From: Methanoculleus chikugoensis
GTDB lineage: Archaea; Halobacteriota; Methanomicrobia; Methanomicrobiales; Methanoculleaceae
Length of the DNA stretch: 64,000 nt
Direction: 5' to 3'
NCBI RefSeq assembly: GCF_019669965.1
Contig: NZ_AP019781.1
Location: 1,302,001 to 1,366,000 of the forward strand
Position numbers and translations under genes: made by a program. Positions 1 to 64,000 of the stretch are shown piece after piece (position 1 is the first letter of the stretch; every line of letters starts with the position of its first letter). The notes under the pieces are model-generated. The model was not told the origin of the DNA and searched no databases. It worked only from the letters and a program-made list of their open reading frames with translations.

Positions 1-657
1 CCGGCTGTGCAGGTCGTGCCCTGGAAAGGCCGTCTCGCGGGTGTAGACGACGACCACGTCGACGGCATGGGAGAGGGAGAACGCACGGAGCGTCGCGTAG
101 TCCGGAGAGCACCGGATGCAGGCGTCGAGCGAGGCGAGGGGGACGAGCAGGGTATCGAGGCCGGCGTTCACGACGCCTATGGGTATCGCGGGATCGATAT
201 CCCGGACGTCAAGTGCGAGCGCGGCGGCGGTCTCTCTGATCTCGGGGCGTGTGTCGGAGAACTCCGGTTCGGGAGCCCGGATGTAGACCATGCCGTCCTC
301 GCCCGTCCGGTTCAGGACCGTGACGACACCTCTGTTCGTCCGGAGGCGGAGGCTCTCCCGGTTCCTGAACCGGTCGTCGCTACGCACCACGTCGTCCATG
401 ATGGCTATCGTCGCGTGGCCGCAGAACTCGACCTCCCGCTCGCAGGAGAAGTAGCGTATCGAGAGGTCGCACTCGCCCGGCGTGCCTTCACGGAGAAAGC
501 CGGTTTCCGAGACAAAACCCTTCAGTTCGCGGGCGATCTGCTGCATATCGCGGTCGGTGATCTCCTCCCCGGGGGAGAGGCGGACGTATCCCGCGGGGTT
601 TCCCGACGACCCGGCGACTGCAAAGGCATCGATCTTCTTGAACCGGTAGCGTTTCAT
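1..657 (-). CDS. PhzF-family isomerase-like protein (partial, C-terminus cut by window edge)
   Basis: The first 219 residues of a PhzF/DAP-epimerase-fold protein are visible; the rest lies left of base 1. The N-terminus has the family signature FKKIDAFAVAGSSGNPAG, the SETGF segment holding the catalytic Glu of PhzF enzymes (residue 51 here), and CGHATIA, the family's Cys-Gly-His-Ala-Thr motif. PhzF proteins isomerise phenazine precursors, but most archaeal members have unknown substrates, so only the fold is claimed. The start is the ATG whose complement is at 655-657, the only one before the conserved N-terminus. The large opposite-strand frame over this region has no family features. Confidence 0.8.
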   Translation of the reverse strand, partial: MKRYRFKKIDAFAVAGSSGNPAGYVRLSPGEEITDRDMQQIARELKGFVSETGFLREGTPGECDLSIRYFSCEREVEFCGHATIAIMDDVVRSDDRFRNRESLRLRTNRGVVTVLNRTGEDGMVYIRAPEPEFSDTRPEIRETAAALALDVRDIDPAIPIGVVNAGLDTLLVPLASLDACIRCSPDYATLRAFSLSHAVDVVVVYTRETAFPGHDLHSR

Positions 658-826
658 AAATCCACCCGCACTGCCTGCCGTGAGACCGAAGACCGGCTCC
701 GTCTGTTCATGAGCACCCGTCCTCCTCTGGAGGAGAAAGAACTTGCTGTCCGTTCGGACAGGATAACGGCGGCAGATTGCTCCGCTGTGGGGACAACGGG
801 CAGGAGTCACGAAAAAAGAGTGAGGG

Positions 827-1504
827 TTAGTTCTTTCTCCCGGTAACCAGCACCAGCCCGGCAATCAGCAGGGCGACGCCGGCAAGGGCTGGAGCGAGGG
901 GCGCCTGCTGCGTGGGGGGCGCGGAGCTCAGGTTCACGTAGAGGTCGACGGTCTCGCCCCTGGCGGGGTACTGGTCGACGGCCGCCGTGTAGGGGAGATA
1001 CCCTTCCTTCGTCACGGTGTAGGTCTTATACGGTGTTCCGGTCGTGTAGACCTGCACGGTGAGGACGCCCTGGCTGGTGACGCCCTTGACCTCGTTGTCG
1101 AACTGGACGGTTGCCCCGTCGACGTTGACGTGGACGGCGTACCACCCGACGTCGCCGCCGATCGGGGCGGGCGGTGCAGCGGGGTTGAGGGTCGCGTAGA
1201 GGTCGAAGACCTCTCCTTTACTCGGAACCGAGGTTACGTCCCCGTAGTGGGTCGCGTATCCGTCTTTTTCGACACGGAACGTCTTGTAGGGTGCACCGGT
1301 GGTGTAGACCGGGACATAGAACACGCCGTTCTCGATCGTGCCCTTGTATTCGTCTCCGAAGTAGACGTCGGCTCCGTTCACGTTACAGTTGACCGCATAC
1401 CATCCGTTGTCCCCGCCTACGGGCGGCTGAGCACTCGCAGGAAGGACAAGAAGGAAGCAGGCGATGAGAGAAAAGACCAGAAGATTGCGTACAGCGCTCT
1501 GCAT
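827..1504 (-). CDS. secreted/surface protein with two PEGA repeats and C-terminal anchor
   Basis: This 225-residue protein has a signal peptide (residues 1-25, ending ASA-QPP). It carries two PEGA-type beta repeats of about 80 residues, each opening with GG(D)xGWYAV and containing VYTTGxPYKTxxVxKxGY. A Pro-rich linker leads to a C-terminal hydrophobic helix (about 205-221) followed by GRKN, the arrangement of archaeal surface proteins held in the membrane by a C-terminal anchor. PEGA domains are found in envelope and S-layer-associated proteins. A role in surface binding is inferred; no enzyme motif is present. Confidence 0.75.
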   Translation of the reverse strand: MQSAVRNLLVFSLIACFLLVLPASAQPPVGGDNGWYAVNCNVNGADVYFGDEYKGTIENGVFYVPVYTTGAPYKTFRVEKDGYATHYGDVTSVPSKGEVFDLYATLNPAAPPAPIGGDVGWYAVHVNVDGATVQFDNEVKGVTSQGVLTVQVYTTGTPYKTYTVTKEGYLPYTAAVDQYPARGETVDLYVNLSSAPPTQQAPLAPALAGVALLIAGLVLVTGRKN

Positions 1505-1816
1505 AAAAGCCTCCGTTTTCAGTTAATAAATTATCTTCTGACGGATATACCTTTCTCTCTTTTATCGGCAGAATTGTGAGTTAAACGGGATTTACAAAAA
1601 TCCTGTGGTTTCTCTGTCCAATAAGGGCACATCCGATGAGATGAAGCACACCGGAGAAGAGGGCTGCGTTCCGGTTCCCGGTAAATAAGGCACGGCTCCG
1701 CGATTTCCGGAATTCCCGGACACCGTGCTGAAAACTGCGGCAAATCTTCGATAACCTGCGGAGAAAGCCCCGCTGGAATAAAAAGATTTTTAATTGTTCC
1801 GCATCTTCTCTCTACT
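1505..1816. other. intergenic region between divergent genes
   Basis: About 310 bases separate the PEGA gene (reading left) and the transglutaminase-like gene (reading right). Both flanks are AT-rich: TTAATAAATTATC near 1523-1535 could serve the left gene, and AAAAAGATTTTTAATTG near 1780-1796 the right gene. I see no convincing gene; a short open frame on the minus strand at 1531-1743 has no start signal or recognisable composition. Confidence 0.4.
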
Positions 1817-3334
1817 ATGAGATATCATGCGATCACCGCTCTCCTGGTTGCCTCCGTCCTGCTCCTCATCGCTGCAGCAGGATGCATCGCCACAACGGAC
1901 GAGAAGAACAATACTGTTGCACCGGCCGACGAGGCCTACGCCCGGGGGCTCGCCGAATACGGAGCCGCCAACTACCGGGTCGCCGAAGAACGATTTGCCG
2001 AGGCCTACGCCCTCTACACGGCCGCCGGCGATACGAATAAGGCGCTGACGGCGAGGAATGCCATCTTCCAGGCGAACCGGACGTATACTGAGTACCAGTT
2101 CGACCGTAGCGCCGCAGAGGCGGCGCTGCGGGAGAGGGTTCCCGGGATCACCGATGCTGCGATAGCCGAATGGCTGGATACTCGCGCCCAGAAACTTGTC
2201 TCGGAGAACGAGACGCTCTACTTCTACGACGTCGCCGGGAACTACCTCTACGCGCACCCCGACGAGATGCAGAAGCAGACCGTGAGTGGTGTGGACTTCG
2301 ACTACATCGGTCGGTATGCCTGGGCGGAGGACCGTCCGGAGCACGGGCCATACGTGAACCCGGTCCGCTACGCGGGGGTCGAGCGGCTCGAGATCCCGCA
2401 CGAGGCGCTCCCCTCGACGGGTACCTTAAGGATCTGGCTCCCGCTCCCGGTCGAGACGGACGCGCAGAGGAACGTCACCGTCACGAACCTCTCGTGCCCC
2501 GACTTCATCGTCGCCGGCCCGTTCACCACCGGTCCCATCGGCTACGTCTACTATGAGGTCCCGGCCGGGGCGGTCAACGGCGACCTCGTCATCACGGCGG
2601 ATATCGCGTTCACCTCCTACGAGCAGATCTTCGAGGATATCGACCCGGCGCTGGTCGGGGAGTACAACACGAGCGATCCCGAGTACCTGCTCTACACGAA
2701 GTCCGAGCGAAACATCGAGATCACGGATGCCGTCCGGGAGAGGGCGCTCCAGATCGTCGGGAACGAGACGAACCCGCACCTGCAGGCGCAGATGATCTAC
2801 TACCACATCATAAAGACCTACCCCTACAGCCACGTTCCGCACGCCTCGCTCGATGCCCGCGAGCCCAAGGTCGCCGAGTCGACCCATATGTTCGAGACCG
2901 GTCACGGCGACTGCGGCACCCAGAGCATGCTCTTCGCCGCATTCTGCCGGTCGCTCGGGATCCCCGCCCGTGCCCTCGGCGGCTACCAGATGATCATGAG
3001 TGAGACGCCCGGCGGCCACTTCTGGTCGGAGTACTACCTCCCCGGCTACGGCTGGGTCCCGAACGACCTGACGGTTGCCGAGGCGGCCGACTGGGTCGTC
3101 ATCCCCGAGGAGAAGCGGACCGCGTTCAAGGAGTACTATGCCACGAACCTCGACTCCGCACGCCTCGTCATCCAGAAGAACGTCGACGCCCCGATGGACC
3201 CGGCCCTGCCCGACGACGCTGTCTTCTTCAGGCTCGTCAAGCAATACCCGGCGATCGCCTCAGATACGGCGGACTACGACATTGATCTCTATAGCATGGG
3301 GTGTTTCGGGATCAGTCTTACGGCTGTCGAGTGA
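1817..3334 (+). CDS. lipoprotein-like transglutaminase-fold protein with TPR-like N-terminal region
   Basis: The 505-residue product starts with a hydrophobic leader ending LLIAAAGC (Cys23), which resembles a lipobox. Residues 35-75 read like a tetratricopeptide-type helical pair. The C-terminal half is a transglutaminase/protease-like core: GDCGTQS with Cys366, GGHFWSEYYL with His401 and PNDL with Asp417 form the expected Cys-His-Asp triad. Substrates of archaeal secreted members are unknown; protease, amidase or cross-linking activity on cell-surface protein is possible. The start at 1817 sits about 25 bases after an AT-rich promoter-like stretch. Confidence 0.8.
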   Translation: MRYHAITALLVASVLLLIAAAGCIATTDEKNNTVAPADEAYARGLAEYGAANYRVAEERFAEAYALYTAAGDTNKALTARNAIFQANRTYTEYQFDRSAAEAALRERVPGITDAAIAEWLDTRAQKLVSENETLYFYDVAGNYLYAHPDEMQKQTVSGVDFDYIGRYAWAEDRPEHGPYVNPVRYAGVERLEIPHEALPSTGTLRIWLPLPVETDAQRNVTVTNLSCPDFIVAGPFTTGPIGYVYYEVPAGAVNGDLVITADIAFTSYEQIFEDIDPALVGEYNTSDPEYLLYTKSERNIEITDAVRERALQIVGNETNPHLQAQMIYYHIIKTYPYSHVPHASLDAREPKVAESTHMFETGHGDCGTQSMLFAAFCRSLGIPARALGGYQMIMSETPGGHFWSEYYLPGYGWVPNDLTVAEAADWVVIPEEKRTAFKEYYATNLDSARLVIQKNVDAPMDPALPDDAVFFRLVKQYPAIASDTADYDIDLYSMGCFGISLTAVE

Positions 3335-3471
3335 CACTATCCACTTGTTTTTTCGGACCGATGCGGGAGCCGTTCCGGCTCCCTCCCGGCCTGCTGCAGA
3401 CCGGCAGGGGAGACGCAGGGATCTTCGCGCAGTATGTCCATTATTTGTGCAGAATTGAATTAACGGCGTAA

Positions 3472-3496
3472 GTTCTGGTAATTGTAATTACAGAAC
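3472..3496. promoter_or_regulatory. inverted repeat upstream of the alcohol dehydrogenase
   Basis: GTTCTGGTAATT and AATTACAGAAC form an almost perfect dyad with one unpaired base. It lies about 130 bases before the alcohol dehydrogenase start and upstream of a TATA-like run (ATATATATGG, near 3528). A regulator binding site is plausible; a short AT-rich hairpin is the alternative. Confidence 0.35.
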
Positions 3497-3625
3497 ATAT
3501 ATCTATCGATTGCGGCGGCTCGCCAGATATATATGGATTCGGCTCCTTACAACTGAGTAAGAGTTCTCCCCTCAGTCGCCAGCATACTACCGGGTCGAAT
3601 CATGATCCAGGGACGGTATTGAATC

Positions 3626-4765
3626 ATGATCCAGAGAAGCCAGCTTGACCTGAGAAAATTTGTAACTCCTGAATTTATCTGCGGGCACGGTGCACTGCGC
3701 CTCGCCGGCCGGTATGCCCGCAACTTCGGGATGAGGCATGTCCTCCTCGTCACCGATCCGGGCGTCCGGGCCGCCGGCTGGGCGGGTGCCGTCGGGGAGA
3801 GCCTGACCGAAGCGGGGGTCTCGTTCACCGTCTTTGACGCTATCTCTCCAAACCCCCGCTCCCGGCAGGTTATGGCGGGTAAGGAAGCATACCTCGCTGA
3901 GGAGTGCAACGGCATCGTCACCGTCGGCGGGGGGAGCCCGATGGACTGCGCCAAGGGTATCGGGATAGCGAGTTCCAGCATGCGGGATATCCTCACGTTC
4001 GAGGGCGTCGACCGGGTCCCGGTCCCGGCGCCGCCGCTCATCTGCATCCCGACGACCGCCGGAAGTTCCGCCGACGTCTCCCAGTTCGCCATCATCACGG
4101 ACGAAGAGCGAAAGCGGAAGATCGCCATCGTCTCTAAAACGCTCGTCCCCGACATCTCCCTGCTCGATCCCGGACCCCTGACGACGATGCCGCGGGAACT
4201 GACCGCGGATGCCGGCATGGATACCCTCAGCCATGCGGTCGAGGCCTACGTCTCGAACGCCAGTTCCCCGATGACCGACGTGCATGCCCTGGAGGCGATA
4301 CGACTCATCACGAGCGCACTGCCTGCGGTTCTGGAGGAGCCGGACGACCTGGACCTGCGGTTCTCGACCCTCCTTGCCAGCCTTCACGCCGGGCTTGCAT
4401 TCTCGAACGCAAGCCTCGGGGCCGTGCACGCGATGGCGCACTCCCTCGGGGGAGCCTACGACCTTGTGCACGGGCGGTGCAACGCACTGCTCCTCGAGCA
4501 CGTGATGGCGGCCAACTACGAGGCGGCATCCGACCGCTACGAGCGGATTGGCGCGATCATCGGAAGAGGAGAGTCGACCCCGGCGGAGAAGGTGGCGGTG
4601 TTTCGGAGGGCGCTCGGGGTCACCGAAACCCTCGCCGAGGTCGGCGTCCGGGAGGACGCGATTCCCGCCCTTGCCGAAGCGGCGTACAACGATCCCTGTA
4701 TGGTAACCAACCCGCGCAGTCTCACCTGCGACGAGATCGAACGGATTTATATGCATGCCTTCTGA
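3626..4765 (+). CDS. iron-containing (type III) alcohol dehydrogenase
   Basis: This 379-residue protein has the two-domain type III alcohol dehydrogenase layout. The cofactor loop is VGGGSPMDCAK (100-110). The metal-ligand pattern fits Asp199, His203, His268 and His282 (within GMDTLSHAVEAY, HAMAHSLGG and VHG). It is expected to interconvert alcohols and aldehydes with NAD(P)H; Methanomicrobiales use secondary alcohols, but this family is distinct from their F420-dependent enzyme, so the substrate is open. The start is the second of two nearly identical ATG contexts: the first (3602) meets a stop after six codons, so a short direct repeat around 3598-3640 surrounds the start. The end overlaps the next gene by 11 bases. 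Confidence 0.88.
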   Translation: MIQRSQLDLRKFVTPEFICGHGALRLAGRYARNFGMRHVLLVTDPGVRAAGWAGAVGESLTEAGVSFTVFDAISPNPRSRQVMAGKEAYLAEECNGIVTVGGGSPMDCAKGIGIASSSMRDILTFEGVDRVPVPAPPLICIPTTAGSSADVSQFAIITDEERKRKIAIVSKTLVPDISLLDPGPLTTMPRELTADAGMDTLSHAVEAYVSNASSPMTDVHALEAIRLITSALPAVLEEPDDLDLRFSTLLASLHAGLAFSNASLGAVHAMAHSLGGAYDLVHGRCNALLLEHVMAANYEAASDRYERIGAIIGRGESTPAEKVAVFRRALGVTETLAEVGVREDAIPALAEAAYNDPCMVTNPRSLTCDEIERIYMHAF

Positions 4766-5891
4766 AGCCCCTGAAGACCGGGATGCGCTCCGGGAGAAGA
4801 TCATCGGCCTCGGGGAGACCTCCCTGCACAAGAGTTACTATCCCGAGCTGCAGAGCCGGCTTGCCGAACTCGAGCGGTTCCGGGCGCTGCTCGACCAGAC
4901 CTACGACGCGATATTCCTGCTCCGCGCGGAGACCGGGATGCTTGCGGACGTCAGCGCATCCGTGAGTGCGTATCTCGGCTACTCGAAGAAGGAACTGCTC
5001 AGGAAACCGTTCATCGATCTGATCTCGCCGCAGCAGAAGGCCCGGTTTGCCGAATTCATCCGGGAGAGCAGCGATATGGCGTCCGAATCCGGGCAGACCT
5101 TCATCGCGCCGCTCGTAGCGCGGGATGGAACGGAGATCCCGATGGAGATCACCGTCCGGTCGGTCACCTTCGGCGGCGAGCGGTACGTCGTCGCGATTGC
5201 ACGGGACATCACCGAGCGGATCCGCACCGAGCGCGAGCTCAGGATCAAGGAGAGCGCTCTCGAATCCTCGACGAACGGCATCCTCATCGCCGATCCCACC
5301 GGAGCGGTCATGTATGCCAACCGGAGTTTTGTCGCGATGTTCGGCTACGACGGGGCGGGCACGATCGCGGGGAAGAACCTGGGGGCGTTCTTCGCGGACC
5401 CCACTGTCGGGGAGAAGGTCACCGCCCACCTCCTCGACGACCATGCGATCGTGCAGGAGACGATCGGGCTGCGAGATGACGGCTCTCAGTTTCACATCCA
5501 GATATCGGGCAGCGTCGTGCAGAACGGTGCAGGGCAGCCGCTCTGCATCATGCTGATCGTCATGGACATCACCGAGCGCGTCCTCGCCGAGCAGATGAGA
5601 CGGGAGACCTACGCACAGCTCGGGAAGAATATCGAGCAGTTTGCCATCCTCGGGGACCATATCAGGAATCCCCTGCAGGTGATCGTGGGGTATGCGGAGA
5701 TGATCGACGACCCGTTTGCAGAGAAGATCCTCGAAGAGTCGCGCCGGATTGACGGTTTCGTCACCGAGCTCGACCGGGGATGGCTCAGGTCGGCGAACGT
5801 CAGGCAGTTCCTGCTACGGCACGGCGATGGTTCCAGTTCCGCCCGGAGGGTGTTTTTCCGCTTTTCGAACCTGAACGAAGAAGACCCTTGA
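4755..5891 (+). CDS. PAS-domain sensor protein with histidine-box tail but no ATPase domain
   Basis: The 378-residue soluble protein has two PAS domains (about 35-150 and 155-275; each ends with a DITER motif) followed by a helical segment with NIEQFAILGDHIRNPLQVI. This resembles the H-box of histidine kinases, with His in HIRNPL as the would-be phosphoacceptor. The protein then ends without a HATPase_c domain. The same tail occurs in the 753-residue protein at 28294-30555, so this is a recurring domain rather than an accidental truncation. It overlaps the alcohol dehydrogenase gene and is probably co-transcribed with it. Confidence 0.8.
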   Translation: MPSEAPEDRDALREKIIGLGETSLHKSYYPELQSRLAELERFRALLDQTYDAIFLLRAETGMLADVSASVSAYLGYSKKELLRKPFIDLISPQQKARFAEFIRESSDMASESGQTFIAPLVARDGTEIPMEITVRSVTFGGERYVVAIARDITERIRTERELRIKESALESSTNGILIADPTGAVMYANRSFVAMFGYDGAGTIAGKNLGAFFADPTVGEKVTAHLLDDHAIVQETIGLRDDGSQFHIQISGSVVQNGAGQPLCIMLIVMDITERVLAEQMRRETYAQLGKNIEQFAILGDHIRNPLQVIVGYAEMIDDPFAEKILEESRRIDGFVTELDRGWLRSANVRQFLLRHGDGSSSARRVFFRFSNLNEEDP

Positions 5892-6036
5892 TCCACGCTC
5901 GTTCTCTCCGGCAGGCGCGGGTTCCGGCGAACGGGATCGTCGATAGTTCAAAGCATCGCGTCCCTTCACGACGTGGAGATGACCGGCTGCGTTGCCGACC
6001 GTAACACCGATGGGAACCAGACCCGAAAACAAGAAA

Positions 6037-6108
6037 CGCCCCGGCCGGGATTCGAACCCGGGTCGAAAGCTCCGGAGGCTTTCAGGATATCCACTACCCT
6101 ACCGAGAC
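6037..6108 (-). tRNA. tRNA-Arg (CCG)
   Basis: The minus strand folds into a cloverleaf. The acceptor stem GTCTCGG pairs with CCGGGGC through two G-U pairs, the T arm is CCGGG-TTCGAAT-CCCGG, and the anticodon stem AAAGC/GCTTT encloses the loop CTCCGGA with anticodon CCG. The discriminator is G and no CCA is encoded. An AT-rich stretch upstream on its strand (near 6112-6140) can serve as promoter. Confidence 0.93.
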
Positions 6109-6160
6109 TGCCATATTATGTTGTTGTGTAAGGTATAAAAGGCCAGCGGAGGGGGCGGGT

Positions 6161-7192
6161 TCACGCCCTCCGCGATTCGTAGAGATGCCAGATCTTGCAG
6201 GCTCCTTCGTGGCTGACCATGCAGGGGCCGACGGGGGTGCGCGGGGTGCAGACCTTCCCGAAGAGTTTGCAGTCGGACGGCCGGGCGATGCCGCGCAGCA
6301 CCTTGTCGCAGATACAGGCGGAGTGCTTGTCCACGTGCCGGATCTCGATATCGTACTTCTTCTGCGCGTCGTAGCCCTCGAACTCCGGTTTCAGGCGGAG
6401 GCCGGAGGCCGGGATCACCGGGAATCCGCGCCACTCGACGTCATACGGCTCGAAGACCTCGTACATCAGGCGTTTCGCCTTGACGTTCCCTTCCCGGGTG
6501 ACCACGCGCGGATAGGCGTTCTCGACCCGGTGCGCCCCCTCGCGGACCTGCTGCACCGCCATCAGGAGACCGAGGAGGATGTCCTCCGGCTCGAACCCCG
6601 CGACGACCTGCGGGGCGGGGAACTGCTCGTACTCCTCGTAGCCCATCACCGCACAGACGTGCCCCGGGAGGATGAACCCGTCGAGCGATGCCTCCCCCTG
6701 GGCGAGGAGCCACGCCATCGCCGGCGGGACGAGCCGGTGGCACGAGAGGATGGAGAAGTTCTCCGGCGGGCGGGAGAGGATCGTGGCGGCGACCGTCGGC
6801 GCGGTGGTCTCGAACCCGACCGATATGAAGACGACCTCCCGGTCGGGTTCCCTCCGGGCGATCTCCACCGCCTTGTGGACGCCCTGCACCACCCGGATGT
6901 CCCCGCCGCTCGACTCGAGCGATCCCTTCGACCCCGGGACACGCAGCAGGTCGCCGTAGGTGGCGATGGTGCAGTCCCGCTCCACCAGGTCGAGCGCGGC
7001 ATCGATCTCGCCCTGCGGCGTGATGCAGACCGGGCAGCCCGGCCCCATCACGATCTTGAGCCCCTCGGGAAGGACGCTCCGGAGTCCGGCGCGGGCTATC
7101 GCCGCCTCGTGGGTGCCGCAGATGTGCATGAGGGTGATATCCCGGTCGACGAGCGCGTGCAGTGTCTTGAGTATATCCTTACCAACCGCCAT
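6161..7192 (-). CDS. hypD: hydrogenase maturation protein HypD
   Basis: HypD provides the scaffold on which the Fe(CN)2CO unit of [NiFe] hydrogenases is assembled together with HypC. The 343-residue length and motifs fit: HICGTHE near residue 25, GPGCPVC near 53, and a C-terminal four-Cys cluster region (HSACICDKVLRG ... CKLFGKVC). The client is probably the Eha hydrogenase encoded at 45.4-52.1 kb, along with other hydrogenases elsewhere. The gene has its own promoter, in which a palindrome covers the TATA element. The upstream radical SAM gene is 63 bases away on the same strand. Confidence 0.95.
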   Translation of the reverse strand: MAVGKDILKTLHALVDRDITLMHICGTHEAAIARAGLRSVLPEGLKIVMGPGCPVCITPQGEIDAALDLVERDCTIATYGDLLRVPGSKGSLESSGGDIRVVQGVHKAVEIARREPDREVVFISVGFETTAPTVAATILSRPPENFSILSCHRLVPPAMAWLLAQGEASLDGFILPGHVCAVMGYEEYEQFPAPQVVAGFEPEDILLGLLMAVQQVREGAHRVENAYPRVVTREGNVKAKRLMYEVFEPYDVEWRGFPVIPASGLRLKPEFEGYDAQKKYDIEIRHVDKHSACICDKVLRGIARPSDCKLFGKVCTPRTPVGPCMVSHEGACKIWHLYESRRA

Positions 7193-7219
7193 GAATCCTC
7201 ATACCTATCTTTTGTCGCT

Positions 7220-7237
7220 CCGGCATATTTATGCCGG
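7220..7237. promoter_or_regulatory. perfect palindrome over the hypD TATA box
   Basis: CCGGCATATTTATGCCGG is a perfect 8-bp inverted repeat around a 2-bp centre. It lies 28 bases before the hypD ATG and its centre doubles as the TATA box. Its position suggests a repressor operator that blocks TBP binding. Confidence 0.5.
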
Positions 7238-7255
7238 TAGCGATACCGGGCTCTC

Positions 7256-8182
7256 TCAGACCGGCCGGTAGAATACGCCTCTCTCCTCGCGCACGGGCTC
7301 GATCAGCCCGCCGGACTCGAGGACCCTGAGGTGTTTCGCGACCTCGGCCGGGCGGATGCCGAGGAGTGCGGCGAGATCCGCGGCCGTGCAGGGCCGGCGC
7401 CGGATGGTCGCGAGGATCGACTCTGCGAGATCCCCGCTCACCGGCGGCAGCGCCCGGTCGGTGCAGGCCGCCCCGATCACCTCACCGCCGAGCACCGCCG
7501 CGATCCGTTCGAGCGCCCCAATGGACGCCGGCCTCACCCGGATATCGGTGCCGGGCCGGTCCAGGGTGTTCACCTGGACGCGGTCGGGATTGATTGCCGC
7601 GACGGCGTCTTTGAGGAGCCGGATCTCCTCTTTCGTGTCGTTGATGCCAGGGACGATGAAGACCTCGAGCCGGATCTCGCCGGGATACTCGGAGGCGAAG
7701 TCGAGCAGCCCCTCAAGCACCTGTTCGGCGGTGATGCCGGGAGTGGGGCGGTTGATCCTTGAGAAGACCTCTTCGGAGACGGCGTCGAGCGACGGCACCA
7801 CGAGGTCGGCCCGCATGAGGGCGGCCCGGACATCCGGGTCCGCGAGGAGCGCGCTCCCTGTCAGGACCGCGACCCGGTAGCGGGGATGCCGGTCTTTGAT
7901 GCAGGCGATGATCTCCCCGATCCCGGCGTGAAGCGTCGGTTCCCCGGAGCCGGCGAACGTGACGTAGTCGAGATCCGGCCCCTTCGCGAGGAAGTCGTCA
8001 AGCTCCGCGATGACCCGGCCGGTCGGGACGTACTCGCGCCGTTCGCAGGTGAGGCTGGTCGTCCGCCCGCACTCGCAGTAGACGCAGTTGTAGGCGCAGG
8101 TCTTCTGCGGCACCAGGTCTACCCCAAGCGAGACGCCCAGCCGCCGGGAGGGGACCGGGCCGAAGAGATGACGGTATGCCAT
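7256..8182 (-). CDS. radical SAM protein (COG0731-like) with C-terminal winged helix
   Basis: Residues 1-230 form a radical SAM domain. The cluster motif is CAYNCVYCECG, slightly longer in its first gap than CxxxCxxC, and FAGSGEPTLH follows at the glycine-rich SAM-binding position. The last 65 residues read as a winged helix (AADLAALLGI ... HLRVLESGGLI). The family includes Fe-S oxidoreductases of unknown function. The start has GAGG eight bases upstream. It is in the same orientation as hypD and just downstream of the helical-repeat gene; no shared function is evident. Confidence 0.82.
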   Translation of the reverse strand: MAYRHLFGPVPSRRLGVSLGVDLVPQKTCAYNCVYCECGRTTSLTCERREYVPTGRVIAELDDFLAKGPDLDYVTFAGSGEPTLHAGIGEIIACIKDRHPRYRVAVLTGSALLADPDVRAALMRADLVVPSLDAVSEEVFSRINRPTPGITAEQVLEGLLDFASEYPGEIRLEVFIVPGINDTKEEIRLLKDAVAAINPDRVQVNTLDRPGTDIRVRPASIGALERIAAVLGGEVIGAACTDRALPPVSGDLAESILATIRRRPCTAADLAALLGIRPAEVAKHLRVLESGGLIEPVREERGVFYRPV

Positions 8183-8238
8183 GGAGTCCTCGTTACTATC
8201 CGGCGCGAGGGACTATCAGGCTGCTCATCGCGGCACTC

Positions 8239-9414
8239 TCAGGCGTCGCCGATCTTGAGCATCTTCTTGCAGAAATGGTCGACCGAAGTGAAAACCGCTG
8301 CATTGACGCCCTTCTCGGTCGGAGGGATATCGGCGGTGACGAACCGGAGCATATCGGAGTAGTAGTTCAATGAAGGGTATTTCCGGTGAAACTCGTCGAG
8401 ACAGAGGGCCGCCTGCCCCCGCTTCCCCCGGAGGAAGGCATACGCGTAGTCGATGAGGCAGAGGACGTGGCCCGGCATCTTCAGTCGTTCGGCGGTTTTG
8501 CGGAACACGTTGAACTCCTCGCCCGGGAGGTAGAGGGCGGTCCGGAGGCCGTAGTAGATCGGTTCGAAGTCATCGGGGAACCTCTGGATCAGGTCGCGGA
8601 TGAGACCCATCGCGTCGGCGAGGTCGCCCTGCTCGAACTTGAGGTGGTAGGCTTCGCGGTAGAAGAGCATGTCGTCGGGGAACCGGATGAGGCCGATCTG
8701 GAGCATCTTGACCAGCGCGACGTCGTTCTTCTCCTGTTTGCTCCGCGCGATCCCGATCTCCAGGAACCAGCGGTTGTCGGGGATCCATTCGGTCGCAAGG
8801 AAGATCATCACCCAGAACGGCTCGGCAAGCCACGTGTCCTGTTCGAGTTCGCCCCGGACCAGCCGTTGCAGCCCCGGCCGCAACTGCCCGAGTTCCTCCA
8901 TGTACTGGCGCGCGGCCTTCAGGTAGTTCCATCGTTCCGCGGCCGAGTAGCCGGGTTCGGCCGACCCTTCTTTGTAGAGGGCGTAGTAGCAGTAGGCGTA
9001 CCAGCACCCGACTGCGGCGTCGTGCTTGCGGTAGGGCTGGAGGAAGACGGTCGCCGCAAGCGGCATCCCCATCTTCATCAGTTTTACGGCGGCGGCAAGG
9101 TGGACGCCCGCTTTGCGCTCTTTTCTGCGTTTCATCCCGCAGGCGAGTTCACAGGCACGGTTGAGGTACTTCATGTCCCCGGCCCGTTTGCTGACCTCAA
9201 AGACCCGGAATACGATTGCGTCGATGAACTCGTCGTAGACTGCGTCGGTGATGGGAACACCCGCACGGTCGAGGATCGTGATGACGTTCCCGAAGAAGAT
9301 GGCGAAGTTCTCGTCGATGGCTTCGGCGTTGGATTCTATGTAGGAGAAGATCTCGGCCTTTGCCTTCTCAAGCCGGTTCGAGACAACAACCTCCGGGACG
9401 AAGCCGTCAGCCAT
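8239..9414 (-). CDS. hypothetical helical-repeat (TPR-like) protein
   Basis: The 391-residue protein has no signal peptide and no enzyme motif. Residues 100-360 show repeated amphipathic helix pairs rich in Tyr, Leu and Ala (YREAYHLKFEQGDLADAMG, YYGLRTALYLPGEEFNVF), typical of TPR/SEL1-like superhelices that bind other proteins. It is probably co-transcribed with the radical SAM gene 56 bases downstream. I do not recognise a named family. Confidence 0.6.
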   Translation of the reverse strand: MADGFVPEVVVSNRLEKAKAEIFSYIESNAEAIDENFAIFFGNVITILDRAGVPITDAVYDEFIDAIVFRVFEVSKRAGDMKYLNRACELACGMKRRKERKAGVHLAAAVKLMKMGMPLAATVFLQPYRKHDAAVGCWYAYCYYALYKEGSAEPGYSAAERWNYLKAARQYMEELGQLRPGLQRLVRGELEQDTWLAEPFWVMIFLATEWIPDNRWFLEIGIARSKQEKNDVALVKMLQIGLIRFPDDMLFYREAYHLKFEQGDLADAMGLIRDLIQRFPDDFEPIYYGLRTALYLPGEEFNVFRKTAERLKMPGHVLCLIDYAYAFLRGKRGQAALCLDEFHRKYPSLNYYSDMLRFVTADIPPTEKGVNAAVFTSVDHFCKKMLKIGDA

Positions 9415-9585
9415 GATTATTCATAGTGGTGTTGATTGTATAAACCATGCGGATTGGTCTTTTTTGCCGCCGGAGGGCTGTCTCGTGCCGGATTGGGCGA
9501 TCCGGTCCGCCCGGGGGGTGGGACGGCGATACGCCGGAAGTTGCCTGTTCCGAACCTATTTATCGTCCCGGCCGGAACATTCTGT

Positions 9586-10323
9586 ATGTTCGGCGTCTCC
9601 ACCTACTGTCTTCACCACGAGCCGCTCTCCCTCGCGCTTGAGCGTCTCGCTCCCATCACCGATTGCGTGGAGGTGATGGACGACGGCCTGCACTACCTGG
9701 AGAGTGCGGAGCCGCTCGAAAGTTACTCGTACCGGTACTTCATCCACGCACCGTCCCGGGGGGTCAATATCGCAAGCCTCCTCGACCCGATCCGGCGGGC
9801 GAGCGTCGAGGTTCTGACGCAGTCCTTCGCCGTCGCCGCCGAGGTCGGTGCGGACGTGGTCATCCACCCGGGCTACTATGCGTGGAGCGCGGAGCGGGAG
9901 CAGGCGGTGGAGCGGTTCCGGCAGTCGCTCTCCGAACTGACTCTCGCGGCCGCCGACCTCTCGGTCACGTTCTTCGTCGAGAACATGGGGAACTGGGAGT
10001 ACTTCTTCCTGCGCTCCTGCGACGACCTGCCGCTCATCGACGGGATCGGGATCGGGCTCGCGCTCGACGTCGGCCACGCGAACCTGAACGGGTGCCTGGA
10101 CTGTTTCCTCGCCCACCCGGCGGCGCACTTCCACCTGCACGACAACGACGGCACCGAAGATACGCATTCACCGGTCGGGGACGGGAAGATCGACTTTTCG
10201 GCCGTGATGAAGGCTGTGCGGAGGAGCGGCGCCATCCCCATCGTCGAGGTGGAGACCTTCGAAGGGGTGACCGCCAGTATATCCGCGCTCGCGGCGATCG
10301 ACGCCGCCGGACGGAGTGAATAG
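9586..10323 (+). CDS. sugar phosphate isomerase/epimerase-like TIM-barrel protein
   Basis: The 245-residue product belongs to the xylose-isomerase-like/AP-endonuclease-2 TIM-barrel superfamily. Metal-binding and barrel motifs visible are VVIHPGYY, FFVENMGN, LALDVGHANLNG, HFHLHDNDG and IVEVETF. The His, Glu and Asp residues at strand ends suit a divalent metal site. Function in archaea is unassigned. I place the start at the ATG at 9586, because a TATA-like CTATTTATCG lies 25-30 bases upstream and the longer open frame before it (from 9436) encodes nothing family-like. Confidence 0.78.
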   Translation: MFGVSTYCLHHEPLSLALERLAPITDCVEVMDDGLHYLESAEPLESYSYRYFIHAPSRGVNIASLLDPIRRASVEVLTQSFAVAAEVGADVVIHPGYYAWSAEREQAVERFRQSLSELTLAAADLSVTFFVENMGNWEYFFLRSCDDLPLIDGIGIGLALDVGHANLNGCLDCFLAHPAAHFHLHDNDGTEDTHSPVGDGKIDFSAVMKAVRRSGAIPIVEVETFEGVTASISALAAIDAAGRSE

Positions 10324-10403
10324 GGTCGGTCCCGCCTGGTTCTTTCCCCGGTTTCGGCCGTAACCTTTTATAGGGTAAACCTCCAACATAATTGGTGCGT
10401 CAC

Positions 10404-10476
<73 letters not shown>

Positions 10477-10602
10477 CTAAGAACCCAAGTTCTTAATCCC
10501 TTCTTGAAAAGAAGCTCGTATCAGCGTTATTTTCGGATCAGTTTTGAAAGGGGCGCACGCCGTCGCGTGCACGAGAATCCGGGCACAAAAAAGAGAGTAG
10601 GG

Positions 10603-10908
10603 TTATGCCGTCGCCCGCGGGCCGATCTTCTTCAATAAGGCGTTCCACGCCTCCGGCTCCTCGTTGCGGACGCGGGCAAGCGCCGCCTGCAGCCGGGGAT
10701 CGTCCCGGGCGATTCCGGCGTCTTTCGCGAGCAGGTCGCCCAGGCGCTCGGCCGCGGCCTCCATCGTCTGCGGCGTCCCGCACCCGGTGCAGAAGCGATC
10801 CCCTTCTCTCAGGATAGCGCCACAGCATGAGCAGGTCGCCAGCACCGTCACCCGCAGAACAGCATCCTCCGCCAGGGGCGTATCAAGGCTCTCGACGGCC
10901 GCCGCCAT
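10603..10908 (-). CDS. small zinc-ribbon protein, related to the integrase tail nearby
   Basis: The frame encodes 101 residues with one zinc ribbon (CSCCGAILREGDRFCTGCG, about 27-45) and a helical tail. It closely resembles the end of the integrase-like remnant at 11668-12075: both read CxxCxxxxxxGxRFCxxCGxxxTxEAAExL. It may be a surviving integrase C-terminus rather than an independent gene. Its start overlaps the end of the GNAT gene by 26 bases, so it could also be the third gene of that transcript. Confidence 0.5.
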   Translation of the reverse strand: MAAAVESLDTPLAEDAVLRVTVLATCSCCGAILREGDRFCTGCGTPQTMEAAAERLGDLLAKDAGIARDDPRLQAALARVRNEEPEAWNALLKKIGPRATA

Positions 10909-11464
10909 CGAAAACAGACAGCGGCGGACTCATCCTCCTCTCGGCTTCCTGGTAGGACCGATAGAAGTCACGGTAGAGAGGGATCGTATCCTTTTTCTTT
11001 TTCATCAAAGCCCTCTGGAAGCCGTATTTCAGATAAAACCCCTCGGATTTCGGCTTAGAGTCAACCGTGATCATGCGGCACCCCACATACTGCGAGAGCC
11101 GCATGGCGATGGCCACCGTCTTCAACAACATGGCCCGCCCGACACCCCGGCCTTCGAACTCCTGGTGCGTTGCCAGTCGTGCGATCTTCAGCGCCGGATA
11201 GTGCGGATAGGGATACCATTCTTCACCGTCGTCGTCACTGATCCCTTTCCTGATGATACAGTCGTTGGTGAGTGTGAAAAAACCGACAATCTGCCCTTCA
11301 TACGACACGAGCCGTGTGACCGACAGCCGGGCGGCCTGATTTTCAAGCGCGTCTTCGATCAGGAACTCCGTCAGATCCGGCTCTCCGCACCGGAACGATG
11401 AAACGTCGATGTCTTCGGTGAGAACAGAAAAAGAGAGATTGTCGAAGGGTATTCTTACGGTCAC
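10883..11464 (-). CDS. GNAT-family N-acetyltransferase, likely toxin of a toxin-antitoxin pair
   Basis: The 193-residue product has the acetyl-CoA binding loop HQEFEGRGVGRAML preceded by ALKIARLA, and the late motif VDSKPKSEGFYLKYGF. This pattern resembles TacT/AtaT-type toxins, which acetylate charged tRNAs. The GTG start (11464) overlaps the TGA stop of a 48-codon gene, so the two are translationally coupled, as in toxin-antitoxin operons. The C-terminal 25 residues are extra relative to the usual domain. Function as a toxin is inferred from motif and context; a housekeeping acetyltransferase is the alternative. Confidence 0.72.
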   Translation of the reverse strand: MTVRIPFDNLSFSVLTEDIDVSSFRCGEPDLTEFLIEDALENQAARLSVTRLVSYEGQIVGFFTLTNDCIIRKGISDDDGEEWYPYPHYPALKIARLATHQEFEGRGVGRAMLLKTVAIAMRLSQYVGCRMITVDSKPKSEGFYLKYGFQRALMKKKKDTIPLYRDFYRSYQEAERRMSPPLSVFDGGGRREP

Positions 11465-11607
11465 AATCGCATCTCGCGGGCGAGGATGGCGGCTTCGCGG
11501 ATCAGCTCACGGCCGTCATCGGTGTCGGTGGGGTGGTCCAGGTAGCGCTGGAACCGCCGGGCGTCTTCCCCCTCCAGAACAAGCCCAAGTTCGATCGGTT
11601 TTGCCAT
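11461..11607 (-). CDS. 48-residue putative antitoxin upstream of the GNAT gene
   Basis: This short gene starts MAKPIELGLVLEGEDARRF and ends REAAILAREMRL. It is acidic and largely helical, with no ribbon-helix-helix (DUF1778) domain of the kind that usually partners GNAT toxins. Evidence that it is real: a GAGGGA ribosome site seven bases before the ATG, a TATA-like TATTTTATC about 20 bases further up, and a stop that overlaps the GTG of the acetyltransferase. Antitoxin function is inferred from size and position only. Confidence 0.6.
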   Translation of the reverse strand: MAKPIELGLVLEGEDARRFQRYLDHPTDTDDGRELIREAAILAREMRL

Positions 11608-11667
11608 CTTTCTTCCCTCGTGATATGATAAAATACCCCGGCGTACCTAAAATAGGTTTCTCCCGGA

Positions 11668-12075
11668 TCACGTCTCCCCGCCGCCCTTCATCGCCATCCT
11701 CGCCCGGGCCTCAAGCAGGATCGTAAGCACCTCAGGATCGTTCGGGTTCGATATGACCGCTTCGGCGGCCCTGATGACCGTGTTCAGGGACTCCGCCGCC
11801 TCGACCGTGAGCGTCATCCCGCACCGGGCGCAGAACCGGGACCCGGGGGGCATGACGCAGTGACACTGGCCACACTGCACCGGCTCCGGCGACTCGCTCG
11901 CCCGGTCGCTCTCGGGCAACTCCACTCCGGCGAGGGCGGCGAAGGCGTTATCGACATCCTCGTCTACCAGGTGCGAGTACGTCGCGATCATCATCGTGCT
12001 CTGGTTGCCCCAGAACGCCTTTTTCGTTAAGAACTCTGTTTCTACAAGCCCGCAGCATGCTCTTCTCACATGTCT
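11668..12075 (-). pseudogene. C-terminal remnant of a tyrosine recombinase/integrase with zinc-ribbon tail
   Basis: Reading on the minus strand from about 12075 there is RHVRRACCGL, fitting the HxxR box, then FLTKKAFWGNQSTMM and IATYSHLVDEDVDNAF, where Tyr fits the nucleophile of tyrosine recombinases. A CGQCHCVMPPGSRFCARCG zinc ribbon follows, as in many archaeal integrases. The N-terminal arm-binding and first catalytic (Arg) regions are missing: the frame upstream continues to 12285 but has no integrase-like sequence. It lies 1.2 kb from tRNA-Thr, the expected neighbour of an integrase. Confidence 0.6.
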
Positions 12076-12299
12076 TTGTTTCGACGGTAAGAGTCGGTAC
12101 CGTCGGGTTTCGGGCAGGAGATCGTTGGCGTCGGTGATCATCGAACGGCGCAGCCGGTCGGCCCTGCGTCGAGGGCGGAACCGCCCGGATCCGGGATGGT
12201 ATTTGTAGGTAGCGATCGAGCCGCCGTTGATTGCAGTGCCCGTCCCGTCCCGACTCTGTGGAGCCATACCTTTATGTTGTGACAATCCTCTGGGTGCTT

Positions 12300-12319
12300 A
12301 ATTCCAGAACGCTGGAATT
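12300..12319. promoter_or_regulatory. perfect inverted repeat just before the repeat-tailed membrane protein gene
   Basis: AATTCCAGAACGCTGGAATT is an 8-bp perfect inverted repeat with a four-base loop. It ends six bases before the ATG at 12326. It could be an operator in a very short leader, or a hairpin in the transcript that covers the start. No T-run follows, so a terminator is unlikely. Confidence 0.4.
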
Positions 12320-12325
12320 GGGGGG

Positions 12326-13048
12326 ATGGATGTGCGAAAGATTGCGATTCTCGTAATTTTAGTGTCGCTTCTCGTCGGCTGCGCACTGGCCCAGGGTACA
12401 GTGGCTCAGGAGACGGCAACGGTCACGGGAGGGGCGGTGACCCCAACCACCAAAGAGACGGTAACGGCAGGCACGGAAACGCCGGTGTCTCCTGACCCCA
12501 CTAGTATCTTGCTGCTGTTTCTTGTCCTGCTTGTTATCGGCATCTTGATCATTCTTCCCTGGCTCGTCGTAACCTACTCGAATATCCACCTGCGCAACAC
12601 AATTATAGCCGATATTCACAATGTCCGGGATGAAAATCTGAGGCTGAAGTACTGCGAGATGCTTCTCGTTCAGATACCTGAACGGAAAGGACTGTCACGA
12701 TTCTCGCTGATGCTGGCGGTGACGCTGCTCGTCGGGACGGCTGTCCTGTATCTTGTCATTAAAGACCCGAATAGCGAACTGCTAAAGACCATCATCGGTG
12801 TCCTGACGGGTGCGCTTGCATCCATCATCGGGTTCTTCTTCGGCGGCCGTGCCGCTGAGAGCGCGAGTGAAGGTGCACGCCAGCAACCCGCTGAGAAACC
12901 TGGTGGTGTGCCTGCGGGGACATCTGGTGGTGTGCCTGCGGGGACATCTGGTGGTGTGCCTGCGGGGACATCTGGTGGTGTGCCTGCGGGGACATCTGGT
13001 GGTGTGCCTGCGGGGACATCTGGTGAGGTGCCTGCGGTGAAACCCTAG
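12326..13048 (+). CDS. membrane protein with signal peptide and octapeptide-repeat tail
   Basis: The 240-residue protein has a signal sequence (1-22), a Thr-rich exported segment (25-57) and three strong membrane helices (about 59-83, 131-147 and 158-176). The last carries the FFFGGRAAES motif often seen at the end of archaeal membrane anchors. The tail holds five exact copies of GGVPAGTS and a degraded sixth. A DNA tandem repeat makes the tail variable in copy number. No enzyme signature is visible. Confidence 0.65.
   Translation: MDVRKIAILVILVSLLVGCALAQGTVAQETATVTGGAVTPTTKETVTAGTETPVSPDPTSILLLFLVLLVIGILIILPWLVVTYSNIHLRNTIIADIHNVRDENLRLKYCEMLLVQIPERKGLSRFSLMLAVTLLVGTAVLYLVIKDPNSELLKTIIGVLTGALASIIGFFFGGRAAESASEGARQQPAEKPGGVPAGTSGGVPAGTSGGVPAGTSGGVPAGTSGGVPAGTSGEVPAVKP
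12902..13045 (+). repeat. 24-bp tandem repeat, five identical units plus one degenerate
   Basis: Each unit starts GGTGGTGTGCCTGCGG and encodes GGVPAGTS in the membrane protein above. Five units are identical at the DNA level (12902-13021), and a diverged sixth reads GGTGAGGTGCC. Perfect identity at silent positions points to recent slippage expansion. Confidence 0.9.
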
Positions 13049-13203
13049 GATACAACGGCGAGGGAGGCAGACCGTCCCGGGTAAGCGTGGCGGAAGATGG
13101 TCCTGGGAGGTTCGTTTGCGCGTAAGCCTTCCGGGAGCGATGCCCGGGATCCGCTGCATTCCCAATGAATTAAACCCCTGCCCGACAAACCGATCAGGCA
13201 TCT

Positions 13204-13641
13204 ATGGCACCCGTGACGGACGGAGACACCCTGCTCCTGCACTTCACCAGCACCCGCCCCGACGGCGAGGTCTTCGAGGACACCCGTTCGGGCGAACCCG
13301 TCCGGGTCACCCTCGGTGCGAACCAGATCAATCCCCTCTTTGAGGAGGCGCTGATCGGAAGAGAGCCGGGCGAGACGGTGACCGTGGTGCTGCCCCCGGA
13401 GAAGGCCTACGGGAAGTTCCGGAGGAAACTCGTGGTCACGATAAAGCGCACGAGGCTGAGACTCGACCACGAACCGGTTCCCGGTGAGTTCATCAAGGTC
13501 GAGGTGATGGGGAAACCCTGCCTGGTGACCGTCCTCGACGTGGACGAGAAGCGTATCACTGTCGACGCGAACCACCCGCTTGCCGGGGAGACGATCACCT
13601 ATACGATCACCGTCGAGACGATCCTCCCCCGGGACGGCTGA
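13204..13641 (+). CDS. FKBP-type peptidyl-prolyl cis-trans isomerase (SlyD-like)
   Basis: The 145-residue cytosolic protein has the FKBP start GDTLLLHFTSTRPDGEVFEDT and the middle motif PLFEEALIGREPGETVTV, followed by PPEKAYG, as in archaeal short FKBPs. The inserted flap and C-terminal half (VPGEFIKVEV, VDANHPLAGETITYTI) match the SlyD arrangement, including the NHPLAG turn. It is expected to catalyse prolyl isomerisation and act as a chaperone. AATTAAAC at 13166-13173 may be its TATA element. Confidence 0.9.
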   Translation: MAPVTDGDTLLLHFTSTRPDGEVFEDTRSGEPVRVTLGANQINPLFEEALIGREPGETVTVVLPPEKAYGKFRRKLVVTIKRTRLRLDHEPVPGEFIKVEVMGKPCLVTVLDVDEKRITVDANHPLAGETITYTITVETILPRDG

Positions 13642-13784
13642 GCGGCCGCCCCGGAACAACCGGATAGATCCCGCCGCGCCGGGCTGGGCGTTATCCCTAT
13701 CCTGCGGCATAACCGCCCTGTTTCTTCGCTCTCACCCGGATCTGTTCCAGCTGGTATTTATCCCGTGCGGGAAGACCTCTTTTC

Positions 13785-15479
13785 ATGACAGCCGGATCGC
13801 CCACAGGCGCCGGATCGCCCCGGCGGCAGGCGATCATCGGATTACTGGTTCTTCTCGCCGTCGCTCTCGCCCCCATCGCACTCTCTGGATACTTCTCCCC
13901 GGATCCCGAACCGGTGCATGTCAGGATCCTCGCGGTCAACGACTTCCACGGGCAGATCCCCGACGGGCAGAAACTCAACGGCGAACCAGCCGGGAGCGCC
14001 CCGGTGCTTGCGTCGTACCTCAGATCCGCGGCGGCGGACGACGGCGGCACAACAACGTTCATCGCGCTCCCCGGGGACGCCGTCGGGGCATCGCCGCCCG
14101 AATCCGGGCTGCTGCTGGACGAACCCGCCGTGCTCTTCTTCAACGGCCTCGCGGATGACTACCCGGGGATGATCGCGACCTTCGGCAACCACGAGTTCGA
14201 CCGGGGCACGGACGAGCTGCTGCGGATGGTTCGCGGCGGGAACGGCACGGCGCCCCTCGCCCGCCCGGTAGACCCCTACCCTGGCGCGGCGGCGGAGTAT
14301 GTCTCCTCGAACGTGGTCTGGAAGACGAACGGCACCCTCCTTGCCGCCCCCTACACCATCCGCGATGCCGGCGGTGCAAAGATCGCGTTCATCGGCGCCA
14401 CGACCGTCGAGACGCCCTCGATCCAGAAGGCGATCAACATCGAGGAGGTTCTCTTCGAAGATGAGACCGAGTCGATCAACCGCTACGTCCCGGAGATCCA
14501 GCAACAGGGAGTCCACGCGATCGTCGTCGTCCTCCACGAGGGCGGGGTGCAGGAGCCCTATGACGGCCCGACCCGGGAGGGGGAGAACGTCACCGGCAGG
14601 GTCGCCGCGATCGTCGCCGGCCTTGATGCGGACGTGGACGTCGTCCTCTCGGGTCACACCCATGCGTTCACCAACGCCTACCTGGAGAACGCCGGCCAAA
14701 ACCCGGTGCTGGTGACGCAGGCGTACAGTTACGGCAGGGCGTTCGCCGACGTCGATATCGTCATCGATCCCCTCACCGGCGAGGTCACCCATACGTCGGC
14801 ACGGATCGTCCCGGCGTACAGAAACGGCACCAGCCCCGACCCGGAAGCCCTGGCCCTGCTTGAGGCCTGCGAAGCAGCGGTCGAACCGCTGACGGCCCGG
14901 GTCATAACGACTACTTCTACCGAGATCACGCGGCTGCAGACCGATGCCGGCGAATCCGCGCTCGGCAACCTCGTCGCCGACAGCCAGCGGGCGGCGATGG
15001 GCGCCGATATAGCGTTCGTCACCACCGGCTCGCTCCGGGCGGAGATCGCGAAGGGGAACGTCACCCGGGGCGACCTGTATGCGGTGCAGCCGTTCTCGTC
15101 GACCGTCCTCTCGATGACCCTGACGGGAGAACAGGTCCGGAACGTCCTGGAGCGGCAGTGGGAGGCGCCGTTACCGCCCCATAACCTTGCCGTATCCGGG
15201 CTGACGTATACCTTCGACGAGAGAAAGCCTGCTGGGGATAGGATCGTCGATATCCGGGTGAATGGCACCCTGCTCGACCCGAACGGGAGTTACACGGCGG
15301 CGATGGTCGATTTCCTCGCGACCGGCGGCGATAAGTACGCCGTCTTCAGGGAAGGGACGAATATCGTCAACGGCCCGTACGACGTCGATGCCCTGGTCGC
15401 ATATATGGAGTCCCTTCCGGAGCCGGTGGACGCGAAGCCGGAGGGGAGGATCGCGAAGGCCGGACAGGGTGTTATTTGA
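13785..15479 (+). CDS. membrane-anchored 5'-nucleotidase/2',3'-cyclic phosphodiesterase family protein
   Basis: The 564-residue protein has an N-terminal membrane helix (15-35) and then a UshA/CpdB-like metallophosphatase. Metal-binding motifs are AVNDFHGQ, LPGDAVG, FGNHEFDRG and LSGHTHAFTN. The C-terminal 5'-nucleotidase domain holds ESALGNLVADSQR and TGGDKYAVF. It probably removes phosphate from nucleotides outside the membrane. The first motif is DFHG as in other family members, so both metal sites look complete. It stands alone between FKBP and a short gap. Confidence 0.88.
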   Translation: MTAGSPTGAGSPRRQAIIGLLVLLAVALAPIALSGYFSPDPEPVHVRILAVNDFHGQIPDGQKLNGEPAGSAPVLASYLRSAAADDGGTTTFIALPGDAVGASPPESGLLLDEPAVLFFNGLADDYPGMIATFGNHEFDRGTDELLRMVRGGNGTAPLARPVDPYPGAAAEYVSSNVVWKTNGTLLAAPYTIRDAGGAKIAFIGATTVETPSIQKAINIEEVLFEDETESINRYVPEIQQQGVHAIVVVLHEGGVQEPYDGPTREGENVTGRVAAIVAGLDADVDVVLSGHTHAFTNAYLENAGQNPVLVTQAYSYGRAFADVDIVIDPLTGEVTHTSARIVPAYRNGTSPDPEALALLEACEAAVEPLTARVITTTSTEITRLQTDAGESALGNLVADSQRAAMGADIAFVTTGSLRAEIAKGNVTRGDLYAVQPFSSTVLSMTLTGEQVRNVLERQWEAPLPPHNLAVSGLTYTFDERKPAGDRIVDIRVNGTLLDPNGSYTAAMVDFLATGGDKYAVFREGTNIVNGPYDVDALVAYMESLPEPVDAKPEGRIAKAGQGVI

Positions 15480-15678
15480 CCGATACCGTCCACGTCTCCC
15501 TCCGGTCAGGAGCCTCCGGTCGGGATTCTTCCCTTACCCTTTAGTATCCGTCTTTTGAGATCCAGAATATCTTCTACCATACTCTCGTCGATGAGGTTGG
15601 AGCCCATCTGTTCGTGAAATTCGTTTCGGGGTGAGGATATCACCGTTCCATGATCATGGGGCGGCAACCGGCCTAACG

Positions 15679-15687
15679 TATATATAA
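15679..15687 (+). promoter_or_regulatory. TATA box of the ferritin-like gene
   Basis: TATATATAA lies about 40 bases before the start at 15724. GGAGG follows eleven bases before that ATG, giving a leadered transcript with a good ribosome site. Confidence 0.5.
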
Positions 15688-15723
15688 CGCCTCTTCCCAT
15701 GACCGCCCCGGAGGTCATCCGAG

Positions 15724-16038
15724 ATGCCTGAATTTGCACAGCCGTTCTCCGGGAACCGTATGGAGCGCAAACTGGACCGGGGAGAACTCATCAGGACGAT
15801 CCGGTTCTCGATCGCCGCCGAGTACGAGGCGATCCAGTTCTACATCCAGATCGCCGAGTCGACCGACGACCCGCTGGTCCGGAAGGTGATGCGCGATATC
15901 GCGGACGAGGAGAAAGAGCACGCGGGAGAGTTTCTGCGGCTGCTCCGGGAGATCGAGCCCGCCGAAGAGGAGTTCTACCGGCACGGCTACGAAGAAGTCG
16001 AGGAGATGATCGAGGAGTTGAAGAAAGGCGGGAAGTGA
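15724..16038 (+). CDS. ferritin-like (rubrerythrin/encapsulated-ferritin type) small protein
   Basis: The 104-residue protein is one ferritin-like helix pair: EYEAIQFYIQIAES and DEEKEHAGEFLRLL supply Glu and ExxH ligands for a di-iron site. A Glu-rich tail (EEEFYRHGYEEVEEM) follows. The size and single ExxH half-site resemble encapsulated ferritins, which build the di-iron centre across two chains, rather than full rubrerythrins. No encapsulin gene is next to it, so that partner is unproven. A role in iron or peroxide handling is likely. Confidence 0.72.
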   Translation: MPEFAQPFSGNRMERKLDRGELIRTIRFSIAAEYEAIQFYIQIAESTDDPLVRKVMRDIADEEKEHAGEFLRLLREIEPAEEEFYRHGYEEVEEMIEELKKGGK

Positions 16039-16162
16039 TCTACCCCCGGCGGGGATCCGGGAGGGGTTACCGGCGCCGGAAACCCCGCCCGCCGGAGCCG
16101 GTTGTTACGACGCTTCCCGCAAATGCATACACTCAAATACGACTTCGGGTGAAACTTCAGCG

Positions 16163-16585
16163 ATGGCGACTCACACCCAGACGATCGCGGAGAGGGTGGT
16201 GCAGAAATGCGAAATGCTGATCGACCGGGTGGAGTTTATCGATCTGCACTTCTCCGAAGAGATCCTCACCGACAGGATACTCAGGAAGGCAATGTACAAG
16301 GAGTTCCAGGAAGCGGTCGAAGCCGCGGCCGACATCTGTGCCCTCATGAGGCGCAGCCTGGACTCTTCGGCGCAGGACGACTACAGCAACGTCGACTACC
16401 TGGTCGAACGGGAGATCGTTTCGGCGGATCTCGGCCAATCCCTGAAGGAGGCAAACGGGCTCCGGAACCGACTGGTCCATGAATACGACGGCGTCAACGA
16501 CCGAATAGCGTATGCCTCAATCGCACGGCTCACCGAAGCCCTGCGCGAATTTTCCGGGGTGATACTCACGTGGCTCCACGGATAA
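16163..16585 (+). CDS. hepT: HEPN-domain toxin HepT
   Basis: The 140-residue all-helical protein ends its core with RNRLVHEYDGVND (101-113), which contains the RX4HXY motif (Arg101, His106, Tyr108) of DUF86/HepT RNases. Its 3' end overlaps the nucleotidyltransferase gene by 16 bases, the standard HepT/MntA pair. In characterised pairs HepT is an RNase toxin and MntA silences it by adding AMP to the motif Tyr; the target Tyr108 is present here. Confidence 0.87.
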   Translation: MATHTQTIAERVVQKCEMLIDRVEFIDLHFSEEILTDRILRKAMYKEFQEAVEAAADICALMRRSLDSSAQDDYSNVDYLVEREIVSADLGQSLKEANGLRNRLVHEYDGVNDRIAYASIARLTEALREFSGVILTWLHG

Positions 16586-16956
16586 CCGAACTCCTCGAAC
16601 ACTTCCGCGAGGTGCTGCCGTCCATCAGGGGTATCCTCATCTACGGGTCGCACGTCAAAGGCTACGCAGACGAGCGGTCGGATATCGACATCTGCCTCAT
16701 CCTGCACGAGAGTGCTGACCGCGCTCCGGTTTATGGGCGGATGCTCACGGCGGGAGAGCGCTACGATATCGTCATCTTCGACGAGATCCCCTGGTACCTC
16801 AGGGGCGCGGTTCTTGAGGCGCATGCGGTGCTCTATGCCGACAATCCGGACGATCTGGACTACTGGCTGTATCGGCAGCTTGCCGTCTGGCGCGACATGA
16901 AGCACCGGCAGGTGCCGGTTTCATCCGGGGATCTGCTCCGCCGCGTCCGGTCATGA
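16570..16956 (+). CDS. mntA: MNT-type nucleotidyltransferase antitoxin MntA
   Basis: The 128-residue protein has the minimal nucleotidyltransferase signature IYGSHVKGYADERSDIDICL (GSxxxG plus SDID), then IVIF as the third acidic strand. It is the AMP-transferase antitoxin partner of the HEPN toxin just upstream. The GTG start at 16570 lies inside the hepT end. The C-terminal helix (DYWLYRQLAVWRDM) is typical of the family. The family motif often has Ala-Arg where this protein has His-Val-Lys, a tolerated change. Confidence 0.85.
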   Translation: MAPRITELLEHFREVLPSIRGILIYGSHVKGYADERSDIDICLILHESADRAPVYGRMLTAGERYDIVIFDEIPWYLRGAVLEAHAVLYADNPDDLDYWLYRQLAVWRDMKHRQVPVSSGDLLRRVRS

Positions 16957-16971
16957 AGTTTTTCTCGCCCG

Positions 16972-17148
16972 TCACCTGATCCTGCAGGACTCCTCGTAGG
17001 ACTTCCTGCAGTCCGGACAGAGCGCCCTCGCCTTCTCGAGGTCGGGGTAGTTCTCTTCGGTGATCTCGTCGCAGGCCGCCCCGCAGATCTCGCACCAGTA
17101 CTCCTTCGTCTCTGCCTTCTCTTCGCCTTTCAACTTGCGTTTTGCCAT
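16972..17148 (-). CDS. 58-residue zinc-binding protein
   Basis: This short gene reads MAKRKLKGEEKAETKEYW and then CEICGAAC ... CPDCRKSYEESC, two CxxC pairs that should bind one zinc. It is basic at the N-terminus and acidic in the middle. It lies between the MntA gene and the SDR gene on the opposite strand to MntA; GGAGAG eight bases before its ATG is a plausible ribosome site. Small archaeal zinc proteins of this kind are common and unassigned. Confidence 0.6.
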   Translation of the reverse strand: MAKRKLKGEEKAETKEYWCEICGAACDEITEENYPDLEKARALCPDCRKSYEESCRIR

Positions 17149-17181
17149 GCTGCTCTCCCTCCGGGTGGTGCTCGCTCGCCC

Positions 17182-18030
17182 TCATCGTGCATATGCTTTC
17201 GGGTTGGCCCACCGCACCGCCCCGGTGAGGCTGCTCCCCATCTCCCAGAACCGTTCCTGCACCCCCGCATCGAGGGCGAGGGACGACGGGCGTCTCCACT
17301 GGCTCTCCTCGAAGTAGCCGCCGCTCGTCTCTCCGGCATCCGGGGAGAGGGCGAGGTGCACCTCGACCTCCGCCCCCTTCTCCGGCGGTGCACCGCCGTC
17401 CCTGCCGTGAGTATACGCCCGGAGGAGCTTCGTCTCGATCACCCCCGGGTGGAGGCAGTTCGCCGTCACCCCCGTCCCTTCGAGCGTCCGGGCGAGCCGG
17501 GCGGTGAAGGCGACGACCCCTACCTTCGATACGGCGTAGGCATCGTAGGCGTCGTAGTCCGGAAAACCCGGCAGGTTCTCCCAGTCGACCGACCGCACGC
17601 TCCGGTGAGCGATCGACGCGACGTTGACGATCCGTGCCGGGGCGCCCCGCTCAAGGAGCGGAAGGAGTTCGTGGGCGAGCAGGACCTGCGCAAGAAAGTT
17701 CACGGCGAACGTCGTCTCGATCCCGCCGGGAGCGACCTCCCGCTCCGGCATGAAGACCCCGGCGTTGTTGACGAGGACGTCGAGCCGGTCATAAGCCCCG
17801 GCGACCTCCTCCGCAAGATCTCTGACCTGGTCCTGCACCGAGAGGTCGGCGGTGAAGAGATCGAGCCGGCCGGAGCCGGTGGCCGCCTCCAGTTCGGCAA
17901 GAACCCTTCTGCCCTTCCCGGGGTTTCTGCCGTGGAGCAGCACGCGGTGGCCCTGCCGGGAGAGTTCGCGTGCGGTCGCCTTCCCGATACCGTCCGTCGA
18001 GCCCGTGACGAGGATGGTCTGCTCCGCCAT
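17182..18030 (-). CDS. short-chain dehydrogenase/reductase (SDR)
   Basis: The 282-residue protein has the classical SDR cofactor motif TGSTDGIG (10-17), NNAG, the Ser of VNVASIAHRS, and the catalytic YAVSK. A Gly-rich C-terminus (SGGYFEESQWRRPS) resembles retinol-dehydrogenase/WW-oxidoreductase-like SDRs. HGRN at the end of strand 2 favours NADP. The substrate is unknown. A 58-residue zinc protein follows on the same strand 33 bases away. Confidence 0.88.
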   Translation of the reverse strand: MAEQTILVTGSTDGIGKATARELSRQGHRVLLHGRNPGKGRRVLAELEAATGSGRLDLFTADLSVQDQVRDLAEEVAGAYDRLDVLVNNAGVFMPEREVAPGGIETTFAVNFLAQVLLAHELLPLLERGAPARIVNVASIAHRSVRSVDWENLPGFPDYDAYDAYAVSKVGVVAFTARLARTLEGTGVTANCLHPGVIETKLLRAYTHGRDGGAPPEKGAEVEVHLALSPDAGETSGGYFEESQWRRPSSLALDAGVQERFWEMGSSLTGAVRWANPKAYAR

Positions 18031-18175
18031 ACGCGGTCCGGGTGTATGCCCGCTCTATTTGAACGTGGCGGTGCCCTGGGTTGGTGCGCTCCACGGCACA
18101 CACTCCGCAATGGTGCACTTTACGGGGCTGGTTTCCCGGGCGGCGGTGCGTTGAGAATCAAAAAGGTGATATACT

Positions 18176-18202
18176 GCACCACAAACCTGTACTGTATGGT
18201 GC
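18176..18202. promoter_or_regulatory. GCACCA/TGGTGC dyad across the acyl-CoA synthetase start
   Basis: GCACCA (18176-18181) and TGGTGC (18197-18202) form an inverted repeat whose right arm includes the ATG at 18196. A TATA-like GATATACTG is about 25 bases before the start, so the mRNA is probably leaderless and the dyad covers the transcription start. Because the encoded protein has a ribbon-helix-helix head, self-repression is a reasonable hypothesis. Confidence 0.4.
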
Positions 18203-20034
18203 GATACTCGGTCACGATGGATGACGACCTCGTGAAAGCAATCGACAGGATACGCGAATACCGGGATATGTCCCGGTCGGAATGGCTCAACGACCTCTGC
18301 ACGAAGTACCTCAACGGTGCATCCGCGAAAGGCGTGCAGACCGCGGTTCCCGCGGGGGTACAGTCTGCAAACACCCGTGAGCCGAACATGACCGATTACG
18401 AGGCCGCCTGCGCCAACTTCAGGATCGACGTCCCCGAGCAGTTCAACTTCGGCTACGACGTGATCGACCGGTGGGCCGAGACCGACCGGAACAAACTGGC
18501 GATGATCTGGGTTGACCAGGAGGGAAACGAGAAGAAATACACCTTCCGCGATCTGCGGTACCTCTCCAACGGCGCCGCAAACATCCTCCTCAAGTACGGC
18601 ATCAAGAAGGGCGACCGGGTGATGCTGATGCTCCCGCGTGTCCCGGAATGGTGGATCTTCGTCATCGCGCTCATCAAACTCGGCGCGGTCTTCTGCCCCT
18701 GCCCGACGATGCTGACTCCGAAAGATATCAAATACCGCATCAAGGCCGGGAAGTTCCGGATGATCATCACCAACTGCGAGAATGCCGAGAAGATCGATGA
18801 GGTCGCCGATTCCTGCTCGCTGCTCGACACTCTCTTCCTCGTGGACGGGGAGCGGGAGGGCTGGGCGAGTTACCTGCACGAGCTCGAGTACCCCGCACCG
18901 GTATCGCACCACAAGGTCAGCATGCCGGTCGCGAAAAGGACGAGATCGACCGACCCGATGCTGATCTACTTCACCTCGGGCACCACCGGCGAAGCCAAGA
19001 TGGTGCTGCACGACCACTCCTACCCGCTCGGGCACATCATCACCGCCTCGCTCTGGCAGGACGTCACGGAGAACGACCTGCACCTGACCTTCTCCGACAC
19101 CGGGTGGGCGAAGTGCGCCTGGGGCAAGATATTCGGCCAGTGGATCGCCGGAGCCTGCATCTTCGTCTACGATATCCGGGGGAAGTTCGGGGCGACCGAG
19201 CTCCTTCCGCTGATCGAGAAGTACGAGGTGACCACGTTCTGTGCGCCGCCGACGGTCTACCGGATGCTGATCCTTGCCGACCTCGAGAAGTTCGACTTCC
19301 GCGACCTGCGGCACTGCTGCAGCGCCGGGGAGCCGCTCAACCCCGAGGTGATCCGCGTCTGGGAGGACGGCACCGGCGAGCCCATCTACGAGGGATACGG
19401 CCAGACGGAGACCGTCTGCTGCATCGCGACGTTCCCCTGCATGAAGCATAAGCCCGGTTCCATGGGTAAACCCGCTCCGGGCTGGCATATCGAGCTCCAC
19501 GACGACGACGGCAACCGTGTCGGCGCCGGGGAGGAGGGGCGGATCGCGGTCAAACTCGACCCCCGGCCGGTCGGGCTCTTCGTGGAGTACCTGGACAACC
19601 CCGAGGCGAACCGGGAGTCGTTCCAGAACGGGTACTACTACACCGGCGACAAGGCGCGTATGGACGAGGACGGCTACTTCTGGTTCATCGGACGTAGCGA
19701 CGACGTCATCAAGTCGTCCGGCTACCGGATCGGGCCGTTCGAGGTCGAGAGCGCCCTCATGGAGCACTCGGCCGTCCAGGAGTCGGCGGTCGTCGGGTCG
19801 CCCGACCTCATCCGCGGGATGGTCGTCAAGGCCTTCATCGTCTTAAAGCCCGGCTATAAGCCGTCCGAATCGCTGGTCAAGGAACTCCAGGCCCACGTCC
19901 GGAACACCACCGCCCCGTACAAGTACCCGCGGCTGATCGAGTTCGTCCAGGAACTCCCGAAGACGATATCCGGCAAGATCCAGAGGAACGTCCTGCGCGA
20001 CCAGGAACTGCGCAAGAGCAACAACGGGAACTGA
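18196..20034 (+). CDS. AMP-forming acyl-CoA synthetase with N-terminal ribbon-helix-helix domain
   Basis: Residues 1-45 (MVRYSVTMDDDLVKAIDRI, then MSRSEWLNDLC) read as a CopG-type ribbon-helix-helix DNA-binding domain. A short linker leads to a 550-residue ANL-family ligase closest in appearance to medium-chain acyl-CoA synthetases: YFTSGTTGEAKMV (phosphate loop), YEGYGQTET, YYTGDKARMDEDGY and the PKTISGKIQR lysine motif. It should activate a carboxylic acid via acyl-AMP to acyl-CoA. The internal ATG at 18388 could start a plain synthetase, but the promoter sits right before 18196. The open frame further upstream to 17356 overlaps the SDR gene and is not coding. Confidence 0.87.
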   Translation: MVRYSVTMDDDLVKAIDRIREYRDMSRSEWLNDLCTKYLNGASAKGVQTAVPAGVQSANTREPNMTDYEAACANFRIDVPEQFNFGYDVIDRWAETDRNKLAMIWVDQEGNEKKYTFRDLRYLSNGAANILLKYGIKKGDRVMLMLPRVPEWWIFVIALIKLGAVFCPCPTMLTPKDIKYRIKAGKFRMIITNCENAEKIDEVADSCSLLDTLFLVDGEREGWASYLHELEYPAPVSHHKVSMPVAKRTRSTDPMLIYFTSGTTGEAKMVLHDHSYPLGHIITASLWQDVTENDLHLTFSDTGWAKCAWGKIFGQWIAGACIFVYDIRGKFGATELLPLIEKYEVTTFCAPPTVYRMLILADLEKFDFRDLRHCCSAGEPLNPEVIRVWEDGTGEPIYEGYGQTETVCCIATFPCMKHKPGSMGKPAPGWHIELHDDDGNRVGAGEEGRIAVKLDPRPVGLFVEYLDNPEANRESFQNGYYYTGDKARMDEDGYFWFIGRSDDVIKSSGYRIGPFEVESALMEHSAVQESAVVGSPDLIRGMVVKAFIVLKPGYKPSESLVKELQAHVRNTTAPYKYPRLIEFVQELPKTISGKIQRNVLRDQELRKSNNGN

Positions 20035-20097
20035 ACCGCCCGTTCCCTTTTTTACCTGGGCGATGCCCACAAAAATTGAGGTACGGCTTTCCCTTTG

Positions 20098-20315
20098 ATA
20101 TCGCCATGACTGCCCCCGCCCCGAGGGGCGGGGGAGGAGCGCGAAGCGCGGGTGGGGTGGGGGTTAGAAGTGTCCTTTTGTGCAGAGACAGGGGAGGGGG
20201 AGACCCCCTCCCAGCGAGCCGCCACCCGCGTGGCGATAGCCACCACGGTCCACTGCGCGGTGTTTGCTCCTCGTTCGGGCCGTTTTGTCTGTTGCACTCC
20301 AGAAACTCGTATCGC
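20098..20315 (+). repeat. dispersed GC-rich intergenic repeat, copy 1
   Basis: This copy runs in order: a GCCCCCGCCCC/GGGGCGGGGG hairpin, GAGCGCGAAGCGCG, a GGGGAGGGGG/CCCCCTCCC hairpin after AGACA, and a 3' module with GTGGCGATAGCCAC and CCACGGTCCACTG. The same modules recur at 56866-57112, 61736-61853 and 61911-62165. A 28-bp stretch (20228-20255) is identical to 57048-57075. No reading frame is conserved. The gap 20035-20449 holds nothing else that I can identify. Confidence 0.75.
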
Positions 20316-20449
20316 ACCTCGCGGCGCCCGAACTCTCTTGAGGCGATCCTAAGCGTAAATCTGATAACCATCAACCCCGCCGCGGCCTCGTGCACCAAAA
20401 AAGAACACCATCCTCATCGGCGGCAAAAAGCCTGTCTGCAGGCCTCCGG

Positions 20450-21055
20450 TCAGCAAACCCGCTCGATAAAATTCTCAAGAATCTTCAGCCCCACCGCGCC
20501 GCTCTTCTCGGGGTGGAACTGGACACCGTAGGTGAGCCCGCTATTGACCGCCGAGGCGAAGGAGTGGATGTAGGTGGTGCTCGCGATGGTGTTCGGCGGT
20601 GCGGCCGCCGCGTAGTAGGAGTGGACGAAGTAGACGTACTCCTCCTCGTGGAGCCCGTCAAAGAGCGGGTTTTCGGGGTCGATATGGATGGTGTTCCAGC
20701 CCATGTGGGGAACCTTCTCCCCGGCGGCCGGGATGAACCGCTTTACGTCGCCCGGCACGAGGCCGAGCCCGCGGTGGATGCCGTGCTCTTCGCTGCTGTC
20801 CATGAGCATCTGCATCCCGAGGCAGATCCCGAGGAGCGGCGTCTCGTTCGCGGCAGAGAGAACGGTATCCGCGAGTCCGCCGAGCATCTCCATCCCGTCC
20901 CGGAACGCCCCGACGCCGGGGAGGACGATGCCGTCGGCGGACGCGATCGCCTCCGGGTCGGCCGTGATCGTCGGCGCCGCCCCCGCCCGTTCGAGACCGC
21001 GCAACACGCTTCGCAGGTTGCCGAGGCCGTAATCAATTATAACTATCCTCTTCTT
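20450..21055 (-). CDS. hisH: imidazole glycerol phosphate synthase glutaminase subunit HisH
   Basis: HisH hydrolyses glutamine and passes ammonia to HisF in histidine synthesis. The 201-residue class I glutaminase begins KKRIVIIDYGLGNLRSV and has LPGVGAF, the nucleophile elbow GICLGMQ, and YGVQFHPEKS supplying the His-Glu of the triad. The start lies within the 3' end of the upstream PAPS-reductase-like gene (overlap about 23 bases); an ATG two codons earlier (21061) is an alternative. hisF is not in the window. Confidence 0.94.
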   Translation of the reverse strand, partial: KKRIVIIDYGLGNLRSVLRGLERAGAAPTITADPEAIASADGIVLPGVGAFRDGMEMLGGLADTVLSAANETPLLGICLGMQMLMDSSEEHGIHRGLGLVPGDVKRFIPAAGEKVPHMGWNTIHIDPENPLFDGLHEEEYVYFVHSYYAAAAPPNTIASTTYIHSFASAVNSGLTYGVQFHPEKSGAVGLKILENFIERVC

Positions 21056-22448
21056 CATCCGCATCCCCCCGTTTCCGCCAGAGCCCGCGCTCGATCCAGT
21101 CGTCGGGGAGCCCCCGGTTCTCCTGCCACCGGGCGAGGTTCTCGTTCCACATCTCCAGGAGTTCGGGATGAGAATCCCCGATGATCGCAAACGTCGCAAG
21201 GTCGCTTGAGGGACACATGAAACACCCGATGCGGTCGAGTCCCCGCTCGTAGAGGGTGTTGTAGGGCGCCTTCTCGCGGAAGATGTAGAGCCAGACGTGC
21301 ATCGCCGTCCACTGCTGGATGGGGGCCGCCGAGAGCTGCTCCGGGACGTGGGCGTTCCGCCAGACCCGTCTGCTCTGCATCCGCTTCACCGACTCGTACT
21401 TCCGCTGCCCGATGAACGAGAGGCATTCTCCCCAGTTCTCGCCGATCAGGCGGCCGACAGGGTGGAGTTTGCAGACCTTGCAGCACCAGCGGTTGTCGAC
21501 GGCAGGCGGGCCGCTCTCCTCGAACGTCTTCCAGAAGGTCTCATCGTCACGGACCCGCAGGACTTCAAGGCCGTAGCGCTCCGCCACCGCGTCCACGTTC
21601 TCGCAGGTTTCGGGGAACTCGAGCCCCGTGTCCGCAAAGAGGAGCGGCACCGGGCCGAGCGCTTTTAAGACGACGAGCAGGGTCGCGAGGCTGTCCTTGC
21701 CGCCGGAGTAGGAGACCGTGGGCCTCTCGCGGTTCTGCTCCGCGACCTCGCGGACGAACCGGATGCTTTTCGCCTCGTAATCCGCGAGAGCCGGTTCGTT
21801 TGCCCGTACGGCATCGTCCCATGTCGCCTCACCGGGGACACACACCGACTGGACGTTCTTTCTCGTCCTGACGATGACCCCCCGCTCCATCGTCCCGGCG
21901 GTTGCGGCGTCGACTTTTGCCCTCCCGACGCCGATGCAGTCCCCGGCCTTCGTCAGGATGAAGACCTCGTCGCCTTCGGCGACGGCGGGGTCGATCGAGA
22001 CGAGGCCCGGTGCGAGAACGCTTGCCCCGGACTCACGGATGGACGGAATCGCGCCGTCGTCGACGACGACATACCGCTTCGTCGGCCGCAGGTACTTCGC
22101 GGCGGCCGGGCGCGGGAGGGGCTCCCAGCGGCGCTCGTCCGGGATGTAGCGGACCGCGCCGACGACCGCCCCGCCGAGGACGATCTCGTCCATGCGGTCG
22201 TCGGCGGGAACCTTGTTCAGGAGCGCGATATGGCCCTCCGGTATCAGCGCCGCTCCGAAATGGTCGCGGAATATGCGGTTTATCCGCTCGATGTCGTCGG
22301 GGAACGCGGGCCGGGCGTCTCCCGGCGGCGTGACGGCTACCGGACGGGTGGGGGCGCCGCAGGCGCAGACCCCGGAGAGCACGGGGGCATGGCATGCGTC
22401 GCACCAGCGAAGCAGGATCTTGCCGAGGTAGATGCGGGGCATTCGCAT
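21033..22448 (-). CDS. PUA-domain / PAPS-reductase-like PP-loop ATPase with zinc-ribbon head
   Basis: The 471-residue protein has an N-terminal zinc ribbon (CDACHAPVLSGVCACG, 16-31), a middle region, a PUA-like RNA-binding domain (about 120-195; KRYVVVDDGAIPSIRESGA) and a C-terminal adenine-nucleotide alpha hydrolase domain. The PP-loop is SYSGGKDS, and Cys residues WCCKVCKLHPV and GCFMCPSSDLA could bind a cluster. PUA plus PP-loop suggests RNA modification or sulfur transfer rather than sulfate assimilation, which is inference. Its end overlaps hisH. Confidence 0.8.
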   Translation of the reverse strand: MRMPRIYLGKILLRWCDACHAPVLSGVCACGAPTRPVAVTPPGDARPAFPDDIERINRIFRDHFGAALIPEGHIALLNKVPADDRMDEIVLGGAVVGAVRYIPDERRWEPLPRPAAAKYLRPTKRYVVVDDGAIPSIRESGASVLAPGLVSIDPAVAEGDEVFILTKAGDCIGVGRAKVDAATAGTMERGVIVRTRKNVQSVCVPGEATWDDAVRANEPALADYEAKSIRFVREVAEQNRERPTVSYSGGKDSLATLLVVLKALGPVPLLFADTGLEFPETCENVDAVAERYGLEVLRVRDDETFWKTFEESGPPAVDNRWCCKVCKLHPVGRLIGENWGECLSFIGQRKYESVKRMQSRRVWRNAHVPEQLSAAPIQQWTAMHVWLYIFREKAPYNTLYERGLDRIGCFMCPSSDLATFAIIGDSHPELLEMWNENLARWQENRGLPDDWIERGLWRKRGDADEEEDSYN

Positions 22449-22649
22449 ATTCGTTGGGGCGAAACGAATAAAAGTCTTGGGTGTATTCTACGTCTTTCCC
22501 GCCGTAATCTCTCCGGCGGCGGTTCGCCCCGCCGCACCGGCCTCCGGAACCCGGGTTGAGTATCCTGATTCCCGTGAATCGGGCTCTTCGGCCGTGACGG
22601 GGAGGGGAAGAACAACTATTAAATATACGCACTGTCTCATAGTATTATC
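22449..22649. other. intergenic region with TATA-like element
   Basis: Between the PP-loop gene and the small frame at 22650, GAGGCCGGTGCGGCGGGGCG-type GC-rich DNA gives way to CTATTAAATATACGC (near 22615-22630), a good archaeal TATA box for rightward transcription. No gene is seen in this stretch. Confidence 0.35.
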
Positions 22650-22826
22650 ATGTTAAATCATGTAGAATTATGCCCGCCGGCCAGGTTCCGGCGTTTCAGC
22701 AATTCTACACCGGCAAACGGGGAGAACCCGGATCGACCGGGGTCTCCCGTCATGACAGTCGAGGGTGTGCCCCTGTCCGGAACCATAATCGCCGGATGGG
22801 GAATGTGGGGTGACGAAGTTGCATGA
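22650..22826 (+). CDS. possible 58-residue protein (weak)
   Basis: An ATG at 22650 lies about 25 bases after the TATA-like AAATATACG, as expected for a leaderless mRNA. The frame encodes 58 residues (MLNHVELCPPARFRRF ... GTIIAGWGMWGDEVA). It ends inside the possible upstream extension of the next gene. The composition is ordinary and no family is recognised; promoter spacing is the only real support. Confidence 0.25.
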   Translation: MLNHVELCPPARFRRFSNSTPANGENPDRPGSPVMTVEGVPLSGTIIAGWGMWGDEVA

Positions 22827-22851
22827 GAGCGGGGGTGCAAAGTTGATATCG

Positions 22852-23139
22852 ATGCGCGTTGGAGGAAGGACGCTCCGAAAGAGCGAGGTGCTCGGGCTGT
22901 TTATCTTCATACTCATGGCGGTCGTCATGTTTGCGGTCGGCGCAGCGCTCTTCTGCGCCTGGCTTGCCGAACCCGGCTCGGCGCCTGCAGGGACGCCGGC
23001 CGATATCGGCCCGATACCCGGGGGTTTCGCGGTTGCCGGCGCGATCCCCGTCGTGCCCCTCGTGATCGGCGTCCAGGTGGTGGGGGCGCTCACGCTCGTC
23101 GTGCTCTACACGCTCTCCAGTGCCGGGCGCAGGGCATAG
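22852..23139 (+). CDS. small membrane protein, two helices
   Basis: The 95-residue product has a basic N-terminus (MRVGGRTLRKSE), a membrane helix (about 16-38), a Gly/Pro-rich loop and a second helix (about 62-88), ending SSAGRRA. This is a hairpin membrane protein of unknown function. A GTG 14 codons upstream (22810) is an alternative start; I prefer the ATG because the basic start fits membrane topology. Confidence 0.45.
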   Translation: MRVGGRTLRKSEVLGLFIFILMAVVMFAVGAALFCAWLAEPGSAPAGTPADIGPIPGGFAVAGAIPVVPLVIGVQVVGALTLVVLYTLSSAGRRA

Positions 23140-23300
23140 GACGCTCCGATGCGACCCTCTCTCCCGCTACAGCCAGGATACCGGGAAACTTCTTATTTTT
23201 TTGTCCAGATTCTGCGTAGCGGGGAGGACTGTCCGTAAAATTTATATCCCGGCGTGATGACATCAGATCTATCCCACCTCGGGAGGGAGGTGTGTCATCC

Positions 23301-23381
23301 ATGGCAAAGGACAAGAAGCCCCAGGATAAGAAGCAGGAAAAGAAGGCGGAGAAGGTTCAGGACAAGGCCAAGAAGAACTAG
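23301..23381 (+). CDS. 26-residue lysine-rich peptide
   Basis: The gene is very short (MAKDKKPQDKKQEKKAEK ...) and 12 of its 26 residues are Lys. It has unusually complete signals: TATA-like AAATTTATATCC near 23237, GGAGGTG nine bases before the ATG, and a T-rich stretch (CATTTTTCCC) 20 bases after the stop. Such peptides may bind nucleic acid, but no function is known to me. The surrounding gap (23140-23484) has no other gene. Confidence 0.5.
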   Translation: MAKDKKPQDKKQEKKAEKVQDKAKKN

Positions 23382-23484
23382 GCTCTGACCTTATCACACC
23401 CATTTTTCCCGGCCGGGTATCCGGTTCGGCACACTCTTCTTCCCCGTTAGCTGCATCCCCGGTTTCATCCGCCGTCTTCCCGGT

Positions 23485-24072
23485 TCACTTCCCGATCCGC
23501 ACCGCCCGGCGTTGGATGCCCGACCACGTGCCCTCGCCGGACCGGGGGAAGGTCCCGTGGGTGGTCGACCGGACGTCCTCGACGGTGCAGAATGCGCAGG
23601 GGCTCATCTCTTCGACCACCCGGGCTATCGGCAGGAGGTCGCACCGCCGCACCACGGAGTAGAAGATGGTGCAGGGTCCATGGAGCCCTTCCGCGGCAAC
23701 GACCGTGACGCCGTAGCCGGCGGCCCTGATAGCGTCGATGAGGGCACGGTCTTCTTCCGAGGTGATCACCCGGAGGACGCAGATCCCCATAGCGAGCCTC
23801 TCTTCGAGGAGGATACCGACATAGTTCCCGGCAGCGAAACCGGCCCCGTAGGAGATGAGGTAGACCGGATTGGTGAATTCGTTGACGACGAGGCCGAGGG
23901 AGACGATCCAGAAGAGGATCTCGACGAAGGCGATGGCGGGAACGATGAGGCGGCCGCCCCGGGCAAGGAGTATGATCCTGAGCGTTTCGAGGCTGACGTC
24001 GATCACCCGCGCCCCGAAGACGAGGAGCGGGATGAGGACCGGGGTGAGGGTGCCGGCGGAGAGGAAGTCCAT
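23485..24072 (-). CDS. UPF0316 / DUF2179 membrane protein
   Basis: The 195-residue protein has three membrane helices in the first 100 residues (LIPLLVFGARVIDVSLETLR, then FVEILFWIVSLGLVV and YLISYGAGFAAGNYVGI). A cytosolic DUF2179 domain follows, ending FCTVEDVRSTTHGTF. UPF0316 (YebE-like) proteins are uncharacterised. I start at the ATG whose complement ends at 24072 because the frame upstream of it (to 24159) lacks family sequence. Confidence 0.8.
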   Translation of the reverse strand: MDFLSAGTLTPVLIPLLVFGARVIDVSLETLRIILLARGGRLIVPAIAFVEILFWIVSLGLVVNEFTNPVYLISYGAGFAAGNYVGILLEERLAMGICVLRVITSEEDRALIDAIRAAGYGVTVVAAEGLHGPCTIFYSVVRRCDLLPIARVVEEMSPCAFCTVEDVRSTTHGTFPRSGEGTWSGIQRRAVRIGK

Positions 24073-24227
24073 ATGGGAGCGTCGCCCGGCCGGGTATATG
24101 AGGATGCAGTCGCGTGCCGGCCCCGGTCCCGGATCCGCGCGAATTGCGGGGCCGGACACCGCCCCTTCTCCCTCCCGCGCCGCAAGCGCGCATCCCCCCC
24201 CTCATGGCGGCCGGGGGCGCGAGCGGT

Positions 24228-26222
24228 TCACGCCTCCGGTCCCGGGCGGAAGAGGGAGGATACCTCTTCGTTCTTCTGCCCGGCTTCGACGAGGATGCAG
24301 AGGTCCCCGGCCTCGATCAGCGTCCCGCCGTCCGGCCCGGCGAGCGTCTCCGCGCCCCTCCTGATCGCGAGCACCGTCACCGCGTACCTCCGCCGCAGAT
24401 CGGTCTCGGCCAGGGTCTTCCCGGCTATCGGGGCGCCCTTCTCCACCCGGACGATGGATATCTCGGCGTTATCGAGGTGCAGCCCGATGTCGCGGAGCGA
24501 CGGCACCTGTCCCGACGCCTCCCGGAGCATCTCATAGTTCCCGGTCCGCATCGAGGCGACGAGCCTGTCGATATCGCTCTTTTGCACCGGGTACTTGATC
24601 AGGACCCGCGCGAGCACCTCCGCTGCGGTCTCGAACTCTTCGCAGATGACGTCGTCCGCCCCGAGCGCGTAGAGGGGGAGGGAATCCTCCATGTACCGGG
24701 TCCGGGTGACTATCGCGCACTCCGGGTTCATCTTCCGGGCAATCGCCGTCACCTGGCGTGCCGTGGCCGCGTTCGGGATGGTGACGACCACCACGCGGGC
24801 GCGTTCGATCCCGGCATGGGCGAGCACTCCCTCGTTGGCGGCGTCGCCGTAGAAGATCGGTTCGCCACTCGTGCGTTTCTCCCGCACCGTCTTCGGGTTG
24901 AGTTCGACGGCCATGTAGGGGACCCCGGTGCTCCGTGCCGCCTCGGCGACGTGCCGCCCCATCGGCCCGAACCCGACGATGATGATATGCCCTTCCTTCG
25001 GGCCGTTCGCGGGAGCCGTCTTCAGGGGCGCGTCCCGTGCCCTGAGCCGTTCCGGCAGGGGAAGGCGGCGGACGGCGGCGGTCACCCCCGGGGCCGACCC
25101 GATGACGAACGGGGCGACCGTCATCGTCCCGACCGATACCGCGAGGAAGATCTGCTCGAGGTCGGGGCCGAGGAGCCCGTACTCGATCCCCGACCGCGAG
25201 AGGATGAAGGCGAACTCGCCGATCTGGCCGATGGCAAGCCCGGTGAGGACGGCGGTCCGGAGGGAGACCCCTGCCGGGAGGACGGCGACGGCCCCGATGA
25301 TCGCCTTGAGGACGATGACGCCGAGAATGATCGCGACGATCACGAGCGCGTGGGCCGCGAAGAACCCGGTGTTGAGGAGCATCCCCATTGAGACGAAGAA
25401 GAAACTGGTGAAGACGTCGCGGAAGGGGATGACGGTGGAGAGGGCCGCGTTGCTGTACTCGGACTCGGATATGATCAGGCCCGCGAGGAAGGCCCCGAGG
25501 GCGAGGGAGAGACCGGCCCGCGAGGTGAGCCACGCCGTCCCGAGACAGAGCGCGATGACGGTGATCATGAAGAGTTCCCGGCTCCGGAGGCTTGCGACCC
25601 GGTAGAGGAGACGGGGGACGACCCAGAGGGCGCTTGCCGTGACGACGCCGAGGAGGACGAGACCGAGAGCGAAGTTGATGAGCGACGGGACGACCCCGGC
25701 CGACCCCATGCCGCCGAGCATGGGGACGAGGAGGATCATCGGCACGGTGCTCAGGTCCTGGAGGACCGATATGCCGAGCGCGAGCCGCACCGGCGGCGTA
25801 TCCACCTCTCCCCGGTGCTGGAAGACGGTCAGCATCACGGTGGTGCTCGTGTGGGCGAGGAGCATCCCGAAGAAGATTGCTTCCGGCGCCGCGAGGCCGA
25901 GGGCGGATGCTATCACCGCGACGACGCCGATGGTGATGCCGATCTGGAGCACCCCGCCGGTGAGCATTCCTTTCTTCATCTCGAGGAAACTCTTGAGCGA
26001 GAGTTCCATCCCTATGGTGAAGAGGAGGAAGATGATACCGAGTTCCGCGAGGATCTCGACGTCGGCCCGGTTCGTGATGAAACCGAGACCGTAGGGCCCT
26101 GCGATGATGCCGGCGAGGAAGAACGCCACGATTCCCGGTATCTTCAGCCGGTAGCAGAGGGCGAGCGCTCCGATGGAGAGGGCGAATATGATCAGGATCT
26201 GTTCGAGAAAGGCTGTGTCCAT
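24228..26222 (-). CDS. Kef-type monovalent cation:proton antiporter (CPA2) with TrkA-N and TrkA-C domains
   Basis: The 664-residue protein has about 12 membrane helices (1-390) of the CPA2 antiporter family, including the ALGAFLAGLIISESEYS segment. A RCK/TrkA-N NAD-binding domain starts HIIIVGFGPMGRHVAEAARS (about 410) and a TrkA-C domain sits at the end (560-660). It exchanges K+ or Na+ for protons under nucleotide control. It lies next to TrkH on the same strand, 160 bases apart, suggesting a potassium/ion-balance cluster. Confidence 0.9.
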   Translation of the reverse strand: MDTAFLEQILIIFALSIGALALCYRLKIPGIVAFFLAGIIAGPYGLGFITNRADVEILAELGIIFLLFTIGMELSLKSFLEMKKGMLTGGVLQIGITIGVVAVIASALGLAAPEAIFFGMLLAHTSTTVMLTVFQHRGEVDTPPVRLALGISVLQDLSTVPMILLVPMLGGMGSAGVVPSLINFALGLVLLGVVTASALWVVPRLLYRVASLRSRELFMITVIALCLGTAWLTSRAGLSLALGAFLAGLIISESEYSNAALSTVIPFRDVFTSFFFVSMGMLLNTGFFAAHALVIVAIILGVIVLKAIIGAVAVLPAGVSLRTAVLTGLAIGQIGEFAFILSRSGIEYGLLGPDLEQIFLAVSVGTMTVAPFVIGSAPGVTAAVRRLPLPERLRARDAPLKTAPANGPKEGHIIIVGFGPMGRHVAEAARSTGVPYMAVELNPKTVREKRTSGEPIFYGDAANEGVLAHAGIERARVVVVTIPNAATARQVTAIARKMNPECAIVTRTRYMEDSLPLYALGADDVICEEFETAAEVLARVLIKYPVQKSDIDRLVASMRTGNYEMLREASGQVPSLRDIGLHLDNAEISIVRVEKGAPIAGKTLAETDLRRRYAVTVLAIRRGAETLAGPDGGTLIEAGDLCILVEAGQKNEEVSSLFRPGPEA

Positions 26223-26381
26223 GGCAGGGTTCCTTGCTGTCGTATCCCGGCGTGCGGCACGCGCACCCGGGGCTGAACCGCCCTCCGCTCCGCGGGGGAT
26301 GCACCCGGCTTTGCGGCAACGCGGCAGGCGGAATATGATGAGTTGTTGCCGTTCTTTTCAGATAATAATTCTGTATTTGGC

Positions 26382-27950
26382 TTAAAATAGCTGTCTTCGC
26401 GATGTGGGCGGCCGTCTGCGGCCCGGCCCGGGGCCAGCGGGCCGGCGTCTCCGCGCCGCCCCGAAGACCAGGGCGAGGACCGGCACGATCTCGAGCCTTC
26501 CTGCCCACATCACGATGACGAAGAGCCATTTCGCTGCGGGGGAGAGCCCGGGGTTCACAAACCCGGTGCTGAGCCCGACGCTGGATGAGGCGGAGACGAC
26601 CTCGAAGATGATGTCGGCGGAGTCGAACCCGTCCTGCGGCGCGAGGTGGAGCAGGAGGAGAGTGGCGATTGCGACCATCAGGACGAAGAGCACGACGACG
26701 AGCATGCTCTTCGAGACCTCGTACTCCGGGAGGTGTTCGAGGATCGGCCGCCCGTCGTGCCGGAGCGGGGTGATTGTCCGCCAGCCGGTATGAAGCCGCC
26801 GAAACCACCATCGGAGCATCTCGAGGCCGAGGATGACCCGGCCGAGTTTGATGCCGCCGGCGGTGCTCCCGGCCGATCCGCCGATGAACATCAGCGCGGC
26901 GAGAACCATCACCGTCGAGCCGTACCAGGTTTTAGGGTCGGTGTTCTGGAACCCGGTGCAGGTGATGCCGCTCACGGTCATGAAGATGCCCTGCCGGAGC
27001 GCCTCGGCGGGGGGAAGGGCCGAGACGGTTGCGAGGTCGAGGGTGATGACGGCGCACCCGGCAAGGATGAGCGCGAAGAGGAGGATCGCCTGGCGGTCGG
27101 AGAAGAACTGGAACCTCTTTTTGTAGTAGAGCAGGAAGTAGAGTTTGAACGGCAGCGCCCCGGCGATCATGATCGGGACGACGAGCATCTCGAGCAGCGG
27201 GCTGTCGTAGTAGAGGATGCCGGCCGAATGCACCGAGAACCCGCCGGTCGATATCGCCGTCATGACGATGTTTACGGCGTCCCAGAGGGGGATGCCCGAG
27301 AGGAGGACGAGCCCGATGCCGAGGGCGGTGAGCACCAGGTATATCCGCCACATCTCGATGGCCGTGGTCACGACGCCCGGCACGAGCGTCTCTGACCGCC
27401 CTTCCGAGCGGTAGAGCCGGAACCGGGTCAGGCCCGATCTGCCCGCGAGAGCGATGGTGAACGCGACGATCCCGAGCCCGCCCATCCACTGGGTCAGCGA
27501 CCGCCAGAAGAGGATCGCCTTCGGCGTGGCGTCGACCGACGGGAGGAGGGAGAACCCCGTGCCCGTCCAGCCCGACATCGCTTCGAAGACGCTGTCGGTA
27601 TAGGGGAGGTTGAGGCCGAACGTGTACGGCAGCGCGCCGATCAGGGCGGCGGCGAGCCAGATCAGCGCGACCGCCGAGAGCGCGACGGAGAGGCGCGCCT
27701 CTCCCTCAACCTTCGGGACGCCGGCAAGCCAGACCCCGATGATGCTGAACCCCGCCGGTGCCGAGGCCATAGGGAGAAGGAGGCTGCCTTCGCCGTACCA
27801 GAGGGCGACCAGGAACGGGGAGCACGACACCAGCGCGATGAAGAGGAATATGAGCCCGAGTTCGGGAGCTATGATCGCGAACTGGCTGTGTGCCGCCGGC
27901 ACTGCCTTTCTGCCAGGTTCCGGGAAGAAGCGATTTTTGCGACGGTGCAT
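26382..27950 (-). CDS. TrkH-family potassium transporter
   Basis: The 522-residue membrane protein has repeated helix-pore-helix units of Trk/Ktr transporters with selectivity-like loops: FEAMSGWTGTGFSLL, MTAISTGGFSVHSAG, VSGITCTGFQNT and VVSASSSVGLSTGF, each with the filter Gly region. TrkH proteins import K+ with a cytosolic TrkA/RCK partner; the neighbouring Kef-like protein has its own RCK domain, and a separate TrkA is not in the window. The N-terminal 20 residues are basic and exposed. Confidence 0.9.
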   Translation of the reverse strand: MHRRKNRFFPEPGRKAVPAAHSQFAIIAPELGLIFLFIALVSCSPFLVALWYGEGSLLLPMASAPAGFSIIGVWLAGVPKVEGEARLSVALSAVALIWLAAALIGALPYTFGLNLPYTDSVFEAMSGWTGTGFSLLPSVDATPKAILFWRSLTQWMGGLGIVAFTIALAGRSGLTRFRLYRSEGRSETLVPGVVTTAIEMWRIYLVLTALGIGLVLLSGIPLWDAVNIVMTAISTGGFSVHSAGILYYDSPLLEMLVVPIMIAGALPFKLYFLLYYKKRFQFFSDRQAILLFALILAGCAVITLDLATVSALPPAEALRQGIFMTVSGITCTGFQNTDPKTWYGSTVMVLAALMFIGGSAGSTAGGIKLGRVILGLEMLRWWFRRLHTGWRTITPLRHDGRPILEHLPEYEVSKSMLVVVLFVLMVAIATLLLLHLAPQDGFDSADIIFEVVSASSSVGLSTGFVNPGLSPAAKWLFVIVMWAGRLEIVPVLALVFGAARRRRPAGPGPGRRRPPTSRRQLF

Positions 27951-28293
27951 GCTCGCACCCGGTGCGGGTCGATGGGATCTCCGGCCGCACCACCTCCGTG
28001 GTGCGTATCGGTTATCTACGTTCTGGTCGCCTGCCGCGGTTGCGCCTCACCCGTCTCAGATGCCGATCACTTTTATCCGATCAGAATTATATTTTATACT
28101 CGCATTATTTGTCCCGGCGGGTGACGGTTCGCCGGCTCGTACCCGGGCTGTGCCTTTCGACCCCCCGGGAAACGCCGTCCAACCGGCGAATCCGACGGAG
28201 GGGGCCTGCAACCGATTGGAGCGCGGGGATGCACCTGCCGGGCGGGCACGAAAAGCGGGAACGTATCTGGATACCGGAACTGTTTGGTGAACT
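27951..28293. other. divergent promoter region between trkH-like gene and PAS sensor
   Basis: This 343-base gap contains an AT-rich run ATTATATTTTATACTCGC (28083-28100) suitable as TATA for the rightward PAS gene, though 190 bases from its start. I see no gene or repeat. Confidence 0.3.
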
Positions 28294-30555
28294 ATGGAGA
28301 ACCTGCAAGATGTATTACCGGCGGATCTTCTGGAGATACTGCAGGATGCCGCTCCAGCCCTCGATTGCCGGTCGCGGGAGAGGCTGGCGGCGGGGATCGA
28401 GGCCCTGCTCGATGAAAACCGCGGCCTTGCCGCCCGTGCCGCCCGCGCAGAACTGGAGCGCGATGCACTTCTTGCCGCCGTCGGCAGGCAGGGTTTCGTC
28501 TACGACGCCGACGGAGGGGTGATCACGGCGGGCCCGGGCGAGGAGGATCGGATTGCCCGGGCGCTCCTCGGGAGGCAGGACGTATCGCTCAGGTACCCCG
28601 GCGGCGAACCGGTTCTGCCCGGCGACCTCCCCGGGTGCCGGGCGCTCAGGGGAGAGAGGCTCGCGTCCTGCCGGTACACCGTCCACGACCCCGGCGGGGA
28701 GGATCTTCACGTCGTCGTATCCGCCTCGCCGGTTGTCACGGACGGGGCCGTCTCCGGCGCCGCCGTCACCTGGCAGGACGTCACCGGAGAGGAGCGGACA
28801 CGCCGCCGCCTCGCGGAGGCGAACACCCTGCTCGCGGGGCTCTTTGAGAACCTCGGCGACATCGTCGGCATCCAGCTCCCGGACAGGACGATCCTGCGCT
28901 ACAACCGCGCCAGCTACGAGATGCTCGGGATGACGCCGGAGGAGGTGGAGGGGCGGAAGTGCTACAACCTCATCGGGAGAGCAGCGCCCTGTTCGGTCTG
29001 CGCGACGGAGTCTGCAATCGCGAGCAAGAAGCGGGAGGTCGTGGAGAAGTTCGTGCCCGAACTCGGGAGGTACCTGGAGTGCCGCTCAAGCCCGATCCTC
29101 GACGAGATGGGCGAGGTGGCGTTCATCGTCGAGCAGCTCTACGACGTCACCGACCGGAGGCGTGCCGAGGACGAACTCCGGGAGAGCGAGGCGACGGCTC
29201 GGGCGCTCCTTAACGCCCCGAGCGAGATCATCGTTCTCCTCGATAGGGATGGCCGGCTCATCGAGATCAACGAGACGACGACACGGCGATTTGCGCGCAG
29301 CCGGGAGGATCTCATCGACCGGAACATATTCCAACTCTTCCCGCCGGATGAGGCGGCGGCGTACGCGGCCCGCCTCAGGGATGTCGTCGCGTCGGGCCGA
29401 CCTGCACGGTTCGAGGATGCATGGAAGGGGCGGCTGTACGACGTCGTCCTCTACCCGGCCGCCGACGAGCGGGGCAACGTCATCCGGGTTGCGGCGATTG
29501 CGCGGGACGTCACCGGGAAGAAGCGGGGGGAGGACGCCCTGCGGAAGCGGACGCACGACCTGAACGAGCGGGTGAAGGAGCTCTCGATCCTGTACGAGAT
29601 ATCACGGATCATCGAACGGCGATCGGAGACCTCACTCGATGAGGTCTTTCTCGAAATCATCCGGGTTCTCTCCACCGGCTGGCAGTATCCGGAGGATACC
29701 GTTGCGAGGATCACGGTGCACGGGCATCGGTTTGCAACGGAACGCTTCGCGGAGACGCCCTGGCGGCAGGCATCACCTATCGTCGTCCTCGGGGAGACGG
29801 TCGGGATGGTGGAGATCTATTACCTTCACGAGAGGCCCGAGAGGGACGAAGGCCCGTTCCTTGCCGAAGAGCGGGCGCTGCTCGATACCGTCGCCAGGCG
29901 GCTCGGAAGCATGATAGAGCGATTCCAGGCCTGGGACTCCCTCGAGAAGAGCGAATCACAGTTCCGGGAGATCATGCAACAGAGTTTCGACATGATCTAC
30001 ACCTGCTACCACGAGGGCGGGATCGCCTACATCTCCCCGGCGGTGACCCGCATCCTCGGCTACGCTCCCGATGAGATCATCGGCAGGAGGTGCCGGGACT
30101 TCGTCGTCCCCTCGTCGCTCCCCGCCTGGGAGGAGGGGCGAGCGAAGATCTCCTGTGGCGAGCCGGTCGAAGGGCTCGAGATCGAGTTCCGCCGCAAAGA
30201 CGGGTCGGTGACCTACCTCGAACTGAACGAGTCGCCGATCATCCGCGACCTCTCGGTGATCGGGGTTCACGTGGTCGGCAGGGACATCACCGACCGGAAG
30301 CAGAACGAGCGCCTCCGGCAGCGCGCGTTCGAACAGATCGAGCGGAACATCGAGCAGTTCGCGATCCTCGGCGACCATATCCGCCAACCGCTCCAGGTGA
30401 TCCTGGGCATGACCGAGCTGATCGATGATGGGGGGGCTACGGGGAGGATCCGGGAGCAGGTCGACCGGATCAACGGCTACATCACGGCCCTTGACCGGGG
30501 CTGGATCGAGTCGAGGCAGGTCCGGGAGTTTCTGCGGCGGCACGAACTGGCGTGA
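28294..30555 (+). CDS. multi-PAS/GAF sensor protein with histidine-box tail, no ATPase domain
   Basis: The 753-residue soluble protein has three PAS-type domains (about 175-290, 295-410 and 555-670, each ending near a DVT/DIT linker) with a GAF-like region between the second and third (430-550). Cys residues in AAPCSVCATES may bind a cofactor. The tail ERNIEQFAILGDHIRQPLQVI plus a helix ending DRGWIESRQVREFLRRHE is nearly the same as in the protein at 4755-5891. It resembles a HisKA dimerisation helix pair but stops before any HATPase_c domain. It may act with a separate kinase or as a phospho-acceptor. Confidence 0.82.
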   Translation: MENLQDVLPADLLEILQDAAPALDCRSRERLAAGIEALLDENRGLAARAARAELERDALLAAVGRQGFVYDADGGVITAGPGEEDRIARALLGRQDVSLRYPGGEPVLPGDLPGCRALRGERLASCRYTVHDPGGEDLHVVVSASPVVTDGAVSGAAVTWQDVTGEERTRRRLAEANTLLAGLFENLGDIVGIQLPDRTILRYNRASYEMLGMTPEEVEGRKCYNLIGRAAPCSVCATESAIASKKREVVEKFVPELGRYLECRSSPILDEMGEVAFIVEQLYDVTDRRRAEDELRESEATARALLNAPSEIIVLLDRDGRLIEINETTTRRFARSREDLIDRNIFQLFPPDEAAAYAARLRDVVASGRPARFEDAWKGRLYDVVLYPAADERGNVIRVAAIARDVTGKKRGEDALRKRTHDLNERVKELSILYEISRIIERRSETSLDEVFLEIIRVLSTGWQYPEDTVARITVHGHRFATERFAETPWRQASPIVVLGETVGMVEIYYLHERPERDEGPFLAEERALLDTVARRLGSMIERFQAWDSLEKSESQFREIMQQSFDMIYTCYHEGGIAYISPAVTRILGYAPDEIIGRRCRDFVVPSSLPAWEEGRAKISCGEPVEGLEIEFRRKDGSVTYLELNESPIIRDLSVIGVHVVGRDITDRKQNERLRQRAFEQIERNIEQFAILGDHIRQPLQVILGMTELIDDGGATGRIREQVDRINGYITALDRGWIESRQVREFLRRHELA

Positions 30556-30559
30556 GAGG

Positions 30560-30703
30560 AGCCGGGGGCGCTACGAGATCCCGGAGGAGGCGGTGGCGGA
30601 GGCGATCGTGAATGCCGTCGCCCACCACGGCCGCACCAGTAACGGGAGCGTTCAGGTGATGCTCTTCTCCGACCGCCTTGCGATCTCCGGCGCGGTACCT
30701 TGA
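30560..30703 (+). pseudogene. fragment of an ATPase-like (HATPase_c_4) gene
   Basis: RYEIPEEAVAEAIVNAVAHH and NGSVQVMLFSDRLAI match the same stretch in the full-length protein at 37250-38752 (YEVPPEAVGEAIINAIAHRD). At the DNA level it is clearly related to the fragment at 38749-39069. The piece is about 45 codons long and ends in a stop after GAVP. It is a scar from a lost or rearranged copy at the left edge of the defence island. Confidence 0.65.
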
Positions 30704-31241
30704 AGGGGAACATGTGTGATAGGAGAGATTCGAGATCAGGATCTGCATAATGTCCGGAGAGACGAGGCATACGACTTCACCATTTGGCTTGAGGAGAACA
30801 TCGGTGCCCTTGTTCTATCGCCCGGCAACGTTTCCGCATCAGGGATCTTTTGGTTGTCGCGGTTGGAGGAGGCGATCCAGTGGGCCATACACCGGTAATG
30901 CACTTCGCATTTGGAAAAGGTACCGGGAACACTGGCGGTGAATGCACCGGCCCCTGAGGGAAAATTTTCATCCGCTGCTCCGCCCCGTGAACGTCCTGGT
31001 GCGGGAGGGAATACGGTGACCCCCGCCGTTCTCCTCCAGTTACCGGCAGTTGTGTTCGTTGGTCCCCCGTACTTGAGCGGTCGGCGCCGCCCGGCACAAA
31101 AACATTAACGTTTATGCAGTCCGAATTGAATCTAACCCGGGTTGCGGCAAATTCAAAAGATCCGCATGTCCTGAAGTCGGATAATCCAAAATCTGCGAAA
31201 TAATGACCGGACAAAAACTGAATACATAAGGGAGGAGAACA
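30704..31241 (+). other. non-coding gap before hsdM
   Basis: About 540 bases carry no gene I can support. A 60-codon frame at 30716-30898 (NVRRDEAYDFTIWLEENIG) has protein-like composition and could be another remnant. GGGAGGAG seven bases before the hsdM ATG is the only clear signal; AATACATAAG just upstream of it may be part of the promoter. Confidence 0.35.
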
Positions 31242-33683
31242 ATGGCAATCAAAAAATCCGAACTCTATAGCTCGCTCTGGAGCAGCTGCGACGAGCTCCG
31301 CGGGGGCATGGATGCTTCACAATACAAGGATTACATCCTCACGCTGCTCTTCGTGAAATACGTCTCTGACAAATACGCGGGGAAGGAGGACGCGGTCATC
31401 GAGGTTCCCGAAGGGGGAAGTTTCACTGATATGGTGAGGCTGAAGGGCGACAAGGAGATCGGGGATAAGATCAACAAGATCATCGGCAGGCTCGCAGAGG
31501 TGAACGGGCTCAAGGGGGTCATCGACCAGGCTAACTTCAACGACGAGGATAAACTCGGGCGGGGCAAGGAGATGCAGGACCGGCTCTCCAAGCTGGTGGC
31601 GATCTTCGACGGCCTGGACCTCCGGGCAAACCGCGCCGAGGGCGACGACCTGCTCGGTGATGCCTACGAGTACCTGATGCGGCATTTCGCCACCGAGTCG
31701 GGCAAGAGCAAAGGGCAGTTCTACACCCCGGCCGAGGTCTCCCGGGTCATTGCGAAGGTGATCGGTATCGGCCCCGAGACGCGCCAGGACCAGACCCTCT
31801 ACGACCCTGCCTGCGGGTCGGGGTCTCTCCTCCTCAAGGCAAGCGACGAGGCCCCGCGGGGGATCACGATCTACGGCCAGGAGATGGACAACGCCACCTG
31901 GGCGCTGTCGCGGATGAATATGATCCTCCACGGCCACCCCGGGGCGGAGATCTGGCGCGGCAATACCCTTGCCGACCCGCACTTCAAGAACCCCGACGGG
32001 AGCCTGAAGAAGTTCGACTTCGCGGTCGCAAATCCCCCATTCTCCTCCAAAGCCTGGACGAACGGGCTCGACCCGGAGAACGACGAGTTCAAACGCTTCG
32101 AGTATGGCGTCCCGCCGGCGAAGAACGGCGATTATGCGTTTCTCCTCCACCTGATCACGTCGCTCAAGAGCACCGGGAAGGGCGCGATCATCCTCCCGCA
32201 CGGGGTGCTCTTCCGCGGCAACAAGGAGGCCGATATCCGGCGGAATCTCGTCCGGCACGGGTTAATTGCGGGCATCATCGGCCTGCCCCCGAACCTCTTT
32301 TACGGGACGGGTATCCCGGCCTGCATCATCGTCGTCGACAAGGAGAACGCCTCTTCCCGGACGGGTATCTTCATGATCGATGCATCAAGAGGGTTCGAGA
32401 AGGACGGGAACAAGAACCGGCTCCGGTCGCAGGATATCAGGAAGATTGTGGACGTCTTCAACAACCGGATCGAGTTGCCCCGCTACTCCCGCATGGTTCC
32501 CATCGCGGAGATCGCGAGCGGTGCGAACGATTACAACCTGAACATCCCGCGCTACATCGATTCGAGCGAGCCCGAGGACCTCCACGATCTCGACGCCCAC
32601 TTAAGCGGCGGCATCCCGGTGCGGGACGTCGACGCCCTGGAGCACTACTGGTCGGTCTTCCCGACGCTCCGGGATGCGTTGTTCCGGTCGAACGGCCGCC
32701 CCGGGTACCTGGAGCCGAGGGTCGAGCCCGCGCAGGTGAAGGCGACCATCCTCGCTCACCCGGAGTTTTCGGCCTACGCGGCCCGCGTCGCCGCCGTCTT
32801 CGATGAGTGGCGGACGGCGCACGAGCCGCGTCTTTGGGCGCTCGATGCCGGCGCAAAACCACGGGAGGTCGTTCGTGCGCTCTCGGAGGATATGCTCGTG
32901 CGGTTCGCCGGCCTGCCGCTGCTGGATAAGTACGACGCCTACCAGTGCCTGATGGATTACTGGGCCGGGGGGATGCAGGACGACGTCGATCTCGTCGCCG
33001 CCGAGGGATGGGTCGCGGGGGCGAAGCCCCGCGGGATCATCGAGGATAAGGAGAGGAAGATCAAGGAGACGCCCGATCTCGTCATCGGCCGGCGGAAGTA
33101 TAAGATGGACCTGATCCCGCCGGCCCTGATCGTTCACCGCTACTTCGCCGCCGAGGAGGCGGCCATCGACGACCTCGCGGCCCGGCAGGAGGCGGCCGCC
33201 CGCGAGCTCGAGGAGTTCGTCGAGGAGCATACCGGGGAGGAGGTCCTGCTCGAGGACGTGGTGAACGAGAAGGGGAACGTCACCAGAAAGGCAGTGAACG
33301 ACCGGTTGAAGGAGATCGGCAGAGCTGCGGAGTTTGCCGAGGAGCGCGAGGCCCTCACGCGGTGCCTGGAGTTGATCGAGGCCGAGGCCCGGGCTGGCAA
33401 AGCGGTGAAGGAGGCACGGGCGGCGCTCGATGAGCGGGTGCTGGCCCGCTACGCGACCCTTGCTGTGGACGAGATCAGGACGCTCGTGGTGGAGGATAAG
33501 TGGTTTGCTTCGATCCGGGCTGCCGTCGAGGACGAGGTTGAGCGGCTGACGCAGCGGCTCGCCGGCCGGGTGAAGGAACTGGACGAGCGGTATGCCCGCC
33601 CGCTGCCGGAGCTGGAGCGGGAGGTGGAGGCGTTCGGTAAGAAGGTCGAGGCGCACCTGAAGAGGATGGGGTTGGTGTGGTGA
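31242..33683 (+). CDS. hsdM: type I restriction-modification methyltransferase subunit HsdM
   Basis: The 813-residue N6-adenine methyltransferase has the N-terminal HsdM helical domain, SAM-binding motif I DPACGSGSLL (188-197) and catalytic motif IV NPPF (264-267). With HsdS it methylates adenines in a bipartite site and forms the core of the restriction complex. It is about 300 residues longer than the shortest HsdM proteins: residues 560-810 form a charged coiled-coil-rich extension. It starts the operon behind a strong ribosome site, and its TGA shares a base with the next ATG. Confidence 0.93.
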   Translation: MAIKKSELYSSLWSSCDELRGGMDASQYKDYILTLLFVKYVSDKYAGKEDAVIEVPEGGSFTDMVRLKGDKEIGDKINKIIGRLAEVNGLKGVIDQANFNDEDKLGRGKEMQDRLSKLVAIFDGLDLRANRAEGDDLLGDAYEYLMRHFATESGKSKGQFYTPAEVSRVIAKVIGIGPETRQDQTLYDPACGSGSLLLKASDEAPRGITIYGQEMDNATWALSRMNMILHGHPGAEIWRGNTLADPHFKNPDGSLKKFDFAVANPPFSSKAWTNGLDPENDEFKRFEYGVPPAKNGDYAFLLHLITSLKSTGKGAIILPHGVLFRGNKEADIRRNLVRHGLIAGIIGLPPNLFYGTGIPACIIVVDKENASSRTGIFMIDASRGFEKDGNKNRLRSQDIRKIVDVFNNRIELPRYSRMVPIAEIASGANDYNLNIPRYIDSSEPEDLHDLDAHLSGGIPVRDVDALEHYWSVFPTLRDALFRSNGRPGYLEPRVEPAQVKATILAHPEFSAYAARVAAVFDEWRTAHEPRLWALDAGAKPREVVRALSEDMLVRFAGLPLLDKYDAYQCLMDYWAGGMQDDVDLVAAEGWVAGAKPRGIIEDKERKIKETPDLVIGRRKYKMDLIPPALIVHRYFAAEEAAIDDLAARQEAAARELEEFVEEHTGEEVLLEDVVNEKGNVTRKAVNDRLKEIGRAAEFAEEREALTRCLELIEAEARAGKAVKEARAALDERVLARYATLAVDEIRTLVVEDKWFASIRAAVEDEVERLTQRLAGRVKELDERYARPLPELEREVEAFGKKVEAHLKRMGLVW

Positions 33684-34126
33684 TGAGAGGCGGATCGGAT
33701 GTTGCCCCGGACGATTTTGCCGGCCTGCTCGTCGACGTGAAGGAGCGGATCCTCTCGGCACGGACCAGGGCGGTCCTGGCGGTCAACGCCGAGCTCGTCC
33801 GGCTCTACTGGGAGGTTGGCCGGATCATTCACGAGCGGCAGCGTTCGGAGGGATGGGGGGCTGCGGTCATCCCGCGCCTCTCTTCGGCGCTGAAGAACGA
33901 GCTGCCGGAGGTGAAGGGCTTTTCGGAGCGAAATATCAAGCGGATGCTCGCCTTCTACCGCGAGTACCCGGAGCTCGGCGGGGGTGGAATTGTGCCACGG
34001 GCGGTGGCACAAACGGCGGGGGTGTTATCTGCGCCCTCCCGGCTCATCTCAAGTCCGTTCTGCCGGCGGTTGGGGAGTTCGACCGTGATTGGCAGAGGTG
34101 CCGTGCCGGGAGGAGGTAGGGGATGA
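33683..34126 (+). pseudogene. N-terminal piece of a DUF1016/YhcG-family (PDDEXK nuclease) protein
   Basis: Residues 10-95 match the DUF1016 N-terminal helical domain: VNAELVRLYWEVGRIIHERQ, GWGAAVIPRLSSAL, GFSERNIKRMLAFYREYPE. The following VPRAVAQ fits the family, but the catalytic PDDEXK half is absent and the last 45 residues are unrelated. YhcG-like genes often sit in type I RM operons. The remaining 147-codon frame is still neatly linked by stop/start overlaps to hsdM and hsdS, so it may still be translated. Confidence 0.7.
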
Positions 34127-35385
34127 CCGACCGGCAGGCAGGGGTGGAGGACGTGCCGCCGGGGTATAAGCGGACGGATTTGGGGGTGATACCGGATGAG
34201 TGGGAAACGAAACGGTTGGGAAATATCGCAGCAATTCGCAATCAGAAAGTAGTACCTTCGAGTGTGGATCCAGATACACCGTGTGTACAACTTGAGCATA
34301 TCGGCCAAGGCAATGGGCGGTTGCTAGAGTGTACCACAGCACGATGCTCGACATCATCCAATTATCGATTTTTTGCTGGGAATGTCTTGTTCGGACGGCT
34401 GCGTTCATATCTTCGCAAGTTCTGGCATGCAGATCGTGATGGCATCTGTACTACCGAGATCTGGCCTTTGGTGGCTGATGCGGCGCAGGTAGATAGTGCT
34501 TTCCTGTTCGCCATCGTCCAAAGCGATCGGTTCGTTGAGGCGGCGAGCATCTCCTATGGGACACACATGCCGCGTACAGATTGGGATATTATGCAAAACT
34601 TTGAGATCTGTCTACCTCCCCTGCATGAACAACGCGCCATTGTCACCGCCCTCTCCGATGTGGACGGGCTCATCGGGGCGCTGGATGCGCTCATCGAAAA
34701 GAAGCGGGCCATCAAGCAGGCCGCCATGCAGCAGCTCCTCACGGGGAAGAAGAGGCTGCCGGGGTTTGCAGGCGAGTGGGAGACAAAGCAACTTGGGGAT
34801 CACGCAACTCTGATCCGCAACGGAACGACATACGTCGCCTCTTTGCGTGATGGAGTACCTATCACAAGAATAGAGACTATATCAAGTGGGTTTGTGGATT
34901 TTTCCAAAGTTGGCTATGCTAAATACAGCAAGGTAGTTGAGAGTTACAAATTACAACCGGGCGACATTCTATATAGTCATATCAACAGTATTGATCATAT
35001 AGGGAAAGTTGCTCTAGTTAGCGATGTTCAGGAGTTATATCATGGAATGAACTTGCTAATGATACGCTCTGGTAATAATACTAATTCAAAATGGCTATTC
35101 TATGTTCTAAACTCCGATTTTTCCCGGAATTGGGCACGTTCTATTGCTAAACAAGCCGTCAGTCAGGCCAGCATTAATACGAAGGAAATTAAAACTTTTT
35201 CCATTCCAACCCCTCCTCTTCCCGAGCAAACCGCTATCGCCGCCGTCCTCTCCGACATGGACGCCGAGATCGCCGCCCTCGAACGCCGCCGGGAGAAGGC
35301 AAAGCAGATCAAGCAGGGCATGATGCAGCAGCTCCTCACCGGGCGCATCCGATTGCCATCAGTAGGCGGGGTGAGCACACAATGA
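34123..35385 (+). CDS. hsdS: type I restriction-modification specificity subunit HsdS
   Basis: The 420-residue protein has two target-recognition domains (about 20-150 and 225-370). Each is followed by a conserved helix: LPPLHEQRAIVTALSDVDG and TPPLPEQTAIAAVLSDMDA, then QLLTGKKRLP and QLLTGRIRLP. Each domain reads half of the bipartite recognition site. The second domain's DNA (about 34900-35210) is strikingly AT-rich compared with the GC-rich helices around it, consistent with domain exchange. Start ATG overlaps the previous stop (ATGA). Confidence 0.93.
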   Translation: MTDRQAGVEDVPPGYKRTDLGVIPDEWETKRLGNIAAIRNQKVVPSSVDPDTPCVQLEHIGQGNGRLLECTTARCSTSSNYRFFAGNVLFGRLRSYLRKFWHADRDGICTTEIWPLVADAAQVDSAFLFAIVQSDRFVEAASISYGTHMPRTDWDIMQNFEICLPPLHEQRAIVTALSDVDGLIGALDALIEKKRAIKQAAMQQLLTGKKRLPGFAGEWETKQLGDHATLIRNGTTYVASLRDGVPITRIETISSGFVDFSKVGYAKYSKVVESYKLQPGDILYSHINSIDHIGKVALVSDVQELYHGMNLLMIRSGNNTNSKWLFYVLNSDFSRNWARSIAKQAVSQASINTKEIKTFSIPTPPLPEQTAIAAVLSDMDAEIAALERRREKAKQIKQGMMQQLLTGRIRLPSVGGVSTQ

Positions 35386-37253
35386 GCGCTGAGCGTTGCC
35401 CCGCAGACCTTGGGATCACGCACCAAGACTTCGCGGATTGTGGCTGGAAAGAGGTCTTGGCCCAGACAGAGCGAGACGGTTATTGGTCTATGTGGCAGGC
35501 CTTTCATGCCGCTGCACAACGGGCAACGGCAGATGGGCAGCAATCCGACGCAAAGGTGCTCTGGCTGTTGGGCGACGCTTGCTCGATGATGCTGTCTCCT
35601 AAAAGCATCAACGAACCCTTCAAGCCCGCTACGGTAATGAGGGAGGGACGGTCGGCAATCCCCGAGGACTTGTTGGATTCCGACATAACATTCCTTTCTG
35701 AAATAGTGGATAGTATTGACGATCCGTGGTTGAAAGCGCGTCTGGCGGACCTTGTCTGGATCAGAAAACGACCACGCGATGTCAGGTATGCTCTGGTGGC
35801 AATCGATAGTTATCGCTCGATCCCATTGGATACCGAGACATGGGTGTCCGATGGTCGAGAGTGCTGGGAGCGTGCCATAGGCTTGGCTCACATGCTCAAA
35901 GCGGGGTCCAAAGACCGCTTGAGAGAGATGGAAAACGCCGTTATCAGGGCATTCGAAACGGCAACATGTCGGGATGGCTTTCTCGCCCTCTGGCTGGCAG
36001 ACCTGCTCTTCGATAATGGACTCGGTCGGGACAAACAATCAATTATCGCGCAGAAACTCGAGTCCTTGGCACGCGAGTTCGATGACGAGGGTGATTTCCG
36101 CCGCGCCCGCGAATTCTTTAAGGCTTCAGCAAAGTGGTTTAAGGCAGCCGGCGATACCCCAAAGTCAATTGAAATGACGGTTGCCGTGGCGGAAAGTTTT
36201 GTCAAGGAAGCTGAAGCTAGAATTGCAGCTGAGAAACCAAGCCATATGGCTGCCGCGAGCTTCTACGAGGATGCGATCCAGACCTACCGCACAATTCCCC
36301 GCTCTGAACGCCCTGCTCACCGGGTAGATGAGCGTCTCAAAGAGCTTCAATTACGTCTCAACGAATCGGGAAAGATGGCGCTGGATGAGATGCGTGTCAT
36401 AAGCATCCCCGGTATAGATCTCAGTCAGTGTATTGAAGACGCTAGGAATTCAGTGCATGGCAAGAGCACTATAGAGGCCCTCGAGGCGTTCGCCGATCTA
36501 GAACCATATTCAAAAGCCAAAGAACTTCGCCGACAAGTAAACGAGAGACTTCGGAAGTACCCTCTTCAGGCTATCATCCCGGGGATCGTGATGGGTCGTG
36601 ATGGTCGCGTTATAGCCAAACGGCCATGGATGAATCTTAGCGATATATCTTCCGAAGAAAATAAGGCCGTCATCTGTGCCGAGATGATCCACGATCACGG
36701 TATCATGGTCGAAATGGTCGTTCGGGGCCGTATCTTGCCTGCACTTGAAGTTCTACAATTAGAGCACCGCTTACGTGAACCAGACTTCATTTATCTTGCC
36801 AGTCGTTCGCCGATCGTACCCCCAGGCCGCGAACGTCTCTTTGGAATGGCTCTGTTTTCCGGTTACGACAACGACTTCGTGACGACGCTCCACCTCCTGG
36901 TACCGCAGATCGAGCATATGGTCAGGTATCATTTAAAATCCGCCGGTGTCAAGACCACAACCCTGGATAATAGAGGCATTGAGACAGAAAATGGCCTGAG
37001 CACACTGATAGAGCTGCCAGAATGCGAAAAGATATTTGGCGAGGATCTGACGTTTGAGATAAAAGCGCTATTCTGTGACGCTTGCGGGCCGAACCTCCGT
37101 AATGAGCTCGCACACGGCCTTCTCGACGACAAAGCCTGTCAAACCGTTTATGCGGTGTATGCCTGGTGGCTTGGTCTCAAACTTGTGTTTAACACATTCT
37201 GGAACGCTGCACGTAAGATCGATGAAGTCGGTGAGGAAGAGGGGGAGGCATGA
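35382..37253 (+). CDS. DUF4209-family protein with HEPN-like C-terminal motif
   Basis: The 623-residue protein is mainly helical. The last third matches my recollection of DUF4209, ending ACGPNLRNELAHGLLDD. RNELAH (Arg573-His578) is an Rx4H motif like that of HEPN RNases. The N-terminal 400 residues contain TPR-like helices (FRRAREFFKASAKWFKAAG). Its position between hsdS and a DUF4062 gene in an overlapping chain suggests an accessory defence effector, perhaps an RNase set off when restriction fails. The nuclease role is inference. Codon use is less GC-rich than its neighbours. Confidence 0.68.
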   Translation: MSAERCPADLGITHQDFADCGWKEVLAQTERDGYWSMWQAFHAAAQRATADGQQSDAKVLWLLGDACSMMLSPKSINEPFKPATVMREGRSAIPEDLLDSDITFLSEIVDSIDDPWLKARLADLVWIRKRPRDVRYALVAIDSYRSIPLDTETWVSDGRECWERAIGLAHMLKAGSKDRLREMENAVIRAFETATCRDGFLALWLADLLFDNGLGRDKQSIIAQKLESLAREFDDEGDFRRAREFFKASAKWFKAAGDTPKSIEMTVAVAESFVKEAEARIAAEKPSHMAAASFYEDAIQTYRTIPRSERPAHRVDERLKELQLRLNESGKMALDEMRVISIPGIDLSQCIEDARNSVHGKSTIEALEAFADLEPYSKAKELRRQVNERLRKYPLQAIIPGIVMGRDGRVIAKRPWMNLSDISSEENKAVICAEMIHDHGIMVEMVVRGRILPALEVLQLEHRLREPDFIYLASRSPIVPPGRERLFGMALFSGYDNDFVTTLHLLVPQIEHMVRYHLKSAGVKTTTLDNRGIETENGLSTLIELPECEKIFGEDLTFEIKALFCDACGPNLRNELAHGLLDDKACQTVYAVYAWWLGLKLVFNTFWNAARKIDEVGEEEGEA

Positions 37254-38752
37254 CCCCCATCCGGATCTTCGTCAGCAGCGTGCAGAAGGAGTTCGCCGAA
37301 GAGCGGCGGGCGTTAAGCGATTACATCAGGCGGGACCCCCTGCTGCATCGTTTTTACGATGTATTCCTCTTCGAAGACCTGCCGGCTTCCGGGCGCCGGC
37401 CGGACGAGACCTATCTGGCAGAGGTGGACCGCTGCGGCATCTACCTCTGCCTGCTTGGCAACGAGTACGGTCGTGCGGATACCGACGGTCGCTCGCCCAC
37501 CGAGCGGGAGTTTGATCGTGCCACTGCCGGCGGTAAAGAACGCCTGGTCTTCGTCAAAGGCAACGATGACTCGGTGCGCGACCCGAAGGTGCTTGCTCTT
37601 CTCCGCAACATTGACGGCCAGCTCATCCGCCGCCGTTTCGGCAGCGTTCCGGAGTTGACGGCGGAGGTTTATGCCAGCCTTGTCGAACACCTGGACCGCA
37701 CCGGCACGCTGCGAACCCGCCCGTTTGATGCCTCCGCATGTGTTGATGCTACGCTCGACGATATCTCGCAGGAGAAGGTCGGGGAGTTTCTTTCCCGGGC
37801 TCAGCAAAGTCGAGGGTATGCCCTCAGCCCCGATACCCCGGTGCGCAAGGCGCTGGCGCACCTGAACCTGCTTGACGGGAGTCTCCCCAACAACGCGGCC
37901 GTGCTCCTGTTCGGAAAACAGCCACAGCGTTTCCTCGCCGGCTCCGAGGTCAAGTGCCTTCATTTCCACGGCATCGAGGTGAGTAAACCCATTCCCTCCT
38001 ACCAGATTTACAAGGGCACTGTCTTTGAACTGGTCGATCAATCGCTTGACTTCGTACTCTCCAAGATTGCCTGTTCTATCGGCACCCGGGCCGGGGGGCC
38101 AACGGCACCGGCGACGTACGAGGTCCCCCCGGAGGCTGTGGGCGAGGCCATCATCAACGCCATTGCGCACCGGGACTATGCTTCGAACGCCTCGGTTCAG
38201 GTCATGCTCTTTGCCGACCGGCTGGAGGTGTGGAATCCCGGTCAGCTGCCGCCGTCCCTTTCGCCCGAGGCACTCCGTGTCCCGCACCCCTCTATCCCGC
38301 GCAACCCTCTCATCGCAGAGCCGCTCTTCCTGACTCGCTATATCGAGAAAGCCGGCACCGGAACCCTCGACATGATCGAGCAATGTGCCAGGGCCGGCCT
38401 GCCGCCGCCGGAATTCCGGCAGAACGGCGAACAGTTCGTCCAGGTTCTGTGGCGCCCCAAGCAAGACCGGGTGATAGGTGCTCAAACAGGGGACCTGGTG
38501 GGGACCAAGTTGGGACTAAGTGGGGACCAAGTCGAAGTGCTGCGCATCTGTGTGACGGAGACGTCGATCTCCGAACTTATGGACGTTGCAGGGAGGACGA
38601 ACCGCACCAAGTTCAGGAACTCCGTACTGAAGCCACTGATGCAGGCGGGGTTGATCGAGATGACCATTCCGGACAGGCCCCGGAGCAGCAACCAGAAGTA
38701 CCGGATCACCGAGAGGGGCCGTGCCCTGCTTGCCGGAAGGGATACGCCGTGA
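37250..38752 (+). CDS. DUF4062 / ATPase-like (HATPase_c_4) protein with winged helix
   Basis: Residues 1-140 match DUF4062 (IRIFVSSVQKEFAEERRAL, then VDRCGIYLCLLGNEYG), a TIR/STIR-like nucleotide or effector-type fold. Residues 190-400 resemble the AlbA-like/RecG-related helicase-regulator group: AVLLFGKQPQRFL, PPEAVGEAIINAIAHRDYAS, FADRLEVWNPGQLPP and IEKAGTGTLDMI. The last 70 residues are a winged helix. Fused to a restriction operon, this looks like a sensor-effector. Its ATG overlaps the DUF4209 stop (ATGA). Confidence 0.75.
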   Translation: MTPIRIFVSSVQKEFAEERRALSDYIRRDPLLHRFYDVFLFEDLPASGRRPDETYLAEVDRCGIYLCLLGNEYGRADTDGRSPTEREFDRATAGGKERLVFVKGNDDSVRDPKVLALLRNIDGQLIRRRFGSVPELTAEVYASLVEHLDRTGTLRTRPFDASACVDATLDDISQEKVGEFLSRAQQSRGYALSPDTPVRKALAHLNLLDGSLPNNAAVLLFGKQPQRFLAGSEVKCLHFHGIEVSKPIPSYQIYKGTVFELVDQSLDFVLSKIACSIGTRAGGPTAPATYEVPPEAVGEAIINAIAHRDYASNASVQVMLFADRLEVWNPGQLPPSLSPEALRVPHPSIPRNPLIAEPLFLTRYIEKAGTGTLDMIEQCARAGLPPPEFRQNGEQFVQVLWRPKQDRVIGAQTGDLVGTKLGLSGDQVEVLRICVTETSISELMDVAGRTNRTKFRNSVLKPLMQAGLIEMTIPDRPRSSNQKYRITERGRALLAGRDTP

Positions 38753-39069
38753 CCGCCTGCACTACCCGGCAACAGGCCCCGGTGCGCTACGAGATCCCAA
38801 GAGAGGTGGTGGCGGAGGCGATCGTGAACGCCGTCGCCCACCGCGACTACGCGAGCAACGGCAGCGTCCAGGTGATGCTCTTTGCCGACCGGCCTCACGG
38901 GCCGGTGCCGGCGAACCCGTTCCTCGCCGAGCCGACCATCAGTACACGTGAACTCGCAGAGCGGATCGGCATCACGCCGAAAGGGATTGAGTGGCAGGTC
39001 CGGCGATTGAGACAGGCGGGTCGGTCCGAAGAAAGGCGGCCATTGGGAAATTATCGGAGGCAAAGATGA
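38749..39069 (+). pseudogene. internally deleted copy of the ATPase-like gene
   Basis: The frame begins with GTG overlapping the previous stop, carries RYEIPREVVAEAIVNAVAHR and SNGSVQVMLFADR, and then jumps to a tail, ISTRELAERIGITPKGIEWQ, that resembles a winged helix. The middle (about 200 residues in the full-length relative) is missing. It is more like the fragment at 30560-30703 than like the neighbouring full gene. Its TGA overlaps the hsdR ATG, keeping the operon's translational chain. Confidence 0.65.
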
Positions 39070-42000
39070 GTACTGTCGGCGAGCGTGAGCGTCTCACGCA
39101 GGAGCGGGTTGTCGCTTACTTCCGCGATGCCCTCAAGTACCGTTACCTGGGCGATTGGGAACACCGCGAGGGGAACAGCAACGTCGAGGAGGGACTGCTC
39201 GCCGCGTGGCTCACGCGCCGGGGCTACAGCGAGAAGATCGTCGGGAAAGTCCTCTACGAACTCGGCAAAGCGAAGGCGGTCGGCGGGAGCAAGAGCCTCT
39301 ACGACGCCAACCGTGAGGTCTACGGGCTGCTCCGCTACGGGGTGAAGGTCCGGCCCGACATCGGCGAGCAGCACATCACCGTCTGGCTCATCGACTGGGA
39401 CCACCCGGAGAAGAACGACTTCGCCGTCGCCGAAGAGGTCACCATCACCGGCGAGAACAGCAAGCGCCCCGACATCGTGCTCTACGTCAACGGCATCGCT
39501 CTCTGCGTCCTCGAACTCAAGCGCTCGATCGTCTCCGTATCCGAGGGCATCCGCCAGAACCTCGACAACCAGAAGAAGATCTTCATCCGCCCCTTCTTTT
39601 CCACCGTGCAGCTCGTGATGGCCGGCAACGAGACCGAAGGGCTCCGCTACGGCGTGATCGAGACGCCGGAGAAGTACTACCTGCGCTGGAAAGAAGCCGA
39701 CGCCCCGCCTGCCGCCGGAAAAAACCCGCTCCTCCGAGAACTCGACCAGCTCTGCCGGAAAGACCGCCTGCTTGAGATCGTCCACGACTTCATCGTCTTC
39801 GATGCCGGGACCAAGAAGACCTGCCGGCACAACCAGTACTTCGGGGTCAAAGCGGCACAGGAGCGCGTGAAGCGGCGCGAGGGCGGGATCATCTGGCACA
39901 CCCAGGGCAGCGGCAAGAGCCTGATCATGGTCTGGCTCGCCAAATGGATCCGCGAACACGTGCCGGGCGCCCGCGTCCTGCTCGTCACCGACCGCACCGA
40001 ACTCGACGACCAGATCGAGAAGGTCTTTTTAGGCGTCAGCGAGGATATCTACCGCACCAAAAGCGGTGCCGACCTCGTCCGCGTTCTCAACACCGACACA
40101 GAATGGCTGGTCTGTTCGCTGATCCACAAGTTCGGCCGTGGCGACGACCTCAGCGACGCCGATCTCGAGACCTATATCGAAGAGATCAAACGCAACCTGC
40201 CCCGGGGATTCTCCCCCAAAGGCGAGTTCTTCGTCTTCGTCGACGAATGCCACCGCACCCAGTCCGGCAAACTGCACCAGGCGATGAAGGCGCTCCTCCC
40301 TGGGGCGATGCTGATCGGGTTCACCGGCACTCCCCTACTCAAACAGGACAAACAGAAGAGTATCGAGGTCTTCGGCCCCTACATCCACACCTACAAGTAC
40401 GACGAGGCCGTGCGTGACGGCGTCGTCCTGGACCTCCAGTACGAAGCCCGTGACATCGACCAGAGCATCACCTCGCAGGAGAAGATCGACCAGTGGTTCG
40501 AGATCAAGACCCGGGGCCTGACCGACGCCGCGAGAGCCCAGCTCAAGAAGCGGTGGGGAACCATGCAGAAAGTGCTCAGCGCACAGGACCGCCTGGAGAA
40601 GATCGTCGCCGACGTCCTGCTCGACATGGAACTGCGCGACCGGCTCAGGAGCGGCCGCGGGAATGCGCTCCTCGTCACCAGCAGCATCTACTCGGCCTGC
40701 CGGTTCTTCGAGATGTTCAACAAGACCGACCTTGCGGGCAGATGCGCGATCATCACCTCCTACGCGCCGCAACCTTCGGACATCAAGGGCGAAGAGGCCG
40801 GCGAAGGGCTGACCGAGAGACTGCGGCAGTACGAGATCTACCGCAAGATGCTCGCCGAACACTTCGACGAACCGGAGGACACGGCGATGTACAAGGTCGA
40901 ACAGTTCGAGAAGGAGATAAAGAAGCGGTTCATCCACGAGCCCGGACAGATGAAACTCCTGATCGTCGTCGACAAACTCCTGACCGGATTTGACGCCCCG
41001 CCGGCGACCTACCTCTACATCGACAAACAGATGCGTGACCACGGCCTCTTCCAGGCGATCTGCCGCGTGAACCGCCTCGACGGCGAGGACAAGGAGTACG
41101 GCTACATCATCGACTACAAAGACCTCTTCCGGTCGCTTGAGAAGTCGATCAAGGACTACACCGGCGAGGCCTTCGGTGGCTTCGACAGAGAGGACGTATC
41201 GGGGCTGTTGAAAGACCGCCTGGAGAAAGGGCGGGAGCGACTCGACGACGCCCTTGAGGCGATCAGGACGTTGTGCGAGCCGATCGAACCTCCCCGGGAC
41301 ACCCTTGCGTATCAGCATTTTTTCTGTGCAGCTGATACCACCGAACCCGAGGCGCTCAAGGAGAACGAGCGCAAACGGCTTGCCCTCTACAAACTGACCG
41401 CCGCCCTCCTCCGGGCGTATGCCGGCCTGGCGAACGAGATGCACGATGCCGGATACACCGACGCCGAGGCCGCAGAGATCCGGGCCGAGGTCACCCACTA
41501 CGACAACGTCCGCAAAGAAGTCATGCGAGCAAGCGGCGACTATATCGACCTGAAACTCTACGAGCCGGCCATGCGGCATCTCCTCGACACCTACATCCGC
41601 GCCGAAGAGAGCGTGAAGATATCGGCATTCGATGATATACCACTGGTTCAGCTCCTCCTTGAGCACGGTGTCGATGCCGTGGAGACGCTCCCGCCGGGCA
41701 TACGGCGTGATCGCGAAGCGGTTGCGGAAACCATCGAGAACAACGTCCGCAAGTTGATCATCGACGAGACACCGATCAACCCGAAGTATTACGAAAAGAT
41801 GTCCGAACTGCTGGACGCGCTGATCAAAGAACGCCGGGCGCAGGCTCTCGGGTACCAGGAATACCTCAAAAAGATCGTTGAACTGACAAAGCAGATCAAG
41901 CGCCCCGGCGACAGCGCACGGTATCCCAGGACCCTTGACAGCCCTGCAAAACAGGCTCTCTACGACAACCTCGGCGAGGACGAAGCGATCGCGCTCGCGG

Positions 42001-42155
42001 TCCATGAAGCGGTAACCTTGACCAAACAGGACGACTGGACGCACAACCCTATCAAAACGAAGATGGTCCGTATCGCCATCAAGAAGGTCGTCCAGGACGA
42101 CGAGGAACTCGACAAGATCCTTGAACTGGTCAAAAACCAGCAGGAGTATGCTTGA
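39066..42155 (+). CDS. hsdR: type I restriction endonuclease subunit HsdR
   Basis: HsdR is the motor-nuclease subunit. The 1029-residue protein has the PD-(D/E)XK nuclease core (RPDIVLYV with Asp136, CVLELKRS with Glu150 and Lys152). Superfamily 2 helicase motifs follow: QGSGKS (281-285), DECH (393-396), FTGTPL and a later VDKLLTGFDAP and QAICRVNR. The C-terminal 250 residues are helical and bind the methylase. The start ATG at 39066 overlaps the fragment's stop; the open frame reaching back to 38991 is noise. All catalytic residues appear intact, so the system is probably active. Confidence 0.95.
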   Translation: MSTVGERERLTQERVVAYFRDALKYRYLGDWEHREGNSNVEEGLLAAWLTRRGYSEKIVGKVLYELGKAKAVGGSKSLYDANREVYGLLRYGVKVRPDIGEQHITVWLIDWDHPEKNDFAVAEEVTITGENSKRPDIVLYVNGIALCVLELKRSIVSVSEGIRQNLDNQKKIFIRPFFSTVQLVMAGNETEGLRYGVIETPEKYYLRWKEADAPPAAGKNPLLRELDQLCRKDRLLEIVHDFIVFDAGTKKTCRHNQYFGVKAAQERVKRREGGIIWHTQGSGKSLIMVWLAKWIREHVPGARVLLVTDRTELDDQIEKVFLGVSEDIYRTKSGADLVRVLNTDTEWLVCSLIHKFGRGDDLSDADLETYIEEIKRNLPRGFSPKGEFFVFVDECHRTQSGKLHQAMKALLPGAMLIGFTGTPLLKQDKQKSIEVFGPYIHTYKYDEAVRDGVVLDLQYEARDIDQSITSQEKIDQWFEIKTRGLTDAARAQLKKRWGTMQKVLSAQDRLEKIVADVLLDMELRDRLRSGRGNALLVTSSIYSACRFFEMFNKTDLAGRCAIITSYAPQPSDIKGEEAGEGLTERLRQYEIYRKMLAEHFDEPEDTAMYKVEQFEKEIKKRFIHEPGQMKLLIVVDKLLTGFDAPPATYLYIDKQMRDHGLFQAICRVNRLDGEDKEYGYIIDYKDLFRSLEKSIKDYTGEAFGGFDREDVSGLLKDRLEKGRERLDDALEAIRTLCEPIEPPRDTLAYQHFFCAADTTEPEALKENERKRLALYKLTAALLRAYAGLANEMHDAGYTDAEAAEIRAEVTHYDNVRKEVMRASGDYIDLKLYEPAMRHLLDTYIRAEESVKISAFDDIPLVQLLLEHGVDAVETLPPGIRRDREAVAETIENNVRKLIIDETPINPKYYEKMSELLDALIKERRAQALGYQEYLKKIVELTKQIKRPGDSARYPRTLDSPAKQALYDNLGEDEAIALAVHEAVTLTKQDDWTHNPIKTKMVRIAIKKVVQDDEELDKILELVKNQQEYA

Positions 42156-42869
42156 ATGCACAGAATCTCCGTAAATGACATGCAGGTCGACGTGGTCCGA
42201 AAGGACATCAAGAACCTGCATCTTGGGGTATACCCTCCTGAAGGCCGGGTCAGGGTGGCGGCGCCGTTACGCGTGGACGATGAAGCGGTGCGACTGGCGG
42301 TGATCACGAAACTGCCGTGGATCAAACGGCAGCAGACCCGATTCAGGAGCCAGGAACGCCAGAGCCCGCGAGAGTACACCTACCGCGAGACACACTACTA
42401 TCTCGGTAAACGCTATCTGCTAAATGTTATCGAGGATGCAGGCCCTTCCCGGGCTGAGGCTAATAAAGCAAGGATTGACCTGTATGTTCCGGTGGGAAGC
42501 GATGCCGAGAAACGAGAACAGGTCATGCTCAAGTGGTATCGCAAGGAGCTCAAAGCCCTGCTCGTGCCGCTGATCACGAAGTGGCAGGATACGCTCGGGG
42601 TAACGGTCGACGACTGGAGAGTTAAAAAGATGAAGACAAAGTGGGGCAGTTGCAACATCGAAGCCCGGCGGATCTGGCTGAATCTGGAACTCGCAAAAAA
42701 ACCGGTTCAGTGCCTTGAATACGTTGTTGTGCACGAGATGGTGCACCTCCTTGAACGAAATCATACCGACCGGTTCAGAGAACTGATGGATCAGTTCATG
42801 CCACAGTGGCGGCACTATCGGGATGTGCTAAATCAGGCCCCACTGGGCCACGAGACCTGGAGTTACTGA
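42156..42869 (+). CDS. DUF45 (YgjP-like) metallopeptidase linked to the type I RM operon
   Basis: The 237-residue protein has WGSCNIEARRIWLNLEL and the zinc-protease motif HEMVHLLERNH (His193, His197, with Glu194), the signature of YgjP/DUF45 proteins related to SprT/WSS1. It begins directly at the base after the hsdR stop. DUF45 genes are frequent companions of type I RM loci; a role in processing HsdR or clearing DNA-protein crosslinks has been discussed but is not settled. Confidence 0.88.
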   Translation: MHRISVNDMQVDVVRKDIKNLHLGVYPPEGRVRVAAPLRVDDEAVRLAVITKLPWIKRQQTRFRSQERQSPREYTYRETHYYLGKRYLLNVIEDAGPSRAEANKARIDLYVPVGSDAEKREQVMLKWYRKELKALLVPLITKWQDTLGVTVDDWRVKKMKTKWGSCNIEARRIWLNLELAKKPVQCLEYVVVHEMVHLLERNHTDRFRELMDQFMPQWRHYRDVLNQAPLGHETWSY

Positions 42870-43043
42870 AAAGCGGCCCGATACCTGATCGAGCCTGTCG
42901 CCAAGGAAAGTCCGTTGACAAAGTTCCTCCACTGGCAGACCACACTTCCTCCGGTCGTAGCGTCTGCCTGATCCCTTCTTCCCATACGGGACCTCCGACG
43001 ACCAAGACCGACTCGGAACTCACCGGTCATGGTCTGGTAGGAA

Positions 43044-43277
43044 GTGCTCGTCCCCTGCCACCCTCAAACGCACCCCGCCGACGTCGCCCGCCGCGACCAG
43101 ATCGTCGTCCTCGTCGAGAAGATGCTCGACCTGAACAGGCGCCTCGCGGCGGCGAAGGCCCCGCACGAGAAGGAGGTGCTCGCCGGGATGATCGACGCGA
43201 CCGACCGGCAGATCGATAGACCGGTCTACGGGCTCACGGAGGAGGAGATCGCGGTTGTGGAGGGGGTCAATGCATGA
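43044..43277 (+). pseudogene. C-terminal remnant of a type II/IIG restriction-modification enzyme
   Basis: RRDQIVVLVEKMLDLNRRL and IDATDRQIDRPVYGLTEEEI match the end of N6-methylase/TaqI-like C-terminal domains of large type IIG-like enzymes. In those the second motif usually reads VYxLYGLTEEE, so two residues are lost here. Everything upstream is gone: the 174 bases between the DUF45 gene and this frame contain no methylase motif. It marks decay at the right end of the defence island. Confidence 0.55.
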
Positions 43278-43278
43278 A

Positions 43279-43310
43279 CGACCCCGTCCTTACCAAGGAC
43301 GCGCTCCACC
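43279..43310 (-). other. tRNA-Thr (GGT) fragment, possible integration scar
   Basis: On the minus strand, 30 of 32 bases match the D-loop-to-variable-loop part of the intact tRNA-Thr at 10421-10452, including the whole anticodon arm TCCTTGGTAAGGA. Acceptor and T arms are missing, so it cannot be a tRNA. It is inverted relative to the intact gene and starts 30 bases from the tRNA-Leu-derived repeat. Confidence 0.75.
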
Positions 43311-43340
43311 AAAGATGTGCAGAAAAGAGGTTCAACCCGG

Positions 43341-43364
43341 AGTCAGGATGCGGGGGAAGGGATT
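43341..43364 (+). repeat. putative attachment site copy (tRNA-Leu 3' end), left
   Basis: These 24 bases, starting AGTCAGGATGCGGGGGAAGG, are identical to 44974-44997, where they form the last 16 bases of the tRNA-Leu gene plus 8 bases downstream. The two copies are in direct orientation and 1.63 kb apart; weaker similarity extends about 16 bases to the left. This is the pattern left by integration into a tRNA 3' end. Confidence 0.75.
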
Positions 43365-43383
43365 TGTGCTTGATATTGCGAAA

Positions 43384-43476
43384 ATGCGGATGTTTGGGAT
43401 CTTCTTGATCATCCTTGGCGTCGTAATATGGGGGCTATTGTGGGCTTATTATGAAGATCATAAACGAGGGCGGTGA
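43384..43476 (+). CDS. 30-residue single-helix membrane peptide
   Basis: The peptide reads MRMFGIFLIILGVVIWGLL, then WAYYEDHKRGR: one membrane helix and a charged end. An ATG at 43348, inside the attachment-site repeat, is an alternative start that adds 12 residues. The next gene starts right after its stop. In an excised circle it would lie just downstream of the frame at 44617. Confidence 0.45.
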   Translation: MRMFGIFLIILGVVIWGLLWAYYEDHKRGR

Positions 43477-43480
43477 TACA

Positions 43481-43735
43481 TTGGTTGCAGAACAAACTTG
43501 GCGGGACCTGCTCTACCCCGGCGAGTGGGCATTCCGGTTCTTCATCGCCGCCCTGTTGGTCTGGCTGGTCGGGTGGCCCGCCCCGATTGCCTGGGGGGTC
43601 TTCTGCGCGCTGACGGTGGCGGTTGCGGGGGCCTCTGTGCTGCAGGTGTGGGTGCTGATGTGGGTGCTGATGCGGGTGCTGATGCGGGTGCTGATGCGGT
43701 TCGCTCGCTCCCGTGACGACGAGGCGGCCGTCTGA
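43481..43735 (+). CDS. small two-helix membrane protein with Leu-Met-Arg repeat tail
   Basis: The product has about 84 residues: an amphipathic start (VAEQTWRDLLYPGEWAFRF), two membrane helices (about 20-40 and 42-65) and a tail of repeated VLMRVLMR encoded by 12-bp DNA repeats. I favour the TTG at 43481 because GGCGGTGAT lies just before it; an ATG at 43451 in the same frame overlaps the upstream peptide gene and has no ribosome site. Function unknown. Confidence 0.45.
   Translation: MVAEQTWRDLLYPGEWAFRFFIAALLVWLVGWPAPIAWGVFCALTVAVAGASVLQVWVLMWVLMRVLMRVLMRFARSRDDEAAV
43651..43698 (+). repeat. 12-bp tandem repeat, four units
   Basis: GGTGCTGATGTG is followed by three copies of GGTGCTGATGCG. 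They encode the VLM(W/R) repeats at the end of the small membrane protein and are prone to slippage. Confidence 0.85.
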
Positions 43736-43786
43736 ACCTCCCGGAAAATTTGCCGGGATGTCACCCACGAATGCAACCCTTTAACC

Positions 43787-44467
43787 TTAACGCAAGTTGA
43801 AGAATATACTTGCTGTATTTATGAAATCGATTCCGCCTTGCTGTATCATTACTATCAGTACAAGGCGGGCCAGCAATCCAATTATAAGTACAATTACCAA
43901 AGAAAGCATCGTCCCCATAAGTGTATATTCACTGCTACGAACACTATCTGAAGAGGGGGTAACAAGCAAGTTTTTTGCGATGAAAAGAAGCGTTACTGCA
44001 ACTATATTGCCTGTCATGATCAATAGAATTCCTACAGTGCGCTCTAAAAAGCCAATGTACTTTTCAAACTCACAGGCATTCCCGGGAACCCTATCAATGT
44101 GTCCTTGTATTTTAGTAATATAAGTCTCAACTGCTGCTGATTCAAGAATGAAGTGTTTTAAGTTTAATTGTTCTAAATTTGAACGGCATTCAGGGGCTTG
44201 AACTGGAGGTATCTGGGTTTGAACTGAAAAATTCGATTTTCTCGCTTGTAAAATAAAAAAATACCAATATAATATATACGCAACGGATGTATCGAGATAG
44301 AATATGCCAAACAGGTATAATCCTATAATTACGAATATTGAGAGTGTTATTCCAGCTATATGAGATAACTCAACGATATTTCCAAGTGCGACAATAATAT
44401 ATATAGCCCAAACAATTATGACTCCAATTAATATTATTGATTTAGAACTTCTCTTCACAGATTTCAC
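43787..44467 (-). CDS. hypothetical four-helix membrane protein, AT-rich
   Basis: The 226-residue protein has two helices near the N-terminus (about 10-33 and 39-72), a charged middle segment (75-130; QARKSNFSVQTQIPP ... FEKYIGFLER) and two helices near the C-terminus (about 140-165 and 182-210). Codon and base use is much more AT-rich than the chromosome around it, a mark of recent transfer. It lies inside the tRNA-Leu-bounded element, opposite in direction to its other genes. I recognise no family; a membrane-acting immunity or toxin function is possible but unproven. Confidence 0.55.
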   Translation of the reverse strand: MKSVKRSSKSIILIGVIIVWAIYIIVALGNIVELSHIAGITLSIFVIIGLYLFGIFYLDTSVAYILYWYFFILQARKSNFSVQTQIPPVQAPECRSNLEQLNLKHFILESAAVETYITKIQGHIDRVPGNACEFEKYIGFLERTVGILLIMTGNIVAVTLLFIAKNLLVTPSSDSVRSSEYTLMGTMLSLVIVLIIGLLARLVLIVMIQQGGIDFINTASIFFNLR

Positions 44468-44616
44468 CCATTAAGAAGGCAATCGTGTTTGATCGCTATA
44501 AATGTCTCGCTTCAACTGCAGACTCGTTCAACGACACGGTATTCCATAGAGTTCTGGATCAAACCAGAATCGAAATCTATAACACTTTCTTTTAGACAAT
44601 CGCGAGACGATCAATC

Positions 44617-45375
44617 ATGGCGCTGGAACTAGCCATTGCAGGAGTTGTGTTACTTGGGGTATTTCTTCTTACTGCTTTTAGCAGGCGCGTGTGGGAAAAT
44701 TTTCAGAAACAGAGTTTCTTATCGGTTTTTTCAACTTGGAGCTTGGTTACTGCAGGAGGATCCTTGGTAATTATTGGCACTCTGATGTATTCTGGACTCC
44801 CCGCACCAGAACTAACTCCCCTTGAGCGAGACGGTCTCGTCTTCTTTAGTATCGGTCTTGCATTACTCGGATGGGCTCTGAATTGGACTCAGAATAGAGA
44901 AAATACCTGTGATTCCCCTAGCCAGAATATAGATCAATCCCAATCCCGTTCGACAGAAGAGAATCAAACCCGAAGTCAGGATGCGGGGGAAGGGATTCGA
45001 ACCCTTGAACTCCTTCGAGACTGGACCCTAAATCCAGCGCCTTTGACCTGGCTCGGCAACCCCCGCGTGCATATATGTCGGCACACGGAGCATTATACTT
45101 GTTCCCCTCTCCTCCCGGCACCCCGAATCCCGCCGTTTATCCATCGCCGTCCCGGGCATATCCTGCCGGCTCCCGGCACCCGAACCTCCGGCAGCGACCC
45201 GGCATCTGCGGCGCGCAACGGCCCCGGAACGGGCGTGGAAAATTATATTGTTTGTAAAATATATTATATAATATACAAAATTAACCCGGGGGTGCATTGT
45301 GCCGGGGGTGCTTCACCGGTGCATTCCGGCCGAATCGCGCCCGGAATGGTAACAACAAAACATTTATTGAATTGA
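44617..45375 (+). CDS. small membrane protein whose frame runs on through the tRNA-Leu region
   Basis: Only the first ~119 residues look like a protein: two membrane helices (3-25 and 40-62) plus a third hydrophobic stretch (72-88) and a polar tail. From 44974 the frame reads the attachment-site repeat, then the antisense of tRNA-Leu, and ends at 45375 in non-coding DNA. If the element excised by recombination between the two repeats, the frame would continue at 43365 and stop after two codons, giving about 129 residues. The 252-residue form is therefore probably an integration product. A TATA-like stretch near 44575-44595 precedes it. Confidence 0.45.
   Translation: MALELAIAGVVLLGVFLLTAFSRRVWENFQKQSFLSVFSTWSLVTAGGSLVIIGTLMYSGLPAPELTPLERDGLVFFSIGLALLGWALNWTQNRENTCDSPSQNIDQSQSRSTEENQTRSQDAGEGIRTLELLRDWTLNPAPLTWLGNPRVHICRHTEHYTCSPLLPAPRIPPFIHRRPGHILPAPGTRTSGSDPASAARNGPGTGVENYIVCKIYYIIYKINPGVHCAGGASPVHSGRIAPGMVTTKHLLN
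44974..44997 (+). repeat. putative attachment site copy overlapping the tRNA-Leu 3' end, right
   Basis: This copy is identical over 24 bases to 43341-43364. Bases 44982-44997 are the discriminator, acceptor 3' strand and part of the T arm of tRNA-Leu on the minus strand. The intact tRNA remains on this side, as expected when an element integrates and restores the gene's 3' end. Confidence 0.75.
44982..45066 (-). tRNA. tRNA-Leu (TAG)
   Basis: The 85-base class II tRNA has acceptor stem GCGGGGG/CCCCCGC, anticodon stem CTGGA/TCCAG with loop TTTAGGG (anticodon TAG), a long variable arm (TCTCGAAGGAGTT) and T arm AAGGG-TTCGAAT-CCCTT. Discriminator A, no CCA encoded. A TATATATG stretch on the plus-strand side near 45070-45076 lies just upstream of its 5' end. 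Confidence 0.95.
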
Positions 45376-45405
45376 TCGACCGTATTCTCCTGTAGTTGAA
45401 CTGAA
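45067..45405. other. upstream region of the eha-fwd operon
   Basis: This gap holds the AT-rich dyad at 45251-45279, two GGGGTGCA-like direct repeats (near 45289 and 45305), the inverted repeat ATTCCGG/CCGGAAT around 45325-45350, and a TATA-like CATTTATTGAATTG at 45361-45374, about 35-45 bases before ehaB. No gene is present other than the run-on frame from 44617. Confidence 0.45.
45251..45279. promoter_or_regulatory. AT-rich dyad upstream of the eha operon
   Basis: ATATTATATAATAT is a perfect 14-bp palindrome flanked by TTTGTAA and ACAAA, extending the dyad to 29 bases. It lies about 130 bases before ehaB. It may be a regulator site for the hydrogenase operon or a strong TBP site serving either strand; sequence alone does not decide. 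Confidence 0.35.
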
Positions 45406-45891
45406 ATGCTGAGCGAGCTCCTCCATATCCCGGCAGCGGCGATTATCAGCTGGATCCTCTTCGTAGCCGTCGACATCTTCTTCAAACTGCCGGAGGCGGG
45501 AGGAGTCGTCGGAGCCACGGCAATCGCCCGGGATATCGAGGCCGGCGGCGGCGATATCTCCGGCGGCACCATGATGGGGAACATCGTCTGCTCCCCCGAC
45601 GCCTCGGCCGGGACGCTCCTTGCCGCCTGCGGCGTCTACCTCGCCGGCATCCCCGGCGGGCTCGCGGCGGCCGTGATGGTCTATATCGGCAACCGTATCT
45701 GCTACGACCCCGGCTACGCCGGGACCACCGGAGCGGTCCTCGCCACGTTCGTCATCTACGGCTTCACCCAGGTCGGGTTTGCCGCCTCGGACTTCATCGC
45801 GGGGATGGTGATTGCCATCCTCACCATCCAGGGGCTCTCCCATACCCACGCGAGCCGGCTCCTTGGACGGCTCTGGAGGATCCGGGAGTGA
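45406..45891 (+). CDS. ehaB: energy-converting hydrogenase A subunit B (membrane)
   Basis: The first gene of the Eha operon encodes a 161-residue membrane protein with about four helices and the segment GGDISGGTMMGNIVCSPDAS. Size and position match EhaB. Eha is a membrane [NiFe] hydrogenase that uses the sodium or proton gradient to reduce ferredoxin with H2. No ehaA-like gene precedes it here, so EhaA is either absent or encoded elsewhere. The 3' end overlaps ehaC. Confidence 0.72.
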   Translation: MLSELLHIPAAAIISWILFVAVDIFFKLPEAGGVVGATAIARDIEAGGGDISGGTMMGNIVCSPDASAGTLLAACGVYLAGIPGGLAAAVMVYIGNRICYDPGYAGTTGAVLATFVIYGFTQVGFAASDFIAGMVIAILTIQGLSHTHASRLLGRLWRIRE

Positions 45892-46127
45892 TCGCGCTCT
45901 ACGTTGTGGCCGCGATCGCGGTCTATGCCGCCGCACGAGCCATCCTCGAGCGGAACACCGGCCGGAGGTTCCCGTACGCGAACGTCCTGAACTTCGCCGT
46001 CGCAGGCAGCCTCGTCCTGCTGCTCGATCACCCGATCACCCTCGTTGCGGCGGCAGCCTACTTCGTCGGCTCCACGCTTGAGGCAAACGCCATCGCAAGC
46101 ACCTACGCCGGGAGGATGAAGCGATGA
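45888..46127 (+). CDS. ehaC: energy-converting hydrogenase A subunit C (membrane)
   Basis: The 79-residue product has two membrane helices (2-20, 33-62) around a basic loop (ERNTGRRFPYANV). GTG start overlaps ehaB by 4 bases (GTGA) and its own end overlaps ehaD. Size and position fit EhaC; the assignment relies on gene order. Confidence 0.68.
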   Translation: MIALYVVAAIAVYAAARAILERNTGRRFPYANVLNFAVAGSLVLLLDHPITLVAAAAYFVGSTLEANAIASTYAGRMKR

Positions 46128-46354
46128 TCCTTGCGTTAGAGATTGCCTTCGGGCTCATCGCGCTCGCGGGCGCTCTTTCCGCCGCGCTCCTCAAGGACCC
46201 CTACGCGAAGCTGATCGCGCTCGGGATCCTGGTCTCCGGCGCCCTGCCGTTCATCGTGGACCGCGGCTACCTGGACGTCGCGATCGTGGCCTCCCTCATC
46301 GCCCCGATCTCGACGATATTCGTCCTCATGGCCGTCCGGAGGGCCGAGACGTGA
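46124..46354 (+). CDS. ehaD: energy-converting hydrogenase A subunit D (membrane)
   Basis: This 76-residue hydrophobic protein has three helices (LEIAFGLIALAGALSAALL; YAKLIALGILVSGALPFIV; VAIVASLIAPISTIFVLMAV). It resembles small MnhF/MnhG-type subunits of Mrp antiporters and Ech-type hydrogenases, and matches EhaD by order. It overlaps both neighbours by four bases. Confidence 0.68.
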   Translation: MILALEIAFGLIALAGALSAALLKDPYAKLIALGILVSGALPFIVDRGYLDVAIVASLIAPISTIFVLMAVRRAET

Positions 46355-46590
46355 ATACCACATTCATCCTCGGTCTTGCCATCCTCCTGATCGGCGTCTT
46401 CTCCGTCGCCTTCGTGCGGCCGAAGACCTACATCGCCCGGCTGATCAACCTCGAGATCCCGGGGTGGGGCCTCCTCCTCGTCATGCTCGCCTATGACGAA
46501 GCCCTGGCGCTCATGACGTTCATTGCCGTCACCGCAATCAGCACGTTCGTCATCGTCCGCCTGATGGAGTGGAGGGATGCATCGTGCTGA
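46351..46590 (+). CDS. ehaE: energy-converting hydrogenase A subunit E (membrane)
   Basis: The 79-residue protein has two or three helices, with the conserved-looking segment IARLINLEIPGWGLLLVMLAY between them. GTG start in an overlap with ehaD. By order and size this is EhaE. Confidence 0.67.
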   Translation: MNTTFILGLAILLIGVFSVAFVRPKTYIARLINLEIPGWGLLLVMLAYDEALALMTFIAVTAISTFVIVRLMEWRDASC

Positions 46591-47039
46591 TCATCACGCG
46601 GATCTCACGGATCCTCTCCAACTTCAAGAACCTCGCTGCGCTCTTCGCCGGTGCGTGCATCCTCGTCTCCCTCATCGGGATCCTCTCCCTGCCGCTCGCG
46701 TTCGAGGAGAACCAGCTCTACCCGAAGACGCGGCTCGACCCCACCAGCGGGCTCTACCCCTACGACCGGGGAGGCGTGCCGTTCGGCACAACGGAGGTCA
46801 TCTGCCAGTACCCGGAGAACTCGCCCTACGCGGGTTACGTCACCACCTACTTAACCCCGCTCTCACTCTACCTCTCGGAGAACACGCTCTACATCGGCAC
46901 AACGATCGTCGCTCACCCGGGCGGGATCATCGACGAGATCCTCTACAACACCCGGGGGGCCGACACCGTCGTCGAGACGAGCATCCTCTTCACGGCGTTT
47001 GCGATCGCATCATACCTCTACCGGAGGGAGGAAGAATGA
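46584..47039 (+). CDS. ehaF: energy-converting hydrogenase A subunit F (membrane)
   Basis: The product has about 151 residues: an N-terminal helix (FAGACILVSLIGILSLPL), an outside loop rich in Tyr and Pro (LYPKTRLDPTSGLYPYDRGG), and a C-terminal helix ending YLYRREEE. I choose the GTG at 46584 because GGAGGG lies eight bases before it; a GTG at 46569 adds five residues. Order and length match EhaF. Confidence 0.68.
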   Translation: MLIITRISRILSNFKNLAALFAGACILVSLIGILSLPLAFEENQLYPKTRLDPTSGLYPYDRGGVPFGTTEVICQYPENSPYAGYVTTYLTPLSLYLSENTLYIGTTIVAHPGGIIDEILYNTRGADTVVETSILFTAFAIASYLYRREEE

Positions 47040-47638
47040 TCATCCCCGAGTACTCGCTCGGCCTCCTCGTGGCGTTCGCAGCGATGGGAGTCGCGTTCTT
47101 CGCCATGATGCGGGAGACCGACGGCTTCCACCGGCTCCTCCTCACGGACCTCATCGAGGTCGTCAGCCTCGCGTTCATCGCGCTGATCGGCACCGACCTC
47201 GCGGAGGCCCTCATCCTCCCGGGCCTTGTCGTCGGCACGTCCGAGTTGATCGCGCTCTCGGAGATCTACCGGATCAAGGAAGGCTACACGCGGCCGCCCG
47301 ACGCCGGCCTGCAGATCGAGGTGATGGAGAGCGCACCCGGCATCCTTGCCGCGCTCCTCGTCGTCTACGGCATCGTCCTCTCCGGGTTCTCCGGCGGGGT
47401 CGTCGCCGGCCTCGGCGTGCTCTTCTACCTCCTCTGCCGCGGCCATAACGAGCGGTTCGAGCTGATCGAGACGGCGAGCGGCTACTCGTGGGCGCTCTGG
47501 ATCATCGCGTTCTTCATCTTCATGATCCTCCCGCAGTACTGGTTCTTCGCGGTCATGCTCTCGGGCTCCGCGATCCTCGTCAAGGTCATGGCCAAGATGT
47601 CGCTCATCGGCACCATGCGGGGTGGTCCGAATGCCTGA
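47036..47638 (+). CDS. ehaG: energy-converting hydrogenase A subunit G (membrane)
   Basis: The 200-residue protein has about six helices, starts MIIPEYSLGLLVAFAAM, and carries a short cytosolic loop (SEIYRIKEGYTRPPDAG). Its start overlaps the ehaF stop. Length and order match EhaG. Confidence 0.7.
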   Translation: MIIPEYSLGLLVAFAAMGVAFFAMMRETDGFHRLLLTDLIEVVSLAFIALIGTDLAEALILPGLVVGTSELIALSEIYRIKEGYTRPPDAGLQIEVMESAPGILAALLVVYGIVLSGFSGGVVAGLGVLFYLLCRGHNERFELIETASGYSWALWIIAFFIFMILPQYWFFAVMLSGSAILVKVMAKMSLIGTMRGGPNA

Positions 47639-48284
47639 TATCGGCGGCGAACCTCTCTTCGTGCTGGAGTTCGGGGATATCCTCCATTACTACACCCCCT
47701 ACACGATCACGCTCTTCCTGCTCGCGCTGATCTTTACGGGCCTTGCTATCGCAAGCAGGCCTGAACGGCAGATCGATATCGCGTTCGGGGGCGACGCCTA
47801 CTACGCGAAGGAGACGACGGTCTCGGAGATGCGGTTCCGGCGGTTCATGGCGATCGCCTGCGGCCTTGCAACGATGGGGGCGATGGGGAGCGGGGACCTC
47901 TTCAACTTCACGCTCTTCGTCTCCCTCGTCGGGATCGCGAACATCGGCATCGTCGCGGCGGTCAAAAGCCGCCACGTCCTCGACGCCGCATACGAATACG
48001 GCATCGTCGCCATGGTCGCCACCCTGCCGCTATTCGGGGGCGCGGCCCTGGTCGCTGCGACCACCGGCACGCTCGCGATACCGGTCCTTGCGGGCGGCGG
48101 CTTTGCGGTCCCGCTGGTGGCGAAAGCCTTCCTCGCCCTCGGTGTCATCGGAGAGGGGATGGCGCCGTTCTACGCGGCGAAGGCCGAGATGTTCCGGGCG
48201 CCCGGCGCCCCCTACGTCATCATGTGTTCCCTCTCGTCGCTGTTGATCTTCCTCCGCGTCGTGGAGATTGTCATAACCATCTGA
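47631..48284 (+). CDS. ehaH: energy-converting hydrogenase A subunit H (antiporter-like membrane)
   Basis: The 217-residue membrane protein has about five helices and the segments MRFRRFMAIACGLATMGAM and SGDLFNFTLFVSLVGIANIG, which recall the antiporter-like (NuoL/N-type) subunits thought to carry ion flow. The ATG at 47631 overlaps ehaG by 8 bases. Matches EhaH. Confidence 0.72.
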   Translation: MPDIGGEPLFVLEFGDILHYYTPYTITLFLLALIFTGLAIASRPERQIDIAFGGDAYYAKETTVSEMRFRRFMAIACGLATMGAMGSGDLFNFTLFVSLVGIANIGIVAAVKSRHVLDAAYEYGIVAMVATLPLFGGAALVAATTGTLAIPVLAGGGFAVPLVAKAFLALGVIGEGMAPFYAAKAEMFRAPGAPYVIMCSLSSLLIFLRVVEIVITI

Positions 48285-48289
48285 TAGCC

Positions 48290-48493
48290 ATGAAGAAAAC
48301 GACAGTTACCTACGGACTCGCGGCATCGGCCCTTGTCATCGTCGTCGCATGGGGGCTGCTCGCGGCATCCCTCATACCGCTCTGGGCGGCCGAGACGGCC
48401 ATCGTGATCGCCTTTCCCGTACTGGTGCTCTTCCTGGGGCTCTGGTGGCGGGCGCCGGGCGGAGAAGAGGACATCCCCTTCATAGGATACTGA
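48290..48493 (+). CDS. ehaI: energy-converting hydrogenase A small membrane subunit (EhaI-like)
   Basis: The 67-residue protein has two helices (YGLAASALVIVVAWGLLAAS; AIVIAFPVLVLFLGLWW) and an acidic end (GGEEDIPFIGY). Start chosen at the ATG five bases after the ehaH stop. Assignment as EhaI is by position between ehaH and ehaJ. Confidence 0.6.
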   Translation: MKKTTVTYGLAASALVIVVAWGLLAASLIPLWAAETAIVIAFPVLVLFLGLWWRAPGGEEDIPFIGY

Positions 48494-48494
48494 C

Positions 48495-49340
48495 ATGATC
48501 GAGTACCTGGTATTTGCAGCAGCATTCGGCCTCCTCCTGCTGGGGCTCCACCGGAAAGTCATCGCACGGGTACAGATGCGACCGGGCCCCCCGGTCTGGC
48601 AGGAAATCCTCCACGCCCTGAAGTTCTCGTTCAAGAGCACCTGGGTCCCGAAGACGGCGAGCAGCCTGCTCTACGTCGGGGTCGTGCTCATCGGCATCGG
48701 CATATGGAGCGCCGCGCTCTTCGTCGTCCTTGCGGGCGAGAGCATCCTGATCCTCTTTGCGATCTACATGCTGCACAAGGTCGTCGAGCACGGGTTCGGG
48801 CTCTCGTCGGGGTCGCCCTACGGGAAGTTCGGCGGCGTCCGGTCGGTCATATCCGCGGCCTCCGAGATCCCGCTCTTCGTCACGATCGCCGCGATCTACT
48901 TCTTCACGGACTCGCTCCTCCTCCGTGATATCATCGCCTACCAGGCGATCCACGGCCCGCTCCTCCTGATCGCACCGCCCGCCGCGATCGCTATGTACCT
49001 CGTCATCCTCTCGAAACTGCCCTACGGCCCCTTCTCGATCGTCGAGTCCAAAGAACTCGTGAGCGGCTACAAGACCGAGCACTTCGGTGTCTGGCGGGCC
49101 GGGATCTCCGTCATCGACGGGCTTAAGACGTTCGTCCTCCTCTTCGCGTTCGTCGCGATCTTCATCGGGGCCGTGCCGTTCTCTCTGGCCCTCGTCATCA
49201 TGACGGTCGTCCTCGTATCGCTCTCGTTCGTCTGCGCGGTGACGCCCATGCTCTCGCCGTTCGACAGTGTCACTGTCCAGGGGATCGTCACCCTGCTGAT
49301 GGTCGGCTACGCTGCGGTTCTCTGGTGGGTGATGCCATGA
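48495..49340 (+). CDS. ehaJ: energy-converting hydrogenase A subunit J (NuoH-like)
   Basis: The 281-residue protein is the NuoH/HycD-like membrane subunit. It has about eight helices, KVIARVQMRPGPPVWQEI (the GPP motif near the quinone/cluster interface in the superfamily), and VESKELVSGYKTEHFG, the conserved acidic loop. It connects the hydrogenase head to the ion-translocating arm. Confidence 0.85.
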   Translation: MIEYLVFAAAFGLLLLGLHRKVIARVQMRPGPPVWQEILHALKFSFKSTWVPKTASSLLYVGVVLIGIGIWSAALFVVLAGESILILFAIYMLHKVVEHGFGLSSGSPYGKFGGVRSVISAASEIPLFVTIAAIYFFTDSLLLRDIIAYQAIHGPLLLIAPPAAIAMYLVILSKLPYGPFSIVESKELVSGYKTEHFGVWRAGISVIDGLKTFVLLFAFVAIFIGAVPFSLALVIMTVVLVSLSFVCAVTPMLSPFDSVTVQGIVTLLMVGYAAVLWWVMP

Positions 49341-49579
49341 TCCGCAGGATGGTGCTCTTAGGGGCGGTCATCTACATCGTCATAGCGATCCTGCAATGGG
49401 TGACGAACCGGACGGTTTTCGCTGAGGCAGTGGTCCTCTCCGGGATCCTCGCGGCCCTCTCGCTCGTCCACTACGCCTCAGATGAAAGGCGGCTCAAACA
49501 GCTCGAGATGGCGTTACTCTGGCTGGTGATCGGCCTCTTTGTCGTCTACGCCCTCGCAAAGGCCGGAGGGTTCGTATGA
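49337..49579 (+). CDS. energy-converting hydrogenase A small membrane subunit (EhaK/EhaL-like)
   Basis: The 80-residue protein has a helix at 6-25, one at 33-50 and one at 62-78. ATG chosen in the ATGA overlap with ehaJ. In other methanogens one or two small membrane genes (ehaK, ehaL) occupy this place; which one this is cannot be told from the sequence. Confidence 0.6.
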   Translation: MIRRMVLLGAVIYIVIAILQWVTNRTVFAEAVVLSGILAALSLVHYASDERRLKQLEMALLWLVIGLFVVYALAKAGGFV

Positions 49580-49962
49580 CCGGCTACCTCTACGAGAAGG
49601 ATCTCCGGCAGATGAAGTACACCATCCTGACGAGCACGAAACACGACGAGACCGTCCGTGCGATTGCAGAGCGCCTCGGGATGAGCGATGCCAAACTCCG
49701 GATGATGCTGATCCGGCGGTTCGACATGTCCCTGCTTGAAAACCTCGAATCCCGGTGGCAGATGGGGCAGCGGCACGCGAACGACGGCGACCCGGTCGCG
49801 GAAGAACTCGGCTACGAACTCTTCACCCGGTTCATCCCCCTCGTGGATACGGAAACGATGCAGACGATCTACAGTGATACGACAGCAATGACACAGCAGA
49901 TGCCCTTTGAAGAGGCGATCGCGAGAGGAAAAGCACGGGTCCGGGAGGCGATCCGCCCATGA
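49576..49962 (+). CDS. ehaM: energy-converting hydrogenase A subunit M (DUF1959)
   Basis: The 128-residue soluble, helical protein matches DUF1959/EhaM by length and appearance: KHDETVRAIAERLGMSDAKLRMMLIRRFDMSLLEN. It lies just before the catalytic subunits. Its function in the complex is unknown. Four-base overlaps on both sides. Confidence 0.8.
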   Translation: MTGYLYEKDLRQMKYTILTSTKHDETVRAIAERLGMSDAKLRMMLIRRFDMSLLENLESRWQMGQRHANDGDPVAEELGYELFTRFIPLVDTETMQTIYSDTTAMTQQMPFEEAIARGKARVREAIRP

Positions 49963-50414
49963 GCATCCTCCAGAAGATCAAGAACACCGTCCGCTCCCGG
50001 TCGATCCACGTCGCCTACGTCGACGTCGGGTCGTGCAACGGCTGCGACATCGAGGTGCTCGCCTGCCTCGCGCCGCGCTACGACATCGAGCAGTACGGAA
50101 TCTACGTCCACAACAACCCCCGGGAGGCCGACGTCCTCCTGGTGATCGGCTCCGTTACCCCCCAGTGGGTGGACAAACTCCGCGAGATCTGGGATAAGAT
50201 CCCGGATCCGAAAGTTGCCGTTGCCATCGGCAACTGCCCCATATCGGGATGTGTCTATGCCCGGAGAGGTACCTTGACGAGCCCACCCGCCGAGAAGTAC
50301 ATACCGATAGCCGCACAGGTGCCGGGCTGCCCGCCCCGCCCTACGGAGATATTGAACGCCATACTCTCGGTCGCGCCGCTGATATTCAAAGACTACGAGG
50401 AGAAACAGCCATGA
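49959..50414 (+). CDS. ehaN: energy-converting hydrogenase A small (Fe-S) subunit N
   Basis: The 151-residue NuoB-like subunit binds the proximal [4Fe-4S] cluster: DVGSCNGCDIEV (Cys26, Cys29), GNCPISGC (Cys93) and PGCPP (Cys124). It passes electrons between the NiFe site in EhaO and ferredoxin-type subunits. All four ligands are present. Confidence 0.9.
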   Translation: MSILQKIKNTVRSRSIHVAYVDVGSCNGCDIEVLACLAPRYDIEQYGIYVHNNPREADVLLVIGSVTPQWVDKLREIWDKIPDPKVAVAIGNCPISGCVYARRGTLTSPPAEKYIPIAAQVPGCPPRPTEILNAILSVAPLIFKDYEEKQP

Positions 50415-51499
50415 AGAAGACTGTCGACGTCTCCATCCCGCTCGGCCCGATGCACCCTTGCTGGAAGGAGCCCGTCCGCCTCAAGTGCGAGACGGCGGGC
50501 GAGCGGGTGCTCCGCGCCGAGGTCGAACTCGGCTACATGAAGAAGGGGATCGAGCGGATCATGCAGGGCCGCCCCTGGCAGGAGGTGATGTTCCTCGCCG
50601 AACGGGTCTGCGGCATCTGCTCGGTCGTCCACAACATGGTCTTCATCGAGGCGATGGAGAAGATCAGCGATATCGCCGTCCCGCCGCGGGCGGCCTACCT
50701 CCGGGTCGTCGCGAACGAACTCGACCGGATAGCAAGCCACATCCTCGCGAACTTCTCCTACTGCTACACGATCGAGCACGAGACGCTCGCGATGTACCTC
50801 CTGAATACCCGGGAGACGGTGCTCGACAACCTGGAGCGGCTCACGGGCTCGCGGATCAACACCGCCTACATGATCCCGGGCGGCGTCCGGTTCGACCTCC
50901 TCCCCGGGGACGCCGCGGCGATGCTCGCCGACCTCGCGAAGGTGGAGGAGGAGATGAGGCGGCATACCCGGATCTTCGAGACCGGCCCGCTGATTGCGCT
51001 CAGGAGCAAAGGGATCGGGTTCATGAGCCGGGAAGATGCGATCCGCGCCCACACCGTCGGCCCCACCGCCCGGGCGAGCGGTGTCGAGGACTGCGACCTC
51101 CGCCTCCGCCACCCGACCTACCGCGAACTCGGGTTTACGCAAGTAACCCGGACGGAGGGCGACAACTTCGCCCGGGTGATGGTCCGGTTCCAGGAGGTCT
51201 TCCAGAGCATCGACCTGATAAGGAAGTGCATCGACACCCTCCCCGAAGGCCCCATCCGGGGCGGCGGGTTCTGCAAGGCGGGGGAGACGTCGTATGCCGG
51301 TGAAGCCCCCCGGGGCGAGCTGACCTACACCATCAGGACCGACGACTACGGCAGGGTGGTCGATATCGCGATCCGGACGCCGTCGGTCATGAACATCGAG
51401 GCCTGCGCCCACGCGATGATCAAGGACGCCGCGTCGATCGCCGACGTGACGTCGACGTTCATCAGCAGCGACCCCTGCATCGCGTGCAACGAGAGGTGA
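50411..51499 (+). CDS. ehaO: energy-converting hydrogenase A large (NiFe) subunit O
   Basis: The 362-residue catalytic subunit has both nickel-binding ends: RVCGICSVVH (Cys67, Cys70) and DPCIACNER (Cys356, Cys359). The protein stops right after this second motif, so no C-terminal maturation peptide would be cleaved, as in other Ech/Eha-type enzymes where the protein ends shortly after the motif. HypD at 6.2-7.2 kb would help insert the metal centre. Start overlaps ehaN (ATGA); the frame upstream to 50249 is not coding. Confidence 0.92.
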   Translation: MKKTVDVSIPLGPMHPCWKEPVRLKCETAGERVLRAEVELGYMKKGIERIMQGRPWQEVMFLAERVCGICSVVHNMVFIEAMEKISDIAVPPRAAYLRVVANELDRIASHILANFSYCYTIEHETLAMYLLNTRETVLDNLERLTGSRINTAYMIPGGVRFDLLPGDAAAMLADLAKVEEEMRRHTRIFETGPLIALRSKGIGFMSREDAIRAHTVGPTARASGVEDCDLRLRHPTYRELGFTQVTRTEGDNFARVMVRFQEVFQSIDLIRKCIDTLPEGPIRGGGFCKAGETSYAGEAPRGELTYTIRTDDYGRVVDIAIRTPSVMNIEACAHAMIKDAASIADVTSTFISSDPCIACNER

Positions 51500-51503
51500 A
51501 GAG

Positions 51504-52112
51504 ATGCGATCGATCATCTACTATCTGCGAGAGTTCCTCCGACCGGAATGGATCCGGAAGTTCTTCTTCGCGAAGACCGCGCCGCTCGAGACCCCCTCCT
51601 ACTTCAAGGGCTACCCGACCCTGACGGGGAACGAGTGCACGGCGTGCCTCTCCTGCATGATGATCTGCCCCGCGCCCAAGGCGATCGCGGTTCTCCGCAC
51701 GAGGGACGGGTGGGAGCCGGAGATCTACCCCGGCCACTGTATCCGGTGCGGCCTCTGCGTCGAGGCGTGCCCCGAGGGCGTTCTCTCGAGCGGCCGGATC
51801 CTCGACGTCACCCGGCGCGACGGGACGGCGTTCTGGTCGTGGTATCACCTCCAGGTCGACGACAACCTCTGCATGCGGTGCGGAAACTGTTGCGTCTCAT
51901 GCCCGGTCAACCGGGAGATCGACCCGCAGCTTGCAGGGTCGGGGACATCCTCAAGCGACGAGGTGATCATGCGGGTCGAGGGCGGCCGCGTGCGGATCCT
52001 CCACGAGGAGAAGTGCACGGGGTGCAAGACCTGCGAGACCCAGTGCCCCAACCGCGCGATCCGGGTCGCCCGGATGGTGGAAGGGGTGCAGATCGGGGAG
52101 GCGGAGGTATGA
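51504..52112 (+). CDS. ehaP: Eha-associated polyferredoxin-like subunit
   Basis: The 202-residue protein carries four cluster motifs: CTACLSCMMICP, CIRCGLCVEACP, CMRCGNCCVSCP and CTGCKTCETQCP. The first three differ slightly in spacing to the fourth Cys. It is the likely electron exit to soluble ferredoxin or directly to the downstream Fwd complex, whose first gene starts in its stop codon (ATGA). It corresponds by position to EhaP or a fused ferredoxin subunit. Confidence 0.78.
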   Translation: MRSIIYYLREFLRPEWIRKFFFAKTAPLETPSYFKGYPTLTGNECTACLSCMMICPAPKAIAVLRTRDGWEPEIYPGHCIRCGLCVEACPEGVLSSGRILDVTRRDGTAFWSWYHLQVDDNLCMRCGNCCVSCPVNREIDPQLAGSGTSSSDEVIMRVEGGRVRILHEEKCTGCKTCETQCPNRAIRVARMVEGVQIGEAEV

Positions 52113-52498
52113 GTTTCCTCATGATCACCGGGAGGACGGTGAACCAGGGCGTGACCGTCGAGAACAAGACGTCGCCCGAGTACGCGGCCGAGACCTCGAC
52201 CTGCTTCATGCACGAGTTCGATATGATGGAACTCGGGCTCGACGACGGAGACGCGATCCGGGTGACCGGGCCGTGCGGCGATGTCGTCATGCGGGCGGCG
52301 GCGTCGCTGGAAGTGGAGATGGGAACCGTCTTCGTCCCCTACGGGCCCTACGCAAACCACATCGTCGCCGCCGGCACCCGGTCCACCGGGATGCCGGACT
52401 TCAAGTCCCACGAGGTGGAGATCGAACCGACCGACGAAGAGCCGAAACTGGTTCACAAACTGATGGAAGACCTGGGAGGCCTCGCCTATGATCGTTAA
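52109..52498 (+). CDS. fwdD: formylmethanofuran dehydrogenase subunit D
   Basis: The 129-residue FwdD is a small molybdopterin-dinucleotide-binding-type subunit: EFDMMELGLDDGDAIRVTG, then MGTVFVPYGPYANHIV and TRSTGMPDFK. It completes the pterin site of FwdB. The start at the ATG in the ehaP overlap gives the standard N-terminus MSFLMITGRTVNQGV. Confidence 0.92.
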   Translation: MSFLMITGRTVNQGVTVENKTSPEYAAETSTCFMHEFDMMELGLDDGDAIRVTGPCGDVVMRAAASLEVEMGTVFVPYGPYANHIVAAGTRSTGMPDFKSHEVEIEPTDEEPKLVHKLMEDLGGLAYDR

Positions 52499-53777
52499 GG
52501 ACGCGGTCTGCCCGTTCTGCGGATGCCTCTGCGACGACATCGAGGTGGAGGTCGAAGGGAACCGGGTGGTCGCCGTCACGAACGCCTGCGAGCTCGGGAT
52601 GACGAAGTTCATGGGCGAGAAGAGGCTGAAGAACCCGATCCTGCGCGTCGAAAACGAGTGGAAGGATATCACCTACGACGAGGCCATCCGGTACGCCGCC
52701 GATATGCTTCTATCCGCCGAGCGGCCGCTCCTCTACGGGTGGAGCGGCACCCACGGGGAGGCGCAGTGCGTGGGGGTGCATATGGCCGAACTCATCCATG
52801 GCGTCATCGACAACACCTCCTCGGTCTGCCACGGCCCCTCGATCCTCGCCATCCAGGAGGTCGGGCACCCGGGATGCACGCTCGGGGTGGTGAAGAACCG
52901 GGCGGATCTCGTCATCTACTGGGGATCGAACCCGATCGACGCCCATCCCCGCCACCTTTCGCGTTACACGCGGTACGCGGAAGGGTTCTTCCTCGAGAAC
53001 GCCTTCCGCGACCGGAAGGTGATCGTCGTCGACGTCCGGAAGACCGAGACCGCGAACATCGCCGACGAGTTCGTCCAGATCAAACCCGGCGGGGACTATG
53101 CGGTGCTCTCGGCGCTCCGGGCGATCGTCCAGGGGAAGACGGACACGATCCCGCGGACGGTCGCGGGCGTCACCCGCGAACAGCTTATCCGGGTGGCAAA
53201 CCTCTGCAAATCCGCGAAGTTCGGGGCGGTTTACTTCGGGCTCGGGCTCACGATGACGCAGGGGAAGTACAAGAACATCCGGAACGCCATCGAATTCATA
53301 TCGGAGTTGAACCGGCACACGAAGTTCACCATCTCGGCGATGCGCGGCCACTACAACGTCTACGGTTCGAACGAAGTGAACACGTGGATGACCGGCTACC
53401 CCTTCGGGATCGACTTCTCGCGGGGGATCGCCTTCTACAACCCGGGAGAGACGACGGCGGTGGATATTCTCGCCCGGAAGGAGTGCGACGCGGCGCTGAT
53501 CGTCGGGAGCGACCCGGCCGCCCATTTCCCGCGGAAGTGTCTCGAACACCTCGCCGAGATCCCGGTCGTCCAGCTCGACCCCTACCCGAACGCCACCACC
53601 GCGTTCTGCAACGTCCAGATCCCGGTCGCGGTGACCGGTATCGACGCGGAAGGAACCGCCTACCGGATGGACGGGGTGCCGATCCGGACGAGGCGAGTCC
53701 TCTCGACCGACTACCTCTCCGACGAGGAGGTTCTCTCCCGGATGTATGCCCTGATGCAGGAGGAACCCCGTCCATGA
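52488..53777 (+). CDS. fwdB: formylmethanofuran dehydrogenase catalytic subunit B
   Basis: FwdB reduces CO2 to formate at a tungsto- or molybdopterin. The 429-residue protein has the N-terminal cluster Cys set VCPFCGCLC ... NACELG and the active-site segment SSVCHGPS, in which the metal ligand is Cys114 (not selenocysteine, which some methanogens use). Metal choice (W or Mo) cannot be read from the sequence. Its start overlaps fwdD by 11 bases. Confidence 0.95.
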   Translation: MIVKDAVCPFCGCLCDDIEVEVEGNRVVAVTNACELGMTKFMGEKRLKNPILRVENEWKDITYDEAIRYAADMLLSAERPLLYGWSGTHGEAQCVGVHMAELIHGVIDNTSSVCHGPSILAIQEVGHPGCTLGVVKNRADLVIYWGSNPIDAHPRHLSRYTRYAEGFFLENAFRDRKVIVVDVRKTETANIADEFVQIKPGGDYAVLSALRAIVQGKTDTIPRTVAGVTREQLIRVANLCKSAKFGAVYFGLGLTMTQGKYKNIRNAIEFISELNRHTKFTISAMRGHYNVYGSNEVNTWMTGYPFGIDFSRGIAFYNPGETTAVDILARKECDAALIVGSDPAAHFPRKCLEHLAEIPVVQLDPYPNATTAFCNVQIPVAVTGIDAEGTAYRMDGVPIRTRRVLSTDYLSDEEVLSRMYALMQEEPRP

Positions 53778-55474
53778 CCGAACTCCTGGTGAAGAACGCC
53801 TGCGTGATCGATCCGCTCAGCGGGATCAACGGCGAGGTGATGGATCTTGCCATCCGGGACGGGAAGATCGTCGAGGAGGTGAGCGATGCCGCAGAGGTGG
53901 TCGACGCTCACGGGATGCTCACGATGCCGGGCGGGATCGACTCCCACACCCATATCTGCGGGACGAAGGTGAACTTCGGGCGCTACATGAGCCCGGAGGA
54001 TATGCGGGCGGGAAGAACGCCCCGCCGGGGGGCGATGCACGCCACCTCCGGCTACAGCGTCCCGACGACCTACGGCAACAGCTACCGCTACAGCGTGATG
54101 GGCTACACCACCCTGCTCGAAGGCGCGATGGCGCCGCTCGAAGCACGGCACACCCACGAGGAGTTCTCCTACACGCCGCTGCAGGACACGATGGCGAACA
54201 CCCTCTTCGATGGGAACTGGGGGATCCTGGAGGCGATCCGCGACGGCGATACGAAACGGGTCGCCGCCATCATCGCCTGGACGCTTTCGGCCGTAAAAGG
54301 GTTCGGCGTCAAACTCACGAACCCCGGCGGCACCGAGGCCTGGCAGTGGGGCAAGAACGTCACCTGCATCCGCGACCCGGTGCCCTACTTCGAGGTGACG
54401 CCGGCCGAGATCATCCGGTCGGTCGTGGAGGCGAACGAACTCCTGCACCTCCCGCACTCGGTGCACCTCCACTGCAATAACCTCGGCACCCCGGGGAACT
54501 ACACCTGCACGCTCGGGTCGTTCGGCCTCATCCCCGACCTGAACAAAAAGAGGCAGACACTGTATGCGACCCATGTTCAGTTCCACGCCTACGGCGGTTC
54601 GGGGTGGAAGGATTTCTGCTCGAAGAGCGAGCCGATTGCGAACTTCGTCAACATGCGCCCCCAGATCGTCATGGATATGGGGCAGGTGATGTTCGGCCGG
54701 ACGACGACGATGACCGCCGACGGGCCGATGGAGTTCAACCTCTACCGCCTCCATCACGACAAGTGGAGCAACCACGACGTGGAACTCGAGACCGGTTCGG
54801 GGATCATCCCGGTCGTCTACCGGCGCAAGAACCTGGTCAACTCGATCATGTGGGCGATAGGCCTCGAACTCGCCCTCCTCACGAAGAGTCCCTGGCAGTG
54901 CCTGCTCACGACGGACAACCCGAACGGTGCGCCGTTCGTCAAGTACCCGGAGATCATCGCTCTCCTGATGAGCAAGCGGTACCGCGACGCCGAGTTCGCG
55001 ACGATTCACCCCGATACGGGGTCCCGGGTGCCCCTCCCGGCGATCGAGCGCGAACTCGACTGGCACGAGATCGCGGTGATGACCCGGGCCGGTGCGGCGC
55101 GGGCGCTCGGGATCCAGGATCTCGGGAAAGGACATCTCGCTCCGGGTGCCGATGCGGACGTCGCCATCTACCCCCTCAAGATCGACGAGGTCGACCCGTC
55201 GGCTGAGTACCAGAGGGTGATCGACGGGTTCAGCCGGACCGAATATACGATCAAGCGGGGCCGGGTCGTCGCCCGGCGGGGCGAGTGCCTGGTCGACGGG
55301 AGCAACGCCACGTTCTGGGTCGCGCCGAAGGTCTCGGAGGCATACGATATGGGGAAAGATCCCGACTTCATCGAGAAGTTCGACCGCTACTACACCGTCC
55401 GTATGAGGAACTACCCGGTGCAGGATGAGTACCTGACCCGGAGCCGGTGCATCGAGACGGAGGCCGACCTATGA
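53774..55474 (+). CDS. fwdA: formylmethanofuran dehydrogenase subunit A (amidohydrolase)
   Basis: FwdA condenses formate, delivered by an internal tunnel, with methanofuran at a dinuclear zinc site. The 566-residue amidohydrolase-type protein has HTH ligands in GGIDSHTHICG (His58, His60), the Lys segment GFGVKLTNPGG for the bridging carboxylated lysine, the His segments HLPHSVHLHCNN and VQFHAYGG, and LTTDNPNG carrying Asp. Overlaps of four bases link it to fwdB and fwdC. The longer open frame reaching back into fwdB is not used. Confidence 0.96.
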   Translation: MTELLVKNACVIDPLSGINGEVMDLAIRDGKIVEEVSDAAEVVDAHGMLTMPGGIDSHTHICGTKVNFGRYMSPEDMRAGRTPRRGAMHATSGYSVPTTYGNSYRYSVMGYTTLLEGAMAPLEARHTHEEFSYTPLQDTMANTLFDGNWGILEAIRDGDTKRVAAIIAWTLSAVKGFGVKLTNPGGTEAWQWGKNVTCIRDPVPYFEVTPAEIIRSVVEANELLHLPHSVHLHCNNLGTPGNYTCTLGSFGLIPDLNKKRQTLYATHVQFHAYGGSGWKDFCSKSEPIANFVNMRPQIVMDMGQVMFGRTTTMTADGPMEFNLYRLHHDKWSNHDVELETGSGIIPVVYRRKNLVNSIMWAIGLELALLTKSPWQCLLTTDNPNGAPFVKYPEIIALLMSKRYRDAEFATIHPDTGSRVPLPAIERELDWHEIAVMTRAGAARALGIQDLGKGHLAPGADADVAIYPLKIDEVDPSAEYQRVIDGFSRTEYTIKRGRVVARRGECLVDGSNATFWVAPKVSEAYDMGKDPDFIEKFDRYYTVRMRNYPVQDEYLTRSRCIETEADL

Positions 55475-56238
55475 AGGTCACGCTCGCGATGAAACCAGCG
55501 GCGACGGGTTTCATCCCCATCGAGGCGGAGTCGATCGTCCCGAAGAACTTCCTCTCCGGCACCGACCTCTCGGTCTGGCGGGGGAATCGGGAGCTTCGGC
55601 TCGACGAGCTCTTCTCGGTCTCGGTGGAGGGGAGCGCCGACTGCTCAGAGGATGTCGAGGTCGTCCTCTCGGGGGACACGTTCCGGTTAAAAAGGGTCGG
55701 CGAGTACATGGACGGAGGGAAGATCACCGTCCTCGGCGGTATCGGGATGCACTGCGGCAACTTCATGAGCGGCGGGACGATCGAGATCCACGGGAACGCC
55801 GACGGCTGGCTCGGCCGGGAGATGGCGGGAGGGACCATCATCTGCCGGGGCGACGCCGCCGACTACTGCGCCTCGGGATACCGCGGCGGCCGGAAGGGGA
55901 TGAAGGGAGGCGCCGTGGAGGTCTTCGGCCGTGCCGGGGATTTCCTCGCGGAGAGCATCGCCGGCGGCACGGTGATCGTGCACGGCGATGCCGGGGATAT
56001 GACCGGGGCGGAGATGCGCGGCGGTACGCTCGTCGTCCACGGGAACTGCAGCCGCCCGGCCGCGAACATGAAGGGCGGCTCCTGCTACGTCTACGGCACC
56101 GCGCGGGGGATGATCCCCACCTTCAGGAAGATCGGGACGGTACAGCACGACGGGCGTACGCTTATCCAGTTTGCCGGCGATCTTGCGAACCGCGGAAAAG
56201 GAAACCTTTTTGTGAAGGACTACGAATATCTGGACTGA
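55471..56238 (+). CDS. fwdC: formylmethanofuran dehydrogenase subunit C
   Basis: The 255-residue protein has the right-handed beta-helix of FwdC and the glutamate synthase C-terminal domain, with repeated GG(T)xxVxGxAG-type turns (AGGTIICRGDAADY, IAGGTVIVHGDAGDM, MRGGTLVVHGN). It holds FwdA and FwdB together. ATG in the overlap with fwdA is the start. Its stop overlaps the start of the next small gene (ATGATG-like TGATG). Confidence 0.95.
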   Translation: MKVTLAMKPAATGFIPIEAESIVPKNFLSGTDLSVWRGNRELRLDELFSVSVEGSADCSEDVEVVLSGDTFRLKRVGEYMDGGKITVLGGIGMHCGNFMSGGTIEIHGNADGWLGREMAGGTIICRGDAADYCASGYRGGRKGMKGGAVEVFGRAGDFLAESIAGGTVIVHGDAGDMTGAEMRGGTLVVHGNCSRPAANMKGGSCYVYGTARGMIPTFRKIGTVQHDGRTLIQFAGDLANRGKGNLFVKDYEYLD

Positions 56239-56387
56239 TGGTCAGGCACGAGTGTGGGTTCGAGGCCCCGATCCACTGCAAGCGGTGCGGGAGGCCGCTG
56301 GAGAACAACGAGCGCACGGGCCTTTACTGCCCGCACTGCGGAAGAAGAGTGAGTATGCTCTGCCCGGGCTGCGGGCGTCTCTGGTGA
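56238..56387 (+). CDS. 49-residue double zinc-ribbon protein at the end of the fwd operon
   Basis: The tiny product reads MVRHECGFEAPIHCKRCGR, then LYCPHCGRR and LCPGCGRLW: four cysteine pairs or half-pairs, enough for two zinc sites. It starts in the fwdC stop (TGATG), so it is translated with the operon, and its frame ends at 56387, five bases before the convergent DUF1922 gene. A role in Fwd or Eha assembly is only suggested by location. Confidence 0.65.
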   Translation: MVRHECGFEAPIHCKRCGRPLENNERTGLYCPHCGRRVSMLCPGCGRLW

Positions 56388-56391
56388 CCGG

Positions 56392-56664
56392 TCAGACCCG
56401 GTTCTTCACCCACCGGGCATACTGTGCCCTGAGCTGGCGGATGTCCTGTTCCGTCAGGTCTTTTTTCCCGGTCTGGTGCAGGTAGGACTCGAGCTGCTCC
56501 ACCACCCGTTCCGCGTCCTGGAAGTCGTCGGCGTCCAGGTAGACCGGCACCCGCTGGACGTTGATCACCTCGCCGCACATCGGGCAGAGCCTCCAGCGCT
56601 GATAACGGTCGACATAGTTGAAGGTCTTGCAGCCCGGACAGCGGATGACGAGATACATGATCAA
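56392..56664 (-). CDS. DUF1922-type zinc-ribbon protein
   Basis: The 90-residue protein has a zinc ribbon (CPGCKTFNYV ... CPMCGEVINVQ; Cys9, Cys12, Cys27, Cys30) followed by helices (DAERVVEQLESYLHQ). It matches archaeal DUF1922 proteins of unknown function. An ATG two codons inside (56658) is an alternative start. Convergent with the fwd operon. Confidence 0.78.
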   Translation of the reverse strand: MIMYLVIRCPGCKTFNYVDRYQRWRLCPMCGEVINVQRVPVYLDADDFQDAERVVEQLESYLHQTGKKDLTEQDIRQLRAQYARWVKNRV

Positions 56665-56865
56665 TGGGAGTTGTGCGGGCGGGCGGATTTATAGTTATCC
56701 ATCTGGAGTTTTCTACTGGGCAGAGGTGTCTTCTTGGATGATGCTTTTGCGGGGTGGAGGTTGAGAGGGTTGAAGATCTTTAACGGATGACTGCCAGGAC
56801 GTTTGTGAATCTAAAATCGGGACTTTGATCTCTTTCAGTTACTCTTCTGACACGGCTTTCGAGGG

Positions 56866-57112
56866 GATATCGCCGTTGGGGAGGGGCTGACGGGGAGGGG
56901 GGAGCATCCCCCCTCCCCTGTCTCCACATACGAAGGGATTCCTGTAACCCCCCACCGCCCGCGCTTCGCGCTCCTCATTCGCACCTGACGGTGCTCAAAC
57001 TCCGCTCCTGATGGAACGTCGTTCCGCCCCCCTGAGGGGCGGGCAGTGCGTGGCGATAGCCACCACGGTCCACTGTGTGGGAATTACTCCTCGTTCTGCC
57101 GTTCTTCTGAAT
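56866..57112. repeat. dispersed GC-rich intergenic repeat, copy 2 (rearranged)
   Basis: The left half carries the GGGGAGGGGGG/CCCCCCTCCCC hairpin and the GCGCTTCGCGCTC module in reverse orientation. The right half has CCCCCCTGAGGGGCGGG and the GTGGCGATAGCCACCACGGT module in forward orientation, with 28 bases identical to copy 1 (57048-57075). It looks like two repeat pieces joined head to head. The rest of the gap 56665-57208 shows no gene. Confidence 0.7.
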
Positions 57113-57208
57113 GCATAGCGAAGTTCAGTCGTGTTCACATGCCCTTTTTGTTACCGTGCCGTTGTAACATGAAGAATCTCGATATTTTCGCACAGATCTC
57201 AGGTTCGC

Positions 57209-58747
57209 TCACCCTCTCCGCGGCTTGAGATCCCTCACCGCCGGCCCGTGGATCACCCTTCCGTCGGCATCGTAGCGGGAGCCGTGGCAGGGGCAGTCCC
57301 AGGTCTCCTCGGCGCTGTTCCACGCGGCGACGCACCCGAGGTGGGTGCAGGTTGGGTTGACCGCGTGAACCCGCCCTTTCTCGTCCCGGAAGACGCCGGC
57401 CTTCTTCCCCTCGATCATCAGGACCCTTCCCTCGCCGGGTGCGACGTCCGCGAGGTCCCCGGCCGGCCGGGATATCGCGCCGCCGATGTACTTCTCGGCG
57501 ACCTCGATGTTGTGCGCGAGGAACCGCCAGGCGGATGCCGCCGGTTTGAACCGGTTGGGGGCGTAGACTTCCGCCCAGGGGTTCTCGCGCCCCCGGATCA
57601 TGTCGGTGATGATCGTTGCAGCCGCGGTGCCGTTGGTCATCCCCCACTTCCGGAATCCGGTCGCGATGTAGACGTTCTCGTGGCCGTCGGCGAGCCTGCC
57701 GATGTAGGGGACGCCGTCGATGGTGATGTAGTCCTGCGCCGACCACCGGTAGTCGACGGACGTTACCGGGTAGACCGACCGGGCGTAGGCCTCGAGGTCG
57801 CGGTAGTGCCTCCGCGTGTCCACGCCCTCGCCGGTCCGGTGCTCCATGCCGCCGACGATGACGAGTTCACCGTCGCCGGCAGGCTGCGATCGCCAGGAGT
57901 GGACGGGGCCATCGGCGTTGATGAAGAGCCCGTCCGGGAACGGCTCGTCGATCCGGACACCGAGCGCGTAAGACCGCGACGGCTCCATCCGGGCGAAGTA
58001 GAACCCGGGCGCATCGTAGAAGGGGTAGTGGGTCGCGAGAACCACGCTCTCTGCCGTGACGGTTCCCGACGTCGTCCTGACCGTGCAGCGGCCTCCCCCG
58101 TCCTGCACCTCGAGCGCCCGGGTCTTCTCGTAGATCCGGCTCCCGTCGCCGGGGATCAGCGACGCCAGGTGGAGGAGGTACTTCACTGGGTGGAACTGCG
58201 CCTGGTTCTCCATGACCACCGCGCCGTAACTCCGGGCGGGGAGCGGGATCTCCTCGACGAACGCCGCAGGAAGCCCGAGACTCCGTGCCGCATCCGCCTC
58301 GGCCTCGACCTTCTTCCGCTCCACTTCCGACTCCGCGTAGGTGTAGGCCGGTTTCCGGATGAAGTCGCAGGCGATAGTATGCTCCCGGACGAGCGATGCT
58401 ATCGCCTCGATCGCCGCCTGGTTTGCTTCGGCGTACTGTTGCGCCAGCCTGCCCCCGAACCGGTCGATGAGATCCTTGTAGATCAACCGGTGGAGCGCCG
58501 TGACCTTCGCCGTCGTGTGCCCGGTCACCCCCCGGGCGATCCGGTCCCCCTCGATCAGGGTGACCGCATAACCGGCCCGTTTGAGCAGGACGGCGGCGGT
58601 GATCCCGACGATACCCCCGCCCACGACCGCCACGTCGGTCTCCAGGTTCCCCGGCAGCGGAGGATGCGGCGTCTCCGCCGCGGTAGTCTCCATCCAGAAC
58701 GATCCGTGCCTGCCCGGCAGATCATATACATCCGGCCAATGCTCCAT
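57209..58747 (-). CDS. FAD-dependent oxidoreductase with C-terminal Rieske domain (paralog 1)
   Basis: The 512-residue protein joins a DAO/glycine-oxidase-like FAD domain ([21 protein letters not shown] near 40, GHTTAKVT) to a C-terminal Rieske [2Fe-2S] domain: [11 protein letters not shown] and [12 protein letters not shown] give the Cys-His pairs. The substrate is unknown; electron transfer to or from the Rieske centre is expected. I start at the ATG (complement 58745-58747) preceded by a GGGG-type ribosome site; the frame further up covers a promoter (ACTATATATGC). It is about 60 percent similar by eye to the next gene, a tandem duplication. Confidence 0.85.
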
Positions 58748-58835
58748 GCCCAGCCCCTTTCGCCGGGAGCATATATAGTGTGGGTATGGGGCCGGGCCGG
58801 AGAGCGGTGCAGTGCACTGTCCCCCCACCCCGGGG

Positions 58836-60383
58836 TTACCGCCGCACGACCTCTTTCCTCCGCAGGTTCCTCACTGTCGGGCTCTCGATCACCCTCCCGT
58901 CGGCGGCGTAGCGGGAACCGTGGCAGGGGCAGTCCCAGGACTTCTCCGCGTTGTTCCACGCGACGGTGCAGCCCATGTGCATGCAGGTCGGATCCAGCGT
59001 GCGGATCCCGCCGCGTTCGTCCCGGAAGACCGCGACATTCTGCCCGCCCGCCTCGACGACCTTCCCCTCCCCGGGCGGTATTGCCGCGACCTCCCGGTCG
59101 AAACCGGCTGCGCCGACCTCGATCGCCCCTCCCGCGGCCTCGAGTCTCTTTTGCACCCGGTCGGGGAACTCCGGCCGCTCCCGGAACCGGGAGGGGTCGA
59201 AGACCTCCGCCCAGGGGTTCGTGCGGCCCCGGATCAGGTCGGTGAGGATCATCCCCGCCGCCGTGCCGGCGGCCATCCCCCATTTGCCGAACCCCGTCGC
59301 GACAAAGACGCGGTCGTGCCCCCCGGCAAGGCGGCCGATGTAGGGGACGCGGTCGGCCGTGATGTAGTCCTGCGCCGACCAGTGGTAGTCGACCGATCTC
59401 GCCGGGTAGACCGACCGGGCGTAGGCCTCGAGATCGCGGTAATGCGCCCGGGTGTCGGTCACCTGCCCGGTGCCATGCGCCGCGCCGGTGACGATGACGA
59501 GGTCGCCGTCGCCGGCGGGCTGTGATCGCCACGAGTGAACGGGGTCGCTCGCGTTGATGAAGATCCCGTCCGGGAACGGCTCGTCGATCCGGATGCCGAG
59601 TGCGTAAGACCGCGACGGCTGCATCCGGGCGTAGTATGCACCGGGACGGTCGTAGATGGGGTAGTGGGTCGCGAGAACCGCGTGACCGGAGTGGAGCGTG
59701 CCCCGGTCTGTCTTCACCGCGACGCCGTCCGCCCGCTCCTCGATGCCTACGGCTCTCGTCATCTCAAAGACGTAACTCCCCTCCCCCGGGAGGTGTCCGG
59801 CGAGGAGCAGGAGGTAGTTACGCGGGTGAAACTGCGCCTGGCCTTCGAGGACCACCGCCCCATGACTTTCTCCCGGCAGCGGGACATCCTCCGTGAACGC
59901 CGCAGGAAGCCCGAGGTGCCGTGCCGCGTCAACCTCGGCCATGACCTTCTCGCGGGACTCCTCCGACTCCGCGTAGGTGTAGGCGGGTTTCCGCTCGAAA
60001 CTGCACGGGATGTCGTACTCCCGGACGAGGGACGCGACCGTCTCGACCCCCGCCCGGTTCGCAGCGGCATACTGCCGGGCCTTCACGCTCCCGAGCCGGT
60101 CGATCAGATCGGCGTAGATAAGGCGGTGGAGCACCGTGACCTTCGCCGTCGTATGACCGGTGGCGCCCGTGACGATCCGGTAGGCGTCGATGAGGGCGAC
60201 GGTCAGCCCCGCCTTCTTCAGCAGAAACGCCGTGGTAATGCCTGCAATCCCGCCGCCGATCACCGTGACGTCCACGCGCCCGTCCCCGTCGAGCGGCGGA
60301 AACCCCGTCTCCGGCGAGGTGGCCATCCAGTACGACTCCGCCCTTCCCGGCAGACTCGCGTCCCGTTCCGGTGCCTCTTCCAT
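58836..60383 (-). CDS. FAD-dependent oxidoreductase with C-terminal Rieske domain (paralog 2)
   Basis: Same architecture as its neighbour: [41 protein letters not shown], and a Rieske end with [11 protein letters not shown] and [12 protein letters not shown]. 515 residues from the ATG whose complement is 60381-60383, with GAGGAAG before it. Cluster ligands are complete in both copies, so both are probably functional. Between the two genes lies an 88-base gap with its own TATA-like element, so they may be expressed separately. Confidence 0.85.
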
Positions 60384-60406
60384 GCTTCTTCCTCTCTTCG
60401 CTGGTG

Positions 60407-60420
60407 GGTGCCGCGGCACC
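60407..60420. promoter_or_regulatory. 14-bp perfect palindrome in the divergent promoter
   Basis: GGTGCCGCGGCACC is perfectly self-complementary. It lies 24 bases before the Rieske-oxidoreductase ATG on one side and directly beside the TATA element CTATATATCG (60420-60429) of the glycosyltransferase on the other. A shared operator is a simple reading. Confidence 0.45.
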
Positions 60421-60464
60421 TATATATCGTTATGCAGGACCGTCATCTACCGGAACCCACCGGT

Positions 60465-61736
60465 ATGCATAAGAGCGAACGCTTCGATGCAGGGGCGATT
60501 GGGATGAGCGTGATTCACACCATCGGGGACTACGAACAGTACGTCGGAAAAGAGGTCGTACGCCGCATCGAGGCGAAGGCACGGCCGCTCCACGACATGC
60601 ACGTCCTGCACATGAACTCCACCTACTACGGCGGGGGAGTCTCCCAGATCCTCTCATCCCTGACGCTCCTGACAAACAGCCTCGGCATAGAGACCGGGTG
60701 GCGCGTCGTCCACGGCCCCCCGGACTTCTTCAGCGTGACAAAGAAGTTTCATAACGCCCTCCAGGGGGCAGAGATCAACCTCTCCGGCCGGAAGAAGGAG
60801 ATCTACGAGGACGTCATCCACGAGAACGCCGTGAGGAACCATATCGACCACGACATGGTCTTCGTCCACGACCCGCAGCCGCTCCCGCTGATCACCCATT
60901 ACCGGAAGAAATGCCCCTGGGTGTGGCGCTGCCACCTCGACCTCACCGCGCCGAACCGGGAGGTCTGGAACTACCTGGTCCCGTTCATTGAGAAGTACGA
61001 CGCCGTTGTCCTCTCCTGCGGAGAGTACCGGCAGGACCTCACGAGACCGCAGGTCTTCTTCACGCCCGGGATCGACCCCTTCTCCATCGTGAACAAGGAA
61101 CTCTCCGGGAGCGCCATCGACGAGCGCCTCGATCACTACGGCATCCCGACCGATCTCCCTCTCGTCGTCCAGATATCCCGGTTCGATCGCTGGAAGGACC
61201 CCCTGGGCGTCATCCGGGCGTTCCAGAAAGCCCGGAAGGAGGAGGAGTGCACCCTGGTTCTCGTCGGGAACGTCGCGACCGACGACCCGGAAGGTGCGGA
61301 GGTCTACCGGTCGCTTCTTGCCCACAGGAACGAACGGATCATCGTCAAAAGCGTCCAGGACGGTGCGCTCGTGAACGCGCTCCAGCGGCGGGCGGCGGTC
61401 GTCCTGCAGAAGTCCCTCCGGGAGGGGTTCGGGCTGACGGTATCGGAGGCGATGTGGAAGGGCGCGGCGGTGATCGGCGGGAACGTCGGCGGCATCCGCC
61501 AGCAGATAGAGGACGGGAAGAGCGGGTTCCTGGTCTCATCCGTCGACGAGGCGGCGGAGAGGATCGTCCGGCTGCTCCGAGACCCCGATCTCCGCGACCG
61601 GCTCGGGAACGCGGCGCGCGAGAGGGTGCGGGAGCGCTTCCTCTTCACTCGCACCGTCGAGCAGTACCTCGACCTGATCGCCGCGTTCGAGCCGGAGTTT
61701 CGGTTGAGGAAGGATGTGGGGTTGTCGTGCGGGTGA
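60465..61736 (+). CDS. GT4 glycosyltransferase, trehalose synthase (TreT)-like
   Basis: The 423-residue GT-B enzyme has the TreT/GT4 pattern: MNSTYYGGGVSQILSSL near the N-terminus, WRCHLDLTAPN, SRFDRWKDPLGVI, VVLQKSLREGFGLTVSEAMW (the E-x7-E nucleotide-sugar motif) and GNVGGIRQQIEDG. TreT joins NDP-glucose to glucose to give trehalose, an osmoprotectant; other acceptors are possible. TATA at 60420-60429 puts the transcription start near 60447-60450, so the ATG at 60465 is preferred over one at 60432. Confidence 0.87.
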   Translation: MHKSERFDAGAIGMSVIHTIGDYEQYVGKEVVRRIEAKARPLHDMHVLHMNSTYYGGGVSQILSSLTLLTNSLGIETGWRVVHGPPDFFSVTKKFHNALQGAEINLSGRKKEIYEDVIHENAVRNHIDHDMVFVHDPQPLPLITHYRKKCPWVWRCHLDLTAPNREVWNYLVPFIEKYDAVVLSCGEYRQDLTRPQVFFTPGIDPFSIVNKELSGSAIDERLDHYGIPTDLPLVVQISRFDRWKDPLGVIRAFQKARKEEECTLVLVGNVATDDPEGAEVYRSLLAHRNERIIVKSVQDGALVNALQRRAAVVLQKSLREGFGLTVSEAMWKGAAVIGGNVGGIRQQIEDGKSGFLVSSVDEAAERIVRLLRDPDLRDRLGNAARERVRERFLFTRTVEQYLDLIAAFEPEFRLRKDVGLSCG

Positions 61737-61853
61737 GCGGTGGGCGGTGGGGGTTACAAAGGTCTCTGTGTATGGCAGAGACAGGGGAGGGGGCAGGCCC
61801 CCTCCCCGTCGGCCCCTCCCCAATGGCGATATCCCCACGGTCCACTGCATGGG
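61736..61853 (+). repeat. dispersed GC-rich intergenic repeat, copy 3a (short)
   Basis: The stretch has GGTGGGGGTT, AGAGACAGGGGAGGGGG with the pairing GCCCCCTCCCC arm, and the shortened 3' module GGCGATATCCCCACGGTCCACTGC. It lacks the CCCCGCCCC hairpin present in copies 1 and 3b. It starts at the glycosyltransferase stop. Confidence 0.65.
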
Positions 61854-61910
61854 GAGACGCTAGAGATGGATGGAGTCCTGGGGGGAAGCCGGGACACGGA
61901 TTTCCATCGC

Positions 61911-62165
61911 CTATCGCCACGCACTGCCCCCGCCCTGGGGGCGGGGGAGGAGCGCGGAGCGCGGGCGGGGTGGGGCTTGTAGGTCAGTTTACAGGTGGGG
62001 ACAGGGGAGGGGGGCACGCCCCCCTCCCCGCGAGCCGCCATCCCCAGTCGCGATATGCGACTGGCCGAAGGGCAGGAACACGAGCACCGAGGGTGCGCAG
62101 CCACCACGGTCCACTATACCGGGCTTGTTTCTCGCTTCGGCTGTTTAGTCTGTCGCACAGCGAAG
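61911..62165 (+). repeat. dispersed GC-rich intergenic repeat, copy 3b
   Basis: This is a full copy: CTATCGCCACGCACTGCCCC, the GGGGGCGGGGG hairpin, GAGCGCGGAGCGCGG, GGGGACAGGGGAGGGGGGC with its CCCCCCTCCCC arm, and the 3' module GCCACCACGGTCCACTATACC followed by TTGTTTCTCGCTTCGGC. The order is the same as in copy 1. An extra CAGTCGCGATATGCGACTGG hairpin is inserted in it. The gap 61737-62356 contains nothing else that I can name. Confidence 0.7.
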
Positions 62166-62356
62166 GGCCATCGCCCTTCTTGAGCTCCTGCCCTCCCATC
62201 CGTCACAACCCACACCTGCCGGCGCTCATGCCCGGGCCTCCCCGTCCGCCGCGCCCGGCCGGAATCACGAGTAATCCCCACAATCCGTCAGAGCCCCCTG
62301 CGTGAAAATCCGAGCCTTTTTCTGCATGCGGAGACGACCACTGATCCGTGAGTCCA

Positions 62357-63106
62357 ATGGATATCCAGGTAATCGGTGTTCGGGATCTTCCCCTGATCCA
62401 GCGAGGAGACGATCTTCCCGCCCTGATCTGTGAAAAGGTCGCGTTCGAGGACGGGGACATCCTCACCGTCGCCTCGTCCGTCTACTCGAAGGCCAAGGGT
62501 TTCACCCGCGAACTCGCCGCCATCACCCCCGGCGCGGAAGCCGTGCGGATCGCGGCAAAGACGAAGGAAGACCCGCGCTTCGTACAGGCGGTGCTGGACT
62601 CGTCCACCGACATCCTGCTCGAATACCCGTTCATCCTCTCCGAACTGCCGTCCGGCCACATCGGCGTCCGGGCGGGCGTCGACCACAGCAACGTCGAAGA
62701 CGGCCGGCTGATCATCCTCCCGCCCGACCCCATGGGCGCCGCCGCCGAGGTCCGGGACGCTATCCGCCGCATCACCGGAAAGGACGTCCGGGTGATCGTC
62801 ACCGACACCTGCGGGCGGGCGTTCCGGCGCGGCCAGACCGGCATCGCCATCGGCTGGGCGGGTATGACGGCCATCGACGACTACCGGGGCGACACCGATC
62901 TCTTCGGCCACGTCCTCGAGATCACCGAAGAAGCGGTCGTCGACGAGATCGCGGCCTTCGCGAACTTCGTCATGGGCGAGAGCCACCAGGGTGTGCCTGC
63001 GGTGGTCTTCCGGAACTGCCGGGCGTGGAACGGGCACGACAGCGTCTACTTCACGCCCAGGGAAGACATCATCAGGATTGCCTTGAAGGAGAACAAAAAG
63101 GATTAG
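62357..63106 (+). CDS. cofE: coenzyme F420-0:L-glutamate ligase CofE
   Basis: CofE adds gamma-linked glutamates to F420-0 with GTP. The 249-residue protein matches throughout: VIGVRDLPLIQRGDDLPALI, SVYSKAKGF, VDHSNVEDGRLIILPPDP, VIVTDTCGRAFRRGQTGIAIG and GESHQGVPAV. Typical length about 250. The ATG at 62357 gives the standard start; a GTG nine bases earlier is possible. F420 is the main hydride carrier of this metabolism. It converges on the Sec61-beta gene with a 4-base overlap. Confidence 0.95.
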   Translation: MDIQVIGVRDLPLIQRGDDLPALICEKVAFEDGDILTVASSVYSKAKGFTRELAAITPGAEAVRIAAKTKEDPRFVQAVLDSSTDILLEYPFILSELPSGHIGVRAGVDHSNVEDGRLIILPPDPMGAAAEVRDAIRRITGKDVRVIVTDTCGRAFRRGQTGIAIGWAGMTAIDDYRGDTDLFGHVLEITEEAVVDEIAAFANFVMGESHQGVPAVVFRNCRAWNGHDSVYFTPREDIIRIALKENKKD

Positions 63107-63261
63107 AAGAGGGCATTGAGAACAAAGACTGCCACTCCGGTCACGGCGGTTATCACAACAACGGCTATCGGGCTGATATGGATGGCCCGGTGATCGTCGC
63201 TGTCGTAGTAATTGACCAGGCCGGCAGAGGATACCAGTCTTCCGCCAGATTTCTTCGCCAT
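63103..63261 (-). CDS. preprotein translocase Sec61-beta subunit
   Basis: The 52-residue protein (MAKKSGGRLVSSAGLVNYYD then one membrane helix IAVVVITAVTGVAVFVLNAL) is the archaeal Sec61-beta/SecG homologue. The start is the ATG whose complement is at 63259-63261, preceded by TTGCAATATATAA-type promoter sequence on its strand (near 63280). The frame continues upstream to 63321, but those residues are not part of the family. Confidence 0.92.
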   Translation of the reverse strand: MAKKSGGRLVSSAGLVNYYDSDDHRAIHISPIAVVVITAVTGVAVFVLNALF

Positions 63262-63305
63262 ACTGAAATATTCTCCTTTGCAATATATAAAACAGAGGAT
63301 CGACC

Positions 63306-64000
63306 ATGCAGGAAGTCTCACCCTACGTCGTCACCGGCCGTGCGCTCCTCGGCGAAGACCTCCGGGAAGAAGACGTCACCATCACCGTCTCAGGGGGGGT
63401 CGTCACCTCGATAGAGCCCGCGTCCCGGACGCCCGATAGGTGGATCGTGCCCGCCTTCTTCAACGCCCACACGCACCTCGGCGACACCGTCGCGATGGAT
63501 CTCCCCGCCCGGGGCAGCCTCGCCGACCTCGTCAAACCTCCGAACGGCTTGAAGCACAGGATCCTCGCAGCGACCCCGCAGGCCGAACTCGTCCGGGGGA
63601 TGCGATCGAGCATCTCGGCGATGCTCGCCACCGGGACGACCGGGTTTGCCGACTTCCGCGAAGGAGGGATCGCGGGCGTCGCGGCGCTCCGCGAGGCGGC
63701 GGCCGGGCTCGACTGCCGGCCGGTCATCCTCGGCCGCGAAGGCGGGGAGGCGGTGAGCGACGGGGCGGGCATCAGCAGCGTTCACGACGTGGCGAACGCC
63801 GAAGAGGTCGTCAGGAATGCGCGGGCGAGAGGGAAACTCGTCGCCTTCCACGCCGGGGAGAGGAACCCGAACGACGTCGACGACGCGCTCGCGTTCGAGC
63901 CCGACCTGCTCGTCCACTGCACCCACGCGACGGATGCGCAGCTCCGCCGGATCGTCGATATGGAGATCCCCATCGTCGTCTGCCCGAGGTCGAACTGGCT
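63306..64000 (+). CDS. amidohydrolase-family protein (partial, cut by window end)
   Basis: The 231 codons visible belong to the metal-dependent amidohydrolase family (cytosine deaminase/MtaD-like): VPAFFNAHTHLGDT with the HxH metal pair, TGTTGFADFREGG, VAFHAGE with the third His, LLVHCTHATD with the fourth, and ending VVCPRSNW. It probably deaminates or hydrolyses a small ring compound. The start ATG at 63306 is 25-30 bases after the AT-rich TTGCAATATATAAAAC, giving a leaderless divergent promoter shared with Sec61-beta. Confidence 0.85.
   Translation, partial: MQEVSPYVVTGRALLGEDLREEDVTITVSGGVVTSIEPASRTPDRWIVPAFFNAHTHLGDTVAMDLPARGSLADLVKPPNGLKHRILAATPQAELVRGMRSSISAMLATGTTGFADFREGGIAGVAALREAAAGLDCRPVILGREGGEAVSDGAGISSVHDVANAEEVVRNARARGKLVAFHAGERNPNDVDDALAFEPDLLVHCTHATDAQLRRIVDMEIPIVVCPRSNW

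Follow-up and report, generated by a model that had tools for sequence, protein, structure and literature searches.

It has long been asked how hydrogenotrophic methanogens prime and replenish the initial, uphill reaction of methanogenesis. In formate hydrogenlyase, CO2/formate chemistry at a pterin enzyme is wired to a complex-I-like [NiFe] hydrogenase. Work by Lie and colleagues in 2012 is said to have shown an anaplerotic role of the Eha hydrogenase in Methanococcus. According to passages of a 2024 review (PMC11656701), the partners of formylmethanofuran dehydrogenase (Fwd) are ferredoxin, heterodisulfide reductase (Hdr), and F420 reductase, and direct fuelling by H2 oxidation is incompatible on potential grounds. 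In the Fdh/Mvh-Hdr-Fwd megacomplexes (M. hungatei, 7bkb; M. marburgensis, excerpts of PMC12350162), Fwd is physically joined to its electron source via Fe-S subunits. This link consists of FwdF and a separate FwdG (7bkb chains K and L), with the electrons supplied by flavin bifurcation in Hdr. Passages on the F420-reducing Fwd of Ca. Ethanoperedens thermophilum (8rja; PMC11656701) describe a Fwd to which another partner is electronically attached. A previous report, in the sections cited here, described an eha-fmd neighbourhood in M. marisnigri, M. labreanum, and M. hungatei, and likewise suggested from these three genomes that Eha serves the adjoining Fwd, with ferredoxin assumed as the carrier (Anderson et al. 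2009, PMC2686161). In this study, we analysed the same linkage in a stretch of 64,000 nucleotides of Methanoculleus chikugoensis (NZ_AP019781.1, positions 1,302,001 to 1,366,000), hereafter the window. Coordinates are those of the window, and all features listed are on the + strand.

Results

Genes of the operon

The operon has 19 genes, ehaB to ehaP, fwdDBAC, and a zinc-ribbon gene. Five Eha genes were identified by Pfam: ehaC (45888..46127; PF09882, 8.6e-27), ehaD (46124..46354; PF09881, 4.8e-23), ehaE (46351..46590; PF09880, 1.6e-23), ehaF (46569..47039; PF09879, 7.2e-57), and ehaG (47036..47638; PF09878, 6.2e-69). The next Pfam matches were ehaH, an NADH-dehydrogenase-N-related membrane subunit (47622..48284; PF10125, 1.6e-90), ehaJ, an NADHdh-family membrane subunit (48495..49340; PF00146, 2.7e-28), and ehaM (49576..49962; DUF1959, PF09218, 2.5e-6, 28.1 bits against a cut-off of 24.3). 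The hydrogenase small subunit is encoded by ehaN (49959..50414; PF01058, 1.3e-26) and the [NiFe] large subunit by ehaO (50411..51499; PF00346/PF00374). Conservation of ehaB (45406..45891), which has no Pfam or NCBIfam match, was judged from its position and its own profile. Small membrane proteins at the ehaI position (48290..48493) and the ehaL position (49325..49579, which could be ehaK) were placed by position and own profile only. Subunit letters from ehaC onward are assumed from general usage and gene order. Thus a small subunit and complex-I-like membrane subunits were found (PF01058, PF00146, PF10125), together with all of the Eha-specific families DUF2105-2109 and DUF1959, which we take to be Eha markers. 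Both Ni ligand pairs of EhaO are intact (RVCGIC and DPCIAC), and the four ligand cysteines were invariant in 16 sequences. In the list of open reading frames of at least 45 aa around the operon, none was recognised as EhaA or EhaQ-T of class I methanogens. EhaM is called absent in the order in the passages of Anderson et al. 2009 (PMC2686161), whereas DUF1959 is present here.

Subunits A, B, and C of Fwd exceeded curated cut-offs: fwdB, the W/Mo-pterin catalytic subunit (52488..53777; TIGR03129, 613 bits, cut-off 328), fwdA, the amidohydrolase subunit (53774..55474; TIGR03121, 787 bits, cut-off 393), and fwdC (55471..56238; TIGR03122, 228 bits, cut-off 131). Subunit D is also present (fwdD, 52109..52498), over the cut-off for PF01568 (2.1e-18) and under it for NF042908 (104 bits, cut-off 175). 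FwdB has both an N-terminal Cys motif, presumably for Fe-S, and CHGPS, with the Cys before HG that we assume to be the ligand. Neither a FwdF polyferredoxin nor Hdr genes occur among the 19 genes (ORF list, Pfam, and profiles), and no FdhF or HycB was named among them by Pfam and profile searches. The last gene (56238..56387) encodes a 49-aa double zinc ribbon (PF12773, 1.3e-5, just under the cut-off). It is tied to the operon, and in seven loci with fwd genes elsewhere it directly follows ehaP.

Layout of the operon

The preliminary description had claimed tight packing from ehaB to the zinc-ribbon gene, including an ATGA at ehaP/fwdD. All 19 genes lay at the coordinates given, and when recomputed with the starts as chosen, each of the 18 junctions was either an overlap or a gap no longer than 5 bases. 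The distances were −4 for ehaB/C, C/D, and D/E, −22 for E/F, −4 for F/G, −17 for G/H, +5 for H/I-position, +1 for I/J, −16 for J/L-position, −4 for L/M, M/N, and N/O, and +4 for O/P. These were followed by −4 (ATGA) for ehaP/fwdD, −11 for fwdD/B, −4 for B/A and A/C, and −1 for fwdC/zinc-ribbon gene. The three longest overlaps would shrink with in-frame alternative starts. The idea of a conserved operon-like unit held, with the order ehaB-P, fwdDBAC kept in 26 of 35 fetched regions around EhaO in relatives; in one of these 26 (L082), 1.9 kb is inserted ahead of fwdD. The gene arrangement is not due to chance.

A putative promoter-like block and leader precede ehaB (45345..45405). In an alignment of 14 loci from two genera the block is mostly kept, least so in the second genus. 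No A/T run of at least 7 occurs within ehaP. The G+C content of the 120 bases preceding fwdD is 61-69%, versus 39-53% preceding ehaB. The unit stops 4 bases short of a convergent DUF1922 gene (56392-56664). The whole unit is presumably read as a single transcript. In the excerpts of one transcriptome (PMC12008871), ehaB and ehaD were down and the fwd genes adjoining eha were not differentially expressed, which counts against reading the operon as one enzyme.

EhaP resembles a fusion of a hydrogenase subunit and FwdG

The "ehaP" product (51504..52112) has a NuoI/FpoI-like half (residues ~1-105), a FwdG-like domain (residues 113-191), and four [4Fe-4S] motifs. EhaP of class I methanogens has been described as 6[4Fe-4S]. 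Against PDB sequences, the best match of the C-half was 9sfi_U, an 80-residue "4Fe-4S binding protein" (6.9e-14), followed by FwdF 7bkb_K (3.6e-12) and FwdG 5t5i_G (6e-12), with 6 sequences under 1e-5. When the profile covered the whole of EhaP, 9sfi_U and 5t5i_G ranked below three FwdF chains. The PDB entry of 9sfi_U also holds an FwdA.

Foldseek of the EhaP model gave M. wolfeii FwdG (5t5i_G) as the best match. VIA-align aligned the two with Z 13.2 and rmsd 1.9 over 79/80 residues (39% identity). Next came FmdG of M. hungatei (Z 9.9) and chain 8rja_F of the Ethanoperedens Fwd (Z 9.4); only 5t5i_G stood clearly above the others, and scores from 9.9 to 9.2 were tied. As a control, the 23,838 ORFs in the fetched loci were searched with a C-half profile, taking the best 22 stretches per half with EhaP itself filtered out. 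FwdG-like genes of two Hdr-linked sets scored 54 bits by best stretch, and the next other ferredoxin scored 25.6 bits. Scored over its whole sequence, a short ferredoxin of the G355 eha locus reached 32 bits. Among the best stretches in the fetched eha and eha-type fwd stretches, there was no FwdG above 25.6 bits besides EhaP. Dicluster ferredoxins resemble one another, and the reverse search was weak: when the genome's own FwdG-like gene was searched against the whole genome, EhaP ranked third with 31.8 bits, barely separated from FwdF (32.2 bits) and an unrelated frame (30.2 bits). Subunit G of the operon's Fwd was found only as this C-half.

The N-half matched subunit 6 of formate hydrogenlyase 7z0s (3.6e-7). 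Among the 50 best matches of each structural aligner there was no NuoI/MbhN chain, and those of the N-half were ferredoxin domains from HdrA and from a sulfite reductase (Z 8.0-8.6), so its kinship with hydrogenase subunits rests on sequence and gene position. These results, with Fwd electron subunits heading the sequence matches of the C-half, suggest that in "EhaP" a hydrogenase subunit of NuoI/FpoI-like type is joined to FwdG, the electron-transfer subunit of Fwd. The resemblance of the C-half to FwdG in sequence and model also lends support to the earlier proposal of channelling through the polyferredoxin-like subunit.

The phylum-wide search covered 392 genomes of the window's own phylum. 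Among the fetched loci, the N-half occurred by itself in two genomes outside the order (L197, 113 bits; L200, 103 bits). In G254 (L203), one of these two genomes, the fwd genes adjoin hdr-like genes, named by eye. A similar fused EhaP was found outside the order in G355, alongside the only Fwd found there. The EhaP set of 118 counts loci, with some genomes in twice. In 35 of 79 EhaP, the first cluster has its second cysteine substituted (A, H, Q, S, or E), and therefore the electron wire may differ there.

Linkage and co-inheritance in Methanomicrobiales

We next consider whether the two operons are apart in most relatives, which the preliminary description had named as a test of its reading. 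They are not: eha and fwd were adjacent in 118 of the 132 genomes placed. The matches listed were 150 for EhaO and 150 for FwdA in 232 genomes; 132 genomes were in both lists, and those with an EhaO match only (18) or a FwdA match only (18) were excluded. The 118 adjacent cases among these matches span six families, ruling out the 2.3-kb linkage as a Methanoculleus peculiarity. The 14 non-adjacent genomes had the genes far apart on one contig (5) or on different contigs (9). These nine comprise five genomes of genus g21 and four more, among which G093 is truly apart and carries the zinc gene directly after ehaP (L131). G199 was rejected as a real exception, its contig ending at ehaP. The exact 4-base ehaP/fwdD overlap occurred in 23 of the 27 true pairs in one set, from which two FwdF rows were left out, and in 62 of 74 in another; the sets share genomes, and each includes the window. 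Methanocorpusculum-like genomes have fwdD/fwdB moved out of the operon, and G128 has an operon without fwdA. One clade of family f5 has eha and fwd apart with both retained, and single genomes also have them apart. The "fixed ratio" of the preliminary description was inferred from gene order, and it is not essential, given that the f5 clade split the sets and kept both.

In a tally of 135 good genomes from the order, Eha and Eha-type Fwd occurred together in 106, neither was detected in 27, and 2 had Eha only; none had Fwd only. Presence was read by eye from search tables (EhaO E <1e-85, FwdA <1e-175), and partial matches (G059, G092, G110, G063, and others) were scored as present. Four genera contain both states. 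For the counts, Fisher p was 2e-26, kinship ignored. These results show that Eha-type Fwd follows Eha in inheritance.

In a tree of 40 FwdA from fetched loci, the Eha-type sequences formed one clade (support 100/100). The separated sets fall within this clade and are thus not unrelated replacements. FwdA identity was 48% between eha-linked and Hdr-linked sequences and 69% between Hdr-linked and Ech-linked ones. This identity and the separate clades rule out that the eha-linked Fwd was recently copied from the Hdr-linked set.

Next to mcr, the genome has a second set, ordered FwdG-like gene-fwdF-hdrCBA-mvhD-fwdDBAC; a third fwd set lies close to ech. It also encodes Mvh/Vhu-like and Frh hydrogenases. 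The earlier wording that Eha-Fwd works "instead of" the heterodisulfide-reductase route thus does not stand, since the genome encodes a full Hdr-linked Fwd together with a FwdF and a FwdG-like gene belonging to that set. The Eha-Fwd unit is therefore an addition.

Discussion

The operon probably encodes one membrane-bound, ion-gradient-driven H2-to-formylmethanofuran enzyme beside the Hdr route. The data show gene order, the two-part make-up of EhaP, catalytic motifs, and co-inheritance; complex formation, direct electron passage, and direction we infer. In such an enzyme, Eha would oxidise H2 at the EhaO/EhaN site, and an ion gradient acting via the Eha membrane subunits would push the electrons to low potential. 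The electrons would pass the four iron-sulphur clusters of fused EhaP, through the hydrogenase-exit half and then the FwdG half, into FwdB. FwdB would reduce CO2 to formate, FwdA would join formate to methanofuran, and diffusible ferredoxin would not be needed. Its role would most likely be anaplerotic, to start the pathway or replenish it when bifurcation is leaky or carbon is withdrawn.

It is also possible, though we consider it rather improbable, that Eha reduces a soluble ferredoxin used by the neighbouring Fwd. The two would then be only co-regulated, and the FwdG-like half would be a ferredoxin docking or relay domain. Passages of previous reports propose this (PMC2686161, PMC5563889), and Eha elsewhere is held to reduce ferredoxin. 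The clade with the sets apart also lives without adjacency, and the reverse search leaves EhaP among other ferredoxins. However, in the first Fwd structure, as described in part of the 2024 review (PMC11656701), electrons are transferred by subunit G, and the F polyferredoxin docks on it. The added EhaP domain is closer to FwdG than to generic ferredoxins, and among the best stretches in the fetched stretches no other FwdG was found with Eha-type Fwd.

The unit could run in reverse under excess reductant, oxidising formyl-methanofuran with H2 release and ion export, like formate hydrogenlyase. The wiring is direction-neutral and energy-converting hydrogenases are reversible, but hydrogenotrophs consume H2, and low in vivo H2 needs a gradient for uphill electrons; we therefore regard this direction as very unlikely. 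Potentials of −300 versus −500 mV have been quoted in excerpts for the uphill step at low in vivo H2. Least credible of all is the preliminary description taken in its strong form, with Eha-Fwd replacing Hdr bifurcation as the main CO2 entry route; passages of Anderson et al. (PMC2686161) argued this for some members, at least, of the order. M. hungatei, which according to those passages is without Mvh, has a solved Fdh-Hdr-Fmd complex (PDB 7bkb), and 27 of the 135 good genomes yielded neither Eha nor Eha-type Fwd. Also against replacement, this genome has a complete Hdr-linked Fwd next to mcr, and it encodes Mvh/Vhu-like and Frh hydrogenases.

Should the single-enzyme reading be true, a gradient-driven hydrogenase carrying FwdG would lift the potential-based objection to fuelling by H2. 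It would also predict a membrane complex in culturable Methanoculleus and make EhaP with a FwdG half a capacity marker for ecologists. Cultured species with the operon include M. marisnigri JR1 (G051) and M. sediminis (L112). Both the adjacency and the proposal of Eha as the supplier of this Fwd were already published in 2009, as the sections cited state (PMC2686161). Those sections do not mention the FwdG-like part of EhaP, and no report of an EhaP-FwdG fusion was found in term-matched passages of the open-access literature. New here are the EhaP fusion make-up, the co-inheritance of Eha and Eha-type Fwd, and the adjacency count across the order.

On balance, we lean slightly towards a further Fwd electron module, in which the hydrogenase exit subunit has taken in FwdG. 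It would be an H2:CO2 formyl-methanofuran synthase, ion-gradient-powered and without free ferredoxin, inherited with its own Fwd across Methanomicrobiales, with a similar fused EhaP in G355. Compared with the megacomplexes, the operon is without FwdF, its FwdG is apparently fused to a hydrogenase subunit, and its electron source would be an ion gradient. The Ethanoperedens enzyme has the nearest solved FwdA (8rja, 653 bits), and its chain F resembles the EhaP C-half. It differs in its partner, an F420 reductase, and in its oxidising direction, as described in excerpts of PMC11656701. Formate hydrogenlyase (7z0s) is an analogy only: the operon would work like it and is not a member, in that formate would be condensed with methanofuran and the expected direction is the opposite.

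Results

Organization of the eha-fwd operon

The M. chikugoensis genome is a single contig of 2.62 Mb, with the window at 1,302,001-1,366,000. The operon spans 45406-56387 on the forward strand and contains 19 genes in the order ehaBCDEFGHIJ, a gene in the ehaL position, ehaMNOP, fwdDBAC, and a 49-aa zinc-ribbon gene (56238-56387, forward strand). The preliminary description had reported tight gene packing, and all 18 junctions were indeed overlaps or gaps of at most five bases. This confirmed the observation, and its interpretation was partly right. The operon ends 4 bases short of a convergent gene, and the block 5' of ehaB was largely conserved in 14 aligned loci from two genera. The stretch before fwdD is G+C-rich coding sequence, and an A/T run of 7 is absent from ehaP. 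By inspection of the sequences, EhaO retains both nickel-binding cysteine pairs; in FwdB, the cysteine motif at the N-terminus and the cysteine preceding HG are intact. A match to DUF1959, which we take to be EhaM, was above its cut-off in the operon. Also in the window are a type I restriction R subunit directly followed by a YgjP-like metallopeptidase gene (38991-42869, forward strand) and two similar FAD-dependent oxidoreductases in tandem, both of which carry a Rieske domain at the C-terminus (57209-58828 and 58836-60419, reverse strand).

Other Fwd sets and hydrogenases

The genome contains three full fwdA genes. An Hdr-linked set, fwdG-fwdF-hdrC-hdrB-hdrA-mvhD-fwdD-fwdB-fwdA-fwdC, lies upstream of mcrB. 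HdrB, HdrC, FwdA, and McrB were over the family-model cut-offs, FwdF, HdrA, and MvhD were below them, and the FwdG-like gene, without a model match at 1e-20, was named by place and similarity. The third set consists of fwdDBAC with a moeA-like gene after it, and an ech operon is found on the same strand at a distance of about 10 kb (locus L010, 3210-8917, and locus L023, 7432-12543, both reverse strand; 462-477 kb of the genome); moeA and most ech genes were identified by eye. Each of the three Fwd sets adjoins a different electron source. Vhu/Mvh-like A and G genes and Frh are also encoded. The proposal that Eha acts instead of heterodisulfide-reductase bifurcation did not hold, since the same genome encodes the Hdr-linked Fwd set. 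As this set is complete and accompanied by Vhu/Mvh-like and Frh genes, the Eha-linked set supplements the Hdr route.

Synteny and co-inheritance of Eha and Fwd

The synteny sample covered 232 genomes of the Methanomicrobiales, 132 of which had both EhaO and eha-type FwdA among the matches listed. In 118 of these 132 the two were adjacent on one strand; separation in most relatives, which the preliminary description had named as a refuting outcome, did not occur. The spacing was about 2.2-2.4 kb in 104 cases, 4.2 kb in one, and about 0.6 kb in 13 (12 of the genus Methanocorpusculum and genome G107), where fwdD and fwdB did not lie in between. Among the best 80 of 123 loci found in the genome collection, fwdD was directly 3' of ehaP in 73; the other seven comprised three contig ends, an insert before fwdD (L165), the zinc gene as next gene (L131, L174), and L162, in which ehaP was not found.

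Eha and fwd were apart in four genera of family f5 (g18, g20, g21, g22), where the eha operon consists of ehaB-P and then the zinc gene. Five regions around their eha-type FwdA were read. In four (G102, G113, G119, G120), the eha-type fwdDBAC was tail-to-tail with the other fwd set, and in the fifth (G111) fwdB and fwdA alone were recognised. In the tree, FwdA of the separated sets formed one clade inside the eha type, and the separation therefore looks like one relocation. G093, of family f4, is a second case of separation. Where fwd was elsewhere, the zinc gene was immediately 3' of ehaP (L085, L087, L091, L093, L095, L131, L174) or 2 kb from it (L089); no zinc gene was detected in the loci fetched from families f3 and f6. 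In G024, the best eha-type-like FwdB is encoded well away from eha, in an open frame of 576 aa (L204, 7507-9234) that exceeds the length of FwdB alone; its sequence may represent a fusion with another domain.

Co-inheritance was examined in 135 genomes (at least 90% complete, at most 5% contaminated) with presence thresholds chosen by eye. Eha and eha-type FwdA were both detected in 106 and neither was detected in 27; Eha was alone in two and Fwd in none. One exception, G199, is a contig end; the other, G128, keeps ehaP-fwdD-fwdB-fwdC with about 90 bases in place of fwdA (L096, 4020-7158). As both states occurred within four genera (g14, g30, g34, g36), the pair was lost or gained jointly several times. 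In our view, this co-inheritance is a stronger sign of joint function than adjacency alone.

Two-part structure of EhaP

EhaP (51504-52112) has four CxxCxxCxxxC motifs. Residues 2-100 matched positions 4-105 of the 135 of FpoI (1.6e-17, below the model cut-off). In PDB sequence searches, residues 22-95 matched the MbhN-type chain 6cfw_N and residues 26-95 the formate hydrogenlyase chain 7z0s_F; two multi-cluster polyferredoxins outscored both via repeated short matches.

Residues 113-191 look like FwdG. The leading PDB sequences for this half alone were 9sfi_U, an 80-residue 4Fe-4S protein from an entry that also contains FwdA, FwdF 7bkb_K, and FwdG 5t5i_G; the alignments of 9sfi_U and 5t5i_G covered most of each chain, with the long inter-cluster loop included. 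With the whole-EhaP profile, FwdF chains led, and 9sfi_U, 5t5i_G, and 7bkb_L (FwdG) were fourth, seventh, and ninth. The AlphaFold model of EhaP had a mean pLDDT of 80, and about 90 across most of the C-half. Its best Foldseek match was FwdG of M. wolfeii. In a structural alignment by VIA-align, this FwdG scored Z 13.2 across 79 of 80 residues, ahead of M. hungatei FmdG (Z 9.9), 8rja_F (Z 9.4), and unrelated ferredoxins (at most 9.2).

As a control, the C-half profile was run over the 23,838 ORFs in the fetched loci. By best-stretch score, FwdG-like genes from two Hdr-linked sets reached 54 bits and the next-ranked ferredoxin 25.6 bits; when whole sequences were scored, a short ferredoxin of the G355 eha locus had 32. 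The reverse search with the genome's own FwdG-like protein gave weaker support: EhaP ranked third at 31.8 bits, beside FwdF (32.2) and another frame (30.2). The 118 EhaP loci that were examined gave scores for both halves, and contig ends truncate the three with the weakest C-half scores (L138, L116, L154). The two halves also occur separately: outside the order, G254 and G303 had the N-half only, and the fwd genes of G254 adjoin hdr-like genes. G355 and G484 had a two-part EhaP (C-half 55-59 bits). The sole FwdB found in G355 sits 26 kb off in a fwdDBAC set, next to which F or G was not recognised.

Discussion

The gene set would form a complete electron wire starting with H2 at EhaO/N. Within EhaP, electrons would cross the two clusters of the N-half and then the two of the FwdG half, continuing through the FwdB cluster and the pterin to FwdA. 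Figures in PMC3087415 put the gap to formyl-methanofuran at in vivo H2 at about 200 mV, which would be paid by the ion gradient. We consider direct Eha-to-Fwd wiring reasonably likely on two grounds: in known Fwd enzymes, electrons are transferred by subunit G (PMC11656701, section 10), and a second G for the eha-type Fwd was not found in the stretches read. However, at the first EhaP cluster (51636-51668; homologues in L101-L180), 35 of 79 EhaP proteins have A, H, Q, S, or E in place of the second cysteine. Five example motifs of the altered cluster had CxH, and the ligand may have changed. PMC12008871 also reports ehaB and ehaD down, with adjacent fwd genes not differentially expressed. Physiologically, the unit probably serves to prime and top up the pathway, which agrees with the anaplerotic role of Eha in the literature (e.g., PMC5563889).

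The eha-fwd neighbourhood itself is already known. Anderson et al. 2009 (PMC2686161) reported eha adjoining fmd in three members of the Methanomicrobiales and proposed Eha, rather than bifurcation, as the source of reduced ferredoxin for this Fmd. EhaM is described there as absent, whereas DUF1959 was found in this operon. Gilmore et al. 2017 (PMC5563889) suggested the anaplerotic role for the Eha-linked copy. A different electron source for each Fwd set is in print for a Methanoculleus (PMC11201294), with sets adjoining Ech, Eha, Hdr/Wolfe-cycle, and Fdh genes (PMC11201294 and PMC12008871). New here are the resemblance of the EhaP C-half to FwdG and the strict joint inheritance of Eha and Fwd, which are directly testable.
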